A program made the position numbers and the translations under genes. Below, piece after piece: positions 1-64,000 of a DNA stretch of 64,000 nt. This stretch comes from Acidisoma cellulosilyticum (GTDB lineage Bacteria; Pseudomonadota; Alphaproteobacteria; Acetobacterales; Acetobacteraceae), in the NCBI RefSeq assembly GCF_020621385.1, contig NZ_JAESVA010000009.1, positions 1-64,000 on the forward strand, read 5' to 3'. The notes beneath the pieces were generated by a model. The model did no database searches and was not told the origin of the DNA. It saw only the letters and a program-made list of their open reading frames with translations. The first letter of the stretch is position 1. Every line of letters starts with the position of its first letter.

Positions 1-1
1 C

Positions 2-3000
2 GGGCGCGGCCAGAACAGCGCTGGCGGCGGGGCCGGGGCCGGCAGCACGCTGACCAATGCTGCCAATGGATCCACGACCGGAGGGACGCTGTACCTCACC
101 CAGAATGCCAGCGGCGGCAGCGGCGGATATGGCGGAACGACGGGCGCCGGTGGCGCTGGCGGGGCCGCGACCTCCACCCTGTCCTTAGATGATCTGACGG
201 CCAATCCCACGGCCGCTGCGTTCCTCTATGGCTTGACGACCGCCAATGGCGGCGCGGGCGGCACCGGCACGACGGCAGGCAAGGCGGGTGCGGCCAATAC
301 CGCGGTCACCCTGACAGGGGGCGGTGCGGTCACGGGTCGTGGCTACGCCGATGGCGGCGCGGGCGGGGCCGCGACCGGCACCACGGATGGTGCCGTCGGC
401 GGCACGGCCAAGAGCACCGTTGCCAGCACGAGCACGACGACAGGCAGCGCCTCGACCTATGCGCATGCCTTTACGCGCGGCGGGGCCGGTGGCAGCGGCC
501 GCTACTACAGCAATGCCGAAAATGGCGGGGCCGGTGGTGCTGCCACCGGAACCTACGCGACCGCGACCAGCACAACCGCGACCGGCGGCGCGGCCACCGC
601 CAACGCCAATGCCATGGGTGGTGTCGGCGGCGGCGGTGCCGGGGCCGGCAACGCGGGTGGCGCCGGTGGCCTTGCCAGCAAAGTGACCGCCACCGCGACC
701 GGTTTCAACGCTACCGCAATCGTGACCCAGACGGGCGGGTCAGGCGGACGCGGCTATAGCGGTGCGGCCGGCGGCGCAGGCGTGGCCAGCACATTGACCA
801 ATGCCGCCACGGCGTCGACGACCGGCGGCAATCTCAGCCTGACCCAGACCGCCGGTGGCGGCTCGGGTGGCTATGGGGCGACACTGGGCGGCCTGGCCGG
901 CGCAGCCACATCCAACCTGACCTTCGACGATACCACGAATGCGACCCATGCCAGCTATCTCTATGGCCGTAGCGTCGCCAATGCCGGAAGCGGCGGCCAA
1001 AGCCATGTCGGCGCCGGACAGGCCGGTGCCACGGGCACGGCAACGCTGGCGCTGACCGGTGCCAGCACTGTCAACGGCTCGCTGTCTGCCAGCGGCGGTG
1101 GCGGCGGTGCGGGCGCGACCAATGGTGGTGCGGGCGGGACGGCCAAGGGGAACGGCTCGGCCAAAACCACCTCGACCAGCCGGATTGCGCGGGAGACCGT
1201 CACTGTCTCGGGCGGCGCCGGCGGCAGCGGATCCGGCACCGGCCAGACCGGCGGGGCGGGCGGCACGGCCAGCGGCACGGCCCTGGCCACAGGCCATACG
1301 GCCTATGCCAGCGTCACGCAAAACGGCGGATCCGGCGGCCGTGGCCAAAGCGGGGCGGCCGGCGGTGCCGGGGCGGCGAGCACGCTGACCAATGCGGTGA
1401 GCGGTTCCACCACGGGCGGGTCGCTGTACCTCACCCAGAACGCCGGTGGCGGCAGCGGCGGATATGGCGGAACGACGGGCGCGGGTGGTGCGGGTGGGGC
1501 CGCGACCTCCACCCTGTCCTTCGACGATCTGACGGCCAATCCCACAGCGGCGGCTTCTCTCACGGGGCTGGGAACAGCCAATGGCGGCGCGGGCGGCGCC
1601 GGCACGACAGCCGGCAAGGCGGGCGCGGCTAATACCGCGATCACCCTCACCGGGGCCGGGTCGGTCATCGGTCGCGGTTATGCGACGGCCGGGGCAGGTG
1701 GCGGTGGGACCGGCACTGCCAATGGTGCCGTCGGCGGGACTGCCGCCAGCGCCGTTGACAGCACGAGCACGACGATCGGCGCTGCCTCGACCTACGCGCT
1801 GGCTAACACCAGTGGCGGCGCTGGCGGCGCCGGCGGTGTCTATTACGGCAGCACGGGCAATGGCGGGGCCGGTGGCGCTGCGACTGGAACCTATGCGACC
1901 GCGACCAGTGCCGATGCGACAGCCGGCGTGACCTCGGCCATGGCCAACGCCACGGGCGGCGGCGGCGGCAGTGGCTCGGGCGCCGGCAAGACCGGCGGCG
2001 CCGGTGGTTTGGCCAGCAAGACCACCGCCACGGCCACCGGCTTCAACGCCACCGCAACCGTGGCGCAGACGGGCGGCGCGGGTGGCCGTGGCTATAGCGG
2101 TGCGGCCGGCGGTGCCGGCGCGGCCAGCACGCTCACCAACGCTGCCACGGGTTTGACTGGTGGCGGTGCGATGCGCCTGACCCAGACCGCCAGCGGCGGC
2201 CGAGGCGGTTACAGCGCTGCGACCGACGGTGCCGGCGGCATCGCGACATCCAACCTGACCTTCGACGATACCGCCAGCGCGACCCATGCCAGCTCCCTCT
2301 ATGGCAATAGCCGGGCCTTCGGCGGCAATTCAGGCCAAAGCACCACCGGCGCCGGCGGCGCCGGTGGCGCTGCGACGGCCGGGGTGACGCTGACCGGCGT
2401 CAATGCTGTCACCGCGACCACGACCGCCGATGGCGGGGCTGGTCTCAGCGGTGGTGCGACCAATAGCGCGGGCGGCGCGGCGGCCGCGACCGCGCAGGCG
2501 ATCGCGACGGGGCTGAGCATTTCCGGAACGGCAAGTGCCACGGCCGCTGCCTTGGGCGGAACCGGCGGAACCACCGGGCATGCGTCAGCCAAAGCGACGG
2601 CCGAGACGGCAAATGGCCAATTGGCATCCGCTGGCAGCAACAGCAGTGGCAGCAGCGGTCTGACGCAATCCACCGCGACGACCAGCGGAACGGGGCTGCT
2701 GCAAGGCCTGGTCGCGTCTGCACAGGTCACGACCGCCGGCGTGGATGCGACGCAGGCGAATGTCGACTTCTCCGGCGACACCTTCTCCCTCGGCAATCAG
2801 TCGATCGATTCCTATGCGTCGGCGACCGGCCTGCCGAGCAGCAGTTTCGTCAGCAGCGTTGATGGATCAGCCGGCAATGTCGCGGCGATCTTCGGCGCCC
2901 CCCAGGCCGTGACGATCGGCGCCGGCTGGCAGAGCGGCTACTATGTATCAGGGGGCAACGGCTCCCAGGAATTCCAAAACTCTATCACCTATTCGGTCGA

Positions 3001-6000
3001 TTCCCTTGGCCTGAGCGGTGATCTTTATGCCGGGCTGCTGACGACGAGTGCGACGGGCACCGGCTTCTCATCCCTGGCTTTCACCATCACGGTCGGCGGG
3101 ACCACGGTCGTCAGCCAGAGCTTCACCTCGCTCGCGACGGCCAATGCGTATTTCACGAACCAGGCGCTTGACCTCGGTGCGGTGACGCAGACTGCCAACC
3201 TTGCCGTGACCGTCAGTTTCGACCTTGTCAGCACGACCGCATCGAGCGGCTTTGGCATCGACTATCTGCTGGGTGCGTCGGGCGGCAACGGCCCCCCGGT
3301 GATTGTCGCGCCCACGACCGCACAGGTCGTCCAAGGCAAGGCCGGCGCCATCAGCGGCGTCGCCGTCTCGGAATCCGGCAATACGACGGGCGAGACCTTC
3401 ACGGTCAAGCTGACCGACACGACGGGTTTGCTGAGCGCCACCGGAACGGGCATCACCGGCGCCGGCTCCAAGGCGTTGACGATTACGGGCTCGCTCACCC
3501 AGGTCAACGCGGACCTCGCGACCCTGACCACGACCGAGACCAGCGGCACGTCCGATACCATCACGCTCAATGCCACGGACAACAAGGGCGGCACCGCCAC
3601 CACCGCTGACATTGCCGTCGCGATCACCAATATTCCGCAGATCACCGCGCCCGGTTCGGCGGTCGTCGGCCTCAGCAAGCCGACCGCGATCAATGGCGTA
3701 TCGATCGCTGAAGCCAATGCATCCGCCGGCGAAACATTCACGGTCAGGCTGACCGATACCAACGGCGCCTTGTCGGCGACGGGATCGAACGTCAGCGGCA
3801 ATGGCAGCGCCGCGCTGCAGATCTCAGGGTCACTCGCCCAGGTCAATGCTGCCCTGGCGACGCTGAGCGATACAGACGCGACGGCGGCCGCCGACACGAT
3901 CACGATCAACGCGACGGATAGCATCGGCGGCGCCGCGACCGCTGCGAACATCGCTGTCACCATCGCGAACGGGCCGGTGATCACCGCGCCCACGGCCGTC
4001 ACGGTCGGCAAGGCTCAGCCCAATCCGGTGGCAGGGATCAGCCTGGCGGAAACCGGGGCGACGGCCGGAGAGACCTTTACGGTCAATCTGTCGGACAATA
4101 ACGGCCTGCTGGCCGCGACCGGCACTGGCGTTTCAGGCTCGGGTACTGCGGCTCTCACGATTGCGGGCACGCTGGCCCAGGTCAATGCCGCGCTCGCGAC
4201 GGTGACGGATAAGAACGGCACGGTGCAGGCCGATAACATCCTGATCACGGCCGTCGACAGCTTCGGCAATACGGCCGGCGATAAAACGGTTGCGGTCACG
4301 GTGAACGGGCCGCCCAGCATTTCGCAGTCCAGCGCTGTCACGGTTCATCAAGGCGTGACCACGGCGGTTTTCCTCAGCGTCTCGGAAAGCGGCGATACGA
4401 CCGGTGAGACCTTCACCGCGACGGTTGCCGATACAAGCGGCGTGCTGGCGGCGACCGGCACCGGTGTATCCGGCTCCGGCAGCCAAAGCGTGACGATCAC
4501 CGGATCGCTCAGCCAAATCGACAATGACCTGGCGACCCTGACGGTCAATGAGGCCGGCACGGCGTCGGATACGATTTCCGTCACGGTCGTCGACAGCTTT
4601 GGCAATGCGACCGGGCCGCAGAAGACGACCGTCACCGTCAATCCGACGCTGACGCCGGTCATCACCACGCCGGCCGGCGCTGCCGTCGGTCTGGCGAAGG
4701 CGACCCTCGTGTCGGGGCTGAGCCTGGCGGAGACGGGCGCGCGCGCCGGCGAGACCTTCACCGTCACCGTCTCCGACACCAATGGCGTGCTGTCGGCTAC
4801 GGGCGCGAGCGTGAGTTTCAGCGGCACCAGCCTGACGATCCAAGGCTCGCTCGCTCAGGTCAACGCGGATCTGGCAACGCTGACCGACACCGACACCAAT
4901 CCGGCCGCCGATACGCTGTCGGTCACCGCGTCCGATTCCTTCGGCAATATCGCGGCCCCCGCCTCGACGGCCATCACCGTCGCCAATGATCCCGTCATTG
5001 CGGCACCCAGCACGCTGGTCGTCGGTGTCGACCAGCCTGTTTCCGTCGCAGGCGTCAGCATCTCGGAAAGCGGGGCCTCGGCCAGCGAGACCTTTACCGT
5101 GACCGCGTCCGACAACAATGGCCTACTGTCGGCGACCGGCACCGGCGTGTCCGGTGCGGGGACATCGAGCCTCGCCATCACCGGCACGCTGGCCCAGGTG
5201 AATGCCGCGCTCGCGACATTGACGGATAAGAACGGCACGCAGCTTGACGACTCAATCGTGTTCGCGGCGACTGATGGGTTTGGCAATACGGCTGGCAGCC
5301 GCAGCACGGCCGTGACCGTGAATGGGGTGCCGTCTTATGACAGCTATCCCTCCTCCCTGGCGCTGCAACAGAACAAGCCTGAGCCTTTCTCGCTCGATAT
5401 CACTGAGTCGGGCGATACGACCGGCGAGACCTTTACGGCCGTGATATCGGACCAGTTCGGATTGCTCTCGGCCACCGGTAGCGGTGTCACCGGAAACAAC
5501 ACCACGACGCTGACCATTACCGGCTCGCTGTCCGACGTGCGGACCAGTCTCAATGCGCTGGTGGATACTGACGGCACGCCGGGCAAGGACGCGATCGTGC
5601 TGGCGCTGAAAGACGGCTTCGGCAATGTCGCCACCGACATCACGATCCCGATCACGGTCATAAGCAATCCGGTGATCGCCGCGCCGGCCTCCCTCAGCCT
5701 CGGGCAGGGACAGCCGGGTACGATTGCGGGCGTCAGCCTGTCCGAGCCCGGCGCCATTGCGGGCGAGACGTTTACCGTCACGGCATCCGACACGAATGGG
5801 TTGCTGTCCGCCACCGGCACGGGCGTATCCGATTCCGGCACCACAGCCATCACCATAGCCGGGACCTTGGCCGAGGTGAACGCGGCCCTGGCGACGCTGA
5901 CCGATACGGACGGGACCAGGCCTTCCGATACCATTACGCTTTCCGCCAAGGACAGCCTTGGGAATGACGCGACGGATGCGACGATCGGCGTGTCCGTGGC

Positions 6001-9000
6001 GGGTCTGCCGCAGATCACGGCGCCCGCCACGCTGATACTCGGCGTCGGACAGGCTGGTGCCGTCCCGGGGGTCAGCCTGTCGGAAGTCGGCGTGCTGTCC
6101 AACGAAACCTTTACCGTCAAGGTCTCGGACCTGCATGGCTTGCTTTCGGCCACCGGCACGGGCGTGTCCGGATCGGGCACGACCGCGGTTACGTTCACGG
6201 GGTCCCTGGCGCAGGTCAATGCCGGTCTTGCGACGCTGGGCGATAAGGACAGCACCACGCCTTCGGATAGCATCACGATCGATGCGAAGGACAGTTTCGG
6301 CAATACGGCGCCCGTGGCATCGATCGCCGTATCGGTCACCAATGACCCAGTGATTGCGGCGCCGGCGACGGCGACGATCGAGCAAGGCCAGGCGAGCCCG
6401 ATTATGGGCGTCAGCCTGTCCGAGGCCGGTGCGATCACGGGCGAGATTTTCACTGTGACGGTGTCGGATACGGACGGGTTGCTGTCGGCCACCGGCGCCG
6501 GCGTTTCCGGGGCGGGCACCACGGTGCTGACGCTCAAGGGTTCGCTGGCTGACGTGAATACCGACCTGGCATCGCTGACGGACAATGACAGCGCTGGGCC
6601 GAGCGACACCTTGACCATCGGCGCGAAGGACAGCTTCGGCAACAATGCTGCCCCGGCCCATATCAGTCTTACGGTGAATGAGCCGGCCGATCCGGTCTTT
6701 ACCGAGGCGGGCGATCCGCTGCCCGGAACGGTCACCGAGCAGATTCTGGATTTCGGCACGGTCGATCAGGGTGATGTCCTGGCCCCGATCGATCTGGCGC
6801 TTCTCAACGACAATGGCGTGCCAGGCGATAGTCTTTCCGGCAGTTACCTATACGCCGATGATCCCGCCTTTACCGTTGACGGCTTTTCCGATGTCCTCGG
6901 CCTGGCGGCCGGTGATCAGGAGAATTTCCTGTCGGTCAGGTTCAACACGGGAACCACCGGAACATTCTCTGAGACCATCGAGTTTGATGGAGACAGCACC
7001 AACGGTTCCGGCAGCAGTTTTGCGCTGTCGCCCCATTACCTGCTGATCGAAGGGACAGTGGTTGCGACCATGCCGACCGGTGGTGGCGGCACTGGCGGTG
7101 GCGGCACTGGCGGTGGCGGCACTGGTGGTGGCACGGGCGGCGGCACGGGTGGTGGCACTGGCGGCGGCACTGGCGGCGGCACTGGCGGCGGCACGGGTGG
7201 TGGAACCGGTGGTGGCACTGGCGGCGGCACGGGTGGTGGCACGGGTGGTGGCACGGGCGGCGGCACGGGTGGTGGCACGGGTGGTGGCACTGGCGGCGGC
7301 ACGGGTGGTGGTACCGGCGGCGGCACGGGTGGTGGAACCGGTGGTGGCACTGGCGGCGGCACAGGTGGTGGAACCGGCGGCGGCCCGAGCGGCGGCGGTT
7401 CTGGCGGTAGCCCGCCGGGGCCGAGCGGTGGTGGTGCGGGTGACACGCACATCACGACATTCGACGGCCTGCACTACGACTTCCAGGCCGCGGGCGAATT
7501 CGTCTTCGCGCAGAATGCCGACATCATAGTACAGGTTCGTCTTGAACCGACCGGCGGACCGCAGAACCCGTCTGGCAGCGTCACCTTTATCGAGCAGACC
7601 GCGATCGGTCTTGGCAGCGATCGTCTCACCTTCGACTTCTCGCGGGCACAGCCCTTCTGGCTCAACGGAGCGCCTGTCACCCTTATCTCGGGGCAATTCC
7701 TGCCTTTGGCGGTCGGCACCGTCTATGCGACGTCAAGCGGCTTCGTCGTGGAAGCAAATACCGGTGAAGAGGTAAAAATCGGCAACGAAAACACCTCTGT
7801 CATTCTGGGTGGCCATACGACGGGCGTCAGCGGCCTCCTCGGCACCGCGGATGGTACGGATCCGCAGAATCTCACACTGCCGGATGGTACTGTCCTGCCC
7901 ACGACGCTGACTTCGGACGAACTCTATAAAACCTACGCCGACGCCTGGCGCGTGACGCAGGCGACGTCTCTGTTCGACTATGGCGTGGGACAGACGACGG
8001 CCACCTACACCATCCCGAACTTCCCGCTGACGCCGGTGACGCTTGCAGACTTGCCGACCGCGCTTGTTCAGCAGGCGACGGAGTATGTGGAGTCTCTCGG
8101 CATCACCAATGCGACGCAGCAGCAGGATGCGGTGCTCGACTACCTGTTGGCCGCCGGCAGCCAGACAGCGATCGACAGCGATATCGCCAATACCACGGCG
8201 GGTACATCCACTTCGACGTTGCAGGTGACCAGCCCGCCGGTCGAGCTGGTCGGCGTCACCGGCCCGATCGGGCCTGTCAGCATCGGTTCCGGCAAGGTCA
8301 ACGTCACGTTCCAGGTGTTCCTGAACAACCCGAGCGATAAGCCGGTCGTGGTGACCTATGCCGTCGTCGGCGGGTCTTCGCCGGCCCAACTCGGCGCGGC
8401 CGATTTTGGCGGCACTTTGCCCAGTGGTTCGGTCACGGTCGCGGCGGGTGCGACGATGGCCAGCATCACAATCGCGGTGCCGGGCAATCTGCGACTGCCG
8501 GTGGAAACGCTGCAACTCGCCATTGCGACGGCAACGACGGGCGTCACTCTCGCGAATGCGACGGGGGCGGCGACGCTGGACAGCAGCCTGCCCATCGAAG
8601 GGTCTGACGCCCTGCCGAGTTTCGAGCAGATCTCCGGCCCTGGCGCGTTCACGCAGGACGGGACGGCCTATACGCTGAACCTTGGTACGATTGGTGCCGA
8701 CGGCGTCGACGCGATGAATTTGGCGATCGCCAATTTCGCGGCGGGATACGCGAATATGCTCGGCGGCACATTCGCCACCACGACCGGCAGCGGGTTCACC
8801 ATCGTCACGCCCACCGTGACCGGCCTGACGCCGGGTGGTGTCGCAGGCGGCCTGACCGTGACGGCGGGCACGTCCCTCGGCGTGCATACCGAGATCCTGA
8901 CCTTCAACCCGACGCAAACCAATAGCAGCGGCTATTCGGGGACGCTGGCGCCGATCACCCTGACGATCATGGACAATGTCGTCTCGCCGATCGCGCAGGC

Positions 9001-10933
9001 GGCGGCGACGCCCAAGGTCATCACCTTCGATGCCCGCGTGGATGGCGGGTCGACCGGCAGCCTGACCGTCGCCAATACCTCGCCGATCGGCAGCGACTCC
9101 CTCGGCGTCGTGCTGACCGATAGTGGGGGTCATGTCCTGCCGACGCAAACCACGCCGCTGGCGCCGGGCGCCTCGGCCACCTTGTCGCTCAACAGTCTTG
9201 CGACGACGAGCGGCACCTTCACCGATACGCTCAATATCGCCTATACCTCGGTGCCGCCGTCCAGCACCGGTCATCCGACGGTGGCGGAGACGGGCAGCAG
9301 CGTGACGCTGAACGGGACCGTATATCTGGCGGCAGACCCGACCCTGAATACGACGATCTTCAATTTCGGCACGGTCCATCAAGGCGACGCCGAGACCAGC
9401 CAGATCATCTCGCTCACCAATGCCGTGGCGTCGGGCGCGCTGTCGGACGAACTCCTGGCGAGCATTGCCGCAATGCCGAGAGGGATCTTTGCCACCAGCG
9501 ACCAACAGGTAACGATCGACCCTGGGGAGACGACCAGCCCGGGCGCTATCGGCCTCGATACCTCGATCGCGGGTGTGGTGGACGGCAATGTGACGCTGCG
9601 GCTGACGACGCATGACGCAGCACAGCCGGATGCGACGCTTGGCACCTTGAACGTCAAGGTCGAGGGGACCGTCATCGGTGACGCGATCCCCGCCTTTGTC
9701 GAAGTCTCGGGCCCGGGTTCGCTCAGCGGCGCGCCGGGTCAGGACCAGATACTCAATCTGGGATCGATTGTCGTAAAATCCGCTGCTCAGACCATCAAGA
9801 TCGCTGTCTCCAATGCCGCCTCGGGGATCGCGGATTCCCTGAGCGGGTCCTTGTCCTATACGTCGCTCGGCGTCACCCAATCGCTCGGGGATATTCCGAC
9901 ACTCGCGCCTGGCGACGAATCCGGCATCTACGAATTTACGATCTCGCCGACGGCCGAAGGCCAGATACAGGACGTCATCACGCTGACACCGATCGATAGC
10001 GTGCTGGGTGCGCTGCCGATCCAGACGTTGACGATTGAGGGCGATGTGATCGCCTGCTTCCTGCGCGGCACGCATATCGCCACGCCGGACGGCGAGCAGA
10101 GGGTGGAGAGCCTGCGCATCGGCGATCTGGTGACGACCTTGTCCGGAAGACCGGAACCCATCCGCTGGATCGGGCGGCGCAGCTATAATGGGCGGTTCAT
10201 CCGCAGGAACCGCGACGTCCTGCCCATTTGCATCCAAGCGGGCGCCTTGGCGGATGGCATTCCCGGCCGGGATCTGTGGGTGTCGCCCTTGCATGCGATG
10301 CTGATTGACGATGTCCTGGTGGCGGCTTGCGATCTGGTCAACGGCAAGACGATCCTCCGCGGCGACCTGGCCGAGAGTGTCGAGTATGTCCATATCGAGC
10401 TCACGCGGCATGACGTGCTGCTCGCCGAAGGCGCGGCGTCCGAGAGTTTCGTGGACGACGACAGCCGCATGATGTTCCATAACGCCCATGAATATGCGGC
10501 GCTTTACCCTGACGCGAAGCGGGTGCCGGCCGTCTATTGCGCGCCACGCGTGACGGACGGCTTTGCTCTGGCGGCGATCCGTCATCGGCTGGATGTGCGT
10601 GCCGGACTGCGGCCGGATGTGGCGGCAGAGCCCTTGCGCGGCTATCTCGACCTCATGGAGGAAGGCTTGGTCGCGGGATGGGCGCAAAACCCGCTGCGGA
10701 GCGACGTGCCGGTCTGTCTCGATATCCTGGTCGATGGCGTGCTGATCGCGCAGACCCTGGCCAATCAGCACCGTCCGGATCTGGCGGACGCTGGGTTCGG
10801 GCGCGGCGATAACGGCTTCTCATTGACGCTGCCGATACCGCTGACACCGTCGCAGATGGCGCGGATTGAAGTGCGACGCTCATCGGATCAAGCGATCCTG
10901 CCGCGCTCGTCCAATTTGATGCAAGTTGCCTAG
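2..10933 (+). CDS. Giant repetitive surface adhesin with vWD-like and C-terminal Hint domains (5' partial)
   Basis: The reading frame is open from the left edge, so the N-terminus and any secretion signal are missing; over 3,640 residues remain. In order: Gly/Ala/Thr-rich GGAGG blocks (to about 2,700); an anchor-like segment (2,760-3,290); ten cadherin-like repeats of about 112 residues (3,295-6,676), each with an ETFTV...LLSATGTGVSG core; a choice-of-anchor segment (6,690-7,075); a GGGT linker (7,078-7,390); a von Willebrand D-like segment beginning DTHITTFDGLHYDFQ (7,440-8,000); a Calx-beta-like segment; choice-of-anchor D segments; a Hint_2 domain starting at the Cys codon 10,055 (CFLRGTHIATPDGEQ); and a final GW-like module. 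Inference: a secreted cell-surface or matrix adhesin processed near the Hint domain. Glycosyltransferase genes follow directly. Architecture is clear; function is inferred. Confidence 0.9.
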   Translation, partial: GRGQNSAGGGAGAGSTLTNAANGSTTGGTLYLTQNASGGSGGYGGTTGAGGAGGAATSTLSLDDLTANPTAAAFLYGLTTANGGAGGTGTTAGKAGAANTAVTLTGGGAVTGRGYADGGAGGAATGTTDGAVGGTAKSTVASTSTTTGSASTYAHAFTRGGAGGSGRYYSNAENGGAGGAATGTYATATSTTATGGAATANANAMGGVGGGGAGAGNAGGAGGLASKVTATATGFNATAIVTQTGGSGGRGYSGAAGGAGVASTLTNAATASTTGGNLSLTQTAGGGSGGYGATLGGLAGAATSNLTFDDTTNATHASYLYGRSVANAGSGGQSHVGAGQAGATGTATLALTGASTVNGSLSASGGGGGAGATNGGAGGTAKGNGSAKTTSTSRIARETVTVSGGAGGSGSGTGQTGGAGGTASGTALATGHTAYASVTQNGGSGGRGQSGAAGGAGAASTLTNAVSGSTTGGSLYLTQNAGGGSGGYGGTTGAGGAGGAATSTLSFDDLTANPTAAASLTGLGTANGGAGGAGTTAGKAGAANTAITLTGAGSVIGRGYATAGAGGGGTGTANGAVGGTAASAVDSTSTTIGAASTYALANTSGGAGGAGGVYYGSTGNGGAGGAATGTYATATSADATAGVTSAMANATGGGGGSGSGAGKTGGAGGLASKTTATATGFNATATVAQTGGAGGRGYSGAAGGAGAASTLTNAATGLTGGGAMRLTQTASGGRGGYSAATDGAGGIATSNLTFDDTASATHASSLYGNSRAFGGNSGQSTTGAGGAGGAATAGVTLTGVNAVTATTTADGGAGLSGGATNSAGGAAAATAQAIATGLSISGTASATAAALGGTGGTTGHASAKATAETANGQLASAGSNSSGSSGLTQSTATTSGTGLLQGLVASAQVTTAGVDATQANVDFSGDTFSLGNQSIDSYASATGLPSSSFVSSVDGSAGNVAAIFGAPQAVTIGAGWQSGYYVSGGNGSQEFQNSITYSVDSLGLSGDLYAGLLTTSATGTGFSSLAFTITVGGTTVVSQSFTSLATANAYFTNQALDLGAVTQTANLAVTVSFDLVSTTASSGFGIDYLLGASGGNGPPVIVAPTTAQVVQGKAGAISGVAVSESGNTTGETFTVKLTDTTGLLSATGTGITGAGSKALTITGSLTQVNADLATLTTTETSGTSDTITLNATDNKGGTATTADIAVAITNIPQITAPGSAVVGLSKPTAINGVSIAEANASAGETFTVRLTDTNGALSATGSNVSGNGSAALQISGSLAQVNAALATLSDTDATAAADTITINATDSIGGAATAANIAVTIANGPVITAPTAVTVGKAQPNPVAGISLAETGATAGETFTVNLSDNNGLLAATGTGVSGSGTAALTIAGTLAQVNAALATVTDKNGTVQADNILITAVDSFGNTAGDKTVAVTVNGPPSISQSSAVTVHQGVTTAVFLSVSESGDTTGETFTATVADTSGVLAATGTGVSGSGSQSVTITGSLSQIDNDLATLTVNEAGTASDTISVTVVDSFGNATGPQKTTVTVNPTLTPVITTPAGAAVGLAKATLVSGLSLAETGARAGETFTVTVSDTNGVLSATGASVSFSGTSLTIQGSLAQVNADLATLTDTDTNPAADTLSVTASDSFGNIAAPASTAITVANDPVIAAPSTLVVGVDQPVSVAGVSISESGASASETFTVTASDNNGLLSATGTGVSGAGTSSLAITGTLAQVNAALATLTDKNGTQLDDSIVFAATDGFGNTAGSRSTAVTVNGVPSYDSYPSSLALQQNKPEPFSLDITESGDTTGETFTAVISDQFGLLSATGSGVTGNNTTTLTITGSLSDVRTSLNALVDTDGTPGKDAIVLALKDGFGNVATDITIPITVISNPVIAAPASLSLGQGQPGTIAGVSLSEPGAIAGETFTVTASDTNGLLSATGTGVSDSGTTAITIAGTLAEVNAALATLTDTDGTRPSDTITLSAKDSLGNDATDATIGVSVAGLPQITAPATLILGVGQAGAVPGVSLSEVGVLSNETFTVKVSDLHGLLSATGTGVSGSGTTAVTFTGSLAQVNAGLATLGDKDSTTPSDSITIDAKDSFGNTAPVASIAVSVTNDPVIAAPATATIEQGQASPIMGVSLSEAGAITGEIFTVTVSDTDGLLSATGAGVSGAGTTVLTLKGSLADVNTDLASLTDNDSAGPSDTLTIGAKDSFGNNAAPAHISLTVNEPADPVFTEAGDPLPGTVTEQILDFGTVDQGDVLAPIDLALLNDNGVPGDSLSGSYLYADDPAFTVDGFSDVLGLAAGDQENFLSVRFNTGTTGTFSETIEFDGDSTNGSGSSFALSPHYLLIEGTVVATMPTGGGGTGGGGTGGGGTGGGTGGGTGGGTGGGTGGGTGGGTGGGTGGGTGGGTGGGTGGGTGGGTGGGTGGGTGGGTGGGTGGGTGGGTGGGTGGGTGGGTGGGPSGGGSGGSPPGPSGGGAGDTHITTFDGLHYDFQAAGEFVFAQNADIIVQVRLEPTGGPQNPSGSVTFIEQTAIGLGSDRLTFDFSRAQPFWLNGAPVTLISGQFLPLAVGTVYATSSGFVVEANTGEEVKIGNENTSVILGGHTTGVSGLLGTADGTDPQNLTLPDGTVLPTTLTSDELYKTYADAWRVTQATSLFDYGVGQTTATYTIPNFPLTPVTLADLPTALVQQATEYVESLGITNATQQQDAVLDYLLAAGSQTAIDSDIANTTAGTSTSTLQVTSPPVELVGVTGPIGPVSIGSGKVNVTFQVFLNNPSDKPVVVTYAVVGGSSPAQLGAADFGGTLPSGSVTVAAGATMASITIAVPGNLRLPVETLQLAIATATTGVTLANATGAATLDSSLPIEGSDALPSFEQISGPGAFTQDGTAYTLNLGTIGADGVDAMNLAIANFAAGYANMLGGTFATTTGSGFTIVTPTVTGLTPGGVAGGLTVTAGTSLGVHTEILTFNPTQTNSSGYSGTLAPITLTIMDNVVSPIAQAAATPKVITFDARVDGGSTGSLTVANTSPIGSDSLGVVLTDSGGHVLPTQTTPLAPGASATLSLNSLATTSGTFTDTLNIAYTSVPPSSTGHPTVAETGSSVTLNGTVYLAADPTLNTTIFNFGTVHQGDAETSQIISLTNAVASGALSDELLASIAAMPRGIFATSDQQVTIDPGETTSPGAIGLDTSIAGVVDGNVTLRLTTHDAAQPDATLGTLNVKVEGTVIGDAIPAFVEVSGPGSLSGAPGQDQILNLGSIVVKSAAQTIKIAVSNAASGIADSLSGSLSYTSLGVTQSLGDIPTLAPGDESGIYEFTISPTAEGQIQDVITLTPIDSVLGALPIQTLTIEGDVIACFLRGTHIATPDGEQRVESLRIGDLVTTLSGRPEPIRWIGRRSYNGRFIRRNRDVLPICIQAGALADGIPGRDLWVSPLHAMLIDDVLVAACDLVNGKTILRGDLAESVEYVHIELTRHDVLLAEGAASESFVDDDSRMMFHNAHEYAALYPDAKRVPAVYCAPRVTDGFALAAIRHRLDVRAGLRPDVAAEPLRGYLDLMEEGLVAGWAQNPLRSDVPVCLDILVDGVLIAQTLANQHRPDLADAGFGRGDNGFSLTLPIPLTPSQMARIEVRRSSDQAILPRSSNLMQVA
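167..2700 (+). repeat. Large internal tandem repeat of about 1,335 bp in the adhesin gene
   Basis: The segment around LDDLTANPTAAA (about 167-230) recurs as FDDLTANPTAAA exactly 1,335 bp (445 codons) later at 1,502. The block with FDDT.NATHAS at 923 recurs at 2,261, an offset of 1,338 bp. The unit is therefore a supra-repeat of about 445 residues built from smaller GGAGG blocks. Nearly two copies are visible and the repeat continues past the left edge. The period is a multiple of three, so copy number can change without breaking the frame. Confidence 0.8.
7078..7390 (+). repeat. GGGT-coding minisatellite linker
   Basis: A 12-bp unit (GGTGGCACTGGC and synonymous variants) is repeated more than 20 times without interruption and encodes (Gly-Gly-Gly-Thr)n. 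It begins with three five-residue GGGGT units and ends in a Pro/Ser/Gly-rich tail. It lies between a choice-of-anchor segment and the vWD-like domain, so it looks like a flexible spacer. In-frame slippage would change its length between strains. On the other strand it reads as a meaningless Pro-Pro-Val frame. Confidence 0.9.
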
Positions 10934-12629
10934 TCCAAGAAAGCGGTCCGCGAAGAAGGCGGAGCCTGAAGCGGCTCCGACCTTTCGCGGGAAGATCGAA
11001 TGCGTGACAAGGGAGCGCGTCACCGGATGGGTGCATGACGCGCTCTCTGGCCAGTCCTGCGTCACGCTGCTGATCACGGCCAATGACAAGCTGCTGGCCC
11101 GTGTCCTGGCGGATCGGCCGAGACTGGACGTCCGGGATGCCGGGATCGGCGACGGTCGTTGCGGTTTTGATCTGGAGATCAAGGGGTTATCGCCCTTCGA
11201 AACCCATGTCATCGCCGTGCAGCGTGAAAGCGACATGGCCCATGTGGATTGCTCGCCGGTATTGCTGGAGCCGGTCAGTCAGTTCGACGCGGCTTTTCGC
11301 GCGCAATGCGCTGCCTTGCTCCGCGATGCGCCGGACGATGCGGGATTGACCGAACGCATCGATTTCCTCGCCGAGCAGGCGGAGGCGCTGATGCAGCAGC
11401 GCGCGCATCGCCGCAGTCGCCCCGTGGAACGCACGGCCCTGCGGCAGGTCAAATGGCGCTGGACAGGGTCAGGGCCGCAGGCCGGCGCAATGCGCCCGGA
11501 CCAATTATTGCCCCGAGCCCTGGTGATCGACGAGACTTTGCCGGTGCTGTCCCGCGACGCCGGGTCGAATGCCGTGCTGTCACATATGCGCTCGCTCCAG
11601 CGTCTTGGGTTCGAGGTCAATTTCGTGGCCACCGACATGGCGCGCGATACCACGGGCGTGCTGGATGATGCCGGTATCATCGGGTGTCATGCGCCCTGGC
11701 ATGGCTCCGTCGAGGAGGTATTGCGGCGCGAACACGGCAGCTTCGACCTTGTCTATCTGCACCGGGCGACGGTCGCGGCCTCCTATCTCGGTCTGGTCCG
11801 CCGGGAACAGCCCAGGGCCAGGGTCGTCTATAGCGTCGCCGACCTGCACCATCTGCGGTTCGCGCGGCAAGCGAGAGCCGAGGAACGCCCGGAAATGATG
11901 GCATTGGCGCGGCGGTTTCAGCTTGTGGAACTGCGCGCGGCGGCGGCGGTTGATGCGGTGATCACGCATTCAAGCCATGAAGCGGCGGTGTTGCGTCAGC
12001 ATGTGGATAGGGCGCAGATCCATGTCATCCCCTGGGCGGTTGCGCAGCAGCCGACAGAGGTGCCGTTCTCCGCCCGTCATGGGCTGGCTTTCATCGGTCA
12101 TTACGGTCATGCTCCGAATCTCGAAGCCGCGCGCTGGCTGGTCGACGAAATCATGCCGCGGATACATGCCAGCGACCCCGGTATTCCTTGTCTGCTCGCC
12201 GGCAGCAATATGCCGGATGATTTGCGGCGCGCGCGGCCGGGTGTGGAGGTGATCGGCCAGGTCGATTCCTTGTCCGCGGTCTTTGACCGCGTGCGGCTGA
12301 CGGTCGCACCGATGCTGTATGGCGCTGGGATCAAAGGCAAAGTGCTTGAGAGCCTGGCCTGGGGCGTGCCCTGTTCCTGCACACCGGTCGCGGCGGAAGG
12401 CCTGGACCTGCCGCCGAGCCTGGACTCCCTGGTATCGGTGGGTGTGGAGAATATCGCGGCCAATGCGATCCGGCTGCATCAGGACGAGGCGTTCAACCGC
12501 GCCTGTCGGGAGGCCGGGCTTTCCTACACGGCCGCGACCCTGTCGGAAGCGCGGATCGATGCCCTGATGCGCGACGCGGCTGGCCTGCCCACGGATCGCG
12601 CGACCGCGCTCGGCGCAGATCCCGGGTAA
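10926..12629 (+). CDS. Family 4/1-type glycosyltransferase with N-terminal GW-like module
   Basis: 567 residues from a TTG that overlaps the adhesin stop by 8 bases, suggesting translational coupling; no strong ribosome binding site is visible. Residues 20-118 form a module (VTGWVHDALSG...GIGDGRCGFDLEI) homologous to the last 95 residues of the adhesin. Residues 190 onward are a GT-B glycosyltransferase: LVIDETLPVLSRDAGSN at the start of the first Rossmann lobe and APMLYGAGIKGKVLESLAW near residue 465 in the sugar-nucleotide lobe, typical of Glyco_trans_1_4. It probably adds sugars to the neighbouring surface protein or a polysaccharide in the cytoplasm; the acceptor is unknown. Confidence 0.85.
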   Translation: MPSPRKRSAKKAEPEAAPTFRGKIECVTRERVTGWVHDALSGQSCVTLLITANDKLLARVLADRPRLDVRDAGIGDGRCGFDLEIKGLSPFETHVIAVQRESDMAHVDCSPVLLEPVSQFDAAFRAQCAALLRDAPDDAGLTERIDFLAEQAEALMQQRAHRRSRPVERTALRQVKWRWTGSGPQAGAMRPDQLLPRALVIDETLPVLSRDAGSNAVLSHMRSLQRLGFEVNFVATDMARDTTGVLDDAGIIGCHAPWHGSVEEVLRREHGSFDLVYLHRATVAASYLGLVRREQPRARVVYSVADLHHLRFARQARAEERPEMMALARRFQLVELRAAAAVDAVITHSSHEAAVLRQHVDRAQIHVIPWAVAQQPTEVPFSARHGLAFIGHYGHAPNLEAARWLVDEIMPRIHASDPGIPCLLAGSNMPDDLRRARPGVEVIGQVDSLSAVFDRVRLTVAPMLYGAGIKGKVLESLAWGVPCSCTPVAAEGLDLPPSLDSLVSVGVENIAANAIRLHQDEAFNRACREAGLSYTAATLSEARIDALMRDAAGLPTDRATALGADPG

Positions 12630-12645
12630 GCCCGCCAGCGCGCGG

Positions 12646-13725
12646 TTACGCCGATGCCGCCAGTTTGCCGAGGGCAGCGACATTGCGGGCCAGACGCTCA
12701 TCCCCCGGGCTGAGCGATAGGGCGTCCTGCGCATGTTTCAGTGCCGTCGCGTGCTGCCCGAGCCGAGAGGCGGCAAAACTCGCGAGATCATGGGGGTGAG
12801 CGCTGGCAGCGCGGGGATCGTTGAAGGCGGCCGTTGGGCCTTTCTTGATCGCAAGGGCCTTGGCCGCGGCGGCGTAACACGCGGCCCAGTCGCCGGTTTC
12901 GTACAGCATATCGGCCAATTGCACCCAGGCCTCGCGCCGCTCCGGCGCGGTCTGCGTCGCTCGTCTCAGCCATTCGAGGGCATGGGCCCTGTCACCGACG
13001 GCGGCTCGGCACCGGGCCAGATAGCCCATAACCGCGCTGTTCTGTTCCTTCCAGGTCGCCGACGGCAATGCCAGGTAGCGCCGGGCCTCCTGCTCGGCGC
13101 CGGTCCAGTCTCGGTAGAAGATACGTTCGCGCGTCAGATAAAAGGCGTTGCGCGCGCTATGCGGTTCTTCCGCTGCTGCCACCTCCAGCAAATCCAGATA
13201 TTGGCCGCGCGACTTGGACGAGTCCGGCCAGTGATCCACGCGCAAATTTTTGAAATAGACGTGAACCTCCTCCAGGCGATCCGGGAAAAGGGCTTCGTGG
13301 CAGGCATGGCGCCACAGGTAGCCTTGCCTTGCGTGGCAGCGATCCGTCCAATACTCAACACCGGGCGAGCCATCGGCCTGATGCGACCAGGCATAGAGAT
13401 AATGCCCGCGCGTGGCGCCAGGTCGCCATTCCTTGTCAAAATGCTCCCGCCAACCGTCGCTCAGCCGTTCGTCGAGGTCGAGCGCCAGACAGATGTCGAT
13501 ATCGGCTGGCAACAGGGCCAGGGCGGCATTGCGGGCGGTGTCGAAACGCCAGGGCCGGATCATGATCGGCACCACGGTCGCGCCGCCGGCGCGCAAAGCC
13601 TCCACCGTGCCGTCGGTACTGCCGGTGTCCGCCACGAAAACAAAATCCGCGCCCTGACAGGTTTTCAGAAAGCCATCGACGTGTTTCGCCTCGTTCTTTG
13701 CGATGGCATAGATCGCGATACGCAT
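12646..13725 (-). CDS. Family 2 glycosyltransferase with TPR-like C-terminus
   Basis: 359 residues. I chose the ATG at 13,725 because the protein there reads MRIAIYAIAKNEAKHVDGF, a typical GT2 start, with GGAG eight bases upstream; the longer frame runs into the divergent neighbour. Residues 1-150 are GT-A: KNEA at 10-13, VADTGSTDGT at 31-40 and the metal-binding LDLDE at 82-86. Residues 200-359 carry tetratricopeptide-like helices (ALEWLRRATQTAPERREAW). This layout matches SunS-like or tetratricopeptide GT2 proteins that glycosylate peptides or lipids. It converges on the preceding glycosyltransferase with only a 16-bp gap. Confidence 0.85.
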   Translation of the reverse strand: MRIAIYAIAKNEAKHVDGFLKTCQGADFVFVADTGSTDGTVEALRAGGATVVPIMIRPWRFDTARNAALALLPADIDICLALDLDERLSDGWREHFDKEWRPGATRGHYLYAWSHQADGSPGVEYWTDRCHARQGYLWRHACHEALFPDRLEEVHVYFKNLRVDHWPDSSKSRGQYLDLLEVAAAEEPHSARNAFYLTRERIFYRDWTGAEQEARRYLALPSATWKEQNSAVMGYLARCRAAVGDRAHALEWLRRATQTAPERREAWVQLADMLYETGDWAACYAAAAKALAIKKGPTAAFNDPRAASAHPHDLASFAASRLGQHATALKHAQDALSLSPGDERLARNVAALGKLAASA

Positions 13726-13824
13726 TGCTCCATTCGGCCTTCGCGCTAATGTAACGGTCTCGACACAAGCGGCATTATCTGACCGCTCGGCCGACGGTGC
13801 CGGACTGACAGGTGGTAAGCAAGC

Positions 13825-15165
13825 GTGACTTTCCTTTTGACCTATCACGGAACGCTGCTTTGTCGGGACGGGGCGAAGCTGGTGCATCGATCTGTGGACA
13901 ATCGCGCCGGCGTTTCGCCGGTTCGCCTGGACCTGCCCTGGGAGCGTGTGCGGAGTGATTTCGATCGCAATCTTCGGGCGAAACCCGCCGAAATCCGTTC
14001 GACGGTTCCCTTCGGGGACCTCGCCGGATTCACCTTGCATATCGAGCCTGACCGCCGCTCCGTCCTGCTATCGCAAGGCGACCGTTACCTCTCGGCTCAG
14101 CTCAACGGGAGCATGCTGACCGACCGCGAACAGGCGGCCGGGTGGGAGCGGTTTGTGCCCGTGCAAATGGAGGAATTGGATCGGCTGCTATCGCTCCGCG
14201 CACACGACTGGGTGCTGTCCACGTCTTCGCGCAGGATTCCGGCGCGGTCTGTGAGACTGTCGACGCAACATGGTTTGTGGTTCGATGAGCATCACTTCGA
14301 CCTCCGCTATCAGCTTCCTTTGCTGGGCGAGCACGAAGGGCGGCAACTGACCTTGCTGCGCGATAGCTGGCGCATCGCGAAGGCGCGGGCGTTCAAACCG
14401 CTCATTTGCTACAGCGCCGTCGGCAATCCGCTGATCTTCGAGCAGCTTGTCCTCAGTTTGACGTCGCTGCTGCGCTGGGGCCGGTACAAGGGTGACATCC
14501 ATCTTGCCACGGACCGAAACCCTGCCGAGCTGCTGAACCTTGTTCCCGAACTGGACCCAAGTCGCGTCTCGTTCAAGCACCTCACCTATACGGATCGCAT
14601 CGGGGCGATGACGGCGCGGTATTCTCTCATGGACTGGCCCGAACTGGCCGCGTTTCAGCCCCTACTCATCGTCGATACCGATATTATTTTCGACGCCGAT
14701 ATCGAGCCGCTTCTGACCCACATCGTCCTGTCGGATCGGATTGTCGTGCCTGCCGAGGAATTTTCCCCGCGCCGCAGCGCCGAATCGGTCGGTGCCAAGC
14801 TTTTCAGCGGGGACTATTTCGATCCCGGGGCGAGGTTTGGCTTCAATTCAGGATCGATCGGCTTGCCCAATTTGCATCGCCACGGCGACCATCTGCAGCT
14901 TATTCGCCGGATCATCGGCAATAGAAGCGACGTGTTCGGGCGCGGCCATTTCACTTGGGTGGATCAGCCGATCGCCAATTACGTGGCCGAACTGGTCGGT
15001 GGCTTCGAGACCTCTCACATGGGTCAGTATGTCCGGTGGGGCGGGGCCGGCATGGGTGTCGCAGGACGCTGTGGCCTGGTTCATTTCTGGAAGCCGCGGG
15101 GACCGGCGGAGAAGCTGCGCGCGATGAAAGACTATGTACGCGCGCTCGATCAGTTAGGCGGCTGA
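13825..15165 (+). CDS. GT-A type glycosyltransferase-like protein with fascin-like N-terminal module
   Basis: 446 residues from GTG at 13,825, with AGGTGG about 11 bases upstream. Residues 190-446 look like a nucleotide-diphospho-sugar transferase: FEQLVLSLTSLLRWG, then LLIVDTDIIFDADI with the DxD motif at D284-T-D286, and a conserved FGFNSGSIGLPN segment. Residues 1-190 contain a YHGTLL...LVHRS start and a motif SVLLSQGDRYLSAQ...GWERFVPV that resembles a fascin/beta-trefoil repeat and is shared with the convergent glycosyltransferase at 15,150. The last 16 bases overlap that gene. The sugar and acceptor cannot be told from sequence. Confidence 0.75.
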   Translation: MTFLLTYHGTLLCRDGAKLVHRSVDNRAGVSPVRLDLPWERVRSDFDRNLRAKPAEIRSTVPFGDLAGFTLHIEPDRRSVLLSQGDRYLSAQLNGSMLTDREQAAGWERFVPVQMEELDRLLSLRAHDWVLSTSSRRIPARSVRLSTQHGLWFDEHHFDLRYQLPLLGEHEGRQLTLLRDSWRIAKARAFKPLICYSAVGNPLIFEQLVLSLTSLLRWGRYKGDIHLATDRNPAELLNLVPELDPSRVSFKHLTYTDRIGAMTARYSLMDWPELAAFQPLLIVDTDIIFDADIEPLLTHIVLSDRIVVPAEEFSPRRSAESVGAKLFSGDYFDPGARFGFNSGSIGLPNLHRHGDHLQLIRRIIGNRSDVFGRGHFTWVDQPIANYVAELVGGFETSHMGQYVRWGGAGMGVAGRCGLVHFWKPRGPAEKLRAMKDYVRALDQLGG

Positions 15166-16514
15166 GCCTTTTGGTCGGTCAGTCGGCTGATCAGTTGACG
15201 CCAGGCTTGGAGACAGCTGGGCCAGTTATAGACCGCCCGCGCATAGTCCTGAGCGGCCAATGCCATGGACGGTCGGCCACCCCATGGGTTGCGGAATTCT
15301 TCCGCCAATTCGCGGGCGAAGTCCGTGACGCGCGCCTCGCGATCGTTCCCCGTGGCGTAAAGATGCGCGAAGCCGGCAGTCGTTTCCGGTAGCGCGGCCC
15401 GTGACGTCGCGATAACCCGCACGCCGGCGCCCATCGCTTCCATGACGGCGATGCAGGCGGTTTCGTCGAATGTCGCAGGATAAGTCAGGAAATGCATATC
15501 GCGGAGTGCCGCGCGTATTTCGGCATTCGGCCTGATGCCGTGATAGATCACCCCTGGCAGGCGGCGCGCATGGGCAAAGATGGACTGGTAGGACGCATCG
15601 GAAAAGCGTTGACCCCATAGGCGAAAGCTCGACCAGATATGCAGTTCCGCATCGCCAGGGTCGAGACGTTCCCAGGCATCCAGCAGGATCGAAAGACCGC
15701 GATCTGGCGCGCTGGTATAGGCGCAGCGCCACCGCCATGGCTTTTCTGTCGGCCAGGGCCTTATCGGCCCGTCGATATCGGTCGCATTATGGATGACGTG
15801 GCAGCGTTCGGCCGGCAAGGTTGGGAATCTGCCCAGGAACCGTTTGCACTGCCAGTGAGATACGAAAACGAACGCCGCGACGTGGCGGGTCATTTGCGCA
15901 TCGGCACACCAGCGAAAATTGTCGCTCGCGTCATTATGCAGCCATATGACCAGCGGTCGGTCATCAAGCCGATCAAGGTCCGGCCGGTGAGGTTGAAGGT
16001 TGATCGCGTCCAGATCCTGGCCGAGCCGCTGCGACAATCCGTGCTGCATCAACTGCGTGCCACCCATCGTGGCCGCCGGTCGCCATAGCTGATAGGCCAG
16101 CAGGCCGGGTCTGGCCGCCTCGAAGATTTCCCATGACAAGCGATGCGGCGCCGCGAATAGGAGTTCCGAGGTTTTTCCGGCGCTGAGATAGAGCCGCCCT
16201 TCGCGCAAAGCGACATTGTCCGGCCCCGGCATGGCTTCGATCGTGACGCCGTCTATGATGGTGCTCTGCGCTGGGTCGCACAGGGCCGCGACAATCGCCT
16301 CGGGCGCGCGAAGCTTGCTGGACTCATCGTGCAAATGCACAAGTCGCCAGCCCAGATCCGGATGCTTGGCGATGACAAGATTTTTAGGCGCCAGATCGGC
16401 TTCCGCCTGGGCAAAGCCGGCGCCATCGGCGCTGCGATGGGCGAGCATACCATTATGCGTGCGAAGATATCGTGGATCGCGCCATCCGGTGCGTAAAACA
16501 GCGTATTCTGTCAT
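15150..16514 (-). CDS. Family 4 glycosyltransferase with fascin-like N-terminal module
   Basis: 454 residues from ATG at 16,514. The C-terminal 270 residues are a GT-B retaining transferase: FVFVSHWQCKRFL and HVIHNATDIDG in the N-lobe, YTSAPDRGLSILLDAW and the EX7E-like TFDETACIAVMEAMGAGV segment in the C-lobe. The first 170 residues carry the module seen in the convergent gene at 13,825 (THNGML...HRS near the start, and VALREGRLYLSA...WEIF). The pair overlaps tail to tail by 16 bases. The locus probably serves surface polysaccharide or adhesin decoration, as three other glycosyltransferases adjoin it. Confidence 0.85.
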   Translation of the reverse strand: MTEYAVLRTGWRDPRYLRTHNGMLAHRSADGAGFAQAEADLAPKNLVIAKHPDLGWRLVHLHDESSKLRAPEAIVAALCDPAQSTIIDGVTIEAMPGPDNVALREGRLYLSAGKTSELLFAAPHRLSWEIFEAARPGLLAYQLWRPAATMGGTQLMQHGLSQRLGQDLDAINLQPHRPDLDRLDDRPLVIWLHNDASDNFRWCADAQMTRHVAAFVFVSHWQCKRFLGRFPTLPAERCHVIHNATDIDGPIRPWPTEKPWRWRCAYTSAPDRGLSILLDAWERLDPGDAELHIWSSFRLWGQRFSDASYQSIFAHARRLPGVIYHGIRPNAEIRAALRDMHFLTYPATFDETACIAVMEAMGAGVRVIATSRAALPETTAGFAHLYATGNDREARVTDFARELAEEFRNPWGGRPSMALAAQDYARAVYNWPSCLQAWRQLISRLTDQKAQPPN

Positions 16515-16649
16515 CTATTCACCGTGCGGTGGTCCAGCCCCGGAATTCCCAAGCTTTGATCCTAGACTGCATTTCTCAGATGCAACAGATGCAACAGATG
16601 CGTCAGGCTTGCGCTCCGATTCCGGCCTGGCTGCGGCCATCTGCCGCGC

Positions 16650-17453
16650 CTAAACCCTCTCGATCAGCGCCCGGGCCGCTGCCGGGTTGCGGACCTTGTG
16701 CCCGCTGATGACAAACAGATAGACATCGCGGGCGATGCCGTCTGACTTGGCCTCACCGGCATATTGCAGGTCCTTCGGCCTGTCTCCCGCCGCCCATTGC
16801 TTCGCCCGTTGCGCCCAAAGGTCGAGGTTCTTCTTTGCATAGCCGAGCGGTTCGGACTCCGCCGTGCCCATGATGCGGGCATAGACGAAAGGCGCGGTGA
16901 CGTCAGCGATTTGCGGAAATTCCGAATCCCCCGCGACCACCGCGGCAATGCCGTATTCGCGCAGCATGGCGGTGAAGTCAGGATTGCGGAAACTCTCGTG
17001 CCGCACCTCTACCACATGGCGGATGGCGCGGCCCTCCACGCTTTTGGGCAGCAGCTTCAGAAAGGCTTCGAAATCGACGGGATCGAAGCTTTTCGTCGCC
17101 ATGAATTGCCAGTTGATCGGTCCAAGCTTGTCGCGCAACTCCAGCAAGCCGCTGGTCAGAAAACGTTCGACCGACTGGCCGGCTTCGGCCAGCACGCGCC
17201 GGTTGGTGCAATAGCGAGACGCCTTGAGGGAAAAGACGAATGTCTCCGGCGTCTCATCATGCCATTTGCGGAAGCTCTCAGGCTTTTGCGAACCGTAATA
17301 GGTGCCGTTGACCTCGATCGCGGTCAATTGGCTGGCGGCATATTCCAGCTCGCGCTTCTGTGGCAGTTTTTCCGGGTAGAAGGCGCCGCGCCATGGCTCA
17401 TAAGTCCAGCCGCCGATGCCGATCCGGATCTTGCCACTCTCTGCCTTGGCCAT
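16650..17453 (-). CDS. DUF72 (YecE-like) protein
   Basis: 267 residues if it starts at ATG 17,453, where GGGAG sits seven bases upstream; a GTG six bases earlier lies too close to that site. The protein shows the DUF72 hallmarks: IRIGIGGWTYEPWRGAFYP at the start, AIEVNGTYYGSQ, FVFSLKASRYCTNRR and a HVVEVRHESF strand, consistent with a TIM-barrel fold. The biochemical role of the family is not established. It is a stand-alone gene upstream of an intergenic aldo/keto reductase remnant. Confidence 0.9.
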   Translation of the reverse strand: MAKAESGKIRIGIGGWTYEPWRGAFYPEKLPQKRELEYAASQLTAIEVNGTYYGSQKPESFRKWHDETPETFVFSLKASRYCTNRRVLAEAGQSVERFLTSGLLELRDKLGPINWQFMATKSFDPVDFEAFLKLLPKSVEGRAIRHVVEVRHESFRNPDFTAMLREYGIAAVVAGDSEFPQIADVTAPFVYARIMGTAESEPLGYAKKNLDLWAQRAKQWAAGDRPKDLQYAGEAKSDGIARDVYLFVISGHKVRNPAAARALIERV

Positions 17454-17474
17454 GGTCACGCTCCCTGCCTTGGG

Positions 17475-17560
17475 TTATTCGAATCCGGTGACGGGATGCG
17501 GCACATAGGCTGCTTCCAGCCGTGCGATCTCGCCCCTGGTCAATGTAACATCGATTGCGT
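17475..17560 (-). pseudogene. C-terminal remnant of an aldo/keto reductase
   Basis: Between the DUF72 gene and LysR, the minus strand reads DAIDVTLTRGEIARLEAAYV and then PHPVTGFE before a TAA at 17,475-17,477. The LTxxEIAxLEAxYVPHPVxGF pattern is the typical C-terminus of one aldo/keto reductase group. No start or upstream domain exists: the frame runs backward into the 3' end of the LysR gene in another phase. It looks like the leftover end of a deleted gene. The family assignment comes from memory of the C-terminal motif only. Confidence 0.6.
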
Positions 17561-17571
17561 CGCCGTCATCG

Positions 17572-18462
17572 TCACCGTGCGAATTTAAGATCGCCGATCC
17601 GGGAGACGATCGCTTTCAGGAGCGGTGAGGTATTGGCTTCGTGATAGCCGAGCGAGAGGTCGATCGTGGGTGCCACGCCCGCCAGCGGCCGGCTGACGAC
17701 CTTGGGCGGCAGCAGGTTGCGCGCATAAAGCGGCATCAGCGCGATACCGCGGGTCGAGGCGACGAGGGTCATGGCCATCGACAGGTTGTCGACACAATGA
17801 TGCGGCGTGAGGTCGATGCCGATCTTGGCGCCATAAGCGTCCGTCACCGATCGCAGCGCAGGAGACGTGTCACGCGGAACGCCGACGATTTCTTCACGGG
17901 CGATATCCTGAGGCGTGATCGCATCCTTCGCCGTCAGGCGGTGGTCCGCCGGCATCAGCACGATCAGTGGTTCGTCGATCAACTGTTCGAAGATCAGCCC
18001 CGGCTTGTTGCGCTCGTGCCGCAGAAAAGCAAGGTCGATCTTGCCGCGCATCAACCCGTCCGCCAGTTCGGGGGATGGCAGGCTGAGAAGGACGACCTCG
18101 GTGCTGGGCAGTTCATCGCGCATGATCGCCATCACCGCCTGCAGCCATTCGAACTCATAGCCCGTCAGGAAGCCGAGGACGAAGGATGCCTTGGCGGCGG
18201 CCGCCGCGCGCCGCGTTGCCCCGATGGCCCCTTCGATCTGAAGCAGAACGAGGCGGGCATGGTCCAGAAACACATGTCCGGCCGGGGTCAGTGCAATGCC
18301 CTTGGCGGTGCGGATCATCAGGGCGCAGCCGAGTTCGGTTTCAAGGTCCCGCATCTGCCGGCTCAGCGATGGCTGGGCGGTGTGCAACCGCTTCTCGGCG
18401 GCGACCGTCAGGCTGCCTTCCTCGGCGACGGCGATGAAGTAGCGAAGATGGCGCAGATCCAT
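17572..18462 (-). CDS. LysR family transcriptional regulator
   Basis: 296 residues from MDLRHLRYFIAVAEEGSLT; an in-frame ATG seven codons upstream (18,483), with AGGG before it, is an alternative start. The winged helix-turn-helix covers residues 1-60 (AAEKRLHTAQPSLSRQMRDLE). The periplasmic-binding-like effector domain follows (FVLGFLTGYEFEWLQAVMAI, LIVLMPADHRL). It is divergent from the SDR gene at 18,647 across about 165 bp, so it probably controls the SDR and glutathione transferase pair. The effector is unknown. Confidence 0.9.
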   Translation of the reverse strand: MDLRHLRYFIAVAEEGSLTVAAEKRLHTAQPSLSRQMRDLETELGCALMIRTAKGIALTPAGHVFLDHARLVLLQIEGAIGATRRAAAAAKASFVLGFLTGYEFEWLQAVMAIMRDELPSTEVVLLSLPSPELADGLMRGKIDLAFLRHERNKPGLIFEQLIDEPLIVLMPADHRLTAKDAITPQDIAREEIVGVPRDTSPALRSVTDAYGAKIGIDLTPHHCVDNLSMAMTLVASTRGIALMPLYARNLLPPKVVSRPLAGVAPTIDLSLGYHEANTSPLLKAIVSRIGDLKFAR

Positions 18463-18646
18463 GATTCCATACTTTAAAGGCATGGGACCCTAGAAACAAA
18501 GTCTTTTTCGCCGGCGCGGCGCGCGACTAATTCTGCGCCAACGGCCGCGATATCCAGCCCGGTCCCAGTCAGAAGGCGCCTATTGCAGGGCTGCTGACCA
18601 GACGGATCAGGCATGGAACCGCGAGCGCCGCAGGAAAGGAATAGCC

Positions 18647-19393
18647 ATGAATACCCCCGTCGTTTTGATTACCGGCGCGCTGACCGGCATAGCGCGCGCC
18701 ACCGCTGTCGCCTTCGCCAGGCAGGGCGCGAAGCTCGTCGTTTCCGGCCGTCATGATGACGCCGGCGCGGCGCTCGTCGCCGAACTGCGTGGCGTAGGCG
18801 CGGAAGCCGAATTTGTCCGCGCCGATGTCCGGCATGAGGCGGATGTCCGTGCACTGATCGATGCAACCGTCACGCGCTTCGGCCGGCTCGATATCGCCGT
18901 GAATGCGGCTGGCACCGAGGGCAAGCCGGGTCCGGCTGTGGAGCAGACGCCCGAAAGCTATGCGGCCACCTTCGATACCAATGTCCTTGGCACCATCCTC
19001 AGCATGAAGCACGAAATTCGCGTCATGCAGGCGCAGGGCGCGGGTAGCATCGTCAATATCTCCTCGACCTTCGGTCATCAGGGCGGGGCCGGTGCCTCGA
19101 TCTATGCGGCGAGCAAGCATGCGGTGGAGGGGTTGACCAAGTCGGTAGCGCTTGAGGTCGGCAGCTTCGGCATTCGCGTGAATGCGGTCGCACCCGGACC
19201 GGTTCAGACCGCCATGCTGGATCGTTTCACCGGTGGCGCGGAAGGCAAGGCCTATCTTGCCAGCCTCAATGCACAGAAGCGGATCGGCGAACCGGACGAG
19301 ATTGCGCGCGCAATCATCTATATCGGTTCGCATGGGGCGAGCTTCGTCACGGGTCATATCCTGACCATCGACGGCGGCAAGTCGGCCGGCTGA
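18647..19393 (+). CDS. SDR family NAD(P)-dependent oxidoreductase
   Basis: 248 residues; GGAAAGGAA precedes the ATG. This is a classical short-chain dehydrogenase: cofactor loop TGALTGIA (9-16, with Ala in place of the last Gly of TGxxxGIG), NAAG near 88, catalytic Ser139/140, Tyr153 and Lys157 (IYAASK), and the PGPVQTAML segment after the active site. It lies divergent from the LysR gene and 40 bp before a glutathione transferase, so the two enzymes are probably co-expressed. The substrate is not apparent. Confidence 0.9.
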   Translation: MNTPVVLITGALTGIARATAVAFARQGAKLVVSGRHDDAGAALVAELRGVGAEAEFVRADVRHEADVRALIDATVTRFGRLDIAVNAAGTEGKPGPAVEQTPESYAATFDTNVLGTILSMKHEIRVMQAQGAGSIVNISSTFGHQGGAGASIYAASKHAVEGLTKSVALEVGSFGIRVNAVAPGPVQTAMLDRFTGGAEGKAYLASLNAQKRIGEPDEIARAIIYIGSHGASFVTGHILTIDGGKSAG

Positions 19394-19432
19394 GAGCCTG
19401 ACCCTATTTCTTCATATGTTAAAGGTGATGTC

Positions 19433-20080
19433 ATGTCCGTCGATAATCTGAAACTCTATGAATCAAGCGGCTCTCCGAATTCCCGCCGCGTGCGCATCTT
19501 TCTGGCCGAGAAGGGGATTTGCGTCGCGCGCGTTCCGGTCGATCTCGGCGTGAAGGAGCAATTCTCCGACGCCTATGCCAGGATCAATCCGCGCCGCGTC
19601 GTGCCGACTTTGGTGCTGGAAGACGGCACGGCGATCGGCGAGGTGCCGGCCATCTTCCGCTATCTGGAGGAGGCCTATCCCAATACGCCGCTGCTCGGCA
19701 CGACAGCGAAGGACAAAGCGCTGGTCGTGATGTGGGAGCGCCGGATGGAGCTGGAAGGCTTCGCGGCCGTGATGGAGACGGTGCGCAACAAGGTCCCCGG
19801 TCTGAAGGGGCGGGCGATTGCCGGCGCGCATGACTATGACCAGATCCCGGCCATCGTCGACCGCGGCCGCCAGCGTATTCTGGATTTCTATGCCGATCTG
19901 GAAGCGCGGTTGGCGACGGAGCCTTTCGTTGCCGGTGACCGGTTTAGTGCGGCCGATATCACCGCACTCGTCACGATCGATTTTGCAACCAGGGCGCTGG
20001 AGCTTGGCATTCCTGACGGCAATGACGCGACGCGCCTTTGGTACGACAAGGTCGCGGCACGTTCGAGTGCGGCGGCCTGA
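19433..20080 (+). CDS. Glutathione S-transferase family protein
   Basis: 215 residues, with AAAGGTGA before the ATG. The N-terminal thioredoxin fold (residues 6-85) shows LYESSGSPNSRRVRIFLAEK, the cis-Pro region RRVVPTLVLEDG and the glutathione-contact motif GEVPAIFRYLEE. The all-helical C-terminal domain contains the conserved FVAGDRFSAADITALVTIDF motif. It most likely conjugates or reduces an electrophile together with the upstream SDR; the gene order suggests a small detoxification operon under the divergent LysR protein. Confidence 0.9.
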   Translation: MSVDNLKLYESSGSPNSRRVRIFLAEKGICVARVPVDLGVKEQFSDAYARINPRRVVPTLVLEDGTAIGEVPAIFRYLEEAYPNTPLLGTTAKDKALVVMWERRMELEGFAAVMETVRNKVPGLKGRAIAGAHDYDQIPAIVDRGRQRILDFYADLEARLATEPFVAGDRFSAADITALVTIDFATRALELGIPDGNDATRLWYDKVAARSSAAA

Positions 20081-20118
20081 CCTAGAGTAGATCCCGGTCG
20101 CAGTGCGTCATCTGCGCA

Positions 20119-20165
20119 AAAAAGCAAAACCCCGGCTGCAGGGTCCGAAAACCCTGCAGCCGGGG
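20119..20165 (-). terminator. Rho-independent terminator of the porin gene
   Basis: A perfect 15-bp inverted repeat (CCCCGGCTGCAGGGT, loop of six, then its complement) spans 20,130-20,165. On the minus strand the stem is followed by TTTTGCTTTTTT, a good U-tract, so it terminates the porin transcript. It may also stop the glutathione transferase transcript from the other side, although that side lacks a T-run. Confidence 0.85.
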
Positions 20166-20206
20166 CTGTTGTCGGCCTCTATCCTGGGATCAGGACAGCG
20201 AGGCGA

Positions 20207-21484
20207 TTACCACTGGATCTGCGTGCCAAAGCCGAAGAGCTGGGCCTGCGCGGTATTGTGGTCGACACCGGCATTGCCGGTCGAGAAGTCGTAGCCGCCC
20301 TGCTGGCGCGTGCCATACAGGTAATCGACGAACAGGCTCACGCCCGGCACCAGCGTATAGGTGCCGCCGACGGCCACACCCGTATTCTGCTGCTGGCCGG
20401 TGCTGAGGCCGTCCGAGGTGATGGTCGCGCCGGAACCGGCATCGACGCCACCCGGCAGGTCACCGGTCTGGTTGAGGCGGAAGAAGCTTGCACCGACCAC
20501 GACCGGGCCGGTCGTGTATTGAGCGCCGACCAGCCAGCCGACGGCCTTGGAGCCGCCCGAGGGGGCAAGGTCGATGTCGTAGCTGTCGGCCACGTTGAAG
20601 TTGCCGTATTCCGAGTTACCGCCGACGGTGAAGCCAGCGTAGCTCACCGTGATACCGCCCTGGACGATGCTGAGATCGTGGTAGCTGTTCACGCTATTGG
20701 TCTCGGCGGGGCCGGTATAGGCGACCTGGCCGGCATAGCTATAGTCGAGCCCGGCCTGGACGCCGACGGGACCGAAGGTATTCGTATACTGGCCGCCGAC
20801 ATCGATCAGGTTGCGGGGCTGCCCGCCGCTGATGGCGGTGGGGGAGGAGGTGATGGCCGGGCTGAAATTGCCGGCATTCTTGTTCGGCGTGAAGCCGACC
20901 GCGAACTGGAAGCCGCTGATCGTGGGCGAGAGATAGACGATCTTGTCGGTGGATTCGCTGTAGTTGGAATTGCCGTCGGCCCAGCCATATTCCGGGATCG
21001 CGGATTCCGGGACCATGGCTTCGATATCGCCGTTCCACCCGCCATCGTTGAAGCCTTCGAAGGTGCCGGTCTGGAAGAGAACGTTCGGGCCGTTCTGCGA
21101 ACCGAAGCTGATCTGGCCGAGCTGCGGCAGGCCGAGATAGCCATAGGCCTGATGCACATACAGCGTTTCGCTGCTGGCAGATTCGCCGCTGTTTTCGCGG
21201 ATTTCGCTGGCGGCACCATAATGCAGGCCGTTGGCGGCGACGCCGTCAAAGCCCGGATAAAGGCGTAAATAGCCATAGAAACTGTCGGTTGAGGTCTTGG
21301 TGCCGCCGATATTGTCGAGGGACGAGCTTTCGACGCCCGCATACCAGTTCACGCGGCCGTTCAGGCGGACCTTGATCGAACCGGGAGCCTGGCTGGCATC
21401 CGACTGCGCCATGGCGGCGTTGATGCTCGCATATCCGATCACGCCGGCAATGACGGCCGTGCAGCCGAGCAATATTTTTCGCAT
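20207..21484 (-). CDS. Outer-membrane porin (Gram-negative type)
   Basis: 425 residues with a Sec signal peptide (MRKILLGCTAVIAGVIGYA, cleavage near AMA-QS at residue 26). The mature protein is rich in alternating aromatic and glycine strands (GRVNWYAGVES, DSFYGYLRLYPGFDG, ISFGSQNGPNVLF, FQFAVGFTPN) and ends in an aromatic C-terminal strand (LFGFGTQIQW), the usual outer-membrane beta-barrel signature. It resembles the Porin_4 family common in alphaproteobacteria. It is a single gene with its own terminator, preceded by an AT-rich leader. Substrate preference is unknown. Confidence 0.88.
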   Translation of the reverse strand: MRKILLGCTAVIAGVIGYASINAAMAQSDASQAPGSIKVRLNGRVNWYAGVESSSLDNIGGTKTSTDSFYGYLRLYPGFDGVAANGLHYGAASEIRENSGESASSETLYVHQAYGYLGLPQLGQISFGSQNGPNVLFQTGTFEGFNDGGWNGDIEAMVPESAIPEYGWADGNSNYSESTDKIVYLSPTISGFQFAVGFTPNKNAGNFSPAITSSPTAISGGQPRNLIDVGGQYTNTFGPVGVQAGLDYSYAGQVAYTGPAETNSVNSYHDLSIVQGGITVSYAGFTVGGNSEYGNFNVADSYDIDLAPSGGSKAVGWLVGAQYTTGPVVVGASFFRLNQTGDLPGGVDAGSGATITSDGLSTGQQQNTGVAVGGTYTLVPGVSLFVDYLYGTRQQGGYDFSTGNAGVDHNTAQAQLFGFGTQIQW

Positions 21485-21814
21485 GGATTTATCCCGCTAT
21501 CATTCATGGTTGAACCATCATCAAATTCGTCAGAACGATGATCGTTTGCCTGAAGCGCCATTTGACTATGCGGACAGTGACCTGACTGCAACACTTGATA
21601 GCGACATTTCTGCAAAACCGCGCGTCGTCACCGGTAAGTGTCGCCGTTAGAACACACTATACTTACAGGCTATAAGATTTATGCAGGATGAGCTTTGCGG
21701 AATATTCCAACAAAGAACGAAATTCCTGTTTCGTTACGATAAAAATCCGGAATGATTGTTATTCGATTTGACACAAAACGATTCTTGTCGATGACTAAGG
21801 CAACTTTTTCATAT
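21485..21814. other. Intergenic leader between porin and phosphodiesterase genes
   Basis: 330 bp, more AT-rich than its surroundings. It must contain the porin promoter on the minus strand; GGGA lies eight bases before the porin start. I see no repeat, RNA gene or coding frame I would trust here. AT-rich stretches at 21,650-21,780 are where a promoter would be expected, but no box stands out. Confidence 0.4.
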
Positions 21815-21855
21815 GCAACAAAAAGGGCCTTGCTGCCGCAGCAACCAGGCCCTTT
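21815..21855 (-). terminator. Rho-independent terminator of the phosphodiesterase gene
   Basis: An inverted repeat AAAGGGCCT...AGGCCCTTT with an inner TGCTG/CAGCA stem spans 21,822-21,855. On the minus strand it is followed by TTTTTGTTGC. It lies 20 bp beyond the stop codon of the gene at 21,875. Confidence 0.8.
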
Positions 21856-21874
21856 GCAGCACTCAGTTCCAGTG

Positions 21875-23722
21875 TTATTTACCGGCGTTCAGCCCCAGTG
21901 TGCGGCCGGGATAGCCGGCGGCATCGAAATAGCGTTCCGTGCCGACCGTCTGGGTAACCACGACGGTCTTGTGGCCCTCGGCATCGGTGGTGGAAACCTC
22001 CCAGCCTTTTGTCCAATGCGGGGTCTTGCTGCCGGTAAAGGCCTCGGTGATCACGCGGCCGACCAGCTTGCCCGTATCGGGCACATGCAGACCCAGAATA
22101 TAGGCCATGGTCTTGCCGATATCGGCATTGCTGGTCGGTGCCTTATCAACAAATCCGGTCTTGAAGTCCGGTCCGGTGGCGCCGCCGATGGTGGAGGTAT
22201 CGGCGCGGGAGAAGCTGCCATGCATGCCCTGGCCCTGTTGCAGCCCGGTATCGGCATTCTCCACCCCGCAGGTCAGCGGCGTCACGCAACCGGTCGACCA
22301 GGTACGGAAATTGACGACGATGGAGGGGACGGGCGTCACCGCAGATCCCTGCAGGTCGATCGCGGAAATCGGCAAGGTGCCAGGAATTTTGCCGAGCTTG
22401 GCCGAGACGAAAAGACCGCTGACATAGTCTTCATGTGACAGAATGCCGACGACCTTCTTCGCGAGTGACGGGTCACCGTCCGGCAGATAGACGAGATCGG
22501 ACCCGCCATTGGCCGCGACCACGACCTTGGGCTGATCCATGCTGCCGCCGATCAAGCCGTCACCATGGGACGGATGGCCGCCGGCCGGCACCGGCGCATA
22601 TTTCGCGTCCGGGTCCAGCAGCGGCATGTCCAGCCCATGCGCGATGTCGAGGGCCACGAAACCCACGGGCAGGAAATGTGGCACGACATCGCCATAGCTC
22701 TGCGTTGCGGCGAAGCTCGTCTTGCTCTGCTTGGAAATGGTCGAGAAACCGTGGTCGGAGGTGATGATCACATCCGTGGTCTTATCCAGGCCCTGAGCCT
22801 TCAGGGCTGCCAGCAGCGCCGACAAATCGTGATCGGCATTGGCGATGGCAGCGAGCGATGTCGGGCCGTCGATGCCCGGGGTCAGCGTATTGAGGCTGTC
22901 GCCCTGATTATGCTGCGTGCCGTCCGGATCGCGCGACCAGAAGACCATCATGAAAGGCTTGCCGCGCTGCTTGAACAGCGGCAGCACAACCTTGGTGGAA
23001 ACATCGACGAAATAGGTCTGCTGCGCGCCATTGGCGACCAGCGTGCCCGGCGTGTTGAAGGTGCCGGCCTTGGCATTGGCGCCGCGCGGTGTCGCGGTCA
23101 GCGGAATGCCGGCCGCCGTCATCAGTTGTTGCATCTCGGGTGTCAGCGGAATGCCGATTTTCTTGCCGGTCTTGTCGAGCGTGCCGGTGGAATCATCGAC
23201 CACGATGGTGGTGCCGACGCTCTGCGTCTCGGCATTCGCACTCGTATGGTCGAAGATCAGCGCCGGGCCCAGCTTGCCAATGGTCGCCGTGCTCATCCCC
23301 GCCAGGCGCGCGGCGCGCATGACGGTTTCCTGGTTCATGTAGTCACCTTCGAAATGCTCGTCGACGTCACCCAGAACCGGGTCGGATTCGAGAAACGGCG
23401 TCAGGCTTTTGCCGGCGCCCGGCACCTGAAAGCCGGCATCGATGGTATTGGAGAAATCGCCGGTATCGCCCAGCTTATGGCCGGTCGCCATGGCAGAGGC
23501 ATTCGCTGTCGTGAAGGTCGGGAACATGGAATGGGTATTGTCGAAACGCACGCCCTGATGTTCCAGCGCATACATGGTCGGCGCGGTCTGCGGCGTCACC
23601 ATGCCGGGGCGCAGGCCGTCCGCCACGAATAGCAGGACGTTATGCGGCTGGGTTTGCGCTTGGGCTGCGACCGGCAGCAAAAATGGCGGCGCCAGAAACG
23701 CGAGCTTCCAGGGGTTTTTCAA
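21875..23722 (-). CDS. Secreted type I phosphodiesterase/nucleotide pyrophosphatase family protein
   Basis: 615 residues from a TTG start; GATGAGG seven to eight bases upstream supports it. A signal peptide (LAFLAPPFLLPVAAQAQ) ends near residue 23. The alkaline-phosphatase-superfamily metal sites are visible: VADGLRPGM (Asp at 34), FTTANASAMATGH for the nucleophile Thr region, SRDPDGTQHNQGDSL, and TSDHGFSTI. This fits PF01663 phosphodiesterases/pyrophosphatases acting in the periplasm on nucleotide or phosphodiester substrates, perhaps for phosphate scavenging. It stands alone with its own terminator. Confidence 0.85.
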   Translation of the reverse strand: MKNPWKLAFLAPPFLLPVAAQAQTQPHNVLLFVADGLRPGMVTPQTAPTMYALEHQGVRFDNTHSMFPTFTTANASAMATGHKLGDTGDFSNTIDAGFQVPGAGKSLTPFLESDPVLGDVDEHFEGDYMNQETVMRAARLAGMSTATIGKLGPALIFDHTSANAETQSVGTTIVVDDSTGTLDKTGKKIGIPLTPEMQQLMTAAGIPLTATPRGANAKAGTFNTPGTLVANGAQQTYFVDVSTKVVLPLFKQRGKPFMMVFWSRDPDGTQHNQGDSLNTLTPGIDGPTSLAAIANADHDLSALLAALKAQGLDKTTDVIITSDHGFSTISKQSKTSFAATQSYGDVVPHFLPVGFVALDIAHGLDMPLLDPDAKYAPVPAGGHPSHGDGLIGGSMDQPKVVVAANGGSDLVYLPDGDPSLAKKVVGILSHEDYVSGLFVSAKLGKIPGTLPISAIDLQGSAVTPVPSIVVNFRTWSTGCVTPLTCGVENADTGLQQGQGMHGSFSRADTSTIGGATGPDFKTGFVDKAPTSNADIGKTMAYILGLHVPDTGKLVGRVITEAFTGSKTPHWTKGWEVSTTDAEGHKTVVVTQTVGTERYFDAAGYPGRTLGLNAGK

Positions 23723-23932
23723 GGCAGCACCTCATCCATCGGTCCAGGGGTGCCCTGGCTTAAAGTCGTGCGGCAGGGCTGTCTTGCGACAGATTGATGA
23801 CGGTTACACCAGCAAATGTGTCGGCACACCGAGCGGCGGCCCCTGTTCCTCCAGCTAATTGCGGCCCGCGCCGCTATCGCTTCGTTCGAAAGCGCGGCGA
23901 CGATGAGCAAGGTATCAAGATGGAGCACCAGG
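23723..23932. other. Intergenic region upstream of the phosphodiesterase gene
   Basis: About 210 bp without a convincing gene. It holds the ribosome binding site and presumably the promoter for the minus-strand phosphodiesterase. The short plus-strand frames through it do not resemble proteins. Confidence 0.4.
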
Positions 23933-24100
23933 GTCTGTCAGGTTTTAATAGAAGACTCGTCATCCGCGCACTTGTTGCGCGGACCTACCCATCGCGGCGC
24001 CCAGACAGCCGCATGCCTGCACAAACGGGTAGATGCGCGGGTCGGGGCCCGCGCACGACAGATTTCGTGGTGGTCCCGCTCAAATCCGATAGCTGAACCG
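23933..24100 (+). repeat. MITE-like dispersed repeat, copy A (degenerate right end)
   Basis: From GTCTGTCAGGTTTTAATAG to about ACAGATTTCGTGG, this matches the reverse complement of 52,548-52,685 with only scattered differences. Two blocks are nearly identical: CATCCGCGCACTTGTTGCGC followed by GGACCTACCC, and GGTAGATGCGCGGGTCGGGG followed by CCCGCGCACGACAGATTT. Both blocks can form hairpins (CCGCGC/GCGCGG and GCGCGGG/CCCGCGC). The terminal inverted repeat is recognisable on the left but decayed on the right. It has no coding capacity. Confidence 0.8.
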
Positions 24101-24124
24101 CCCCTATAATTCCAGCTTTGAGGC

Positions 24125-25246
24125 TTACCTGCCCCAGTAATCGCTCAGCTCGATCGCGTTCTTCGCGCGGTCGAAGACATCGTCCGGGGCGGGACCCTGA
24201 CGGGTGAGGGACAGCAGATCCTGGTTGAGCGTGACGAAGGGGCGCATCCGCTGCTCATAGCGCTGGAAGGCGGCTTCGGGCTCAGCCGGGCTCCGCTCCA
24301 ACTCCTTGGCCAGCACGAAGGCGCCGACGATGGCAAGGCTGGTGCCCTGGCCGGTGAAGGGCGAGGGGCAATAGGCGGCGTCCCCCACCAGCGCCACACG
24401 CCCGTTCGACCAGGAGGGCATCTTGACCTGGGCGAGGGGACCGAACCAAAGGTCTGAGGCCTCCGGCAGATGCTCCAGCAATTGCGGGATTGGGCCGCCG
24501 AGATGGGCCGTGCGGCGAAGGATGATCTCCCGCTGCGCTTCCGGGTCCCCGCGCGGAAATTCATCCGGCATCAGCGCGAAGCCCAGATTGACGCGCAGAT
24601 CCTCATTCGATCGTGACGGGTAGATGACATAGCCCGATGTCTCATCCCGGAAGGAAAGCTGCCAGTCCTCCAGGCCCAGGATATTGGGTGTCGTATAGAT
24701 GGCGAAGCCGATGCCGAGCGGGTTCAGCCAACGCCCGTCACTGTCGAAGGCGAGCCAGCGGACATGCGAGCGGAGCCCGTCCGCGCCAATGACGATATCG
24801 AAGCGCCGGCTGGAAGCGCGGCGGAAGCTGGCCAGGATGGAGGCCTCATCATCTTCCAGCTCTTCGATACTGTCGCGGTAGATGTATTCCACCTTGTCCT
24901 GCGCCGCTTCGACCAGAAGCCGGGAGAGATCGTCGCGGAAAATCTCGACATCGCCGGAATTGAGCCGCCCGGCGCTGGCGGTGCGCTCCGTCGTGCGCGA
25001 AATCTCCTGCCCGTCGCGGTCCAGCACCGTCATGCCCTTGTGATGGGTGCGGAGCGCCACAACACCGGGCAGAAGGCCCATCTGCTCAATCACCTTGAGC
25101 GCGGGTCCCCGGATGTCGATCGCCTGGCCGCCTGAGCGCAGGCCGGCCGCCCGTTCCACCACCGTCACCTGAAAGCCGGCGCGGCTAAGCCAATAAGCCA
25201 GGGCCGGGCCGGTAATGCTGGCTCCGGAAATCAGGACGGACGGCAT
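24125..25246 (-). CDS. FAD-dependent monooxygenase (PHBH-like fold)
   Basis: 373 residues from ATG, with AGGTG upstream. The N-terminal dinucleotide fold (LISGASITGPALAYWL, 5-20) binds FAD. The middle DG motif reads VIGADGLRSHVR, and the second FAD motif GDAAYCPSPFTGQGTSLA is near residue 292. This is the class A flavoprotein monooxygenase family to which TetX- and PhzS-like enzymes belong. It hydroxylates an aromatic or similar substrate that cannot be named from the sequence. It is a single gene, with no adjacent regulator or partner reductase. Confidence 0.87.
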   Translation of the reverse strand: MPSVLISGASITGPALAYWLSRAGFQVTVVERAAGLRSGGQAIDIRGPALKVIEQMGLLPGVVALRTHHKGMTVLDRDGQEISRTTERTASAGRLNSGDVEIFRDDLSRLLVEAAQDKVEYIYRDSIEELEDDEASILASFRRASSRRFDIVIGADGLRSHVRWLAFDSDGRWLNPLGIGFAIYTTPNILGLEDWQLSFRDETSGYVIYPSRSNEDLRVNLGFALMPDEFPRGDPEAQREIILRRTAHLGGPIPQLLEHLPEASDLWFGPLAQVKMPSWSNGRVALVGDAAYCPSPFTGQGTSLAIVGAFVLAKELERSPAEPEAAFQRYEQRMRPFVTLNQDLLSLTRQGPAPDDVFDRAKNAIELSDYWGR

Positions 25247-25549
25247 GCTTTGGCACCTGGGCTGATGATGGGTCGCAGGATGCCAGATTTGGGCCGAGGG
25301 TAAGAGTTACAATCGGCCAGCCCGGAAATTTGAGCAAATCTTGAGCAGCGGCTCAGAAACTGGGCAGCAGGAAGTGCGCAGGGTCTCGATCGCGGCTGGC
25401 AATAGACTCTGGACAGCAACAAAGGCCAGGGGTCATTCTTTCATGCAGGATGAGGAAGTTTTTCCGGTCCGACCCCCTGGCATGCATCTTGAATACAAGT
25501 TTGTCGGCAAGTTTGCGCGTCCTCCTCGGCAAAATAGGGGTCTTCTCAC
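25247..25549. other. Divergent intergenic region: FAD monooxygenase / ABC importer
   Basis: About 300 bp that must carry promoters for the minus-strand monooxygenase and the plus-strand importer operon. It has a short direct repeat (TTGAGCA twice, 11 bases apart, near 25,330-25,350) and the palindrome at 25,488-25,499 listed separately. No gene of its own is apparent. Confidence 0.4.
25488..25499 (+). promoter_or_regulatory. Candidate GntR operator CTTGAATACAAG
   Basis: A near-palindromic 12-mer about 50 bp before the start of the importer operon. Its form, TTG(A/T)AT(A/T)CAA, resembles operators of GntR-family regulators, and a GntR/FCD gene closes the same operon at 30,973. This is inference from position and symmetry; only one site is visible. 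Confidence 0.35.
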
Positions 25550-26659
25550 ATGGTCAAAATCACGCCTACCCGCCGTTCGGTTCTGCTGGGAGGGGCGGCG
25601 GCCGCCGGCACCGCCCTGATAGGCGGGCGCGGCGCTGAGGCCGCCAGCATGACGGTCGGCTTCATCTATGTCGGATCGAGAGACGATTTCGGCTATAACC
25701 AGTCCCATGCCGAAGGTGCGGCGGCGGTGCGCAAGATGCCCGGCCTGACGGTGGTGGAGCAGGAGCGCGTGCCCGAGACGGTGGCCTGCGCCAATGCCAT
25801 GGCCGGCATGGTGCATCTTGATGGTGCAACTCTGCTGTTCCCGACCTCCTACGGCTATTTCAATCCCTATATGCTGAAGGCGGCGAAGCAGAACCCCTCC
25901 GTCAACTACATGCATTGCGGCGGGCTTTGGGCGAAGGGCGATCCCCTCAACGCGCATTCCTATTTCGGCTATATCGATGAAGCCGTCTATGTTTCGGGCA
26001 TCGTCGCCGGGCATATGACGAAGTCCAAGAAGCTCGGCTTCGTGGCCGCCAAGCCCATTCCGCAGGTTCTGCGCAATATCAACGCCTTCCTTCTCGGCGC
26101 GCAATCGGTTGACCCGTCCATCACCATGCAGGTCATTTTCACCGGCGACTGGTTCATGCCGGTGCGCGAGGCGGAGGTGACGAACAGCCTGGCCGACCAG
26201 GGCGCGGATGTCATCACCTGCCATGTCGATAGCCCGAAGGTCGTGATCCAAACAGCGGAGAAGCGCGGCCTTTATACCTGCGGCTATCACACCGATCAGG
26301 CACCGCTGGCGCCGAAGGGCTATCTGACCGGCGCCGAGTGGAACTGGACCTATCTTTATCCGAAATGGATCACGGCGCTGCAGGCCGGCGGTAGCATGCC
26401 GAATTACATCCGCGGCGGCTTCAAGGAGAGTTTCATCAAAAGCTCCCCCTACGGCGCCATGGTGCCTGCCGCCGCCCGCACCCAGGCGGACGCCGCGCGG
26501 GCCGGCTTCACGGCCGGCAATTTCGCGATCTTCAAAGGCCCGCTCAAGGACAATAAGGGCAATACGGTCATCGCGGCCGGCACGGTGCTGGATGAGCATG
26601 ATCCGGTGCTGGAGAGCATGAGCTATCTGGTCGCCGGCGTTTCCGGCTCGGCGAGCTAA
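25550..26659 (+). CDS. BMP-family ABC transporter substrate-binding protein
   Basis: 369 residues with a twin-arginine-like signal (TRRSVLLGGAAAAGTALIGG, cleavage near residue 31). The mature part is a BMP/PnrA-type periplasmic binding protein: MTVGFIYVGSRDDFGYNQSH, LLFPTSYGYFNPYMLKAAK, YFGYIDEAVYVSGIVAGHM and ADVITCHVDSPKVVIQTAEK. Family members usually bind nucleosides or other nitrogenous bases. It is the first gene of an importer operon (two permeases, amidase, ATPase), so the ligand is probably the nitrogen compound degraded by the embedded amidase. Confidence 0.9.
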   Translation: MVKITPTRRSVLLGGAAAAGTALIGGRGAEAASMTVGFIYVGSRDDFGYNQSHAEGAAAVRKMPGLTVVEQERVPETVACANAMAGMVHLDGATLLFPTSYGYFNPYMLKAAKQNPSVNYMHCGGLWAKGDPLNAHSYFGYIDEAVYVSGIVAGHMTKSKKLGFVAAKPIPQVLRNINAFLLGAQSVDPSITMQVIFTGDWFMPVREAEVTNSLADQGADVITCHVDSPKVVIQTAEKRGLYTCGYHTDQAPLAPKGYLTGAEWNWTYLYPKWITALQAGGSMPNYIRGGFKESFIKSSPYGAMVPAAARTQADAARAGFTAGNFAIFKGPLKDNKGNTVIAAGTVLDEHDPVLESMSYLVAGVSGSAS

Positions 26660-26663
26660 GACC

Positions 26664-27734
26664 TTGGGCGGGTTCGCACGAGGCTCTCTGGGCGTCCTGC
26701 TGCCGCCCGTCCTGGCGGTTGTGGCAACCATGATCCTGTTTGCCGGGTTCCTGGCGGCGCAAGGGGTTGACCCCTTGACCGCTTATCGGCTGATCTGGCT
26801 TGGCGCTTTCGGCACCTGGTTCTCCTGGCAGGATAGTCTTGTGCGGGCCGCGCCCTTGTTGTTGACAGGCCTCTGCGTCGCTTTGCCGGCGCAGATGGGG
26901 CTGATGATTATCGGCGGCGAGGGCGCCTTCGTGCTCGGCGCGCTCGCGGCCGTCGCGGCTGGCCTGGCCGCCGGCAATCTCGGCCTGCCCGATATTCTGG
27001 TGCAGGTCATCATGGCCGCGGCCGGCATCTGTGCCGGTGGCGTGGTCATCGCGCTATGCGGTTTGCTGCGCTTCAAACGCGGCGTGAACGAGACGATTTC
27101 CTCCCTGCTATTTGCCTATATCGCCATCGCGGTGATGAACCAGATCATCGCCGGGCCGATGCGTGACCCCGGCAGCCTCAACCGTCCGGCGACGCGCACG
27201 CTGCCGGACAATCTGATGCTCGGCACCATTCCCGGTACCACCATCCATGTCGGGCTGATCTTTGGCATCATCGCCTGTCTGGCCGCCTATATCTGCGTCT
27301 ATTTCACGAAGTTCGGTTTCGCGGCGCGTATCGTCGGCGGCAATGCGCGCGCGGGTCGCGTGGTCGGTCTGCCGGTGGAACGGATGATCCTCGCCTTCTG
27401 CTTCGCGGCCGGCGGGGCTGCCGGATTGGGCGGTATGGTGGAAGTCGCGGCCGTGCAGGGCGCGGTGAGTTCCGATATCTCGACCGGTGCCGGCTATACC
27501 GGCATTCTGGTCGCCTTCCTGGCGCGGATGAATCCGCTGGCCATCATCCCGGTCGCCGTTCTGCTCGGCGGGCTGGATGCGGCAGGCGGATTGCTGCAGC
27601 AACGCCTCAACCTGCCGGATGCAACCATGCTTGTTCTGCGCGGCGTGCTTTTCGTCATGCTGCTGTCGGCTGATGCGCTGCAGGGGCGGCTGACGCGCTA
27701 CCTCGCGCCGCGCCGCCTGCCGGTGACCGTCTGA
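26664..27734 (+). CDS. ABC transporter permease (YufP/RbsC-like)
   Basis: 356 residues from a TTG four bases after the preceding stop; the ribosome binding site is weak, so coupling is likely. It has at least eight hydrophobic segments and the branched-chain/nucleoside-type permease signature (LMIIGGEGAFVLGALAAVAA; RFKRGVNETISSLLFAYIA, the EAA-like cytoplasmic loop with VGGNARAGRVVGLP). It forms the membrane channel together with the next gene, which it overlaps in TGATG. Confidence 0.9.
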   Translation: MGGFARGSLGVLLPPVLAVVATMILFAGFLAAQGVDPLTAYRLIWLGAFGTWFSWQDSLVRAAPLLLTGLCVALPAQMGLMIIGGEGAFVLGALAAVAAGLAAGNLGLPDILVQVIMAAAGICAGGVVIALCGLLRFKRGVNETISSLLFAYIAIAVMNQIIAGPMRDPGSLNRPATRTLPDNLMLGTIPGTTIHVGLIFGIIACLAAYICVYFTKFGFAARIVGGNARAGRVVGLPVERMILAFCFAAGGAAGLGGMVEVAAVQGAVSSDISTGAGYTGILVAFLARMNPLAIIPVAVLLGGLDAAGGLLQQRLNLPDATMLVLRGVLFVMLLSADALQGRLTRYLAPRRLPVTV

Positions 27735-28660
27735 TGGCGGCCGAGGCACTTGGCTGGTGGGGCGTGCCATTGGCCGTCGGCGCCGGCGCCATCCGTGTTT
27801 CCACGCCCTTCCTGTTCGTCAGCCTGGGCGAGGTGGTGACCGAGACATCGGGACGCATCAATCTGGGGCTGGAAGGCACGCTGGTGATGGGCGCGATGAG
27901 CGGCTATGCCATCAGCTTCTATACCGGCTCGCCTTGGCTGGGCGTGCTGGCGGCCGGCATCGTGGGCAGCCTGCTCGGTGCCCTGCATGCCGGCATCTGT
28001 TCGCTGCCGAAGGTCAATGACATCGCGGTCGGCATCGCCCTGCTGCTGTTCGGCACCGGCTTGGCTTTCTTCCTCGGCACGCCCTTCGTGGCCCCGCAGG
28101 CGCCGAACCTGCCCTCGATCCCGCTCGGGTTCTGGAGCGATGTGCCGCAGATCCAGGCAGCGCTGAAGGTCAATGTTCTGTTCTTCATCGGCGTGGCGGC
28201 GGCCCCCCTGCTCGCCTGGGCGCTGCGCAATACCGGTGTCGGGCTGATGATCCGCATGGTCGGCGACAATGCCGAGGCCGCGCGGGCCATGGGCTATTCG
28301 CCGCTCACGGTCCGGCTATGGGCGACCTGTTTCGGCGGGTTCATGGCCGGGGTCGGCGGGTCCTTCCTCTCCCTCTATTATCCCGGTAGCTGGAGCGAGG
28401 GATTGTCATCCGGCCAGGGCATCATCGCTGTGGCACTCGTCATCTTCGCACGCTGGCGGCCGATGTATTGCCTTTGGGCGTCACTACTCTTCGGCGGCGC
28501 GGGCGCGCTGGGACCAGCCTTGCAATCGGTCGGCATTTCCCAAGGCTATTACCTGTTCAACGCCGCGCCCTATGTGCTCACGCTTGTTATCATGATCATT
28601 GCCTGCTCTCCTGACCGCACGCTGGCCGGTGCGCCCGGCGAGTTGTCGATTACCAAATGA
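27734..28660 (+). CDS. ABC transporter permease (YufQ-like)
   Basis: 308 residues; the ATG overlaps the stop of the preceding permease. Hydrophobic segments alternate with LGEVVTETSGRINLGLEGTL near the start, a sequence typical of the second permease of BMP-type importers, and MVGDNAEAARAMGYSPLTVR as the loop that contacts the ATPase. It heterodimerises with the preceding gene product. The ATPase gene comes only after the intervening amidase gene. Confidence 0.9.
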   Translation: MAAEALGWWGVPLAVGAGAIRVSTPFLFVSLGEVVTETSGRINLGLEGTLVMGAMSGYAISFYTGSPWLGVLAAGIVGSLLGALHAGICSLPKVNDIAVGIALLLFGTGLAFFLGTPFVAPQAPNLPSIPLGFWSDVPQIQAALKVNVLFFIGVAAAPLLAWALRNTGVGLMIRMVGDNAEAARAMGYSPLTVRLWATCFGGFMAGVGGSFLSLYYPGSWSEGLSSGQGIIAVALVIFARWRPMYCLWASLLFGGAGALGPALQSVGISQGYYLFNAAPYVLTLVIMIIACSPDRTLAGAPGELSITK

Positions 28661-28676
28661 AGGAAGCCTTCTTTTT
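28659..28676 (+). terminator. Weak hairpin plus T5 between permease and amidase genes
   Basis: GAAGG-AAG-CCTTC followed at once by TTTTT, starting within the last codon of the permease. The stem is only five base pairs. It could act as a partial terminator or attenuator lowering expression of the downstream amidase and ATPase genes, or it may be chance. Confidence 0.3.
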
Positions 28677-28732
28677 GAAACAGGGTGCCCTGCGCAAAGA
28701 AGCAAAAACTTTCATTCCTCATGGAGCTTATC

Positions 28733-29407
28733 GTGATCATTAAAGCTGATCCTTATCCCTGGCCTTATGATGGCGTCATGTCGCCCGCCGACACCGCCTT
28801 GATCATCATCGATATGCAGATCGATTTCTGCGGCAAGGGCGGCTATGTCGACGCCATGGGCTATGATATCGCGCAGACCCAGGCGCCGATCGGACCGATC
28901 GGCAATGTGCTGACGGCGATGCGCGCGCGCGGCTATCACATCATCCATACCCGCGAAGGCCATCGGCCGGACCTGTCTGACCTTCCCGCCAATAAGCGCT
29001 GGCGGTCGCGCCAGATCGGCGCCGGCATCGGCGACCCCGGCCCCTGCGGGCGGATTCTGATCCGTGGCGAGCCGGGTTGGGAGATCATCCCCGAACTGGC
29101 ACCCTTGGAGGGCGAGCCGATCATCGACAAGCCGGGCAAGGGCAGTTTCTACGCGACCGATCTGGAACTGCTGCTGCGCGTGCGCGGCGTGCGCAATCTG
29201 ATCCTGACCGGCATCACCACCGATGTCTGCGTCCATACCACGATGCGGGACGCCAATGACCGAGGTTTCGAGTGCCTGCTGCTGGAGGATTGCTGTGCGG
29301 CGACGGATCGCGCCAATCATGATCACGCCGTCAAGATGATCAAGATGCAGGGTGGGGTCTTCGGCTCGGTCTCCAATTCCGTCGATTTTCTGGCAGGCAT
29401 GGCATGA
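28733..29407 (+). CDS. biuH: Biuret hydrolase-type cysteine amidase (isochorismatase superfamily)
   Basis: 224 residues from GTG 28,733, chosen because GGAG lies six bases before it; a longer GTG start 48 bases upstream lacks a site. The triad is visible: Asp27 (IDMQIDFC), Lys133 (DKPGKGSF), Cys166 ([15 protein letters not shown]), plus Gln206 (KMQGGVFGS). From memory, the Rhizobium leguminosarum biuret hydrolase has Asp36, Lys142, Cys175 and Gln215; the spacing is identical, and [25 protein letters not shown] and [10 protein letters not shown] also match. The reaction would be biuret to allophanate plus ammonia. It sits inside a nucleoside-type importer operon and overlaps the ATPase gene by four bases. 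The family is certain; biuret as the substrate is likely. Confidence 0.85.
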
Positions 29408-30912
29408 GCGACGCCCCGGGGCTTGAGGTTGTCGGCGTCACCAAGCGTTTCGGGGATTTCGCAGCGCTGAGCGACGTCTCCCTCAGGCTCCATCCCGGCA
29501 CGGTGCATGCGCTGTTGGGAGAGAACGGGGCCGGCAAATCGACGCTCGTGAAATGCATCATGGGTTTCTATCACGCCGATGCGGGCGAGTTGCTGCTGGA
29601 CGGGCGGGAGATCAAGGTCGGCAATCCGCGCGACGCGCAGCAGGCCGGCATCGGCATGGTCTATCAGCATTTCACGCTCGTGCCGTCGATGACGATTTTG
29701 GAAAATCTCACCATGGGCCTGGGCTTTCGTCCGGGGCGGATCGACTGGAAGGTGGAACGCGCCAAGCTGACGGCCTTCCTGGACACGATGCCCTTCCGCG
29801 TGCCGATCGACCGCCCGGTCTCGTCGCTCGCTGCCGGTGAAAAGCAGAAGGCGGAAATCCTCAAGCAGCTTTACCTGCAGGCCAAGCTGCTGATCCTCGA
29901 TGAGCCGACATCCGTGCTGACGCCGCAGGAAGCGGATGAGATGCTGGGCCTGATCCGTTCCATGGCGACGGCAGGCCAACTCACCGTCCTCATCATCACC
30001 CATAAATTCCGTGAAGTGCTGGCCTTCGCGGATGAGGTGACGGTGCTGCGGCGTGGCAAGCAGGTCGGCGGCGGCAAGGTTTCCGAATTGTCCGTGCCGG
30101 AAATGGCAAGGCTGATGGTGGGCGATCAGGCGAGCCGTGACCATGCCGGGCGAGAGGAACGCGAACCGGGTGAGGTGATGTTGGCGCTGACGGGCGTTCA
30201 GGCGCTGGACGATGCCGGGGGACCGGCCTTGCAGGGTGTCGATCTTACGGTACGGCGCGGCGAGATCGTCGGTATCGCTGGGGTCTCGGGCAATGGGCAG
30301 ACGGCATTGGTGGAGGTATTGGGCGGGCAGCGCCGGCATCAGGGCGCGGTGACGGTCGGCGGCGAGCCCTTCGGCGCCACGCGGGAGGAGATCGCCCGCC
30401 ACAATTTCGCGCTGCTGCCGGAGGAGCCGCTGCGCAATGCCTGCGTCGGCCGCATGAGCGTGGGCGAGAACATGGCTTTCCGCAGCTTCGACCGCGCGCC
30501 GATCGGCTCCGGCGTCTGGGTCAAGCGCGGTGCGCTTCGTCGCCATGCGCGGGACTTGGTGGAGCGCTACAATGTCCGCACCACGGGGATCGACGCCCCG
30601 ATCATGACACTGTCGGGCGGCAATGTGCAGCGCGCGGTGCTGGGGCGCGAATTGTCGGGTGAGGTTGACGTTCTGGTCTGCGCCAATCCGGTCTTCGGGC
30701 TCGATTTCTCGGCGGTCGCCGATATCCATGGGCAGATCGTCGCTGCCCGCAATCGCGGTGCCGCCGTGCTGCTGGTCAGCGAAGACCTTGATGAATTGCT
30801 GGAATTGGCAGACCGCATTCTGGTGATGTCGGGTGGTGCGATCGTCTATGAGACGAAGCGTGAGAGCGCGGACCGGCAATCCATCGGGTTGCATATGGCC
30901 GGTCATGCATAA
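29404..30912 (+). CDS. ABC transporter ATP-binding protein with two ATPase domains (YufO/RbsA-like)
   Basis: 502 residues; ATGA overlap with the amidase stop. The first ATPase domain has Walker A GENGAGKS (39-46), Q-loop [13 protein letters not shown], signature [14 protein letters not shown] and Walker [16 protein letters not shown]. The second domain, from about residue 260, has a degenerate Walker A ([16 protein letters not shown], no Lys) with [15 protein letters not shown], the usual arrangement in this tandem class. It energises the two-permease importer. It is the last importer gene before the GntR regulator. Confidence 0.92.
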
Positions 30913-30972
30913 CGACCATGCTTGACCCCGAGCTAAGAAGCGTCACCATAACGCCCCGATTGGCGTGAGGAC

Positions 30973-31668
30973 ATGGTGACGACGACGAGACTGGGGGGCG
31001 CTGCCGCCCTCGTTTATCAGGAACTGATGGCGGATATCGCGGATTTTCGTCTTCTGCCCGGCGACCGCTTTACCGAGACGGACCTGTCCCACCGCTTTGG
31101 CGCGTCGCGGACGCCCATCCGCGATGCGTTGCTGCAATTGAAGCGCGACGGTTTCGTCGATGTGCGCTTCCGCAGCGGCTGGTTCGTCTGTCCCTTCGAT
31201 TTCCAGCGGTTCGATGAGTTGTATGAACTGCGCATGACCCTGGAAGTCGCGGCTTTCGAGCGGCTGTCGCGCGCGGAGCCGGAGATCAGATTGGCGGCGC
31301 TCGACCATCTTGATGCCATTTGGATAATCGATGAAAGCGCGCGGGAGACGGAGCCGCGACGGATGACGGAGTTGGACGAGGGCTTTCATTCCGGCATCGT
31401 GGAAGCTGCCGGCAATCGTGAAATGGCCATCATCCATCGCGAGATCACGGAAAAGATCCGCATCATCCGGCGGCTGGATTTTTTTAAAGATGCCCGTACC
31501 GCCGCCACCTACCGCGAACACGGCGAGCTGCTGCGCCTGTTGCGGCGCGGCGCTTTGAGTGAGGCGATCATCATGTTGCGGGCACATATCGAGGCAAGCA
31601 AGCTGGAAGTCCGCAAGATCACGCTGCATATGATGCATGAAGCGCGTCTGGGTGCGACGAAGTCGTGA
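30973..31668 (+). CDS. GntR family regulator with FCD ligand domain
   Basis: 231 residues; GTGAGGAC precedes the ATG. The N-terminal winged helix (residues 10-75) reads LMADIADFRLLPGDRFTETD then RFGASRTPIRDALLQL. The helical FCD domain includes RMTLEVAAFERL, the metal-ligand-like ELDEGFHSGIVEAAGN and a REHGELLRLLRRG end. It most likely represses or activates the preceding importer/amidase operon in response to its substrate or product. Confidence 0.9.
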   Translation: MVTTTRLGGAAALVYQELMADIADFRLLPGDRFTETDLSHRFGASRTPIRDALLQLKRDGFVDVRFRSGWFVCPFDFQRFDELYELRMTLEVAAFERLSRAEPEIRLAALDHLDAIWIIDESARETEPRRMTELDEGFHSGIVEAAGNREMAIIHREITEKIRIIRRLDFFKDARTAATYREHGELLRLLRRGALSEAIIMLRAHIEASKLEVRKITLHMMHEARLGATKS

Positions 31669-31691
31669 GCTGTGCTGGCGAAATCGGGTAG

Positions 31692-31723
31692 GTCCCCGGA
31701 CCGGGTCCGGGGACGACTTTTCT
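31692..31723 (+). terminator. Rho-independent terminator after the GntR gene
   Basis: A perfect 10-bp stem (GTCCCCGGAC, loop CGG, GTCCGGGGAC) followed by GACTTTTCTCT. It lies 24 bp after the GntR stop codon and closes the importer operon. It also faces the convergent SDR gene at 31,738. Confidence 0.8.
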
Positions 31724-31737
31724 CTCAAAAAGACTAA

Positions 31738-32628
31738 TCAACCAAAATAATGCTTGTTCAGATCTTCGAGAAGGCCGATCTCGCGCGGCTGCCAGCCCAG
31801 CGTCTCCCGCGTCCATTGGCTGGTGGTTGGAATATCCATCTGCGCGAAGGGGGCGAACCAGGTGAAATGGGCTGCCGCCGCGTCACCCGACAGGCTTTTC
31901 ACCGGCAGGCCGAGGCGGTTGCCGATCAAGGTCGCAATCTCGCGGAACGGCACGCCCCTTTCATCCGTCGCATGATAGCGCGCGCCGGCTGTCCCTTTCT
32001 CCAGCGCCAGCCGATACAGCCTTGCCGCATCCAGGCGATGCACGCCCGGCCAAAGATTGTCGCCCGCACCGAGATAGGCGGAGATGCCTTTTTCCCGCGC
32101 CATGCCGATGATCATGGGCACGAAGCCATGGTCGCCCTTGTCATGGGTCGAGGGAGCCAGGCGCATCACCATGCTGCGCACGCCCTGCGTCGCGAAATCC
32201 GCGACGGCTTCCTCGGAAACAGCGCGCGGATGCCGATGCGGTGCGTCCGCGATCACCGTCTCCTCGCTGATCAGCTTCAGGCCGGAAAATAGCCCGATGC
32301 CCGAGGTGACGACCAGCGGCTTGCCGGTGCCGGCGAGGGCCGCGCCCATGGCGGTGACGACGCGCCCGTCCGTCACGCAATTGTCCAGGAACTTGGAAAA
32401 GTCGTGGTTAAACGCCAGATGCGCCACGCCGTCCGTGCTGGCGGCGGCCTGCGCCATGCCCTCCGGGTCCTCCAGGCTGCCGCGAAAAACCTCGGCGCCC
32501 ATGGCGGCAACCTTGGCGGCACCGTCATCGCTGCGGGCCATGCCGAGCACCTGATGCCCGGCGCCGAGAAGTTCCTGCGTGACGGCGGACCCCACGAAGC
32601 CGCTGGCGCCGGTGACGAAATATCGCAT
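31738..32628 (-). CDS. Extended SDR / NAD-dependent epimerase-dehydratase family protein
   Basis: 296 residues from the second ATG (32,628), which has GGGGAG seven bases upstream; the first ATG is only one base from that site. The nucleotide-binding motif TGASGFVGSAV (6-16) opens the Rossmann fold and RRAVSEEAVADF-like helices follow. The catalytic Tyr-x3-Lys is not obvious, so it may belong to the atypical NmrA-like/DUF1731-like branch. It is divergent from an AraC regulator 120 bp away, its probable controller. Confidence 0.85.
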   Translation of the reverse strand: MRYFVTGASGFVGSAVTQELLGAGHQVLGMARSDDGAAKVAAMGAEVFRGSLEDPEGMAQAAASTDGVAHLAFNHDFSKFLDNCVTDGRVVTAMGAALAGTGKPLVVTSGIGLFSGLKLISEETVIADAPHRHPRAVSEEAVADFATQGVRSMVMRLAPSTHDKGDHGFVPMIIGMAREKGISAYLGAGDNLWPGVHRLDAARLYRLALEKGTAGARYHATDERGVPFREIATLIGNRLGLPVKSLSGDAAAAHFTWFAPFAQMDIPTTSQWTRETLGWQPREIGLLEDLNKHYFG

Positions 32629-32749
32629 GATCATGCTCCCCGATCGTTTGCTTGAGCCTGGATAGACCCGCGGGCTGGATACGATCTATGCTGTAGCGTC
32701 CGGTTTATCTTTGTGATCGTCCAGACCGGTTCAATGATCGAGAGGCCGA

Positions 32750-33730
32750 ATGGACCCGCTATCCGACGTGCTGTCCCTGCTGAAACCGCAGAATTACCTG
32801 TCGAGCGGCATGGCGGCCGAGGGCGCATGGTCGCTCGTATTTCCCGATCAGGGCGAGAGCATCAAATGCGGCGCCGTCGTTTCCGGCGGCTGTTGGCTGG
32901 CTCTGACGGATGGCGGCGGCGAGGTCTATCTGGAAGAAGGCGATGCCTTCCTGCTACCGAGCGGCCGCAGCTTTCGCATCTGCACCGATCGCGCGCTACC
33001 GCCGGTCGATGCCTTGTCCATCTTCAAGCGTCAGGGCAATCAGGCCGGGCGGGGCAGCGTGACAAGGATTGCCGGTGCGATGCTGCCGGGCCAGGATCAG
33101 GCGCCGGTCTCCCTCGTTTCCAGCCGCTTCACCCTGGCCGGCAAGCACGCGCATCTGCTGCTGCGCATGCTGCCGTCGATCGTCCATATCCGGCATGACC
33201 GGCAGGGCGACCTGCGTTGGGCGGTGGAGCGTATGATGCAGGAATTGCGCGAACCGCAGCCGGGCGGTTTTCTCATCATCGAACATCTGGCGCATATGAT
33301 TCTGGTCCAGGCCCTGCGGCAGCATATGCGGGACAAGCGTTCCACCAGCGTCGGCTGGCTATTCGCGCTGACGGACCCGCAGATCGGCGCCGCCATGAAC
33401 GCCATGCACGAAGATCCTGCCCGGCGCTGGACTTTGGATCAGCTGGCCGCCTTGGTCGGCATGTCGCGCTCCCGCTTCGCGCAGACATTCAAGGAGACGG
33501 TGGGCAGCGCGCCGATGGATTACATGGCGCGCTGGCGCATGCTGCTGGCGGGCGAGAGGCTGACGCAGTCGGGCGAGCCGGTCTCGGTCATTGCCTTGTC
33601 ACTCGGCTACCAGTCCGAAAGCGCCTTCAGCACCGCCTTCAAGCGCATCATGGGGTCTTCGCCACGCGACTATGGCCGCGCAACCGCTGAAACGATCCTA
33701 TTGCCGGATCAGTTCGGTCTCGTTTCCTGA
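32750..33730 (+). CDS. AraC family regulator with cupin-type N-terminus
   Basis: 326 residues, with GAGAGG before the ATG. Residues 1-190 form the AraC_N_2-type sensing domain (SLVFPDQGESIKCGAVVSGG, YLEEGDAFLLPSGRSFRIC). Residues 215-310 are the double helix-turn-helix: RRWTLDQLAALVGMSRSRFA followed by SVIALSLGYQSESAFSTAFK. It is divergent from the SDR gene at 31,738, the usual arrangement for an AraC regulator and the oxidoreductase it induces. The NTF2-like gene downstream may be co-transcribed. Confidence 0.9.
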   Translation: MDPLSDVLSLLKPQNYLSSGMAAEGAWSLVFPDQGESIKCGAVVSGGCWLALTDGGGEVYLEEGDAFLLPSGRSFRICTDRALPPVDALSIFKRQGNQAGRGSVTRIAGAMLPGQDQAPVSLVSSRFTLAGKHAHLLLRMLPSIVHIRHDRQGDLRWAVERMMQELREPQPGGFLIIEHLAHMILVQALRQHMRDKRSTSVGWLFALTDPQIGAAMNAMHEDPARRWTLDQLAALVGMSRSRFAQTFKETVGSAPMDYMARWRMLLAGERLTQSGEPVSVIALSLGYQSESAFSTAFKRIMGSSPRDYGRATAETILLPDQFGLVS

Positions 33731-33815
33731 TGGGATGTCTGCTCTGCTTGGCGCCCTGCTTGCTTCGGGCCGTCACCGCCTGTTTGCATGGGTCTCTCGA
33801 AAAGGAGAATAGAAG

Positions 33816-34289
33816 ATGGACGCCGAACGCCCGCCGCTGCCGCCCTACCTGACGCCGGAGGATGCGGCGCGCAAAGCCCGCGGCGCCGAGGACGCCTGGA
33901 ACAGCCGTGACCCGGCCCGTGTGGCACTGGCCTATACGGCCGATTGCCATTGGCGCAACCGGGGGGAATTCATCAAGGGCCGCCCGGAGATCGAGGCTTT
34001 TCTCACCCGCAAATGGCAAAAGGAACTGGACTATCGGCTGATCAAGGAAGTCTGGGCCTATACGGATGACCGGATCGCCGTGCGCTTCGCTTATGAATGG
34101 CATGACGACAGCGGCAATTGGTTCCGGTCCTACGGCAATGAGAATTGGGAATTCGATGCACGCGGGCTGATGCAGCGTCGCATTGCCAGCATCAACGACC
34201 TGCCGATCAAGGAGGCCGACCGGCTGTTCCATTGGCCGCTGGGCCGCAGGCCAGATGACCATCCGGGTCTCACCGATCTTGGATTGTAG
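33816..34289 (+). CDS. DUF1348 / nuclear transport factor 2-like protein
   Basis: 157 residues; AAAGGAG eight bases before the ATG. The SnoaL/NTF2-like cone fold is indicated by [57 protein letters not shown] and [18 protein letters not shown]1348 proteins of this length are common and usually uncharacterised. It lies 86 bp after the AraC gene in the same direction. It converges on the glycosyltransferase at 34,295 with only five bases between stops, so no separate terminator fits there. Confidence 0.88.
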
Positions 34290-34294
34290 CCGGC

Positions 34295-34984
34295 TCAGCG
34301 CCGGTCTGCGGCCACGCGCAGAAAGGTGCTGACGATCTTGGTGCCGGCCTTCATCGTGCCTTGGAGTGAGCCCGCGACTTTCGATTGCCCGCCGGCGCGG
34401 CAGCGATAGGGCATCGGCACTTCCAGAATGCGCAGATGCGCCCGCGCGGCGCGCATCTGCATTTCGATATTCCAGCCATAGGTCATTTCGCGCAGGGCCA
34501 GACTGTCCAAGGCGGTGCGGCTGATGGCGCGGAAGGCGCACATATCGGTATAGCGCTTGCCGTAGAGCGCACCCATGCCGAAGCCCGCCATCCGGCCGGC
34601 CAGAACCTGATGCCACAGCATCGCCCCAGGGTCGCGCGCGCCTTCGGTGCGGGAGGCGAGAACGAAATCCTGTGCGCCTGCCAGAACCGGGTCCGCGATG
34701 CGGGCGATCAGATCACCCCGATCGGCACCGTCCCCATCCATGAAGACGATCACGCGGCTGCTGGGCAGGGCCGCCGCCGCGCCCATGGCGCAGGCCCGGC
34801 CGTAGCCGCGCCCGGCGTCCAGCACGCGCGCACCGGCGGCAGCGGCGATCTGTTGCGTGCCGTCGCGGCTGCCGCCGTCGGCGACGATGATATCGCCCCG
34901 ATATTCAGCCGGAATTTCCCGGACAACGGCGCCGATGCTTTCGGCCTCGTTGAAGACCGGGATGACGAGGGTTACAGGCTCCAT
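34295..34984 (-). CDS. Family 2 glycosyltransferase (dolichyl-phosphate mannosyltransferase-like)
   Basis: 229 residues from ATG 34,984, which lies inside the end of the radical SAM gene (13-base overlap), implying coupling. The GT-A motifs are clear: LVIPVFNEAESIGAVV, IIVADGGSRDGT, VIVFMDGDGADRGDL, DFVLASRT, and the acceptor-side SLALREMTYGWNIEMQMRA ending in VPMPYRCRAGGQSKV. This pattern is that of polyprenyl-phosphate sugar synthases or UPF0104-linked GT2 enzymes. It is the last gene of a four-gene minus-strand operon. Confidence 0.88.
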   Translation of the reverse strand: MEPVTLVIPVFNEAESIGAVVREIPAEYRGDIIVADGGSRDGTQQIAAAAGARVLDAGRGYGRACAMGAAAALPSSRVIVFMDGDGADRGDLIARIADPVLAGAQDFVLASRTEGARDPGAMLWHQVLAGRMAGFGMGALYGKRYTDMCAFRAISRTALDSLALREMTYGWNIEMQMRAARAHLRILEVPMPYRCRAGGQSKVAGSLQGTMKAGTKIVSTFLRVAADRR

Positions 34985-36027
34985 CGCATACCGCAATTCT
35001 GGCAAGGGGCGGGGGGCGCGTCGGACAGCAGACTGTCACGGAAGTCGCGATAGGCGTCCCCGTTCCAGATTTCGCGCAGATCCTGCTGGGTTGCGTCGCC
35101 AAGCGTGTAATTGCTGTAGCCGCGCACCGAGAAAGGGGCGATGCAGCAGGGCAGCGCGCGGCCATGGGCGGTGAAATACATCAACGACCAAGGCCGGCGG
35201 CAGGTCGACCAGGCCTTATCCTCCGCCTGTCGCTTCAGGCTCAGCCCCGGCTCCGTCGCGCCAGAGGCGTCGAGCGTGACGCCGAGCGGGATGGCCAGTG
35301 CCTGCGCGGCCTCGATCGCTATCCGTTCTTCGTCCTGCGTGCTTTCGAACAGCGAATTGGCGGCCGTCGCCATGCCATAGCCTTGCTCGTCAAACACCAG
35401 GCGCTGCAGATGCACTTCCGTAATGCCCATCTGTGCCGCGAGACGCACGAAGGCCGGCAATTGGTCGACCGTTTCCTTCAGGCCCGTCAGCCAAAGCGAG
35501 ACGCGCGGCGTGGTCGCGCCCACCTGCTTCTGGTAGGCGATGAACTTGCCGACATCGCGGACGATGCGATTGAAGAAATCCTTGCCGCGCACGCGGGCAT
35601 AGGACTCGCGGTCGGCGGCATCCAGCGACACGCGCAACTCGTCCAGCCCGGTATCGATCAATTCCTGAAAGCGCTTCGGCTGCATCAAAGTGCCGTTGGT
35701 ATTGAACAGCACATAGGTGCCGCGATCCTTCAGATAGCGGATCATCTGCGGCAGGTTCTGCACCAGCATCGGCTCGCCCACGCCATGCATGACGACACGC
35801 GCGACATTTGGGACCTGGTCGACGATCTTGGTGAACAGCTCCCAGCTCATATCCGCCGGGGGTTCCAATTCCTCGAAAGTGCGCGGGCAGGTTTCGCACA
35901 GAAGATTGCAGCGGTTCGTCACCTCCAGATAAAGGCAGACGGGTGGTGCCGCGGCGACGGCGGAGCGCTTGGCGTCGATCTCCTCGAAATAGCGGCGGGG
36001 GTCTTTCAGCGCGACGGAAGCGGACAT
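34972..36027 (-). CDS. Radical SAM protein with SPASM-type C-terminus
   Basis: 351 residues; GGAGAG six bases before the ATG. The [4Fe-4S] motif CNLLCETC supplies Cys40, Cys44 and Cys47. MHGVGEPMLVQNLP and FNTNGTLM are the usual core strands. The C-terminus carries further cysteines (STCRRPW, ALPCCIAPF, PPAPCQNCGM) typical of a SPASM auxiliary cluster. It sits between two glycosyltransferases in one operon and overlaps both. The substrate is unknown; a sugar- or lipid-linked modification is a guess from context. Confidence 0.88.
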   Translation of the reverse strand: MSASVALKDPRRYFEEIDAKRSAVAAAPPVCLYLEVTNRCNLLCETCPRTFEELEPPADMSWELFTKIVDQVPNVARVVMHGVGEPMLVQNLPQMIRYLKDRGTYVLFNTNGTLMQPKRFQELIDTGLDELRVSLDAADRESYARVRGKDFFNRIVRDVGKFIAYQKQVGATTPRVSLWLTGLKETVDQLPAFVRLAAQMGITEVHLQRLVFDEQGYGMATAANSLFESTQDEERIAIEAAQALAIPLGVTLDASGATEPGLSLKRQAEDKAWSTCRRPWSLMYFTAHGRALPCCIAPFSVRGYSNYTLGDATQQDLREIWNGDAYRDFRDSLLSDAPPAPCQNCGMRWSL

Positions 36028-37370
36028 GACATCTCTCCGGATTGGGGTGGCACGCGTCGCGATGCGCTACGCCGCCGATAAAGGTCGAACAGCAGCATGG
36101 CGGCCGCCGGCAGGTAGATGAGGGAAGGCCAAAGGAAGCGATCATGCGGGATCGGCCCGATGATCAGCAGCAGGGGCGCGGTCGCGAGCCAGAGCAGAGC
36201 GGCCGAGGGGGCGACCACCGCCGGCAGCGCGAGCCAGGCGAAATACCAGTGATAATGGGCGCTGATGGCGACCATGGTGACGGCGGCCAGAAGGCCGGCA
36301 TCCTGGCACAGACGTTGGGCGTCATTCTGGGGCAAGGACCGGCGCAGAAGCCAAATCGCGAGAGTGCCGAATATCAGGACCATGCCGAGCGCGTAGAGTT
36401 TCGCGGCATAGGCGGGCAGGGTTGTAAACTCACCCAATCCCGCCAGCAGCCAGATGCCGGACCCGCTGTCCAGACCTTCTTCTGACCCATAGGTCGGCAG
36501 GAAGCCCAGAACATGCTTACCCGCGCCTATGTAGACGGCATAGGCGGCCAGGATGACGGCGAGCCCAGCGAGCGTCGGCCGCCAGAACCGTCCGCCGCGC
36601 AACAGGGCGGGCGCGACGACGATCGGCAGAAACTTTGCCATCACGGCGCCAGCCAGCGCCGCCCCGGCCCATCCGTCGAGACGTCTTGCGCGCAGCAGCA
36701 AAGCGAGGCCCAGGAAGCCGACCGCGATGGCATCGACATGCCCGTCACTCGCGAAGGACCAAAGAGCGAGCGGATTCCAAGCATAGATCAGAATCCGCTC
36801 TCGCGGCAGGCCGGCGAGCGGCAGCAGCCAAAGCAGGGCGGCGATGCCGAGCGCTTCGCAGGCGAGCATCGCCAGACGAATGCCGTTCACGCTGTCCCAC
36901 AGCCGCCCGGCGACGCCGAAGATCATTTCCGCGACGGGCGGATAGATGGTGCGCGCATATTCCTTGCGGTTGATATGCGGATAGACGGTGTCGTCACGCA
37001 GAGCGGCCAATCTCGGGTCGACCGGAATATAGCGATAGGGATTGATCCCGGCCGCCTGCACACGCCCGTCCCAGACATAGCGATAGATGTCGGTGGAGAG
37101 CATCGGTGGTGTCGTCAGCAGCGCAAGGCGCAGAAGCGCCGCGATGCCAAGCACCAGCCACACTGTCTGCCTGGGCCAGTTGCCGCGCTGTACAAGGAAC
37201 ACAGCGCCGAAATAGACGGCCGCACTGACGCCGAGAAGGCCGACCAGCAGACCGAGCCGTGCCACATGGGCGCCGCGCGCGATGGCCGGTGGATCGATAC
37301 AAAGGCCCGCGACCGTCAGCGCGAGCAATGCCAGTCCAAGACCCGAGAGAAGGCAAAGCCGTTTCGTCAT
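36006..37370 (-). CDS. Polytopic GT-C type glycosyltransferase (DUF2029/GT87-like)
   Basis: 454 residues with about eleven hydrophobic segments. The periplasmic catalytic loop motif reads STDIYRYVWDGRVQAAGINP, typical of mannosyltransferases that use a polyprenyl-phosphate sugar, followed by KEYARTIYPPVAEMIF. A second motif, YAWNPLALWSFASDGHVDAI, is also typical. It overlaps the upstream gene by ATGA and the downstream radical SAM gene by 22 bases. With the GT2 enzyme two genes away it could form a lipid-sugar synthesis and transfer pair. Confidence 0.87.
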   Translation of the reverse strand: MTKRLCLLSGLGLALLALTVAGLCIDPPAIARGAHVARLGLLVGLLGVSAAVYFGAVFLVQRGNWPRQTVWLVLGIAALLRLALLTTPPMLSTDIYRYVWDGRVQAAGINPYRYIPVDPRLAALRDDTVYPHINRKEYARTIYPPVAEMIFGVAGRLWDSVNGIRLAMLACEALGIAALLWLLPLAGLPRERILIYAWNPLALWSFASDGHVDAIAVGFLGLALLLRARRLDGWAGAALAGAVMAKFLPIVVAPALLRGGRFWRPTLAGLAVILAAYAVYIGAGKHVLGFLPTYGSEEGLDSGSGIWLLAGLGEFTTLPAYAAKLYALGMVLIFGTLAIWLLRRSLPQNDAQRLCQDAGLLAAVTMVAISAHYHWYFAWLALPAVVAPSAALLWLATAPLLLIIGPIPHDRFLWPSLIYLPAAAMLLFDLYRRRSASRRVPPQSGEMSCPLPSR

Positions 37371-38122
37371 GCGGCGGAGGCCCGGCGCAGATCAGCGTCC
37401 AGGCCAAGCCGCGCGATGGTCTTGCGCGTGAAGGGGGCGGCATAGCCGTGGGTTTCCAGAAGCAACTGGCCGAGCGAGGCCGCGTCATCGACATCGTACC
37501 AGGACGGCAGTTCGACAATGTCGAGACCGAGTTCAGCCGCGCGGGTTCGGGTCGCGGCGGCAACACTTTCGGTACTCCAGGCGATATCCCGGAACAGATC
37601 GGCGTAAGGCGCGCGCATGCCGAGAAGATAATAGCCGCCGTCATCGCAGGCACCGAGGACGATGCGTTTGTCGCTGCCCGTCAGCAAGGTTTTGGCGGCG
37701 GCGACGAGATATTCGGTCGGCAATGTCGGTGTGTCGGAACTCAAGACGCAAGCAGCGGCATGGCCGAGATCGAACGGTCCTTTGATGGCCTGCCATAAGG
37801 ATCGGCCGAACCCGTCCACGCCGGCCGGGGCCGGCAAAGTGCCGTCCGCCAGAATGCAGACCGTCTGTGCGGCCAGATGGGGTGCGAGCGTGCTTTCCGT
37901 GCCGAGCGGGGCATAGGCCGCGTAGCTCGTGATCGGAACGGAGAGGGATGCCGCGCCAAGGTTTTCAGTTGTATCGCGCAGGAAAGCAGCGCTGAGGCTG
38001 GCTGCCTGCTCATGCGTCAGCGGTGGGCAGAGTCTGGTCTTGGAAAAGCCCGGCCTTGGCGTCTTTGCCATCACCGCGATAGCGCAAGTGTCGTCCGGAG
38101 CACGCGTTTCACTCGCCGTCAT
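37367..38122 (-). CDS. DUF2064 / TIGR04282-type glycosyltransferase
   Basis: 251 residues; AAGGTC precedes the ATG. Hallmarks are AVMAKTPRPGFSKTRLCPPL (residues 16-35) and the metal site CVLSSDTPTLPTEYL, then LGACDDGGYYLLGM and WSTESVAAATRTRA. This family is annotated as arsenosugar-biosynthesis glycosyltransferase, but no arsenic methyltransferase is near, so that name may mislead. It is the first gene of an operon with a GT-C transferase, a radical SAM protein and a GT2 transferase. Confidence 0.87.
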   Translation of the reverse strand: MTASETRAPDDTCAIAVMAKTPRPGFSKTRLCPPLTHEQAASLSAAFLRDTTENLGAASLSVPITSYAAYAPLGTESTLAPHLAAQTVCILADGTLPAPAGVDGFGRSLWQAIKGPFDLGHAAACVLSSDTPTLPTEYLVAAAKTLLTGSDKRIVLGACDDGGYYLLGMRAPYADLFRDIAWSTESVAAATRTRAAELGLDIVELPSWYDVDDAASLGQLLLETHGYAAPFTRKTIARLGLDADLRRASAA

Positions 38123-38243
38123 GATCTGACCTTCTGAGATTGCCTGCTGCGCGATCGTCTCGAGACTTATACGGGCGACAAGCCAAGCGGTTACACCTCA
38201 GCACAGAAAAGTGAGGCCCATGCTTCACAAGACCGCAAATCTT

Positions 38244-38269
38244 CCCATCGGGTGGACGCACCCGATGGG
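38244..38269 (-). terminator. Hairpin terminator at the end of the stress cassette
   Basis: A perfect 10-bp stem (CCCATCGGGT, loop of six, ACCCGATGGG) lies nine bases beyond the stop of the PRC-barrel gene. Read on the minus strand, the tail is AAGATTTGCG, a poor U-tract, so termination may be partial or Rho-assisted. Confidence 0.55.
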
Positions 38270-38277
38270 ATAATGCT

Positions 38278-38751
38278 TCAATGCGATGGTTTCGCGAGGC
38301 CGACTTTCAGGAAGGCATCATCCGCGACCGGCGTCGTGCCATCAGCCGAGAAAGTCGCAAATCCGGCCAATTGCTTCGGCGTATAGGCAACGACTTCCAT
38401 CTCATCGCCCAGCAGCACCATGGCGTCGATCGGCACGGCGATCAGCCGGCCGCCATAGCCGTAGAAGCCGCCGAAATTCATGACGACCGAGACCTCGCCT
38501 TGGGCATTGCGAACGACGGCGTGGACGCGGCCGAGAATGATCTGGCTTTCGACTGGCTGCAGAATGAGCCGATCCGTCAGATCGCCGACACGCACAGGTT
38601 GTGGAAAGCGCATGGCGGTTGATTCCGCGAGGCTCATGCCCGGCGGCGGCGGCATGCCGCCCGGCATCGGGCTTTGCGCCAAGGCCGGCGCGGCGGCAAA
38701 GGTCATTGCCAGAGCAACGATAAGATGAAGGTTTTGCGGCATGGCCTTCAC
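38278..38751 (-). CDS. Exported PRC-barrel-like protein
   Basis: 157 residues from a GTG that overlaps the upstream stop (GTGA); an ATG nine bases later is an alternative. A signal peptide (LIVALAMTFAAAPALAQ) is clear. The mature part has a PRC-barrel pattern: GRVHAVVRNAQGEVSVVMN followed by FGGFYGYGGRLIAVPIDAMV. A Pro/Met/Gly segment (MPGGMPPPPGM) follows the signal. It is the last gene of the minus-strand run after the molybdopterin protein, and may assist an envelope redox or metal response. Function is inferred from position only. Confidence 0.75.
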   Translation of the reverse strand: MKAMPQNLHLIVALAMTFAAAPALAQSPMPGGMPPPPGMSLAESTAMRFPQPVRVGDLTDRLILQPVESQIILGRVHAVVRNAQGEVSVVMNFGGFYGYGGRLIAVPIDAMVLLGDEMEVVAYTPKQLAGFATFSADGTTPVADDAFLKVGLAKPSH

Positions 38752-39521
38752 ATTCCCGCGAACCAGGGAAAGCCCTTGGATTCCCAGAAGCCACCCGGAT
38801 AGGTATTGGTGACCTCAATGGCGGTGATCCATTTCGGATTCTTGTAGCCGAGTTTAACGGCCGTGCGCAGACGTATCGGAAAGCCGAAAGGGTCGGCCAA
38901 TTGCTGCCCGCCATATTGCAAAGCCAGCAGGGTCTGGGGATGCAGGGCGGCCGCCATATCGATGCTGCTCGGGTAATTATCGGCGGTCTTGAAGGCGACG
39001 TATTTGGCGCGCAGGTCGGCGCCGGTCCGTTCCAGAAACGTCCTTAGCGGCACGCCTGTCCAGCCGCCGATATAGCTCCAGCCTTCGACGCAAATATGCT
39101 TGATGACGATCGAGCTTTGCGGAAGGGCTTGAAGATCCGTCAGCGTCCAAGGGCGTTTATCTTGAACGAGGCCGCTCAGTTCCAGCTTCCATGTCGCGCC
39201 ATTGACGGGTTTGACGTCGGTGACATCGTAATAGGCGTTGAATTTGGGTGGGCGCAGAATCATCGAATCTGGGTAGGTCGGTGCCAGCTTGTTCGGGTCG
39301 AACAGCAGCGCCTGAACCTTGTCATTGAGATTTGAGATGGCGAGCAAGGCTGCCTCCACCGCTTCCGGGCGTTTGACGTCGCAGCCCGTCAGCATGACCA
39401 GGGAGCCGAGGGTCAATCCACCCCGCAACAATCCGCGCCGTTCCAGCGAGCGGATCAGCGGACGATGCACATCCAACACGGAAGCATCCGGCGCGTCATT
39501 CGGGCGAAAGGGCGATTTCAT
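38748..39521 (-). CDS. Molybdopterin-dependent oxidoreductase (sulfite oxidase/MsrP-like), probable Tat lipoprotein
   Basis: 257 residues; ATGA overlap with the cytochrome gene. A twin-arginine stretch (ERRGLLRGGLTLGS, RR at 28-29) leads to a lipobox LTGC with Cys47, so the protein is probably exported folded and lipid-anchored. The oxidoreductase molybdopterin domain has the molybdenum-ligand cysteine in KHICVEGWSY (Cys144), GGWTGVPLRTFL and FGFPIRLRTAVKLGYKNPKW. It resembles MsrP/YedY-type reductases working with a membrane heme b partner, here the preceding gene. The likely task is repair of oxidised sulfur groups in the envelope. Confidence 0.85.
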   Translation of the reverse strand: MKSPFRPNDAPDASVLDVHRPLIRSLERRGLLRGGLTLGSLVMLTGCDVKRPEAVEAALLAISNLNDKVQALLFDPNKLAPTYPDSMILRPPKFNAYYDVTDVKPVNGATWKLELSGLVQDKRPWTLTDLQALPQSSIVIKHICVEGWSYIGGWTGVPLRTFLERTGADLRAKYVAFKTADNYPSSIDMAAALHPQTLLALQYGGQQLADPFGFPIRLRTAVKLGYKNPKWITAIEVTNTYPGGFWESKGFPWFAGM

Positions 39522-40174
39522 GATTTGGATAACCCGCGGCTGGGCTTAGGGGATTGCAGACGCGGACCGCCGGCCAGCATGGCCCAGATCGTCTTTGGAA
39601 CAAGCACCGCGAGCGCGACGTGAACGATGACGAAGCCGACAATCACCACCATGCCCGCGAAATGAAAGACGCGGACCGATTGAAAGCCGCCGAACAGGCT
39701 GACGAGACTGGAAAACTGCACCGGCTTCCACAACGCCAACCCGGTCAAAGCCTGATTGATGGATGCGAGGATGGCAACGATATAAAGCAGCTTCTGTACC
39801 GCATTATAGACGGTCAGATCCTCATGCGCGATTTTGAAATGCAGCGTGTCGATGACGGTCTTGACGATATCGCGCGGACGGATGGGCAAAAGCCTTTCCC
39901 GCAGGCGGCCAGTCGCGAATCCGTACGTGAGGTAAATAAGGCCGTTGATGCCGAAAAACCACATGCCGGCGAAATGCCAGTTCACGCTCCAGGCGGCCCA
40001 TTCACCCAGGCGCAGATAGCCGGGGAAATGCAGGCCGTGGATGATCACGTCATCATTATAGATGCCCCAGCCTGACGTGATCATGACCATCATCGCCGCC
40101 GCATTGATCCAATGCATGATCCTGACGGCCAGGGGATGCAGACGGCGCTCTTTCGTCGGTCGCTCTTGTGTCAA
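39518..40174 (-). CDS. Cytochrome b561-like membrane protein
   Basis: 218 residues with four to five hydrophobic helices. Histidines placed to bind heme b occur in VRIMHWINAAAMM, SVNWHFAGMWFFG, RVFHFAGMVV and VIVHVALAVL. This is the bacterial b561/Ni-Fe-hydrogenase cytochrome b pattern. It overlaps the molybdopterin lipoprotein gene, so it probably passes electrons from the quinone pool to that enzyme. It differs from the classical MsrQ partner. It follows the anti-sigma gene by 50 bp and could belong to the sigma operon. Confidence 0.85.
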   Translation of the reverse strand: MTQERPTKERRLHPLAVRIMHWINAAAMMVMITSGWGIYNDDVIIHGLHFPGYLRLGEWAAWSVNWHFAGMWFFGINGLIYLTYGFATGRLRERLLPIRPRDIVKTVIDTLHFKIAHEDLTVYNAVQKLLYIVAILASINQALTGLALWKPVQFSSLVSLFGGFQSVRVFHFAGMVVIVGFVIVHVALAVLVPKTIWAMLAGGPRLQSPKPSRGLSKS

Positions 40175-40224
40175 GGTTTTGATCCTCGGCGCGTTTTATG
40201 AAGGTAAGCTTGTGCGGCAAGACC

Positions 40225-40866
40225 TTACCATCGCGACAAGCGCGACAGCACGCATTGTCCGATGATGGTGACGATTCCACATCCAACGCTGTACCAGACG
40301 GCGATGTAAAGCGGGTCGTCGGACGGACAGGCAAAAACGAACACGAAGGCGCCCCAGCCGGCGGCAGCGAGCGCCCCTGCGAGCGCGGTGCCGTGACGGT
40401 CGGAGGGCGCGCCGCGCCGCACCAGGACACCGAACGCGATGACAGGCGGTACCGACAGCGCGATCATCTTCCAGGCGCATTGAATGCCGTGACGCCAATC
40501 GAGCCGCGCGAGAAGATGCGCGAGCCCCGCCTGGCTTGCGTCGATCAGCCAGCCGCTTGCGAAAATGATAGCGAGCAGCACCAGAATCCAGCGGAGGCCA
40601 AGGCGCGGCGAGCGTGTCGGGTCGATCGATATCAGCGCGATGCCGCCGCCGAGCACGGCGATCAGCCCCATGCTGACCAGCTTCCACCAGAAGGAGGGCG
40701 CGGCCATGGCGACCGGCATATCCGGTCGCATGAAGCCCATGCCAAGAACGACCGCGATTTCAACCAGGCCCAAAATCAGCAGGATGACCGCTTCGCGCAG
40801 AATGCTGCGCGACCGCACCGGCCGGAGATTTTCGCTGAGTCGGTCGATAAGACTGTCAGTCTTCAT
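40225..40866 (-). CDS. nrsF: NrsF-type (DUF1109) anti-sigma factor
   Basis: 213 residues from ATG 40,866, overlapping the sigma gene; an ATG three codons earlier is possible. Six hydrophobic segments follow a cytoplasmic N-terminus. Conserved cysteines lie at 130 (GIQCAWKM), 180 (FACPSDDPLY) and 196 (WYSVGCG). From memory, Caulobacter NrsF senses chromate and cadmium through Cys131 and Cys181, nearly the same positions. It should hold the sigma factor at the membrane until the cysteines are modified. Confidence 0.85.
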   Translation of the reverse strand: MKTDSLIDRLSENLRPVRSRSILREAVILLILGLVEIAVVLGMGFMRPDMPVAMAAPSFWWKLVSMGLIAVLGGGIALISIDPTRSPRLGLRWILVLLAIIFASGWLIDASQAGLAHLLARLDWRHGIQCAWKMIALSVPPVIAFGVLVRRGAPSDRHGTALAGALAAAGWGAFVFVFACPSDDPLYIAVWYSVGCGIVTIIGQCVLSRLSRW

Positions 40867-41386
40867 CGGAGCCATCCTGGGCGGCAGCCGTCAGGCGTTT
40901 CAGCCCGCGATGGATATTGACCTTCACGAGTGTGACTGATTGGCCGGTCGCCTTGGCGGCTTCGGCCAGGCTATAGCCTTCGATCTTGACGAGACGGATT
41001 ACCTGGGCCTGGGCGGGTTTCAGAATCCCAAGCAGCCGATCGAAGGTTTTTTCGGCGATCACGGCGTTTTCGTGATCGGGGACGCCCAGATTGTCGTCCA
41101 GCGGTTCGGTATTGTCCCAGGACGGGGCGCGCATCCGATCGATCCATTTGTAGCGGGCGATGGCGGCGAGCCAAGGGGCGAAGGGCCGTGCGGGATCATA
41201 GGTGTGGCGTTTCTCATGGATCGCCAGCAGCACGTCCTGAACCGCATCCTCGGTCATGGAAAGCGGCAGCCGGCGGCGATAGTAGCGCCGCAGCCAAGGC
41301 ACAAGCTCAGCCAATAGCTTGCGATAGGCATTGCCGTCTCCCGCCAACGCGGCCGCCATCATGCGGTCCCAGTCAGACTGGGGCAT
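40856..41386 (-). CDS. sigF: ECF RNA polymerase sigma factor, SigF-like
   Basis: 176 residues from ATG 41,386 (MPQSDWDRMMAAALAGDG); a GTG seven codons upstream is an alternative, and neither has a strong ribosome binding site. Region 2 reads DAVQDVLLAIHEKRHTYDPA then RPFAPWLAAIARYKWIDRMR. Region 4 reads LKPAQAQVIRLVKIEGYSLA followed by EAAKATGQSVTLVKVNIHRG. It overlaps the NrsF-type anti-sigma gene. A promoter matching the Caulobacter SigF consensus lies about 105-130 bp upstream, so it probably drives its own operon. Confidence 0.9.
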   Translation of the reverse strand: MPQSDWDRMMAAALAGDGNAYRKLLAELVPWLRRYYRRRLPLSMTEDAVQDVLLAIHEKRHTYDPARPFAPWLAAIARYKWIDRMRAPSWDNTEPLDDNLGVPDHENAVIAEKTFDRLLGILKPAQAQVIRLVKIEGYSLAEAAKATGQSVTLVKVNIHRGLKRLTAAAQDGSDED

Positions 41387-41491
41387 TTCGGCCGCTGTCG
41401 CTCTCACCTTGGCGACCAAATCGAACTCGTGCCTTGTGTCACGCGCCGCAAACCTCGTGTCAGGTACGAATCTTTGGTGTCCAGCAGCATA

Positions 41492-41517
41492 TTCGACGGG
41501 AGTCCGGATTTGGTTAC
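41492..41517 (-). promoter_or_regulatory. SigF-type promoter GTAACC-N16-CGAA upstream of the sigma operon
   Basis: On the minus strand GTAACC (41,517-41,512) is separated by exactly 16 bases from CGAA (41,495-41,492). This matches the consensus I recall for SigF in Caulobacter (GTAACC-N16-CGAA). Transcription would begin near 41,485, leaving a leader of about 100 bases before the sigma start codon. Confidence 0.75.
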
Positions 41518-41611
41518 AGGGTCGGTCGATGGGCGCCAGGGCAGCCGCAGGGCGTTCTAGAATGTCCGATCTAAAATGGCTAGCGTAGGGTGCCGCGGCG
41601 CCCATGCCGGG

Positions 41612-42265
41612 TCAGGAGGCGAGCGCGAGAACGCGCGCCAAGGGTCCGGTAGAGCGGAATCGAGGGATCAATTGCTTGGCGAGCAGGTTGTCGATGCCGA
41701 GGCTGCGGCCGGCCTGACTGGCGGCGAACATGCCATGCGTGCAGATGATGCCGACATAGGTCCAAGGCCATTCGGTCGGATCGTTATAAAGACCGATGAG
41801 CAGATTCAGCGTGAAGAGCGCGGCCAATATGCCCGTCAGCCGGACCATGAAGCCGAGCATGAGCGAGGCCGTGAAGAAGATCTCCAGCAGATAGATAACC
41901 GGCTGGACCAGCGCGATATGGGTGACGAAGACCTGCATGATGGCCGCATGCGCGGGGAAGGAACTGTATTTCACGGTCGCGCCAAGCCAGTATTTGAAGC
42001 CGGCGGAAACGGGCAGCGGCAGTTTCCACAAGGTGCCGAGATACCACATGCCGGCGGCCAGCAGTCGCATGGCATAGATGCTGATGTGATGCAGGCTGCG
42101 CTGGCTGGGATCGCGCCGCCAATTGACATAGACGGTCAGAAAACTGCCGAGCAGAAGAATCCAGTACAGCGCGACGGTGAACCATCGCCCGTCGCCGAGA
42201 TGAACCTGATCCGGAATTCCGCCTGTCAGGAACTGCAGGAAAGTATGGATGGGATTGTCGTTCAT
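41612..42265 (-). CDS. DoxX-like integral membrane protein
   Basis: 217 residues; AAGGA seven bases before this ATG favours it over longer frames. It has at least four hydrophobic segments: TVALYWILLLGSFLTVYVNW, IYAMRLLAAGMWYLGTLW, VIYLLEIFFTASLMLGFMV and TGILAALFTLNLLIGLYN, then WPWTYVGIICTHGMFAASQA. This fits the DoxX/DoxD-like family, often induced by redox or metal stress. A SigF-type promoter precedes it and a TetR gene diverges from it, so it may be under dual control. Confidence 0.75.
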   Translation of the reverse strand: MNDNPIHTFLQFLTGGIPDQVHLGDGRWFTVALYWILLLGSFLTVYVNWRRDPSQRSLHHISIYAMRLLAAGMWYLGTLWKLPLPVSAGFKYWLGATVKYSSFPAHAAIMQVFVTHIALVQPVIYLLEIFFTASLMLGFMVRLTGILAALFTLNLLIGLYNDPTEWPWTYVGIICTHGMFAASQAGRSLGIDNLLAKQLIPRFRSTGPLARVLALAS

Positions 42266-42305
42266 GGCATTGTCCTTGACGGTTGCATGCGTCTTCAAGG
42301 ACAGG

Positions 42306-42331
42306 TTCGTTGATCGGTGGCGATTAGTTAC
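42306..42331 (-). promoter_or_regulatory. SigF-type promoter GTAACT-N16-CGAA upstream of the DoxX-like gene
   Basis: On the minus strand GTAACT (42,331-42,326) and CGAA (42,309-42,306) are separated by 16 bases, the same spacing as the promoter of the sigma operon. The CGAA box lies about 40 bases before the DoxX-like start codon. Confidence 0.65.
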
Positions 42332-42444
42332 GGAGACGGCAGAAGAGCGTATCGATGGCACGCAATTCTGGTATGGGCGCTATAAAATGCGCGACAGTGA
42401 CGGGTGTGGCAGAATAGCCCGGCATGCGGCGCACGAGGGCAGAA

Positions 42445-43026
42445 ATGGCGAGGCCGAGAGAGTTTGATGAATCTGACGTTCTGGACGCGGCGGTGCAGTG
42501 TTTCTGGAGCCATGGGTATGAGGCGACCTCGGTCAAGGATCTGCTGGCACGAACCGGGCTGACGGCCGCAAGCCTGTACAATGCCTATGGCGACAAGCGG
42601 TCCGTCTTCAGGACGGCACTGGATCATTACGTCGATACCAGCATCGGCGCGCGGATCACGCGCTGCGAAGACCTGCCGCCGCGCGAAGCGATCGAAGCCT
42701 TCTTTCACGAAATTCTGCGCCGCTCGCTGACGGACCGGGAGCATAAGGGCTGCATGCTGGTCAATGCCGCGCTGGAAGTGGCACCGCATGATCCTGAATT
42801 CCGCAAGAGCATCGCGGCCGTGCTGAGGCGCATCGAAACCTTCTTTCTCACCAGCATCCAACGCGGGCAGGCGGAGGGTACGATCAGCGCTGCCATTTCG
42901 GCGACGGCCCAGGCGCAGCATCTTCTGGGCATTCTGATGGGTGTCCGCGTCCTGTCGCGGGTGCGCCCGGAGAAGGCGCTGCTGGAAGGCATGGTGGCCG
43001 TCGCGCTGGCCGGGCTCGGCGCCTAG
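42445..43026 (+). CDS. TetR/AcrR family transcriptional regulator
   Basis: 193 residues from ATG 42,445 (MARPREFDESDVLDAAVQCF), with GAGG seven bases upstream; a frame start 21 bases earlier is less likely. The helix-turn-helix spans residues 8-50 (HGYEATSVKDLLARTGLTAA then SLYNAYGDKRSVF). The C-terminal domain contains REHKGCMLVNAALEVAPHDP, typical of TetR_C_16-like effector domains. It is divergent from the DoxX-like gene over 180 bp containing the SigF-type promoter. Confidence 0.9.
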   Translation: MARPREFDESDVLDAAVQCFWSHGYEATSVKDLLARTGLTAASLYNAYGDKRSVFRTALDHYVDTSIGARITRCEDLPPREAIEAFFHEILRRSLTDREHKGCMLVNAALEVAPHDPEFRKSIAAVLRRIETFFLTSIQRGQAEGTISAAISATAQAQHLLGILMGVRVLSRVRPEKALLEGMVAVALAGLGA

Positions 43027-43251
43027 AGCCTCTCCCACCAGCCGATAGGAGCCATGCGAGGCGGCGGTTGATCTCGCCAGCACATGACGCTTAGATGCAT
43101 GACACATCAGGACAGGTGTCGGTCTTAGCGGCGCCGGTCATCGTAAGCGTTAACGTCAATCAACGCACGGAATAGGCGGCTTAGGCTGTCTGGAGCCGTG
43201 CGCCTGCATCCCGCAGCTGCCGGTTCCGTACGACCGCAGAAGAAGGATGCA

Positions 43252-44031
43252 GTGGCATTGACCCAAGACAGTAACGCTCCCCAGCCTACCATCGAGCGGA
43301 TGCGGCATGAGATCAAACGCCGCGACCTGACTATTTCCGCTATCGCGCGCGTCACGCCCCAGATGATCCGCGTGACGCTGATGGATGACAGTCTCGTGGA
43401 TTTCTTCAGCGGCGCGCCGGACGATCATATCAAGATCTTCCTGCCCCAGCCGGACGGCGAGCCCGCGCGGCGCGACTATACCCCGCGCCGCTTCAGCCAG
43501 GCCGAGCGCAGCCTCACCCTTGATTTCGTCGATCATGACGGCGGTCCGGCAGCCGATTGGGCGCGGGCGGCCCGCGTCGGCGACAGCCTGACCATTGCCG
43601 GCCCCCGCGGTTCCTCGGCGATCGGCGGCGATATCCGCGGCTGGGTGCTGGTGGGCGATGAGACGGCGCTGCCGGCCATCGGCCGCCGGATCGAGGAATT
43701 GGCGCCCGGCATGCCCGTCATCAGCATCGCGGCCGTGACAGATAGAAGTGAGGAGCAGCGCTTCGAGACGGCGGCCGAGCTTGACGCCCGTTGGGTCTAT
43801 CGCCCGCATGGCGCCGCCGCCGATCCTGCGGCGCTGCTGGACGCGGTCAAAAAGCTCGCTCTGCCGCCGCAGACCTTCGTCTGGGTCGCGGCCGAGGCCG
43901 GCGTCGCCCGCGCCATTCGCCGCTATCTGCTGGAGGAGCGCGGCCTGCCGAAGGCCTGGCTGAAGGCTTCCGGCTATTGGGTGCAGGGCGAGGCCGACGC
44001 GGCGGTGAAAAGCTTCGAGGACGCCACGTGA
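43252..44031 (+). CDS. Siderophore-interacting protein (FAD-dependent ferric reductase family)
   Basis: 259 residues from GTG 43,252, which has AAGGA a few bases before it; a GTG 54 bases upstream is possible. The FAD-binding barrel contains RDYTPRRFSQAERSLTLDFV followed by DHDGG, and the NAD(P)H-side SIP domain includes WVLVGDETALPAIGRRIEEL, TFVWVAAEAGVARAIRRYLL and KASGYWVQGEAD. The enzyme would release iron by reducing ferric-siderophore complexes in the cytoplasm. No siderophore uptake genes adjoin it. Confidence 0.9.
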   Translation: MALTQDSNAPQPTIERMRHEIKRRDLTISAIARVTPQMIRVTLMDDSLVDFFSGAPDDHIKIFLPQPDGEPARRDYTPRRFSQAERSLTLDFVDHDGGPAADWARAARVGDSLTIAGPRGSSAIGGDIRGWVLVGDETALPAIGRRIEELAPGMPVISIAAVTDRSEEQRFETAAELDARWVYRPHGAAADPAALLDAVKKLALPPQTFVWVAAEAGVARAIRRYLLEERGLPKAWLKASGYWVQGEADAAVKSFEDAT

Positions 44032-44142
44032 CCCTCCCGCGTTCCTGCCCCGCCGCAAAGCCCTAGCTTTCCCGCCGACCTGCGGGCTAGGCTTCCCTCA
44101 AAGTGCGGCAAAAGCGCTGCCAAGAAAAGGGAATGGAACCGG

Positions 44143-46443
44143 ATGCCCGAGCAGGACAAGTCAGAATCACGCCTCAGCGCTTTGGCGGAGGCCGCTTTGG
44201 ACCTGCATGCCAGCGGCCGGCCGGGAAAGCTGGAAACGAGATTATCCAAGTCGCTTGCGACAGCGCGGGACCTGTCTTTGGCCTATTCACCGGGGGTTGC
44301 GGCACCTTGTCTGGAAATCGCGAAAGACCCGGAACTCGCCTATAGCTACACCACGCGCGGGAATATGGTGGCCGTCATCTCCAACGGCACCGCGGTCCTG
44401 GGCCTCGGCAATATCGGGGCTTTGGCGTCCAAACCCGTGATGGAAGGCAAGGTCGCGCTGTTCAAGCGCTTTGCCGATGTCGACGGTATCGATCTTGAAG
44501 TGTCGACCGAGGACGTCGAGGAATTCATCAATTGCGTGCGTCTTCTGGGCCCGTCTTTCGGCGGTATCAATCTGGAAGACATCAAGGCGCCGGAATGCTT
44601 TGTCATCGAAACCCGTCTGCGCGAGCTGATGGATATTCCGGTCTTCCACGACGATCAGCATGGCACGGCGATCGTGGCCGCCGCCGCGCTGATCAATGCC
44701 TGTCATCTGACGAAACGTGACTTGGCCGACGTGAAACTGGTCGTGAACGGGGCAGGGGCGGCGGGCATTGCCTGCATCGACCTGCTGCTGACGCTCGGCA
44801 TGCGGCGGGAGAATATCATCGCCTGCGATACCAAGGGCGTCATCCATCGCGATCGCCATGACCTCAACCAGTGGAAGTCGGCCCATGCGGTGGAGACCGG
44901 GCTGCGCACGCTGGAAGAAGCGGTGAAGGGCTCTGACGTCTTCCTTGGCCTCTCCGCCAAGGGCGCCTTGACGCAGGAGATGGTGCGCAGCATGGCGCCG
45001 CGCCCGATTATCCTGGCTCTGGCCAATCCGGACCCCGAGATCACGCCGGAGGAAGCGCGCGCGGCCTCGCCGGACGCCATTATCGCCACCGGACGCTCGG
45101 ACTATCCCAATCAGGTCAATAACGTCCTTGGCTTTCCCTATATCTTCCGGGGTGCCTTGGATGTGCGGGCAAGGACGATCAATGAGGCGATGAAGGCCGC
45201 CGCCGCCCAGGCGCTGGCCGAGCTTGCCCGCGAAGACGTGCCGGATGAGGTGCACCGTGCCGCCGCCCGGCAACTGCGCTTCGGCCCCGATTACATCATC
45301 CCCAATGCTTTCGATCCGCGCCTGATCACCCGCGTACCGCTGGCCGTCGCGGAAGCCGCCGTCGCGAGCGGCGTCGCCCGCCGCCCACTGCCGGAGGTCA
45401 AGCGCTATCGCCGGGAACTCGCCGCGCGCCTGGATACGGCCGTCAATATCCTCGACCTCATCACCGAAGGCGTGCGCGACCAGCCGAAGCGGATCGTCTT
45501 CGCCGAGGGCGAGAATGAGACGATGGTCCGGGCCGCCGCGCAATACCATAAGGACGGGTTCGGCACGCCGATCCTGATCGGCAATGAGGACCGCGTGCGC
45601 GCGGCGTTCAAGCGGCTGGAACTGCCGCTGCATGACGGGATCGAAATCCGCAATGCGCGTCTGGCGGCCTTGGACGACCACAAGAAGAACGAGCGCTATT
45701 CCGAGTTTCTGTACGGCCGGCTGCAACGGCGCGGCTATCTGCTGCGCGACGTGCAGCGCATGGTCAATCAGGACCGCAATGTTTTCGCGGCCTGCGCGGT
45801 TGCCATGGGCGACGCGGACGGCATGGTGACGGGTCTGACCCGCGCGCCGGCCCAGGCGCTGGAGGCGATCCGCCTTGCGATCGATCCCAAGCCCGGCCGC
45901 ATTCCCTTCGGCCTCTCCATGGTCGTCTCTGCCCATCAGACCCTGCTGGTGGCCGATACGCTGATCAATATGAAACCCTCCTCCGTCGAACTGGCGATGA
46001 TCGCGCGGGCCTCCGCCAATCGCATGCGGGCGCTGGGGCAAAGCCCGCGTGTCGCCTTCTGTGCGTCCTCCACCTTCGGCCAGCCGCAGGACGGGGCCGG
46101 CAGCCGCGTGGCGGAGGCGGTGCGGATTCTGGAATCCGAGGGCGCGGATTTCGAATTCGACGGGGAGATGACGCCGGAAGTCGCCCTCGATGCACGTCTG
46201 CGCGCCGGCTATCCCTTCGCGCGCCTGACCGATAACGCCAATGTCCTGGTCATGCCGGGGCTGGACGCCGCCCAGATCGCGACCCAGATGGTGGCAAGAC
46301 TGGGCGAGGCGCGGGTGATCGGCCCGGTGCTGACGGGCCTGGCGCATGCCGTGCAGGTGGTGCCGATGGATGCGAAGGTCTCGGACCTCGTGATCTTCGC
46401 TTGTCTGGCCGCCGCGCATACGACAGGGCCGACAGCCGAATAA
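44143..46443 (+). CDS. maeB: NADP-dependent malic enzyme with C-terminal phosphotransacetylase-like domain
   Basis: 766 residues, the normal length for the MaeB hybrid class. Residues 1-165 are the malic N-terminal domain (AYSPGVAAPCLEIAKDPELA, FGGINLEDIKAPECF). Residues 166-420 bind NAD(P) (FHDDQHGTAIVAAAALINAC, VVNGAGAAGIACIDLL). Residues 430-766 are the phosphate acetyltransferase-like regulatory domain (RIVFAEGENETMVRAAAQYH). The reaction is malate + NADP to pyruvate + CO2 + NADPH. It stands alone, with AGGGAATGGA before the ATG. Confidence 0.95.
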   Translation: MPEQDKSESRLSALAEAALDLHASGRPGKLETRLSKSLATARDLSLAYSPGVAAPCLEIAKDPELAYSYTTRGNMVAVISNGTAVLGLGNIGALASKPVMEGKVALFKRFADVDGIDLEVSTEDVEEFINCVRLLGPSFGGINLEDIKAPECFVIETRLRELMDIPVFHDDQHGTAIVAAAALINACHLTKRDLADVKLVVNGAGAAGIACIDLLLTLGMRRENIIACDTKGVIHRDRHDLNQWKSAHAVETGLRTLEEAVKGSDVFLGLSAKGALTQEMVRSMAPRPIILALANPDPEITPEEARAASPDAIIATGRSDYPNQVNNVLGFPYIFRGALDVRARTINEAMKAAAAQALAELAREDVPDEVHRAAARQLRFGPDYIIPNAFDPRLITRVPLAVAEAAVASGVARRPLPEVKRYRRELAARLDTAVNILDLITEGVRDQPKRIVFAEGENETMVRAAAQYHKDGFGTPILIGNEDRVRAAFKRLELPLHDGIEIRNARLAALDDHKKNERYSEFLYGRLQRRGYLLRDVQRMVNQDRNVFAACAVAMGDADGMVTGLTRAPAQALEAIRLAIDPKPGRIPFGLSMVVSAHQTLLVADTLINMKPSSVELAMIARASANRMRALGQSPRVAFCASSTFGQPQDGAGSRVAEAVRILESEGADFEFDGEMTPEVALDARLRAGYPFARLTDNANVLVMPGLDAAQIATQMVARLGEARVIGPVLTGLAHAVQVVPMDAKVSDLVIFACLAAAHTTGPTAE

Positions 46444-46455
46444 TAGTCATGCTAT

Positions 46456-46480
46456 CCGCCCCCGCTTGCGCCGGGGGCGG
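46456..46480 (+). terminator. GC-rich hairpin after malic enzyme
   Basis: A perfect 9-bp stem (CCGCCCCCG, loop of seven, CGGGGGCGG) starts 13 bases after the maeB stop. There is no T-run, so it may stabilise the 3' end or act with Rho rather than as a classical terminator. Confidence 0.45.
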
Positions 46481-46518
46481 AATAAGGGCGAGACTTTCCG
46501 CAATCGCGGAGATCCATC

Positions 46519-47859
46519 ATGACGAAACAGCTTCATCTGGGCGCTTTCATGCGCCCTGTCGGCATCCACACGGCCTGGTGGCGCTATCCCAGCGCCTATG
46601 CGGATGCGAATTTCAACCTGAAACATCTGGTCCAGTTCATCCAGACGCTGGAGCGCGGACGGTTCGACGCCTTCTTCATGGCCGACCACCTCGCCGTGCT
46701 CAATATGTCCATGGACGCGCTGAAGCGCAGCGGGACCGTCACCTCCTTCGAGCCGCTGACCCTGCTCTCGGCCTTGGCGATGGTGACGGAGCGGATCGGG
46801 CTGATCGCGACGGCGTCCACCACCTTCGATGAGCCCTTTCATATCGCGCGGCGCTTCGCCTCCATCGACCATATCAGCAATGGCCGCGCGGGCTGGAATA
46901 TCGTGACGACGGCCAATCCGGATTCCGCGCTGAATTTCGGGCGGGACGATATGATGGAGCATGACGCGCGCTATGACCGTGCGCGCGAATTCTATGATGT
47001 CGTGACCGGGTTGTGGGACAGCTGGGCGGATGATGCCTGGATCCGGGACAAGGAATCGGGGATTTTCTTCGATACCGCGAAGATGCATGTGCTGGGGCAT
47101 AAGGGCGAGAACCTGTCCGTGCGCGGGCCGCTGAATATCGCTCGTCCCGTGCAGGGCTGGCCCGTCATCGTCCAGGCCGGCGCCTCGGAGGCGGGCCGCC
47201 AACTGGCGGCCGAGACCGCCGAGGTCATCTTCGGGTCCGCCCGTACCATCGAGGACGGCAAGCGCTTCTATGCCGATGTCAAGGGCCGCATGAAGGCCAT
47301 CGGCCGCAATCCGGACGGGCTCAAGATCCTGCCCGGTGTGTTGGTGGTCGTCGGCCGCACGACTGAGGAGGCGCGGGCCAAGCTCGCGCTGCTCGATAGT
47401 CTGGTGCATCCGGAGAGCAGCCTGCCCAACCTCTCCATGCGCCTCGGCGTCGATGCCTCGAAATTCGATCTCGATGCGCCCTTGCCGGAGATTCCCGAGA
47501 CCAATGCCAGCCAGAGCGGGCGGCAGACGTTGGTGGAGATGGCGCGGCGCGACAATCTGACGGTGCGCCAGCTGGCCCAGTTCGTCGGCGGTTTCGGCGG
47601 CCTCACCATGGTCGGAACCCCCGTCGAGATCGCCGATCAGATGCAGGCCTGGTTGGAACAGGAGGCGAGCGACGGGTTCAACATCATGTTCCATTCGGTA
47701 CCCGAAGGGCTCGACGATTTCGTGGATATGGTGGTGCCGGAACTGCAGAGCCGGGGCATTTTCCGCCGGGAATACGAAGGTGTGACCTTGCGCGATCATC
47801 TGGGTCTGGCGCGGCCGGAGAACAGGTTCTTCGCGGGCGCGGCCAAGGCAGCCGAGTAG
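46519..47859 (+). CDS. LLM class flavin-dependent monooxygenase (NtaA/SnaA/DszA type)
   Basis: 446 residues; GGAG six to seven bases before the ATG. The family-specific start GAFMRPVGIHTAWWRYPSA, FFMADHLAVLN, EPLTLLSALAMVTERIGLIA, RRFASIDHISNGRAGWNIVT and GWPVIVQAGASEAGRQLAAE are visible. These FMNH2-using enzymes oxidise organosulfur, organonitrogen or chelator compounds and need a separate flavin reductase, which is absent from this window. The substrate cannot be predicted. Confidence 0.9.
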   Translation: MTKQLHLGAFMRPVGIHTAWWRYPSAYADANFNLKHLVQFIQTLERGRFDAFFMADHLAVLNMSMDALKRSGTVTSFEPLTLLSALAMVTERIGLIATASTTFDEPFHIARRFASIDHISNGRAGWNIVTTANPDSALNFGRDDMMEHDARYDRAREFYDVVTGLWDSWADDAWIRDKESGIFFDTAKMHVLGHKGENLSVRGPLNIARPVQGWPVIVQAGASEAGRQLAAETAEVIFGSARTIEDGKRFYADVKGRMKAIGRNPDGLKILPGVLVVVGRTTEEARAKLALLDSLVHPESSLPNLSMRLGVDASKFDLDAPLPEIPETNASQSGRQTLVEMARRDNLTVRQLAQFVGGFGGLTMVGTPVEIADQMQAWLEQEASDGFNIMFHSVPEGLDDFVDMVVPELQSRGIFRREYEGVTLRDHLGLARPENRFFAGAAKAAE

Positions 47860-47866
47860 GCGGCAG

Positions 47867-47899
47867 CTGGACATCCCCGCTTATCGCGGGGATGTCCAG
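47867..47899. terminator. Symmetric hairpin between convergent genes
   Basis: A perfect 14-bp stem (CTGGACATCCCCGC, loop TTATC, and its complement) lies between the LLM monooxygenase stop and the convergent cupin gene. With no T-run on either side it looks like a bidirectional, non-canonical terminator. Confidence 0.5.
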
Positions 47900-47908
47900 G
47901 GTCGCGGC

Positions 47909-48280
47909 TTAGGCAACTAGGACGAAAACATAGTGCTTTTTCATCGTCTCGATAATCTGCCAAGTGCCTTCAAATCCCGGCTCGACGACGAAGACGTCCC
48001 CCGCCTGGAGTTCGACCGCTGCGCCATTGTCCGGTGTTATGACGCAGGATCCTTCAAGGACATGGCAAAACTCCCACTTCTCATAACGCACGCGATAGGT
48101 GCCCGGTGTCGACTGCCACACGCCTGAGGTGCGGGCGGCACCTTCGCTGGCATAGCTCGGCCAGGCTGTCGCCTCAGGATTGCCGTCGATAATCACCCAG
48201 CCCGCGGGCGCGCCGACCCTGGGCTGGACGCCGTCGATGGAGAGTTTCACGATACCGTCGTTCTTCACATGCTTGTCCAT
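47909..48280 (-). CDS. Cupin-domain protein (DUF861, EutQ-like)
   Basis: 123 residues; GGAA precedes the ATG. A single cupin barrel is indicated by YEKWEFCHVLEGSCVITPDN followed by AAVELQAGDVFVVEPGFEGT. The conserved SGVWQSTPGTYRV stretch matches DUF861 proteins. Metal-binding residues are reduced compared with classical cupins. It lies alone, and the role is unknown. Confidence 0.85.
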   Translation of the reverse strand: MDKHVKNDGIVKLSIDGVQPRVGAPAGWVIIDGNPEATAWPSYASEGAARTSGVWQSTPGTYRVRYEKWEFCHVLEGSCVITPDNGAAVELQAGDVFVVEPGFEGTWQIIETMKKHYVFVLVA

Positions 48281-48285
48281 CTATT

Positions 48286-48315
48286 CCAGATTGCCCGCTA
48301 TCCCAGATTACCCGC
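48286..48315. repeat. Short direct repeat CCAGATTRCCCGC
   Basis: Two 13-mers differing at one base (CCAGATTGCCCGC and CCAGATTACCCGC) are spaced 17 bases apart, immediately upstream of the cupin start on the minus strand. It could be a tandem operator overlapping the ribosome-binding region, or chance. No other copies were noticed. Confidence 0.3.
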
Positions 48316-48450
48316 GAGACCGATCCGGGATGATCCGCATCGCTTGCCGGCAGTCTATTGCGGATCGGGGTTTTATGCCAATCCAAGGCCAAGCCCGGCA
48401 AGGCCCGCGCAGGATAGATTGAGCGCGCTTCCGATCGAATCTGACGGATC

Positions 48451-50151
48451 CTAATTCCCGGTCGGTAGCGGAATCTCGACACCATCCTTTGACAGCTCGC
48501 TACGCACAAACTGGAAACGCTCATAGTCGGATATCGTGATGGGGCCGGTATAGGTTTCGCTTTGGGATGGCCTCGGGGGGTATTTGACATAGGTCTGCAT
48601 CAAATCATGAATGGCCGTATTGATCGTGACCACAACCCAAGTGTGTTCGGTATAGTTGTTCATGAAGACGTCGTAGCGTTCCTGCGGATCCTGCCAGAGG
48701 TCAAAGACCTGCGGCACCGTCGCCACATATTCGTCAGGTCCCTTCCAGCCGAGATTGGTATCGACCGCCAGGCCGCCGGTCTGGGCGCCGTCAGCGCCCC
48801 GCAAATTGAACTGGGCTTTGTAATTGCCGATACGCGCGGCCCCCGGGGTCAGTTCATTTTCGGTAAAGTAGAACCAGGATTTGCGCGGCGAGACATCGGT
48901 GCCGAACAGAACCGGTGACAGGTCATAGCTGTCGAAGATGATCGGCTTTCCCGCCCGATCATTATCGGGGATCTTGGCGCCGCCGAGTGCCGCGAAGGTC
49001 GCCATGTAATCCAGCCCGCCGACGATTTCGTCATTCCGGCCTTCCGGCTTGATGCCTGGCCCCCAGGCAATGGAGGGGACGCGCGAGCCGCCTTCGCGGT
49101 CGGTGCCCTTGGTGCCGCGAAACGGCGTATAGCCCGCGTCCGGATAAACGTCCTGCCAGGCGCCATTGTCGCTTGTCCAGAAGACATAGGTATTCTTGTC
49201 CAGGCCAAGGGACCGGATCCTGTCCATGATGCGGCCGATCCGCGTATCGTTTTCCACCACCGAATCCGCATATTTCGTTTTCGCCATCGATTTATGGATG
49301 AATTCGGGCGCAGGTAAATTCGGCTGATGCACCTTCATGAAGTTGATGCTCATGAAGAAGGGCGCGCCAAGGCTGCCGGCGCTGTCCAGATAGTCCAGCG
49401 ATGCCTTTTCCACATAGGCGTCAAAAAACGGAATCCCGACCACACCCTCGTCCGGCGTATCGAGATATTGACCGTTGATCTTGAAGTCTTCCTTGACAGG
49501 TTCGCCGGCTTTGGCGGATAGCGCGCCTTTGGTCACGCGTTCGAACATCGCTCTCAGCTTAGGGTCCATGTCCGGGAACCAGTTCGGGTCGGAATAAGTA
49601 TAGGCGTTGAGATGATAGAGGCCGCAATATTTCATCTCGTCATAGCCGTGCGCATTGGGCATCGCGTAATCGGCCTCGCCGAGATGCCATTTGCCGGTAA
49701 AGAAGGTCTTGTAGCCGGCGGTCTTCAGGACCGAGGCCAATGTCCATTCCGCCGCCGGCAACCCGCCGCCTTGCCCCTGAAACGCGACCGTGGTCATGCC
49801 GCTGCGGTTGGGAATGCGACCGGTCTGCATCGCGGCGCGCCCCGGCGTGCAGCTCGGCTGCGCATAGAAGGAGGTGAACATCATGCCTTCGGCCGCCATG
49901 CGATCCAAACTGGGTGTCGGCATGCCGCGTGCCTTGCCGCCCAGATAGGCGCCGGCGTCGCCCCAGCCGAAATCATCCGACACGATCAGGACGATATTGG
50001 GCTTGGTGCCACCCGCGGCGGTCACGGGGGCTGTCGCCGTCGAGGGTGACGGCGATTGCGATTGCGCGCCGGCGGAGGACGCGAGCATTGTCGCGGCGCT
50101 GGCCGTTGTACCCAGCAGCATACCGCGCCGCCCGATGTCTTTCGTGCTCAT
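48451..50151 (-). CDS. Arylsulfatase (Cys-type, formylglycine-dependent), Tat-exported
   Basis: 566 residues from ATG 50,151, with GAGGA nine bases upstream; the longer frame before it is not protein-like. A twin-arginine signal (GRRGMLLGTTASAA) ends near residue 31. The sulfatase core has metal-binding Asp59-Asp60 (IVSDDFGWGD), the modification motif C-T-P-G-R at 101-105, KWHLGE, and TSDNGAW. Cys101 must be converted to formylglycine, and the converting enzyme is encoded immediately upstream. It hydrolyses a sulfate ester in the periplasm; the substrate is unknown. Confidence 0.92.
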   Translation of the reverse strand: MSTKDIGRRGMLLGTTASAATMLASSAGAQSQSPSPSTATAPVTAAGGTKPNIVLIVSDDFGWGDAGAYLGGKARGMPTPSLDRMAAEGMMFTSFYAQPSCTPGRAAMQTGRIPNRSGMTTVAFQGQGGGLPAAEWTLASVLKTAGYKTFFTGKWHLGEADYAMPNAHGYDEMKYCGLYHLNAYTYSDPNWFPDMDPKLRAMFERVTKGALSAKAGEPVKEDFKINGQYLDTPDEGVVGIPFFDAYVEKASLDYLDSAGSLGAPFFMSINFMKVHQPNLPAPEFIHKSMAKTKYADSVVENDTRIGRIMDRIRSLGLDKNTYVFWTSDNGAWQDVYPDAGYTPFRGTKGTDREGGSRVPSIAWGPGIKPEGRNDEIVGGLDYMATFAALGGAKIPDNDRAGKPIIFDSYDLSPVLFGTDVSPRKSWFYFTENELTPGAARIGNYKAQFNLRGADGAQTGGLAVDTNLGWKGPDEYVATVPQVFDLWQDPQERYDVFMNNYTEHTWVVVTINTAIHDLMQTYVKYPPRPSQSETYTGPITISDYERFQFVRSELSKDGVEIPLPTGN

Positions 50152-50180
50152 CTTGTGTTTTCCTCGCCTGTGATTCTTGT

Positions 50181-51137
50181 TCAGATATCGCGTAGAACGC
50201 ACCGAAACCCGACATGGCTTGTCGATGTATCGACTGGTTCGGCGTGGCGCGCGGCAGGCCGATAGCGGCGGCAGTAATTGGGTGCGCAAAGATGTGACCC
50301 GCCTTTTATGACCTTTCGCGGAATTCTGACTTGCGGCAGATCGCCGTCGTAACTGCCGCTTTCCGGTCCGCCACGGGGATTGGACGGCAGGCAGCAAGCC
50401 TTGGCGCTATCCGGCCGATGGTGCTGCGACCACCAATCGGTCGTCCATTCCCAGACATTCCCGATCATGTCGTAAAGACCATAACCGTTCGGCGGAAAGG
50501 ATTTGACGGGAGAAGTTCTGCGGAAGCGCGATTGTCGCTGATGCGGAAATTCGCCATGCCAGGTATTGGCCATGGGGCGATTGTTTGGGATGAACGCATC
50601 GCCCCAGGCAAATTCGGCCCCGTCCAGGCCGCCACGCGCCGCGTATTCCCACTCCGCCTCAGTCGGCAGGCTTTTTCCGGCCCATGCGGCGTAAGCAAGC
50701 GCATCGGCGAATGTGACATGCACGACGGGATGGTCTTCCAGCCCCTTCAGGCCCCGTTCCGGGCCATAGGGGTGGCGCCAATTGGCGCCCTTGCAGAGCC
50801 GCCACCACTGGCTCCAGTCCTGCAAATCGACCGGTTGCTTGGGAAAGATGAAGACCAGCGAACCGGCGAAGATAAGCTCCGGCAGCGATCCCGGATAATC
50901 GTTCTGGTCCGGCACGGTTTCGGCGAAGGTCACATGGCCGGTGTCACGCACAAAGGCAGCGAACTGCCGATTTGTCACCGGCGTGACGTCCATCCAGAAG
51001 CTGCCGACAGAGACGTGATGCGCCGGTGCTTCCTCGGCGTAATGACTATCCGAGCCCATCAGAAAGCGGCCCCCTGGTACAAGGATCATGCTGTCCTGCG
51101 TAAAACTCTCTCGAACAGCCAGTGCTGAAGACTTCAT
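50181..51137 (-). CDS. Formylglycine-generating enzyme (SUMF1/FGE family)
   Basis: 318 residues; GAGGGTGACGAG precedes the ATG. The FGE-sulfatase fold is shown by MILVPGGRFLMGSD, YAEEAPAHHVSVGSFWMDVT, LPTEAEWEYAARGG, NGYGLYDMIGNVWEWTTDWW and the catalytic region KGGSHLCAPNYCRRYRPAAR with Cys284 and Cys289. It oxidises the cysteine of the CTPGR motif of the sulfatase 29 bp downstream to formylglycine, probably in the cytoplasm before Tat export. The two genes form an operon read from the AT-rich region to the right. Confidence 0.93.
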   Translation of the reverse strand: MKSSALAVRESFTQDSMILVPGGRFLMGSDSHYAEEAPAHHVSVGSFWMDVTPVTNRQFAAFVRDTGHVTFAETVPDQNDYPGSLPELIFAGSLVFIFPKQPVDLQDWSQWWRLCKGANWRHPYGPERGLKGLEDHPVVHVTFADALAYAAWAGKSLPTEAEWEYAARGGLDGAEFAWGDAFIPNNRPMANTWHGEFPHQRQSRFRRTSPVKSFPPNGYGLYDMIGNVWEWTTDWWSQHHRPDSAKACCLPSNPRGGPESGSYDGDLPQVRIPRKVIKGGSHLCAPNYCRRYRPAARHAEPVDTSTSHVGFRCVLRDI

Positions 51138-51976
51138 CTCGTCACCCTCATATCTGTTCGCTGACGATGCCGATCGTTTCAGAAGCGGGACTCTGAACTA
51201 TTCGCCGCAAGGATGGGTAAGTTCTGGCAAATGATGTGCATTGCATCAAATTTGACCGAATGATTTTATAGGCCAGGATCAATCCTTATTGCGGTGATCT
51301 TGCCCGGCCTCACGCTGGATAAGCAACGATTAGCAAGATAATTCGATATTTCAAGTTCGATTCGAATTTGAGACTGATCTAAAAACTGTCATATTTTATC
51401 GTTGGCTAGACTCGACGTTCGATAAAATACATAATAAATCATTAAAGTTCTCTGGTTTAGGGTTTGGATTATGCCGGTCCAGGTCAGTTGAATCGGATAG
51501 ATAACGTTTTCTTGTTCTGGACAATTTGTTATAATCAGTTTTATGAAGTGAATGTATAAGAGTTTTAGTTTTCTTAGCGGCGCCTCTTCAATCGATCTGT
51601 CGCGATGGATCGGTTGATCGCGTCTCTTTTTTGAGGATTGCCTCGCACAAATATCGGATTCGTTTGGGCGGGTTTGTCGTATGCCGATATAAAACTTATG
51701 CCTCATCGACGAAATTCAATGCGATACCGAGGCATATGCAGCAAAATCGGCCAGAGAGGGTCGTTAATATTGTTGTATAAATATGAGTCTGGGTCTGGAT
51801 ATTATTAAACTCTGCATTTGTCAGAGAAATTTTTAATTCGCATAAATAATAAAATTCTTAGGGCAAACTAGAGGAGCTAGCGAAGCTGATGTTTCCTGTC
51901 ATGAGATAAATCAAGCGATTGTCGGATTGTTCCTTCGAAACGGGCTCATAGCAGTCATCTCAATTGGAGTAAGAAC
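51138..51976. other. AT-rich 840-bp intergenic region
   Basis: Base composition falls sharply below the rest of the window from about 51,200 to 51,960, with many A/T runs. It must contain promoters for the minus-strand FGE/sulfatase operon and the plus-strand fasciclin gene (GGAG seven to eight bases before its ATG). A minus-strand frame of 105 codons (51,389-51,706) has no recognisable domain and atypical composition, and I do not call it. A GG-N10-GC pair at about 51,227-51,240 could be a sigma-54 box but has no support. It may be foreign DNA or a large regulatory region. Confidence 0.5.
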
Positions 51977-52522
51977 ATGGTGTGCCAAGACATTCGTTTC
52001 TTCCGCCGCAACCTGTCCCGGACCTTTGCGGTGGCGATCGTCACCGCTGGTCTTGGGCTGGCTGGACAAGGGGCGGCTCAAGCGCAGAACGCCGCGACGG
52101 CCATGGCGAGCAACCCTGACCTTAGTCAGTGGAGCTATATTGTCGGTCAGGCCGGCCTCAAAATGGCGGCTGCCACCAATCCGGTGACGGTCTTTGCCCT
52201 GACGGACAAGGGTTTCAACGACATCAACGCCGTGTGGCATGGTGCGCTGAAGACCCCGGGGGCGTCCGGCTCTCCGAATTATCAGAAGATGCAGCAACTC
52301 GTGCGCTCGCAGGCAATTTTGGGTCTGCATCCGCCGTCCGAGTTCGACGGCAAGAAGGTGACATTGACCTCCGTCGCCGGGACGCCGATCACTGTAGATG
52401 GTACGGTTCAAGGCAAGCTCACCGTCGAGATGAAATACGCGACCGGCGCAGTGAGCGGAATGCCGATGGTGTCGGACCAATCCGTGATTTACCCGATCGT
52501 GGCGAGCGACGTTCACCCCTAG
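51977..52522 (+). CDS. Secreted fasciclin (FAS1)-domain protein
   Basis: 181 residues. A signal peptide (FAVAIVTAGLGLAGQGAAQA) is followed by one FAS1-like domain: NPDLSQWSYIVGQAGLKMAA, NPVTVFALTDKGFNDI, the H-box-like QAILGLHPPSEF and GKKVTLTSVAGTPITVDGT, ending SVIYPIVASDVHP. FAS1 domains in bacteria mediate adhesion or matrix contacts outside the cytoplasm. The TAG stop lies within the CTAG at the left end of the MITE-like element, so the element was inserted exactly at the end of this gene. Confidence 0.85.
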   Translation: MVCQDIRFFRRNLSRTFAVAIVTAGLGLAGQGAAQAQNAATAMASNPDLSQWSYIVGQAGLKMAAATNPVTVFALTDKGFNDINAVWHGALKTPGASGSPNYQKMQQLVRSQAILGLHPPSEFDGKKVTLTSVAGTPITVDGTVQGKLTVEMKYATGAVSGMPMVSDQSVIYPIVASDVHP

Positions 52523-52690
52523 AGTCCGTCAGGTTTAGGTGGAAACGCCACTAAATCTGTCGTGCGCGGGCCCCGACCCGCGCATCTACCCGGCGGAGCA
52601 AGCAATCGGCCGGCTGGGCGCCGCGGTGGGTAGGTCCGCGCAACAAGTGCGCGGATGACAATTTATCTATTAAAACCTGACAGACTCTAG
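52519..52690 (-). repeat. MITE-like element, copy B, with terminal inverted repeats
   Basis: About 172 bp bounded by CTAGAGTCCGTCAGGTTTA on the left and the complement of CTAGAGTCTGTCAGGTTTTA on the right, a 19-20 bp inverted repeat with one mismatch and one extra base. CTAG at both ends fits a YTAR-type target duplication of the kind made by IS5-group elements. The interior matches copy A at 23,933 in inverse orientation, including two hairpin-forming GC blocks. No coding capacity, so any mobility would need a transposase in trans. Confidence 0.8.
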
Positions 52691-52786
52691 AGTTAGTCGG
52701 ACCTGATCGGAAGCGCTTCAAGTTTGGTTTGCGCGGCCGGTCAGGTTAACCGTGGTGGCGGAAGCGATCTTGCGCATGCAGTCCTT

Positions 52787-52847
52787 ATCCCCGGTCGCCA
52801 CCCCGGGGATGAAAGTCTTTTTGCTTCTTTTTCTTCAGAAAAAGAAG
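52787..52847. terminator. Double hairpin after the aldo/keto reductase gene
   Basis: Two stems: ATCCCCGG/CCGGGGAT (52,787-52,810) and an AT-rich perfect 10-bp stem CTTCTTTTTC-TTCA-GAAAAAGAAG (52,824-52,847). Read on the minus strand, the AT-rich stem lies 28 bp beyond the aldo/keto reductase stop and is followed by CAAAAAGAC. Termination could serve both the fasciclin side and the reductase side. Confidence 0.55.
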
Positions 52848-52874
52848 GCCTAGCTTCATGCTAAGCGCAGAGCC

Positions 52875-53927
52875 TTACGGCGCCGGGCTGCCATGGATCT
52901 GGAAGAGCGCGTCGATCTTCTCCTCCATCTCCTTCGTGATCGCCACGGCCTCGGAATCGAGCGCCACCTTCAGTTGCGCCATCGTCGTCGCGCCGATGAT
53001 ATTGGACGTGACGAAGGGCCGCGTCGTCACAAAGGCAAGCGCGAGCGTTGTAATATCAAGACCGAACTCGGCCGCGAGCGCCATATAGGCCTCGATCGCC
53101 TCCTCCACGCCCGGCTTCTCATACCGCTGGCCGCGCTCGAACAGCGTCGTGCGGGCGCCGGGGGGACGCGCGCCCTTCTGATATTTGCCGGTCAGATAGC
53201 CCTGGCCAAGCGGCGAATAGGCCAGCAGGCTCACCTGTTCGCGCATCGTGATCTCGGCAAGGCCGGTCTCATAGGTGCGGTTGGTGAGGTTATAGGCGTT
53301 CTGGATGGACGCCACGCGCGGCAGGTTGCCGGCTTCCGAAGCGCTCACGAATTTCATCGTGCCCCAGGCGGTTTCGTTGGACAGGCCGATATGACGGATC
53401 TTGCCCTGCGTCACCATATCCTGCAGCACGCCCAGCGTCTCCTCGACCGGCACTTCGTCCGACCAATCCTGCGGCTTGAACGCATTGCCGCCCGAGCCGA
53501 AAGTCTGCAGATGCCGATCCGGCCAATGCAGCTGATAGAGATCGATGTAATCGGTCTGCAGGCGCTTGAGCGATTCCTCCACCGCGAAGGTGATGTGCGC
53601 GCGGTTCAGACGTGCCGGCGCATCGCCTTCCCGGATGCAGCTGGTATTGCCACGCCCGGCCGCCTTGGAGGCCAGGATCACCTTATCGCGCGTGCCGCGC
53701 GCCTTGAACCAGGAGCCGATGATGCGCTCGGTAGAACCGGTGGTCTCCCGCTTCGGCGGGATCGAATACAGTTCAGCGGTGTCGAAGAAGTTGATGCCAC
53801 GGTCCAGCGCATAATCCATCTGCGCATGGCCTTCGGCCTCGGTATTCTGTTGGCCCCAGGTCATGGTGCCAAGGCAAATGGCCGACACGCGCAAATCGGT
53901 GCGGCCCAGCAAGCGGTATTCCGCCAA
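52875..53927 (-). CDS. Aldo/keto reductase (Tas-like)
   Basis: 350 residues from a TTG with GAGGA eight bases upstream. The TIM-barrel active site is complete: FFDTAELYS (Asp and Tyr), LASKAAG (Lys) and YQLHWPDR (His). The NADPH-binding end shows AYSPLGQGYLTGKY and FVTSNIIGATTMAQLK. The long insertion SIPPKRETTGSTERIIGSWF is characteristic of the Tas group. It reduces small aldehydes or ketones with NADPH. It has no clear operon partner. Confidence 0.92.
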   Translation of the reverse strand: MAEYRLLGRTDLRVSAICLGTMTWGQQNTEAEGHAQMDYALDRGINFFDTAELYSIPPKRETTGSTERIIGSWFKARGTRDKVILASKAAGRGNTSCIREGDAPARLNRAHITFAVEESLKRLQTDYIDLYQLHWPDRHLQTFGSGGNAFKPQDWSDEVPVEETLGVLQDMVTQGKIRHIGLSNETAWGTMKFVSASEAGNLPRVASIQNAYNLTNRTYETGLAEITMREQVSLLAYSPLGQGYLTGKYQKGARPPGARTTLFERGQRYEKPGVEEAIEAYMALAAEFGLDITTLALAFVTTRPFVTSNIIGATTMAQLKVALDSEAVAITKEMEEKIDALFQIHGSPAP

Positions 53928-53965
53928 AGGTCTATCCTCGGAAAATTGGGCAAGATGACAAAGAA

Positions 53966-53996
53966 AAGCCCGGCACCAGATGGCGCCGGGCCTTTG
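53966..53996 (-). terminator. Rho-independent terminator of the aminotransferase gene
   Basis: Stem GCCCGGC/GCCGGGC with flanking AAAG/CTTT pairs. On the minus strand the stem runs into CTTTTCTTTGTC. It lies 15 bp after the aminotransferase stop and just before the next minus-strand gene. Confidence 0.8.
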
Positions 53997-54011
53997 GCTA
54001 AGGCTAAAGCG

Positions 54012-55415
54012 TCAGGCGGAGGCGGAGAAGCCCTCGGCGCGCAGATCGACCGTAATGGCGGCCAGCGCCTTCTCCACCCCGTCCAGAACCTCGTCGATCT
54101 CGGACTTGGTGATGATCAGCGGCGGGCTGAAGGCGAGGCCGTCACCCGGCAGCGCCCGGCCGATGACGCCGAGGTTTTCCATATGCTTCGCGGTCCGGGC
54201 GCCGACCTTGCGGCCGGCGTCGAAGTTGCGGTGCTCGGCCTTGTCTTCCACCAGTTCGATGGCGGCGATCAGACCGGTGCCGCGCACTTCGCCGACCAGC
54301 GGATGGTCGGTGAAGCGACGGCGGAGTTCGGACTGCATATAGGGTCCGACATCGCCGACATGATCGAGCATATTCATCTCGTCATAGATCTTCAGCGTCT
54401 CCACCGCGACGGCGGCGGCGACCGGATGGCCGGAATAGGTGAAGCCATGGCCGAAGGTGCCGAGCTTGTGCGTTTCCTCGGCGATCGGCCCAAACACGCG
54501 GTCGTTCACCATGACGGCGCTGATCGGCAGATAGGCGGCCGAGAGCGCCTTGGCGCAGGTCAGAATATCGGGCTGCACTGCCATCGTCTGGCTGCCCCAG
54601 TATTGGCCGGTGCGACCGAAGCCGCAGATGACCTCATCGGCCACCAGCAGCACGTCGTACTTGTCGAGCACGGCCTTGATCTTGGGGAAATAGCCTGCGG
54701 GTGGGATCAGCACGCCGCCCGCGCCCATGATGGGCTCGGCGAAAAGGGCCGCGACGGTTTCGGGGCCTTCGGCCAGGATCAGCTTCTCCAGCTCATCCGC
54801 ACAGCGGGTCGCGAATTCCGCCTCCGTCTCGCCCGGCAGGGCGCCGTGGTAGAAATGCGGCGTCATGGTGTGCAGGAAGCCCGGCAGCGGCAGGTCGAAG
54901 GATTTGTGGTTATAGGGCAGGCCGGTCAGCGAGGCCGAGGCGAGCGTGATGCCGTGATAGCCCTTGATACGGCCGATGATCTTCTTTTTCTCATGCAGGC
55001 CGCGGGCGTTGTTGTAGTACCAGACCATCTTGATGGCGCTGTCATTCGCTTCGGACCCGGAATTGGCGAAGAACACCTTGCTCATCGGCACCGGCGCGCG
55101 CGCCAGCAGCATTTCCGACAGCTCGATCATCGGCTCGTGCGATTTGGACCCAAAGGCATGGTAGAAGGGCAGGGCGCGCATCTGGCGCGTGGCGGCCTCG
55201 ACCAGACGCTCGTTCGAAAAGCCGAGCGCGGCGCACCACAGGCCGGCCACCACATCGATATAGGATTTGCCGGCATCGTCCAGCACGCGGACGCCGTTGC
55301 CCCGGCTGATGACGACCGGGCCGTTCTCGGCATGGGCGATCTGGTCGGTATAGGGATGGAAGACGGCGGCGACGTCTCTGGCAGCCAGAGAATTGAGACG
55401 AGCGGGTGGGGTCAT
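54012..55415 (-). CDS. Class III (omega-type) aminotransferase
   Basis: 467 residues from ATG 55,415 (MTPPARLNSLAARDVAAVFH); the open frame extends further but into sequence without homology. PLP fold motifs: GPVVISRGNGVRVLDDAGKS, FFANSGSEANDSAIKMVWYY, the Asp of LLVADEVICGFGRTG and the Schiff-base Lys in ILTCAKALSAAYLP. This matches beta-alanine/omega-amino acid:pyruvate aminotransferases. The divergent gene encodes a carbamoylase-type hydrolase, so one possible joint task is use of beta-alanine or similar amines released from carbamoyl compounds. Confidence 0.92.
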   Translation of the reverse strand: MTPPARLNSLAARDVAAVFHPYTDQIAHAENGPVVISRGNGVRVLDDAGKSYIDVVAGLWCAALGFSNERLVEAATRQMRALPFYHAFGSKSHEPMIELSEMLLARAPVPMSKVFFANSGSEANDSAIKMVWYYNNARGLHEKKKIIGRIKGYHGITLASASLTGLPYNHKSFDLPLPGFLHTMTPHFYHGALPGETEAEFATRCADELEKLILAEGPETVAALFAEPIMGAGGVLIPPAGYFPKIKAVLDKYDVLLVADEVICGFGRTGQYWGSQTMAVQPDILTCAKALSAAYLPISAVMVNDRVFGPIAEETHKLGTFGHGFTYSGHPVAAAVAVETLKIYDEMNMLDHVGDVGPYMQSELRRRFTDHPLVGEVRGTGLIAAIELVEDKAEHRNFDAGRKVGARTAKHMENLGVIGRALPGDGLAFSPPLIITKSEIDEVLDGVEKALAAITVDLRAEGFSASA

Positions 55416-55496
55416 GTGCGCGGGGCTCCACAAATGTTCCCACCCATGATGATCCGGCGCTTGAGCCGGGGGAAGACCCGAGGCAGTCTTTTTACC

Positions 55497-56783
55497 ATGA
55501 GCACCCCATCTCGGCCCTTCCGCCCCAACCTGCCGCCGGACCGCGAGATCGCGCCCCGGCTGTTTCAGGCCCTGCATGACATGAGCTTCGACGGGGTCGG
55601 GATCACCCGCGAGGCTTACGGCCCGAAGGAGACGGCGGCCCATGCGCTGGTCCGCGCCGAGGCCGAGGCGCTGGGCCTGTCCGTCAGCACCGACCATGCC
55701 GGCAATATGTATCTGGTGCTGAAGGGGGCGGAGCCCGATCTGCCGCAGATCGTCATCGGCAGCCATCTGGACAGCGTGCGCACGGGCGGCAATTACGACG
55801 GCGCGGCGGGCGTGCTGGCGGGCTTGTCCGTCGTCTCCGGCCTTGCCCGTGCCGGCTTTCAGCCCCGGCGAGACGTGACCGTGATGCTCATCCGCTCGGA
55901 AGAGGCCGGCAGCTGGTTTCCGGTGAGCTATGTCGGCAGCCGCGCTGCCCTAGGCCGTCTGCCGCCGGAGGCGCTGGACGTGCCCCGCATGGATGACGGG
56001 CGGACGCTCGCCGATCATATGACTGAGGAAGGGTTTGACCCGGACGCGGTGCGGGCTGGAAAAGCCGTGCTGTCACCGGATAATGTCGCCGGTTTCATCG
56101 AGCTGCATATCGAACAGGGGCCGCAATTGGACGAGGCCGAGATCCCGCTCGGTATCGTCACCGGCATTCCCGGGTCCCGTCGCTATCGCGAGGCGCGGAT
56201 CTTCGGCGAGTATAATCATTCGGGTGCGACCCCCCGGCGTCTGCGCAAGGACGCGGCCATCGCCGGTGCCGAACTCGCCTATCGATTGGATGCCGAATGG
56301 GCGAAGCTGGAGGAACATGGCCATGTGCTGGTCTGCACTTTCTGCGTGCTGGCGACGGCGCCCGAGGCCGGGTTTACGCTCATTCCCGGTGAAGCTTATT
56401 TCCAGCTCGATATGCGCAGCGAAAGCCGGGCGAGCGTCGATCTGCTGCATGACGCGCTGATGCGTCTGGTGGGTGAGATCGAACGGAGCCGTGGCGTGCG
56501 CTTCGACCTCGGGCCGGAAAGCGGCAGTCTGGCGAGCCCGATGGATGCGACCATCCAGGCGGAGCTGGCGGTAGCGGCCGAGAGCGCCGGTTTGCCCTTC
56601 CGCCGCATGCTGTCAGGCGGCGGGCATGACACGGCGGCCTTTGCCCAGGCGGGCATCCCGGCCTGCCTCATGTTCGTGCGCAACCAGCACGGCAGCCATA
56701 ATCCGCGCGAGGCCATGCGGATCGCGGATTTCGACGCTGCCTGCGATGTCATCGGCCGCTGGGTGCTGGCGCGGGCCAGTTAG
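55497..56783 (+). CDS. M20-family Zn hydrolase (N-carbamoyl-amino acid hydrolase / allantoate amidohydrolase type)
   Basis: 428 residues from ATG 55,497. A much longer upstream frame exists only as antisense to the aminotransferase and aldo/keto reductase. Metal ligands are visible in GSHLDSVRTGGNYDGAAGVL (His, Asp), LIRSEEAGSWF (Glu), FIELHIEQGPQLD (His) and GGGHDTAAFAQAGIP (His). The dimerisation lid domain sits in between (IFGEYNHSGATPRRLRKDAA). The family hydrolyses N-carbamoyl-amino acids, ureidopropionate or allantoate to release ammonia and CO2. The exact substrate is unresolved. Confidence 0.9.
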   Translation: MSTPSRPFRPNLPPDREIAPRLFQALHDMSFDGVGITREAYGPKETAAHALVRAEAEALGLSVSTDHAGNMYLVLKGAEPDLPQIVIGSHLDSVRTGGNYDGAAGVLAGLSVVSGLARAGFQPRRDVTVMLIRSEEAGSWFPVSYVGSRAALGRLPPEALDVPRMDDGRTLADHMTEEGFDPDAVRAGKAVLSPDNVAGFIELHIEQGPQLDEAEIPLGIVTGIPGSRRYREARIFGEYNHSGATPRRLRKDAAIAGAELAYRLDAEWAKLEEHGHVLVCTFCVLATAPEAGFTLIPGEAYFQLDMRSESRASVDLLHDALMRLVGEIERSRGVRFDLGPESGSLASPMDATIQAELAVAAESAGLPFRRMLSGGGHDTAAFAQAGIPACLMFVRNQHGSHNPREAMRIADFDAACDVIGRWVLARAS

Positions 56784-56799
56784 CGCTGCGGGAGACCCG

Positions 56800-56923
56800 T
56801 CAATCGGCGGAGAGCAGCAGGGCGCTGGCATGCAGCTGCGGCCGGTAGCCGGCCGCTAGTACCGCCAGGCTGGATGGCGGGGTGATGATCGCCCAAGGGG
56901 GTGACGCGGTTCTGTAGCGGCAT
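56800..56923 (-). pseudogene. Gutted gene: MPLQNRV-type N-terminus joined out of frame to its C-terminus
   Basis: A good ribosome binding site (GAGGGAG) precedes ATG 56,923, which encodes MPLQNRVTPLGD, the start of a conserved hypothetical family of about 160-170 residues. After roughly 12 codons a different frame reads IITPPSSLAVLAAGYRPQLH then ASALLLSAD and a stop at 56,800, which resembles that family's C-terminus (TPPSxxAxLxAGYRPxLHPSA). The middle is missing and the frame is shifted, so an internal deletion has removed most of the gene. Family recognition is from memory of its termini. Confidence 0.65.
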
Positions 56924-56999
56924 TGCATCGGCTCCCTCAATCCCCGCCTGACATTCGACGCGCGGACCTTCGCCAATCGCGGCGGCGGTTCGGGGAGAT

Positions 57000-57743
57000 T
57001 TACACGGCGTCGTGGAAAATGATGCCCAGCGTATGGCGCTTGCCGGCATGGAGCTTGCTGACGCCGTGGTTCAGCTTCACCTGATAGTCGCCGCGCACGC
57101 CCTTCATGGGGCGGCCGTTGACCGCGAAGATGGCCGCGTCGCCTTTTTGAAGCGGCAGAACCATAGGACGGGTCTGCATGCGCGGCCGTTGCTCGGTCAT
57201 CACGAACTCGCCGCCGTCGAAATCCTGACCGGGCTGGTCCAGAAGGATCGCCATCTGGATGGGAAAGACAAGATCACCGTAAAGGTCACGATGCAGGCAG
57301 TTATAGTCCCCGGCGGCATATTCCAACAGCAAGGGTGTCGGGCGGGTCTGGCCGGCCGCGTGGCAGCGCTCCAGGAACGCTGCATGGTCGCTGGGAAAAC
57401 GCACTGCCTGACCCATGCGCTCGTACCAGCGGTTGGCGATCGGCGCCAGGCGAGGATAGACGCTGCTCCGCAGCGACTGGATCAAAGGTGGCAGCGGATA
57501 GCTGAAATACTTGTATTCGCCGCGGCCGAAGCCGTGCCGCGCCATGATGACTTGGCTGCGGAAACCCGCCGGTTGATGATAGAGGCCGGTCATCACATCG
57601 GCTTCGGCACCGGTCAGCAGGCCGGGTGCGACGGCCCAGCCCTGCGCGTCAAGCTCCGCGTGAATCCTTGCCCAGTCGATCGCGTCAATACGCGCCGCGA
57701 CAGACAGATCGAGGGTCGGTTTGGACAAAATCGGGATTCCCAT
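57000..57743 (-). CDS. 2OG-Fe(II) oxygenase next to ada
   Basis: 247 residues. Iron and 2-oxoglutarate ligands: CLHRDLYGDLVF (His-x-Asp), KLNHGVSKLHAGKRHTLGII (distal His and Arg). The jelly-roll core also has DFDGGEFVMTEQ and LQKGDAAIFAVNGRPMKGVR. Genes of this type often accompany ada in alphaproteobacteria, and an Ada-like box (57,784-57,806) lies about 40 bp upstream on this strand. A role in alkylation damage repair, in the manner of AlkB, is therefore likely, although it is not a canonical AlkB sequence. Confidence 0.85.
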   Translation of the reverse strand: MGIPILSKPTLDLSVAARIDAIDWARIHAELDAQGWAVAPGLLTGAEADVMTGLYHQPAGFRSQVIMARHGFGRGEYKYFSYPLPPLIQSLRSSVYPRLAPIANRWYERMGQAVRFPSDHAAFLERCHAAGQTRPTPLLLEYAAGDYNCLHRDLYGDLVFPIQMAILLDQPGQDFDGGEFVMTEQRPRMQTRPMVLPLQKGDAAIFAVNGRPMKGVRGDYQVKLNHGVSKLHAGKRHTLGIIFHDAV

Positions 57744-57783
57744 CCTTGTATGGGTCCCAACATCGTCGTTTGAGGAAGGCCGG

Positions 57784-57806
57784 ACACTCCGGCCCTTGCT
57801 TTCAAA
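57784..57806 (-). promoter_or_regulatory. Ada-box-like half site facing the 2OG oxygenase gene
   Basis: Read on the minus strand: TTTGAAAGCAAG, two bases, then CCGGAGTGT. It mirrors the site at 57,870-57,892. The flanking bases are GGT rather than AAT, so it is a weaker match to the E. coli Ada box AAT-N6-GCAA. Confidence 0.6.
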
Positions 57807-57867
57807 CCGAGAATTGTATCGTGCCTTGAGATAAAGTCAGGTTCGGCGACCATCGCCGCGACATGCG

Positions 57868-57892
57868 AATTTGAAAGCAAGACCCGGAGTGT
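57868..57892 (+). promoter_or_regulatory. Ada box facing the ada gene
   Basis: AATTTGAAAGCAA fits AAT-N6-GCAA exactly, followed by GACCCGGAGTGT. It lies about 55 bp before the ada start, and its mirror image at 57,784-57,806 serves the divergent gene. Together they suggest methylated Ada activates both genes. Confidence 0.7.
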
Positions 57893-57947
57893 CTTCCGTC
57901 CGCACCGTCAGCAAGATCGCGACAGACAGACCCGAGAGATGATTGCC

Positions 57948-59042
57948 ATGACCAAGACCAAAGACAGGCCGATGACGGTGGTAGCGACGGTGGACGACCC
58001 GCGTTGGGCGCTTGTGCTGACGCGTGATCGCACGGCCGACGGCCAGTTCTGGTATGGGGTGACGACGACAGGGATTTACTGCCGGCCGTCCTGCCCTTCG
58101 CGAACCGCGAACCCGAAGAATGTCCGGTTTCACGATAGTCTGGCTGCCGCCAAGGCCAGTGGCTTTCGGGCCTGCTTGCGCTGCAAGCCGGATGGGGCGT
58201 CTTTGGAAGCCGAGAATGCCGCGATCGTGGCCAAAGCCTGCCGCCTGATCGAGGCGAGCGAGGATCTGCCCTCCCTGGCGGACCTTGCTTTGGCCGCCGG
58301 TCTAAGCGTCAGCTACTTCCATCACTTGTTCAAAGCCGCCACCGGCCTGACCCCGAAAGACTATGTGGCGGCGCATCAAGCCGAGCGGGTGCGGGAAGGC
58401 CTGGCCCAAGGCCAGTCCGTTACCGCGACCATCTATGATGCCGGCTTCAATTCCAGCGGCCGGTTCTACGAAAAGACCAAGGACATGCTGGGCATGACCC
58501 CCAGCACGTTTCGGGCGGGCGGTGCCGACGAAGACATTCGCTTCGCCGTCGGCCAATCGTCGCTCGGCGCGATCCTTGTGGCCTCCAGCGACAAGGGCGT
58601 GGCCGCGATCCTGATGGGCAGCGATCCGGAGGCCTTGGTGCGCGATCTGCAGGATCGCTTTCCGAAGGCCCGCCTGATTGGCGGAGATGCCGGCTACGAG
58701 CAGCGCGTGGCGCTTGTCATCGGTTTCATCGAAGCGCCGCAGATCGGCCTCGCTTTGCCGCTGGATGTCCGGGGCACGGTCTTTCAGCAACGCGTGTGGC
58801 AGGCGCTGAAAGACATTCCGGCGGGCCAGACGGCAAGCTATGCCGATATTGCGCAAGCTATCGGCGCACCCAAGGCCGTGCGGGCCGTGGCGGGGGCTTG
58901 CGCCGCCAACAATATCGCCGTCGCGATCCCTTGCCATCGCGTGGTCAGACAGGACGGATCGCTGTCCGGCTATGCCTGGGGTGTGGAGCGCAAGCGGGCG
59001 CTGATCACGCGTGAGGCAGCCGCATCGGTCGGTCGGGGCTGA
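57948..59042 (+). CDS. ada: Bifunctional Ada: AraC-type regulator and methylated-DNA repair methyltransferase
   Basis: 364 residues from ATG 57,948; an ATG nine bases earlier touches its own GAGAG site and is less likely. The N-terminal zinc/phosphotriester-accepting domain has GIYCRPSCPSR (Cys45 and Cys49) and RACLRCKPDG. The AraC helix-turn-helix follows (SLADLALAAGLSVSYFHHLF; ATIYDAGFNSSGRFYEKTKD). The C-terminal O6-methylguanine methyltransferase domain ends in the acceptor motif AIPCHRVVR (Cys about 329). It repairs alkylated DNA and, once methylated, activates its regulon. Confidence 0.95.
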   Translation: MTKTKDRPMTVVATVDDPRWALVLTRDRTADGQFWYGVTTTGIYCRPSCPSRTANPKNVRFHDSLAAAKASGFRACLRCKPDGASLEAENAAIVAKACRLIEASEDLPSLADLALAAGLSVSYFHHLFKAATGLTPKDYVAAHQAERVREGLAQGQSVTATIYDAGFNSSGRFYEKTKDMLGMTPSTFRAGGADEDIRFAVGQSSLGAILVASSDKGVAAILMGSDPEALVRDLQDRFPKARLIGGDAGYEQRVALVIGFIEAPQIGLALPLDVRGTVFQQRVWQALKDIPAGQTASYADIAQAIGAPKAVRAVAGACAANNIAVAIPCHRVVRQDGSLSGYAWGVERKRALITREAAASVGRG

Positions 59043-59048
59043 CGCATT

Positions 59049-60314
59049 CTAGACAGCGCTGTCGAACCAGCGTTTCCATTGCGGCACCGAGGTCATATAG
59101 GTGCCGCGATGATCGGTCCTGCCGGTCGAGATCGCCTCCACCGTCATATTCCCGGTCCCCATCGCACGTTGATAGGTCATGGCCAAGCGGCCGAGGCCAG
59201 GGGTGATGACCTCGTCGATTTCGCCGAAGTAATTGCGGACCGGGCTTTGGATGACCCAGTTATAGACGCGTAGCGTCGTATTGATGAGACGGCCATATTC
59301 GGTGGCGGCGAAATACTGCGGATTGAAATAGTCTGGCCGCAGGAGTGCCGCAGGCTTCGTCGGCACCTGCGCATGGTCGAAAGGCTGGCGCAGATAGACT
59401 TTCTGCGCGATCTCGAAGCATTCGTCTTTGATGACGGCGCGCGCGAGGCCTGGAATGCGATAGTAATTTTCAAAGGAAAAGGCTGTCAGAATGAACAGAA
59501 CAGGGACCCAGGTCGCGTCGATCTGACGCGGGAAATCCAGGAAGCCGTTAAAGGCCACCAAACCGTCCAGCGGTGCGCTCGCGGTCGCGACACCATCGAC
59601 CTTGATACCATTGGCTTCCAGCTTCTCCAGCAATGCCATGGTCACGAACCCGCCCTGCGACCAGCCACCGAGAAAGAGCTTCGTCGCCGACAGGTTCAGA
59701 TGCGCCAGCACCGCCCGACCCGCCGTCACCATGTCGAAAGTCGCCTGTTGGTGACTGCCTTTCACCAGATAGCCTTCCGGCTCCGCGGACTGGCCCATGC
59801 CGAAGTAATCCGCGCCGATCACGATATAGCCTTGGCCACCGAACTGGGCGAGAATCAGCGCGGTTTCCGTCGATTGATCGGGGAAGGATGGGACCTGTTC
59901 TTTCCCATAGACGGTGCCGTGTTGATAGGAGAGCATCGGGAAGGCGGTTCCGGCTGTATCCGGCACCGCGACAAGGCCGGACGCCATGATCGTCCGGTTG
60001 CCTTGCTCGGGCACGACCGATGGATAGCGCACCCGGTAGAGTGTCACCCCATGCTGCGCGGGCGTGAAGGTGCCGGAGATGCCAAAGAATTTCGGCGCAT
60101 CGCGGGTCAGAATCTGGTTGAGTTTTGCCGCATTCCATTGGCCGATGAGACTATAGGAAATGCCCGCCGTCACTGGGATGGCGTCCGCATCCTTGGCATG
60201 CGCCACTTTGCTGTGCAGGGCAGCGCCGAGCATGGCGGTGGCACCGAAAATGCCCATGCCGGCGCGCGCCAGATCACGCCGGCGGAAACCCGTCGTTTCC
60301 ATCTCCATAGTCAC
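59049..60314 (-). CDS. Secreted alpha/beta hydrolase (secretory lipase-like), Tat signal
   Basis: 421 residues from GTG 60,314 (an ATG two codons later is equally possible; AAGGA lies upstream). A twin-arginine signal (FRRRDLARAGMGIFGATAML) precedes an Ala-rich stretch ending near residue 40. The nucleophile elbow is FLGGWSQGGFVTMALLEKL with Ser in GWSQG. An oxyanion-side motif, MLSYQHGTVYG, and the late GEIDEVITPGLG Asp region follow. The fold matches LIP-type secretory lipases/esterases; the substrate is unknown. It converges on ada with six bases between stops. Confidence 0.85.
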   Translation of the reverse strand: MTMEMETTGFRRRDLARAGMGIFGATAMLGAALHSKVAHAKDADAIPVTAGISYSLIGQWNAAKLNQILTRDAPKFFGISGTFTPAQHGVTLYRVRYPSVVPEQGNRTIMASGLVAVPDTAGTAFPMLSYQHGTVYGKEQVPSFPDQSTETALILAQFGGQGYIVIGADYFGMGQSAEPEGYLVKGSHQQATFDMVTAGRAVLAHLNLSATKLFLGGWSQGGFVTMALLEKLEANGIKVDGVATASAPLDGLVAFNGFLDFPRQIDATWVPVLFILTAFSFENYYRIPGLARAVIKDECFEIAQKVYLRQPFDHAQVPTKPAALLRPDYFNPQYFAATEYGRLINTTLRVYNWVIQSPVRNYFGEIDEVITPGLGRLAMTYQRAMGTGNMTVEAISTGRTDHRGTYMTSVPQWKRWFDSAV

Positions 60315-60615
60315 AGAGTCCTTGTCATGATTTCACGTCAAACGATGGGACGACGACAGCCTCTATCATGCAGCAAGTTAGTCTGCTGTGATAGGCTTGC
60401 CGGGTGCGGTCTGTGCCGGGATGCTGAGGTCAATTGTGCGTGCAAAGCGGCTGGGGCCATTTGACGCGGATAATTTTATGCATAGGCCAAGCCGACGGCC
60501 AGAACAGGCAGGTTTCCCGGCAGCTTTGGACAAGGCAGGGATTGTCTTTGTTCAGCACAATGCTATTGAGCCCATCGTGGCAGTGGCGTGATCTATCTTT
60601 GCCAAGGAGACGACC
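60315..60615. other. Divergent intergenic region with a dyad
   Basis: 300 bp between the lipase-like gene and the amidohydrolase gene. It contains an imperfect dyad, CTATCATGCAGCA...TGCTGTGATAG (60,363-60,394), that could be an operator or a hairpin, and AAGGAG before the amidohydrolase ATG. No gene is seen. Confidence 0.4.
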
Positions 60616-62448
60616 ATGTGTTTAGCGTGCAACTGGGCGAAACATCTCGCTTTTGACAAGTCCGCAGCTGCTGCGTTTCCCAGCGGCAGCTTGTCCCGGC
60701 GCAGCATGTTGCAGGCAGCGGTGGCCGTCGCTCCGGTCTCCTTGGCGCTTGCGGGATCGCATCAGGCATTCGCGCAGACGACAGAGACGCCGGTCGCCGC
60801 GAACGATGCCGAAGCCGACATCGTCTTCCATAACGGCCCCGTCTATACGGTCGATGAGAAGAATCTTTGGGCGCGCGCGGTCGCGGTGAAAGCCGAGCGC
60901 ATTATCTATGTCGGCGATGATGCCGGCGTGCAGCATTTCATCGGCCCGAAAACGCGGGTGATCGACCTGCAGGGCAGAATGCTGCTGCCCGGCTTCGTCG
61001 AAGGCCATATCCATCCGGTGCTAGGTTCCACGGTCACGCGCGGCATCGACCTGCAGTTCAACTCGCAGGCGGAAGTTTTTGCCGAATTGCGGAAGAACAA
61101 GGACAATCTGATCGGCGGCGTGGTGCGCGGCTTCGGCTGGCGCTACAGCGCCTTCCCCACCACCGGCCCGCGCAAAGAAGATCTCGACGCGATCTGGCCC
61201 GATACGCCCGTCCTGCTGGCCGCGATCGACGCGCATTCGGCCTGGGCCAATTCCAAGGCCTTGTCGCTGGCCGGCATCACCAAGGATACGCCCGACCCGA
61301 ACCCTGGCTTCAGCTATTTCCAGCGCGATCCCGTCACGCATGAGCCCACGGGCTGGCTGGTGGAAGTGCCGGCCATTCTGCAGGTTCTGGCGGCCGCGAT
61401 GCCCTTCACGCCCGAATATATTGCCGCGTCACTGGACGAATGGCTGCCCAAAGCCTCGGCTGCCGGCATTACCAGCCTGTTCGATGCCGGTCTGCAGATC
61501 GTCCCGAATGACGTCGGCTTCCAATACTACACGGATCTTGAAAAGGCGGGGGAGCTGCCAGTTCGCATCGTCGGCTCCTATTACCATGTTGACCCGTCTA
61601 TCGATCCGGTGCCGCTCATCTCCGATCTCAAAACGACGTTCAATACGGAACTGGTCAAGGCCTCCGTGCTGAAGCTGAACATGGACGGGGTGGATGCCGC
61701 CCGCACGGCGGCGATGCTGGAACCTTATACCGATATGCCGAGCGTCACCGGGGATTCTCTGCTGACACCCGCGATGCTGAACGACATCGTGCTGCGCGCC
61801 GATGCGAAGGGCCTGGACATCCATGTCCATTCCATCGGTGACCGGGCAACGCGGCTGACGCTGAGCGCTATGGAAGCGGCAATCAAGACCAATCCCGCGC
61901 GCGACCGGCGCTTCACCATCGCCCATTGTCAGGGCATCGACGCGGCCGATTTGCCGCGCTTCAAGCAGTTGGGCGTCATTGCCGAATTCTCCGGACAATG
62001 GGCCGCGCCGGACCCCTATTGGGCGGAAATCACGACGGCGCGCTGGGGCAAGGAACGCGCCAATAATACCTATCGCTTCGGCACTCTGGTGCGGGACGGT
62101 GCGCGCATTACCTTCGGCACCGACTGGCCGGCGGCGAGCCATTACAGCACCTATCGGCCGCTGGAGGCGATCGAGGTCGGGGTGACGCGTTGCGAGCTTG
62201 GCGCCGTCGGCCAGACCCCGCTGCCGCCGCAGGATGAGCGGATCACTCTGCCGCAGGCGATCCATGCCAATACGCTGGCGGCGGCGCACCAGATCCGCCT
62301 GGATCACAAGGTCGGATCGATCGAGGTCGGGAAGGATGCGGATCTGATCGTGCTCGACCGCAACCTGTTCGAAGCCAAGCCGGAGCAGATCCATCAGGCA
62401 AAGGTGCTGCTGACGCTGATGGGCGGACAGATTCGCTATGAAGCCTGA
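60616..62448 (+). CDS. Tat-exported metal-dependent amidohydrolase (YtcJ-like)
   Basis: 610 residues; AAGGAG six bases before the ATG. It begins MCLACNW, then a twin-arginine signal (LSRRSMLQAAVAVAPVSLAL) ending near residue 53. The amidohydrolase 3 core has FVEGHIHPVLGST (metal His pair), DIHVHSIGDRA, TIAHCQGIDA and ITFGTDWPAA (metal Asp), and the C-terminal beta-sandwich VGKDADLIVLDRN. It probably hydrolyses a C-N bond in the periplasm. It is followed after 15 bp by a lyase homologue, so the two may act in one pathway. Confidence 0.9.
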   Translation: MCLACNWAKHLAFDKSAAAAFPSGSLSRRSMLQAAVAVAPVSLALAGSHQAFAQTTETPVAANDAEADIVFHNGPVYTVDEKNLWARAVAVKAERIIYVGDDAGVQHFIGPKTRVIDLQGRMLLPGFVEGHIHPVLGSTVTRGIDLQFNSQAEVFAELRKNKDNLIGGVVRGFGWRYSAFPTTGPRKEDLDAIWPDTPVLLAAIDAHSAWANSKALSLAGITKDTPDPNPGFSYFQRDPVTHEPTGWLVEVPAILQVLAAAMPFTPEYIAASLDEWLPKASAAGITSLFDAGLQIVPNDVGFQYYTDLEKAGELPVRIVGSYYHVDPSIDPVPLISDLKTTFNTELVKASVLKLNMDGVDAARTAAMLEPYTDMPSVTGDSLLTPAMLNDIVLRADAKGLDIHVHSIGDRATRLTLSAMEAAIKTNPARDRRFTIAHCQGIDAADLPRFKQLGVIAEFSGQWAAPDPYWAEITTARWGKERANNTYRFGTLVRDGARITFGTDWPAASHYSTYRPLEAIEVGVTRCELGAVGQTPLPPQDERITLPQAIHANTLAAAHQIRLDHKVGSIEVGKDADLIVLDRNLFEAKPEQIHQAKVLLTLMGGQIRYEA

Positions 62449-62463
62449 TCGGGTCTGATCGGC

Positions 62464-64000
62464 ATGCTGGAGATCGGGGATTGCGCGATCGACCTGGCCC
62501 AGATCGTAAAGGCAACCGCGCAGTCCACGCAAATCCGCCTCAGCCCTGCCGCGCACGCCCGTGTGGCGGCGTCGCGCGCGGTGGTGGAAGCCTATGCGGC
62601 GGGAGATGAGCCGGTCTATGGGCTGAATACCGGGCTTGGCGGCAATCTCGGCTATCGGCTTGACCCCGCATCGCTCGCGGCCTTTCAGATCCAGATGATC
62701 AGGGGACGGACGATCGGCGTGGGGCCGCTGTTTTCCCAGGCCGTCTCGCGCCGGCAGTTGCTTTGCCGGATCATTGGCCTGGCCCAGGGCGGCGCGGGCA
62801 TTTCCCCGGCCGTGCTGGACGGGATGATCGCCATATTCAATCGCGGCGTCACGCCCGCCATGCCGGGTCGCGGCTCGATCGGGGCCGGTGATCTCGGCCT
62901 TGCCGCCCATATGGGCGCGGTCGTGATCGGGCGTGGTCAGGCCTGGTTCGCGGACAGGCTGATGCCGGGTGCCGAAGCCTTGGCCGCCGCCGGTCTGTCG
63001 CCTGTGGTGCTCGGTCCCAAGGATGCGCTGGGCATCCTCAACACCAGTGCCGTGACCTGTGGCCATGCCGCCAGCGTTCTGGCGGATCTTGCCGATCTCC
63101 TCATCTTCGCCACCACCGCCGCGGCCTTGTCGATGGAAGGCTATGCCGCCAATCCCACGATCTTCGACGCGCGCCTGGCGGCCGCGCGCCCGGCCGATGG
63201 GCAGACCCGCGCGGCTGCGATGTTCAGGCAAATCCTGGCGGGCAGCTATCTGCATGACGCGCCGTCGCGCTCGATCCAGGATGCCTTGTCATTCCGGGTT
63301 CTGTCCCAGATCTATGGGCCGACGCTGGCGGCCTTCGATACTGCGGTCGAAGCCGTGACGCTTGAAATCAATGCTGCCGCCGACAATCCCCTTGTGCTCG
63401 CCGAGGACAGGGTGATCCTCTCGACCGCAAATTTCCACACGCCCGCGATCGCCCTTGCCTTCGACAGTCTGGCTATAGCACTTTGCCATCTTGCCAGTGC
63501 CAGTCTTCAGCGGACGATCAAGCTGATGGATCCGCGCCTGTCCGGCCTGCCCAAATATCTGTCCCCGGTCGGCGGCGCATCGGTCGGGTTCAATGCGCTG
63601 CAAAAGACAGCATCCTATCTCCATGCGGAAATTCGGCTGAAGGCGACGCCGGCCAGCCTCGATTCCGTTCCGGTTTCCGAGACGGTCGAGGACCATGCGC
63701 CGAATACGCCGCTGACGATCCGCAAGCTTGAGGAGCAAGTGCTGGTGCTCCGTCTGCTGATCGCGATCGAGGCGCTGACGGCGGCGCAAGCCGTGGATCT
63801 GCGCGGTCAGCCGGTTTTGTCGGCGCCCACGGCCGCCCTGCATGCGGCCATCCGGGCAAGCTTGCCGATGCTTGACGAGGACCGTGAAATCGGCCCGGAC
63901 GTCGACCGCGTCAATGATATCGCGCAGGATGCGGAGGTGTTGGCGGCGCTGCGCGGGTATTTCCTCGGCCTGTCGCTCAATCCGCTTTTGGCCGGCGGTT
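62464..64000 (+). CDS. Histidine/phenylalanine ammonia-lyase homologue lacking the MIO serine (3' partial)
   Basis: At least 512 residues from ATG 62,464 with no stop before the right edge; the family is about 500-520 long, so little is missing. Family features: VYGLNTGLGGNLG, QIQMIRGRTIGVGP, SIQDALSFRVLSQIYGP, LEINAAADNPLVLAEDR and LSTANFHTPAIALAFDSL. At the cofactor site the protein reads GSIGAGDLGLAAH instead of GSxGASGDLxPLxH: Ala141 is followed directly by Gly142, and the serine of the Ala-Ser-Gly triad is absent. The self-made MIO cofactor therefore cannot form in the usual way, so ammonia-lyase activity is doubtful. Confidence 0.85.
   Translation, partial: MLEIGDCAIDLAQIVKATAQSTQIRLSPAAHARVAASRAVVEAYAAGDEPVYGLNTGLGGNLGYRLDPASLAAFQIQMIRGRTIGVGPLFSQAVSRRQLLCRIIGLAQGGAGISPAVLDGMIAIFNRGVTPAMPGRGSIGAGDLGLAAHMGAVVIGRGQAWFADRLMPGAEALAAAGLSPVVLGPKDALGILNTSAVTCGHAASVLADLADLLIFATTAAALSMEGYAANPTIFDARLAAARPADGQTRAAAMFRQILAGSYLHDAPSRSIQDALSFRVLSQIYGPTLAAFDTAVEAVTLEINAAADNPLVLAEDRVILSTANFHTPAIALAFDSLAIALCHLASASLQRTIKLMDPRLSGLPKYLSPVGGASVGFNALQKTASYLHAEIRLKATPASLDSVPVSETVEDHAPNTPLTIRKLEEQVLVLRLLIAIEALTAAQAVDLRGQPVLSAPTAALHAAIRASLPMLDEDREIGPDVDRVNDIAQDAEVLAALRGYFLGLSLNPLLAGG

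What the first reader, a model, noticed from the sequence alone, without database searches (positions are those of the whole stretch)
25550..31668. Biuret-hydrolase-type amidase embedded in a BMP-family ABC importer operon
The amidase matches the recalled biuret hydrolase spacing of Asp, Lys, Cys and Gln exactly and shares several long motifs. It sits between the permease and ATPase genes and overlaps the ATPase start. The importer belongs to the nucleoside (BMP) class, not the urea class, so this may be a biuret or related ureide uptake and degradation operon under its own GntR regulator. No allophanate hydrolase is in the window.
Basis: partly seen in the sequence, partly recalled or inferred. 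Interest (0 to 1): 0.7.

Follow-up and report, generated by a model that had tools for sequence, protein, structure and literature searches.

The report
Biuret uptake and breakdown operon
A common bacterial operon that probably imports biuret, a nitrogen-rich urea-fertiliser impurity, and breaks it down; the layout is already published, but the imported molecule is unproved and the import protein's binding pocket differs in a telling way from that of its purine-binding relatives.

Summary
Six same-strand genes at 25550-31668 encode a BMP-family binding protein (SBP), two permeases, a biuret hydrolase (BiuH), a double ATPase overlapping biuH by 4 bases, and a GntR/FCD regulator. BiuH passes the curated NCBIfam cut-off (412.8 bits; cut-off 370), is 76% identical to the Rhizobium 3841 enzyme and keeps its catalytic spacing. 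The layout is ordinary: 61 of 80 biuH loci examined have all four importer genes around biuH, R. johnstonii 3841 carries an expanded version, and a 2025 paper describes biuH beside bmpA-nupABC in nitrifiers. The missing step is in the same genome: an allophanate hydrolase (718 bits; cut-off 511), besides a triuret-hydrolase-like paralogue and a cyanuric acid hydrolase. What I add concerns the SBP. It is related to the guanine binder AtzT, but biuH-operon SBPs form one clade (74 rows, support 99) without the guanine-contacting Glu165 (0 of 74; Gln in 63); 46 other relatives have Glu165 in 41. Conversely, all 7 close SBP relatives found in 149 other genomes of the order (3 genera) lie within 3.2 kb of biuH. 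This favours biuret or a relative over a nucleoside. Ligand and regulation are untested.

The parts
25550..26659 (+). BMP-family substrate-binding protein with a twin-arginine-like signal (TRRSVLLGG)
   Evidence: PF02608 122.2 bits; closest solved sequences AtzT 6pi5 (E 3e-58) and 3s99 (E 5.5e-50); pocket Y45 S97 Y98 V139 Q165 N169 W194 H218 D220 in AtzT numbering; signal read by eye from the sequence
26664..27734 (+). permease A (TTG start), BPD_transp_2
   Evidence: PF02653 90.9 bits; 56% identical to the R. johnstonii pRL10 permease in the same place
27734..28660 (+). permease B, overlaps permease A by one base
   Evidence: PF02653 110.3 bits; 68% identical to the pRL10 permease
28721..29407 (+). 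biuret hydrolase BiuH (ATG start preferred; GTG 28685 is the longest reading)
   Evidence: NF050097 412.8 bits, cut-off 370; 76% identical to 3841 BiuH; Asp31, Lys137, Cys170 and Gln210 at identical spacing
29404..30912 (+). ABC ATPase with two nucleotide-binding domains; its ATG overlaps the biuH stop
   Evidence: PF00005, two stretches; 57% identical to the pRL10 ATPase
30973..31668 (+). GntR/FCD transcription regulator, 60 bases after the ATPase
   Evidence: PF00392 54.3 and PF07729 53.5 bits; kept after the ATPase in one same-genus genome (L004, same contig as L200; 383 bits)

Best explanation
A biuret scavenging operon. The periplasmic BMP-type protein captures biuret (possibly also triuret or cyanuric acid); the two permeases and the double ATPase import it; BiuH, a cysteine hydrolase, removes one ammonia to give allophanate; the allophanate hydrolase encoded elsewhere in the genome (C3) splits allophanate to ammonia and CO2. 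GntR/FCD probably switches the operon by a pathway metabolite. Shown by comparison: gene identities, BiuH family and catalytic residues, conserved linkage, allophanate hydrolase in the genome, altered binding pocket. Inferred: ligand, direction of transport, regulation, nitrogen-source role.
For: BiuH is above the curated equivalog cut-off, while the own-genome triuret-like paralogue (297.6 bits) falls below it. Of 80 biuH loci, 61 have SBP+permA+permB upstream and ATPase downstream on the same strand, and 65 have the ATPase as the next recognised gene. Independent direction: SBP relatives at E<=1e-60 in 150 genomes of the order occur in 7 besides the window's own; 7 of 7 (3 genera) lie within 3.2 kb of a biuH of 391-416 bits, 4 of 7 with an allophanate hydrolase-like gene beside them. 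R. johnstonii 3841 has formamidase, AtzD and a TrtA-like gene in the same run of genes. The own genome encodes AtzF (718 bits, cut-off 511), AtzD (453 bits, cut-off 360) and a TrtA-like enzyme. The SBP pocket separates biuH-linked from other relatives.
Against: No ligand, activity or growth data. 12 of 80 biuH loci lacked permease B upstream plus ATPase downstream: three end at a contig edge (L045, L046, L050), two have another order (L033, L074), one has the set on the other strand (L008), and six (L006, L020, L042, L043, L065, L071) show no part of this importer beside biuH. In the window's own family, 2 of 6 biuH loci (L201, L203), and one further class genome (L191), have no such SBP or permease beside biuH. 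The nearest solved relative with a stated ligand binds guanine and hydroxyatrazine (AtzT; passages). One BiuH-like gene (305 bits, G079, L192) sits beside a different BMP protein without the signature. The linked SBPs are one clade, so the pocket change may be a single event, not many independent ones.
Confidence: 0.85

Rival explanations
1. The importer mainly carries a precursor, not biuret itself (a variant of the best explanation, so the two odds overlap): cyanuric acid or triuret enters, is turned into biuret inside (AtzD on C14, TrtA-like on C1), and BiuH finishes.
For: AtzD (5 of 80) and TrtA-like (36 of 80) genes sit on the same strand within 5.5 kb of biuH in relatives; the own genome has both enzymes; an aromatic sandwich (Y45, W194) suits a flat ring.
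Against: In this genome AtzD lies on another contig beside its own BMP-type ABC set, and the TrtA-like gene is also elsewhere; 22 of 80 loci have only SBP-permA-permB-biuH-ATPase among the classes sought within 5.5 kb.
Confidence: 0.3
2. The transporter is a purine or nucleoside importer and biuH merely lies inside it.
For: BMP family name; 37% identity to AtzT over the query stretch, and AtzT binds guanine with KD about 110 nM (PMC6834077 passages). His218 and Asp220 of the window protein are shared with most unlinked relatives (43 and 45 of 46).
Against: Glu165, which contacts guanine, is Gln here and absent in 74 of 74 linked rows, while 41 of 46 unlinked rows keep it; Bradyrhizobium loci carry both types side by side; 7 of 7 close SBP relatives are biuH-linked.
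Confidence: 0.08
3. The amidase is another isochorismatase-like enzyme (triuret hydrolase, guanylurea hydrolase, RutB).
For: Same superfamily; TrtA-like paralogue 55% identical.
Against: NF050097 over cut-off; RutB 120 bits against a cut-off of 378; BiuH-type residues Y, Y, S, D, T at the positions where TrtA has F, N, A, E, Y (placed by motif in the sequences, window residues printed; residue list from PMC7948467 passages). Guanylurea hydrolase was not compared directly.
Confidence: 0.05

Closest known systems
biuH/atzD gene run of Rhizobium johnstonii (leguminosarum bv. viciae) 3841, plasmid pRL10
   Same: Same gene order SBP-permease-permease-biuH-ATPase; these proteins 56-76% identical
   Different: pRL10 also has formamidase, AtzD, a TrtA-like gene (annotated cysteine hydrolase) and a cupin in the run, and a GntR gene divergent upstream, 27% identical to the window's
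biuH with bmpA-nupABC in ammonia oxidisers (PMC12625717, passages)
   Same: biuH beside a BMP-type ABC importer; gntR is in the figure legend; proposed for triuret/biuret use
   Different: Nitrifiers; there with atzF, trtA or allFGHK on some of the same contigs; the paper calls the importer a nucleoside transporter
AtzT of Pseudomonas sp. ADP (6pi5)
   Same: BMP-type binding protein; Tyr45/Trp194 sandwich, Ser97 and Asn169 kept
   Different: Glu165 to Gln, Asn218 to His, Asn220 to Asp, Thr139 to Val in the window protein

Membership tests
Biuret hydrolase BiuH (NF050097) | Curated equivalog score over 370 bits | tested here: met
   412.8 bits
Biuret hydrolase BiuH (NF050097) | Catalytic Asp/Lys/Cys plus substrate Gln at BiuH spacing | tested here: met
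   31/137/170/210 against 36/142/175/215
Biuret hydrolase BiuH (NF050097) | Hydrolyses biuret to allophanate | not testable with these tools
   needs an assay
BMP-type ABC importer | PF02608 binding protein, two PF02653 permeases, one double ATPase | tested here: met
Urea importer UrtABCDE | Curated Urt scores; separate UrtD and UrtE ATPases | tested here: not met
   UrtB 22.6 bits against 250.3; UrtE 185.5 against 285.8; UrtD 164.6 against 304.1; a single 502-aa double ATPase
AtzT-like purine binder | Glu165 contacting guanine/triazine | tested here: not met
   Gln in the window protein; Glu in 0 of 74 linked rows
Putative B6 transporter (NF047927-NF047930) | Curated equivalog scores | tested here: not met
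   SBP 45.6 of 400, permease A 166.4 of 400, permease B 137.3 of 465, ATPase 407.5 of 670
Triuret hydrolase TrtA | F, N, A, E, Y at the discriminating positions (PMC7948467, passages) | tested here: not met
   window protein has Y, Y, S, D, T

The most novel reading that the evidence does not exclude
The biuH-operon BMP proteins are a dedicated receptor clade for biuret and close relatives, derived from a purine-type pocket in which Glu165 is lost (mostly to Gln) and Arg139-Gly169 of the common type is replaced (Asn169 in 74 of 74). If so, Q/S/T/I165 with N169 is a genome-readable mark of a biuret-class importer (H218 and D220 are shared with the purine type and do not discriminate), and 'nucleoside transporter' labels beside biuH, as in nitrifiers, are misassigned.
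Probability: 0.55. Interest if true: 0.45.

Novelty: new member of a known kind. Interest (0 to 1): 0.27.

Why it matters
Biuret is a plant-toxic impurity of urea fertiliser (abstract of PMC7700744). The hydrolase is known, but a proven biuret importer did not turn up: 'biuret transporter' returned 0 papers in this library, and the passages seen from the other searches show none; most subscription papers are not held. A pocket prediction resting on one or two residues makes the uptake step testable with one binding assay and would correct 'nucleoside importer' annotations next to biuH.

Tried and rejected
Urea-class importer: rejected by curated scores and by the double ATPase. Nucleoside or purine importer: made unlikely by the pocket comparison. 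TrtA or RutB identity for the window enzyme: rejected by scores and residues. PF02682 hits in the genome were a poor proxy for allophanate hydrolase and were replaced by TIGR02713. The C14 amidase beside AtzD is not an allophanate hydrolase by score (167.7 of 511). A shared neighbourhood for the TrtA-like gene was not found: none of 7 relatives' loci (one cut short at a contig end) showed a hit to its two own-genome neighbours, which I read by eye as an MBL-fold hydrolase and an iron alcohol dehydrogenase. In one search an offset slip printed the neighbour (G) of the first TrtA position; the F is read from the printed sequence. My first pocket read of L209-L212 failed because the wrong reading frame was picked; it was redone from longer stretches with phmmer. 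A paper cited as reference 54 of PMC12625717 (PMC6952224) is not held. No structure was predicted.

Rows dropped before the tree (15 of 135; their pockets): the C14 SBP and its copy L154; L151 (same gene as L146); L153 (the window itself); L147 (partial; E165/G169); L152 and L155 (distant BMP proteins of the own genome, no signature); L148 and L150 (signature-bearing, biuH-linked, represented by L190 and L077); sec_L109 (copy of Rl3841); L186, L187, L188 and L189 (their contig lengths equal those of L034, L010, L027 and L077); and L192 (a C14-type SBP beside a 305-bit BiuH-like gene, without the signature: a row against a universal rule). Two rows (the L008 opposite-strand set, and L007) were labelled linked by me after inspection, the first after its pocket had been seen.

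Full report
Observation. Six + strand genes occupy 25550-31668. Pfam places them as BMP binding protein, two BPD_transp_2 permeases, isochorismatase-fold amidase, double ABC ATPase and GntR/FCD regulator. Junctions are tight: 4 bases between SBP stop and permease A, a 1-base overlap of the two permeases, and a 4-base ATGA overlap of biuH and the ATPase. The amidase start is uncertain; ATG 28721 is preferred to GTG 28685.

Enzyme. NCBIfam NF050097 (biuret amidohydrolase) scores 412.8 bits against a cut-off of 370. The best PDB sequence matches are 'Putative amidase' entries 6azo, 5bk6, 6azs and 6azn (E 1e-119 to 2e-118) and 'Biuret hydrolase' 6xjm (E 1.2e-106). Identity to the R. johnstonii 3841 BiuH is 76%, with the same Asp/Lys/Cys/Gln spacing. 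That enzyme gives ammonia and allophanate (PMC5806882, passages).

Rest of the pathway. The genome (98.52% complete, 3.53% contamination by the tool's figures) has one at C3:711175-712857, 718 bits against 511. It also has cyanuric acid hydrolase AtzD on C14 (453.2 bits, cut-off 360) next to a second BMP-type ABC set and a deaminase-like amidohydrolase, and a TrtA-like paralogue on C1 (55% identical to the window BiuH, 57% to the second cysteine hydrolase of pRL10) with F, N, A, E, Y at the positions that PMC7948467 (passages) lists as separating TrtA from BiuH. So triuret or cyanuric acid to biuret to allophanate to ammonia is complete on paper, though scattered over contigs. The literature disagrees on 3841: PMC5806882 says there is no atzF near its biuH, PMC7948467 that its operon contains AtzF; I saw no AtzF-like hit in the 20.7 kb fetched (L109).

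How common. In 79 of 80 a separate biuH reading frame was scored; in L007 biuH and the ATPase are one open frame and it was not counted as a hit. 61 of 80 have SBP, permA and permB upstream and ATPase downstream; 67 of 80 have permB upstream and ATPase downstream; 65 of 80 have the ATPase as next recognised gene; 36 of 80 have a TrtA-like gene, 21 a formamidase, 9 an AtzF-like gene and 5 AtzD on the same strand within 5.5 kb. On plasmids, 42 of 589 matching records cover at least 80% of the operon at DNA level. R. johnstonii 3841 shows the expanded form. PMC12625717 (passages) reports biuH with bmpA-nupABC in ammonia-oxidising bacteria, comammox and archaea, with gntR in the figure legend. The layout is therefore already in print.

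Against. 12 of 80 loci lack permB upstream plus ATPase downstream: L045, L046 and L050 end at a contig edge, L033 and L074 have another order, L008 has the set on the other strand, and L006, L020, L042, L043, L065 and L071 show no part of this importer beside biuH. In the window's relatives 6 of 60 genomes have BiuH over cut-off, the window's own included, and two of these (L201, L203) show no such SBP or permease nearby; nor does L191 from another genome of the class.

Binding protein. Its nearest solved relatives by sequence are AtzT and 3s99 (I recall 3s99 as an adenine binder, which no call here showed). AtzT binds guanine (KD about 110 nM) and 2-hydroxyatrazine through Tyr45/Trp194 stacking, Ser97, Phe98 backbone, Glu165, Asn218 and Asn220 (PMC6834077, passages). 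In AtzT numbering the window protein reads Y45 S97 Y98 V139 Q165 N169 W194 H218 D220: the sandwich is kept, the guanine-contacting Glu is gone. Controls: the 30 loci handed out by an AtzT search of 115 genomes of the class and 5 BMP loci of the own genome were read. Of the 30, two carried the biuH-type pocket (L148, L150), and both lie 2.1-3.3 kb from biuH; of the 5, only the window protein itself did. Among second BMP proteins in the 80 loci, 16, of which 14 stand near Bradyrhizobium biuH operons, read W-S-F-R-E-G-W-H-D, the same as 3s99. In the pooled tree (120 rows after 15 drops, listed under Tried and rejected; quick method, SH-aLRT only) the 74 linked rows are one side of one branch (support 99); position 165 is Q 63, S 8, T 2, I 1, and position 169 is N 74; the 46 unlinked rows have E165 in 41, G169 in 40 and R139 in 40, while R139 is in 0 of 74 linked rows. 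H218 and D220 do not discriminate (74 of 74 linked; 43 and 45 of 46 unlinked). One unlinked row (L145) has N169 with Leu165 and is the nearest miss.

Reverse test. Searching the SBP, without reference to biuH, in 150 genomes of the order gave 7 besides the window's own at E<=1e-60; 7 of 7, from 3 genera, have a biuH (391-416 bits) within 3.2 kb, the order SBP-permA-permB-biuH-ATPase (a formamidase between in 2) and Q165/N169, and 4 of 7 have an allophanate hydrolase-like gene beside them.

Mechanism. Best reading: biuret is bound in the periplasm, imported at ATP cost, cut by BiuH to allophanate, and finished by the distant allophanate hydrolase; GntR/FCD likely senses a pathway metabolite. 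Ligand and regulation are inference. Triuret or cyanuric acid as the carried molecule is the main rival. Because the linked SBPs are one clade, the pocket change may be a single event; it shows a distinct group more than it proves the ligand.

Literature basis. Searches: 'biuret hydrolase' (14 papers); 'biuret'+'biuH'+'ABC transporter' (3); 'AtzT'+'periplasmic binding protein' (1); 'biuret transporter' (0); 'triuret'+'transporter' (22, 20 listed); 'cyanuric acid'+'biuret'+'substrate-binding protein' (1). I saw passages, not whole texts, of PMC5806882, PMC7948467, PMC12625717, PMC6834077, PMC6219798, PMC9800807 and PMC11945447; the other papers only in listings. Robinson 2018 on biuret hydrolases was seen only in a reference list.

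Verdict. The modest new point is the pocket signature of the importer.

Noticed in passing
G000 C1:6707-7384 and L193-L199: A TrtA-like enzyme is found in relatives that have no BiuH over cut-off (7 loci fetched), twice with an allophanate hydrolase-like gene beside it (L194, L197). What it does without BiuH is unclear.
   Followed up: partly
G000 C14:64602-74131 (L100): AtzD, a deaminase-like amidohydrolase, a second BMP-type ABC set and an amidase lie together, with a gene that I read by eye as LysR-type: perhaps a separate triazine or purine-ring uptake and opening cluster.
   Followed up: partly
L007:8980-11226: biuH and the ATPase form one uninterrupted 748-residue reading frame in a metagenome-assembled Rhizobiales genome: a fusion, or an assembly error at the usual overlap.
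   Followed up: no
window 233-10933: A 3566-residue open frame whose only Pfam match at E<=1e-8 is a Hint_2 domain near its C-terminus; followed by a glycosyltransferase-domain ORF at 10926-12629.
   Followed up: no
L192 (G079:C45): A BiuH-like gene of 305 bits stands before a different BMP-type ABC set whose binding protein lacks the pocket signature, perhaps a triuret or other ureide system.
   Followed up: no
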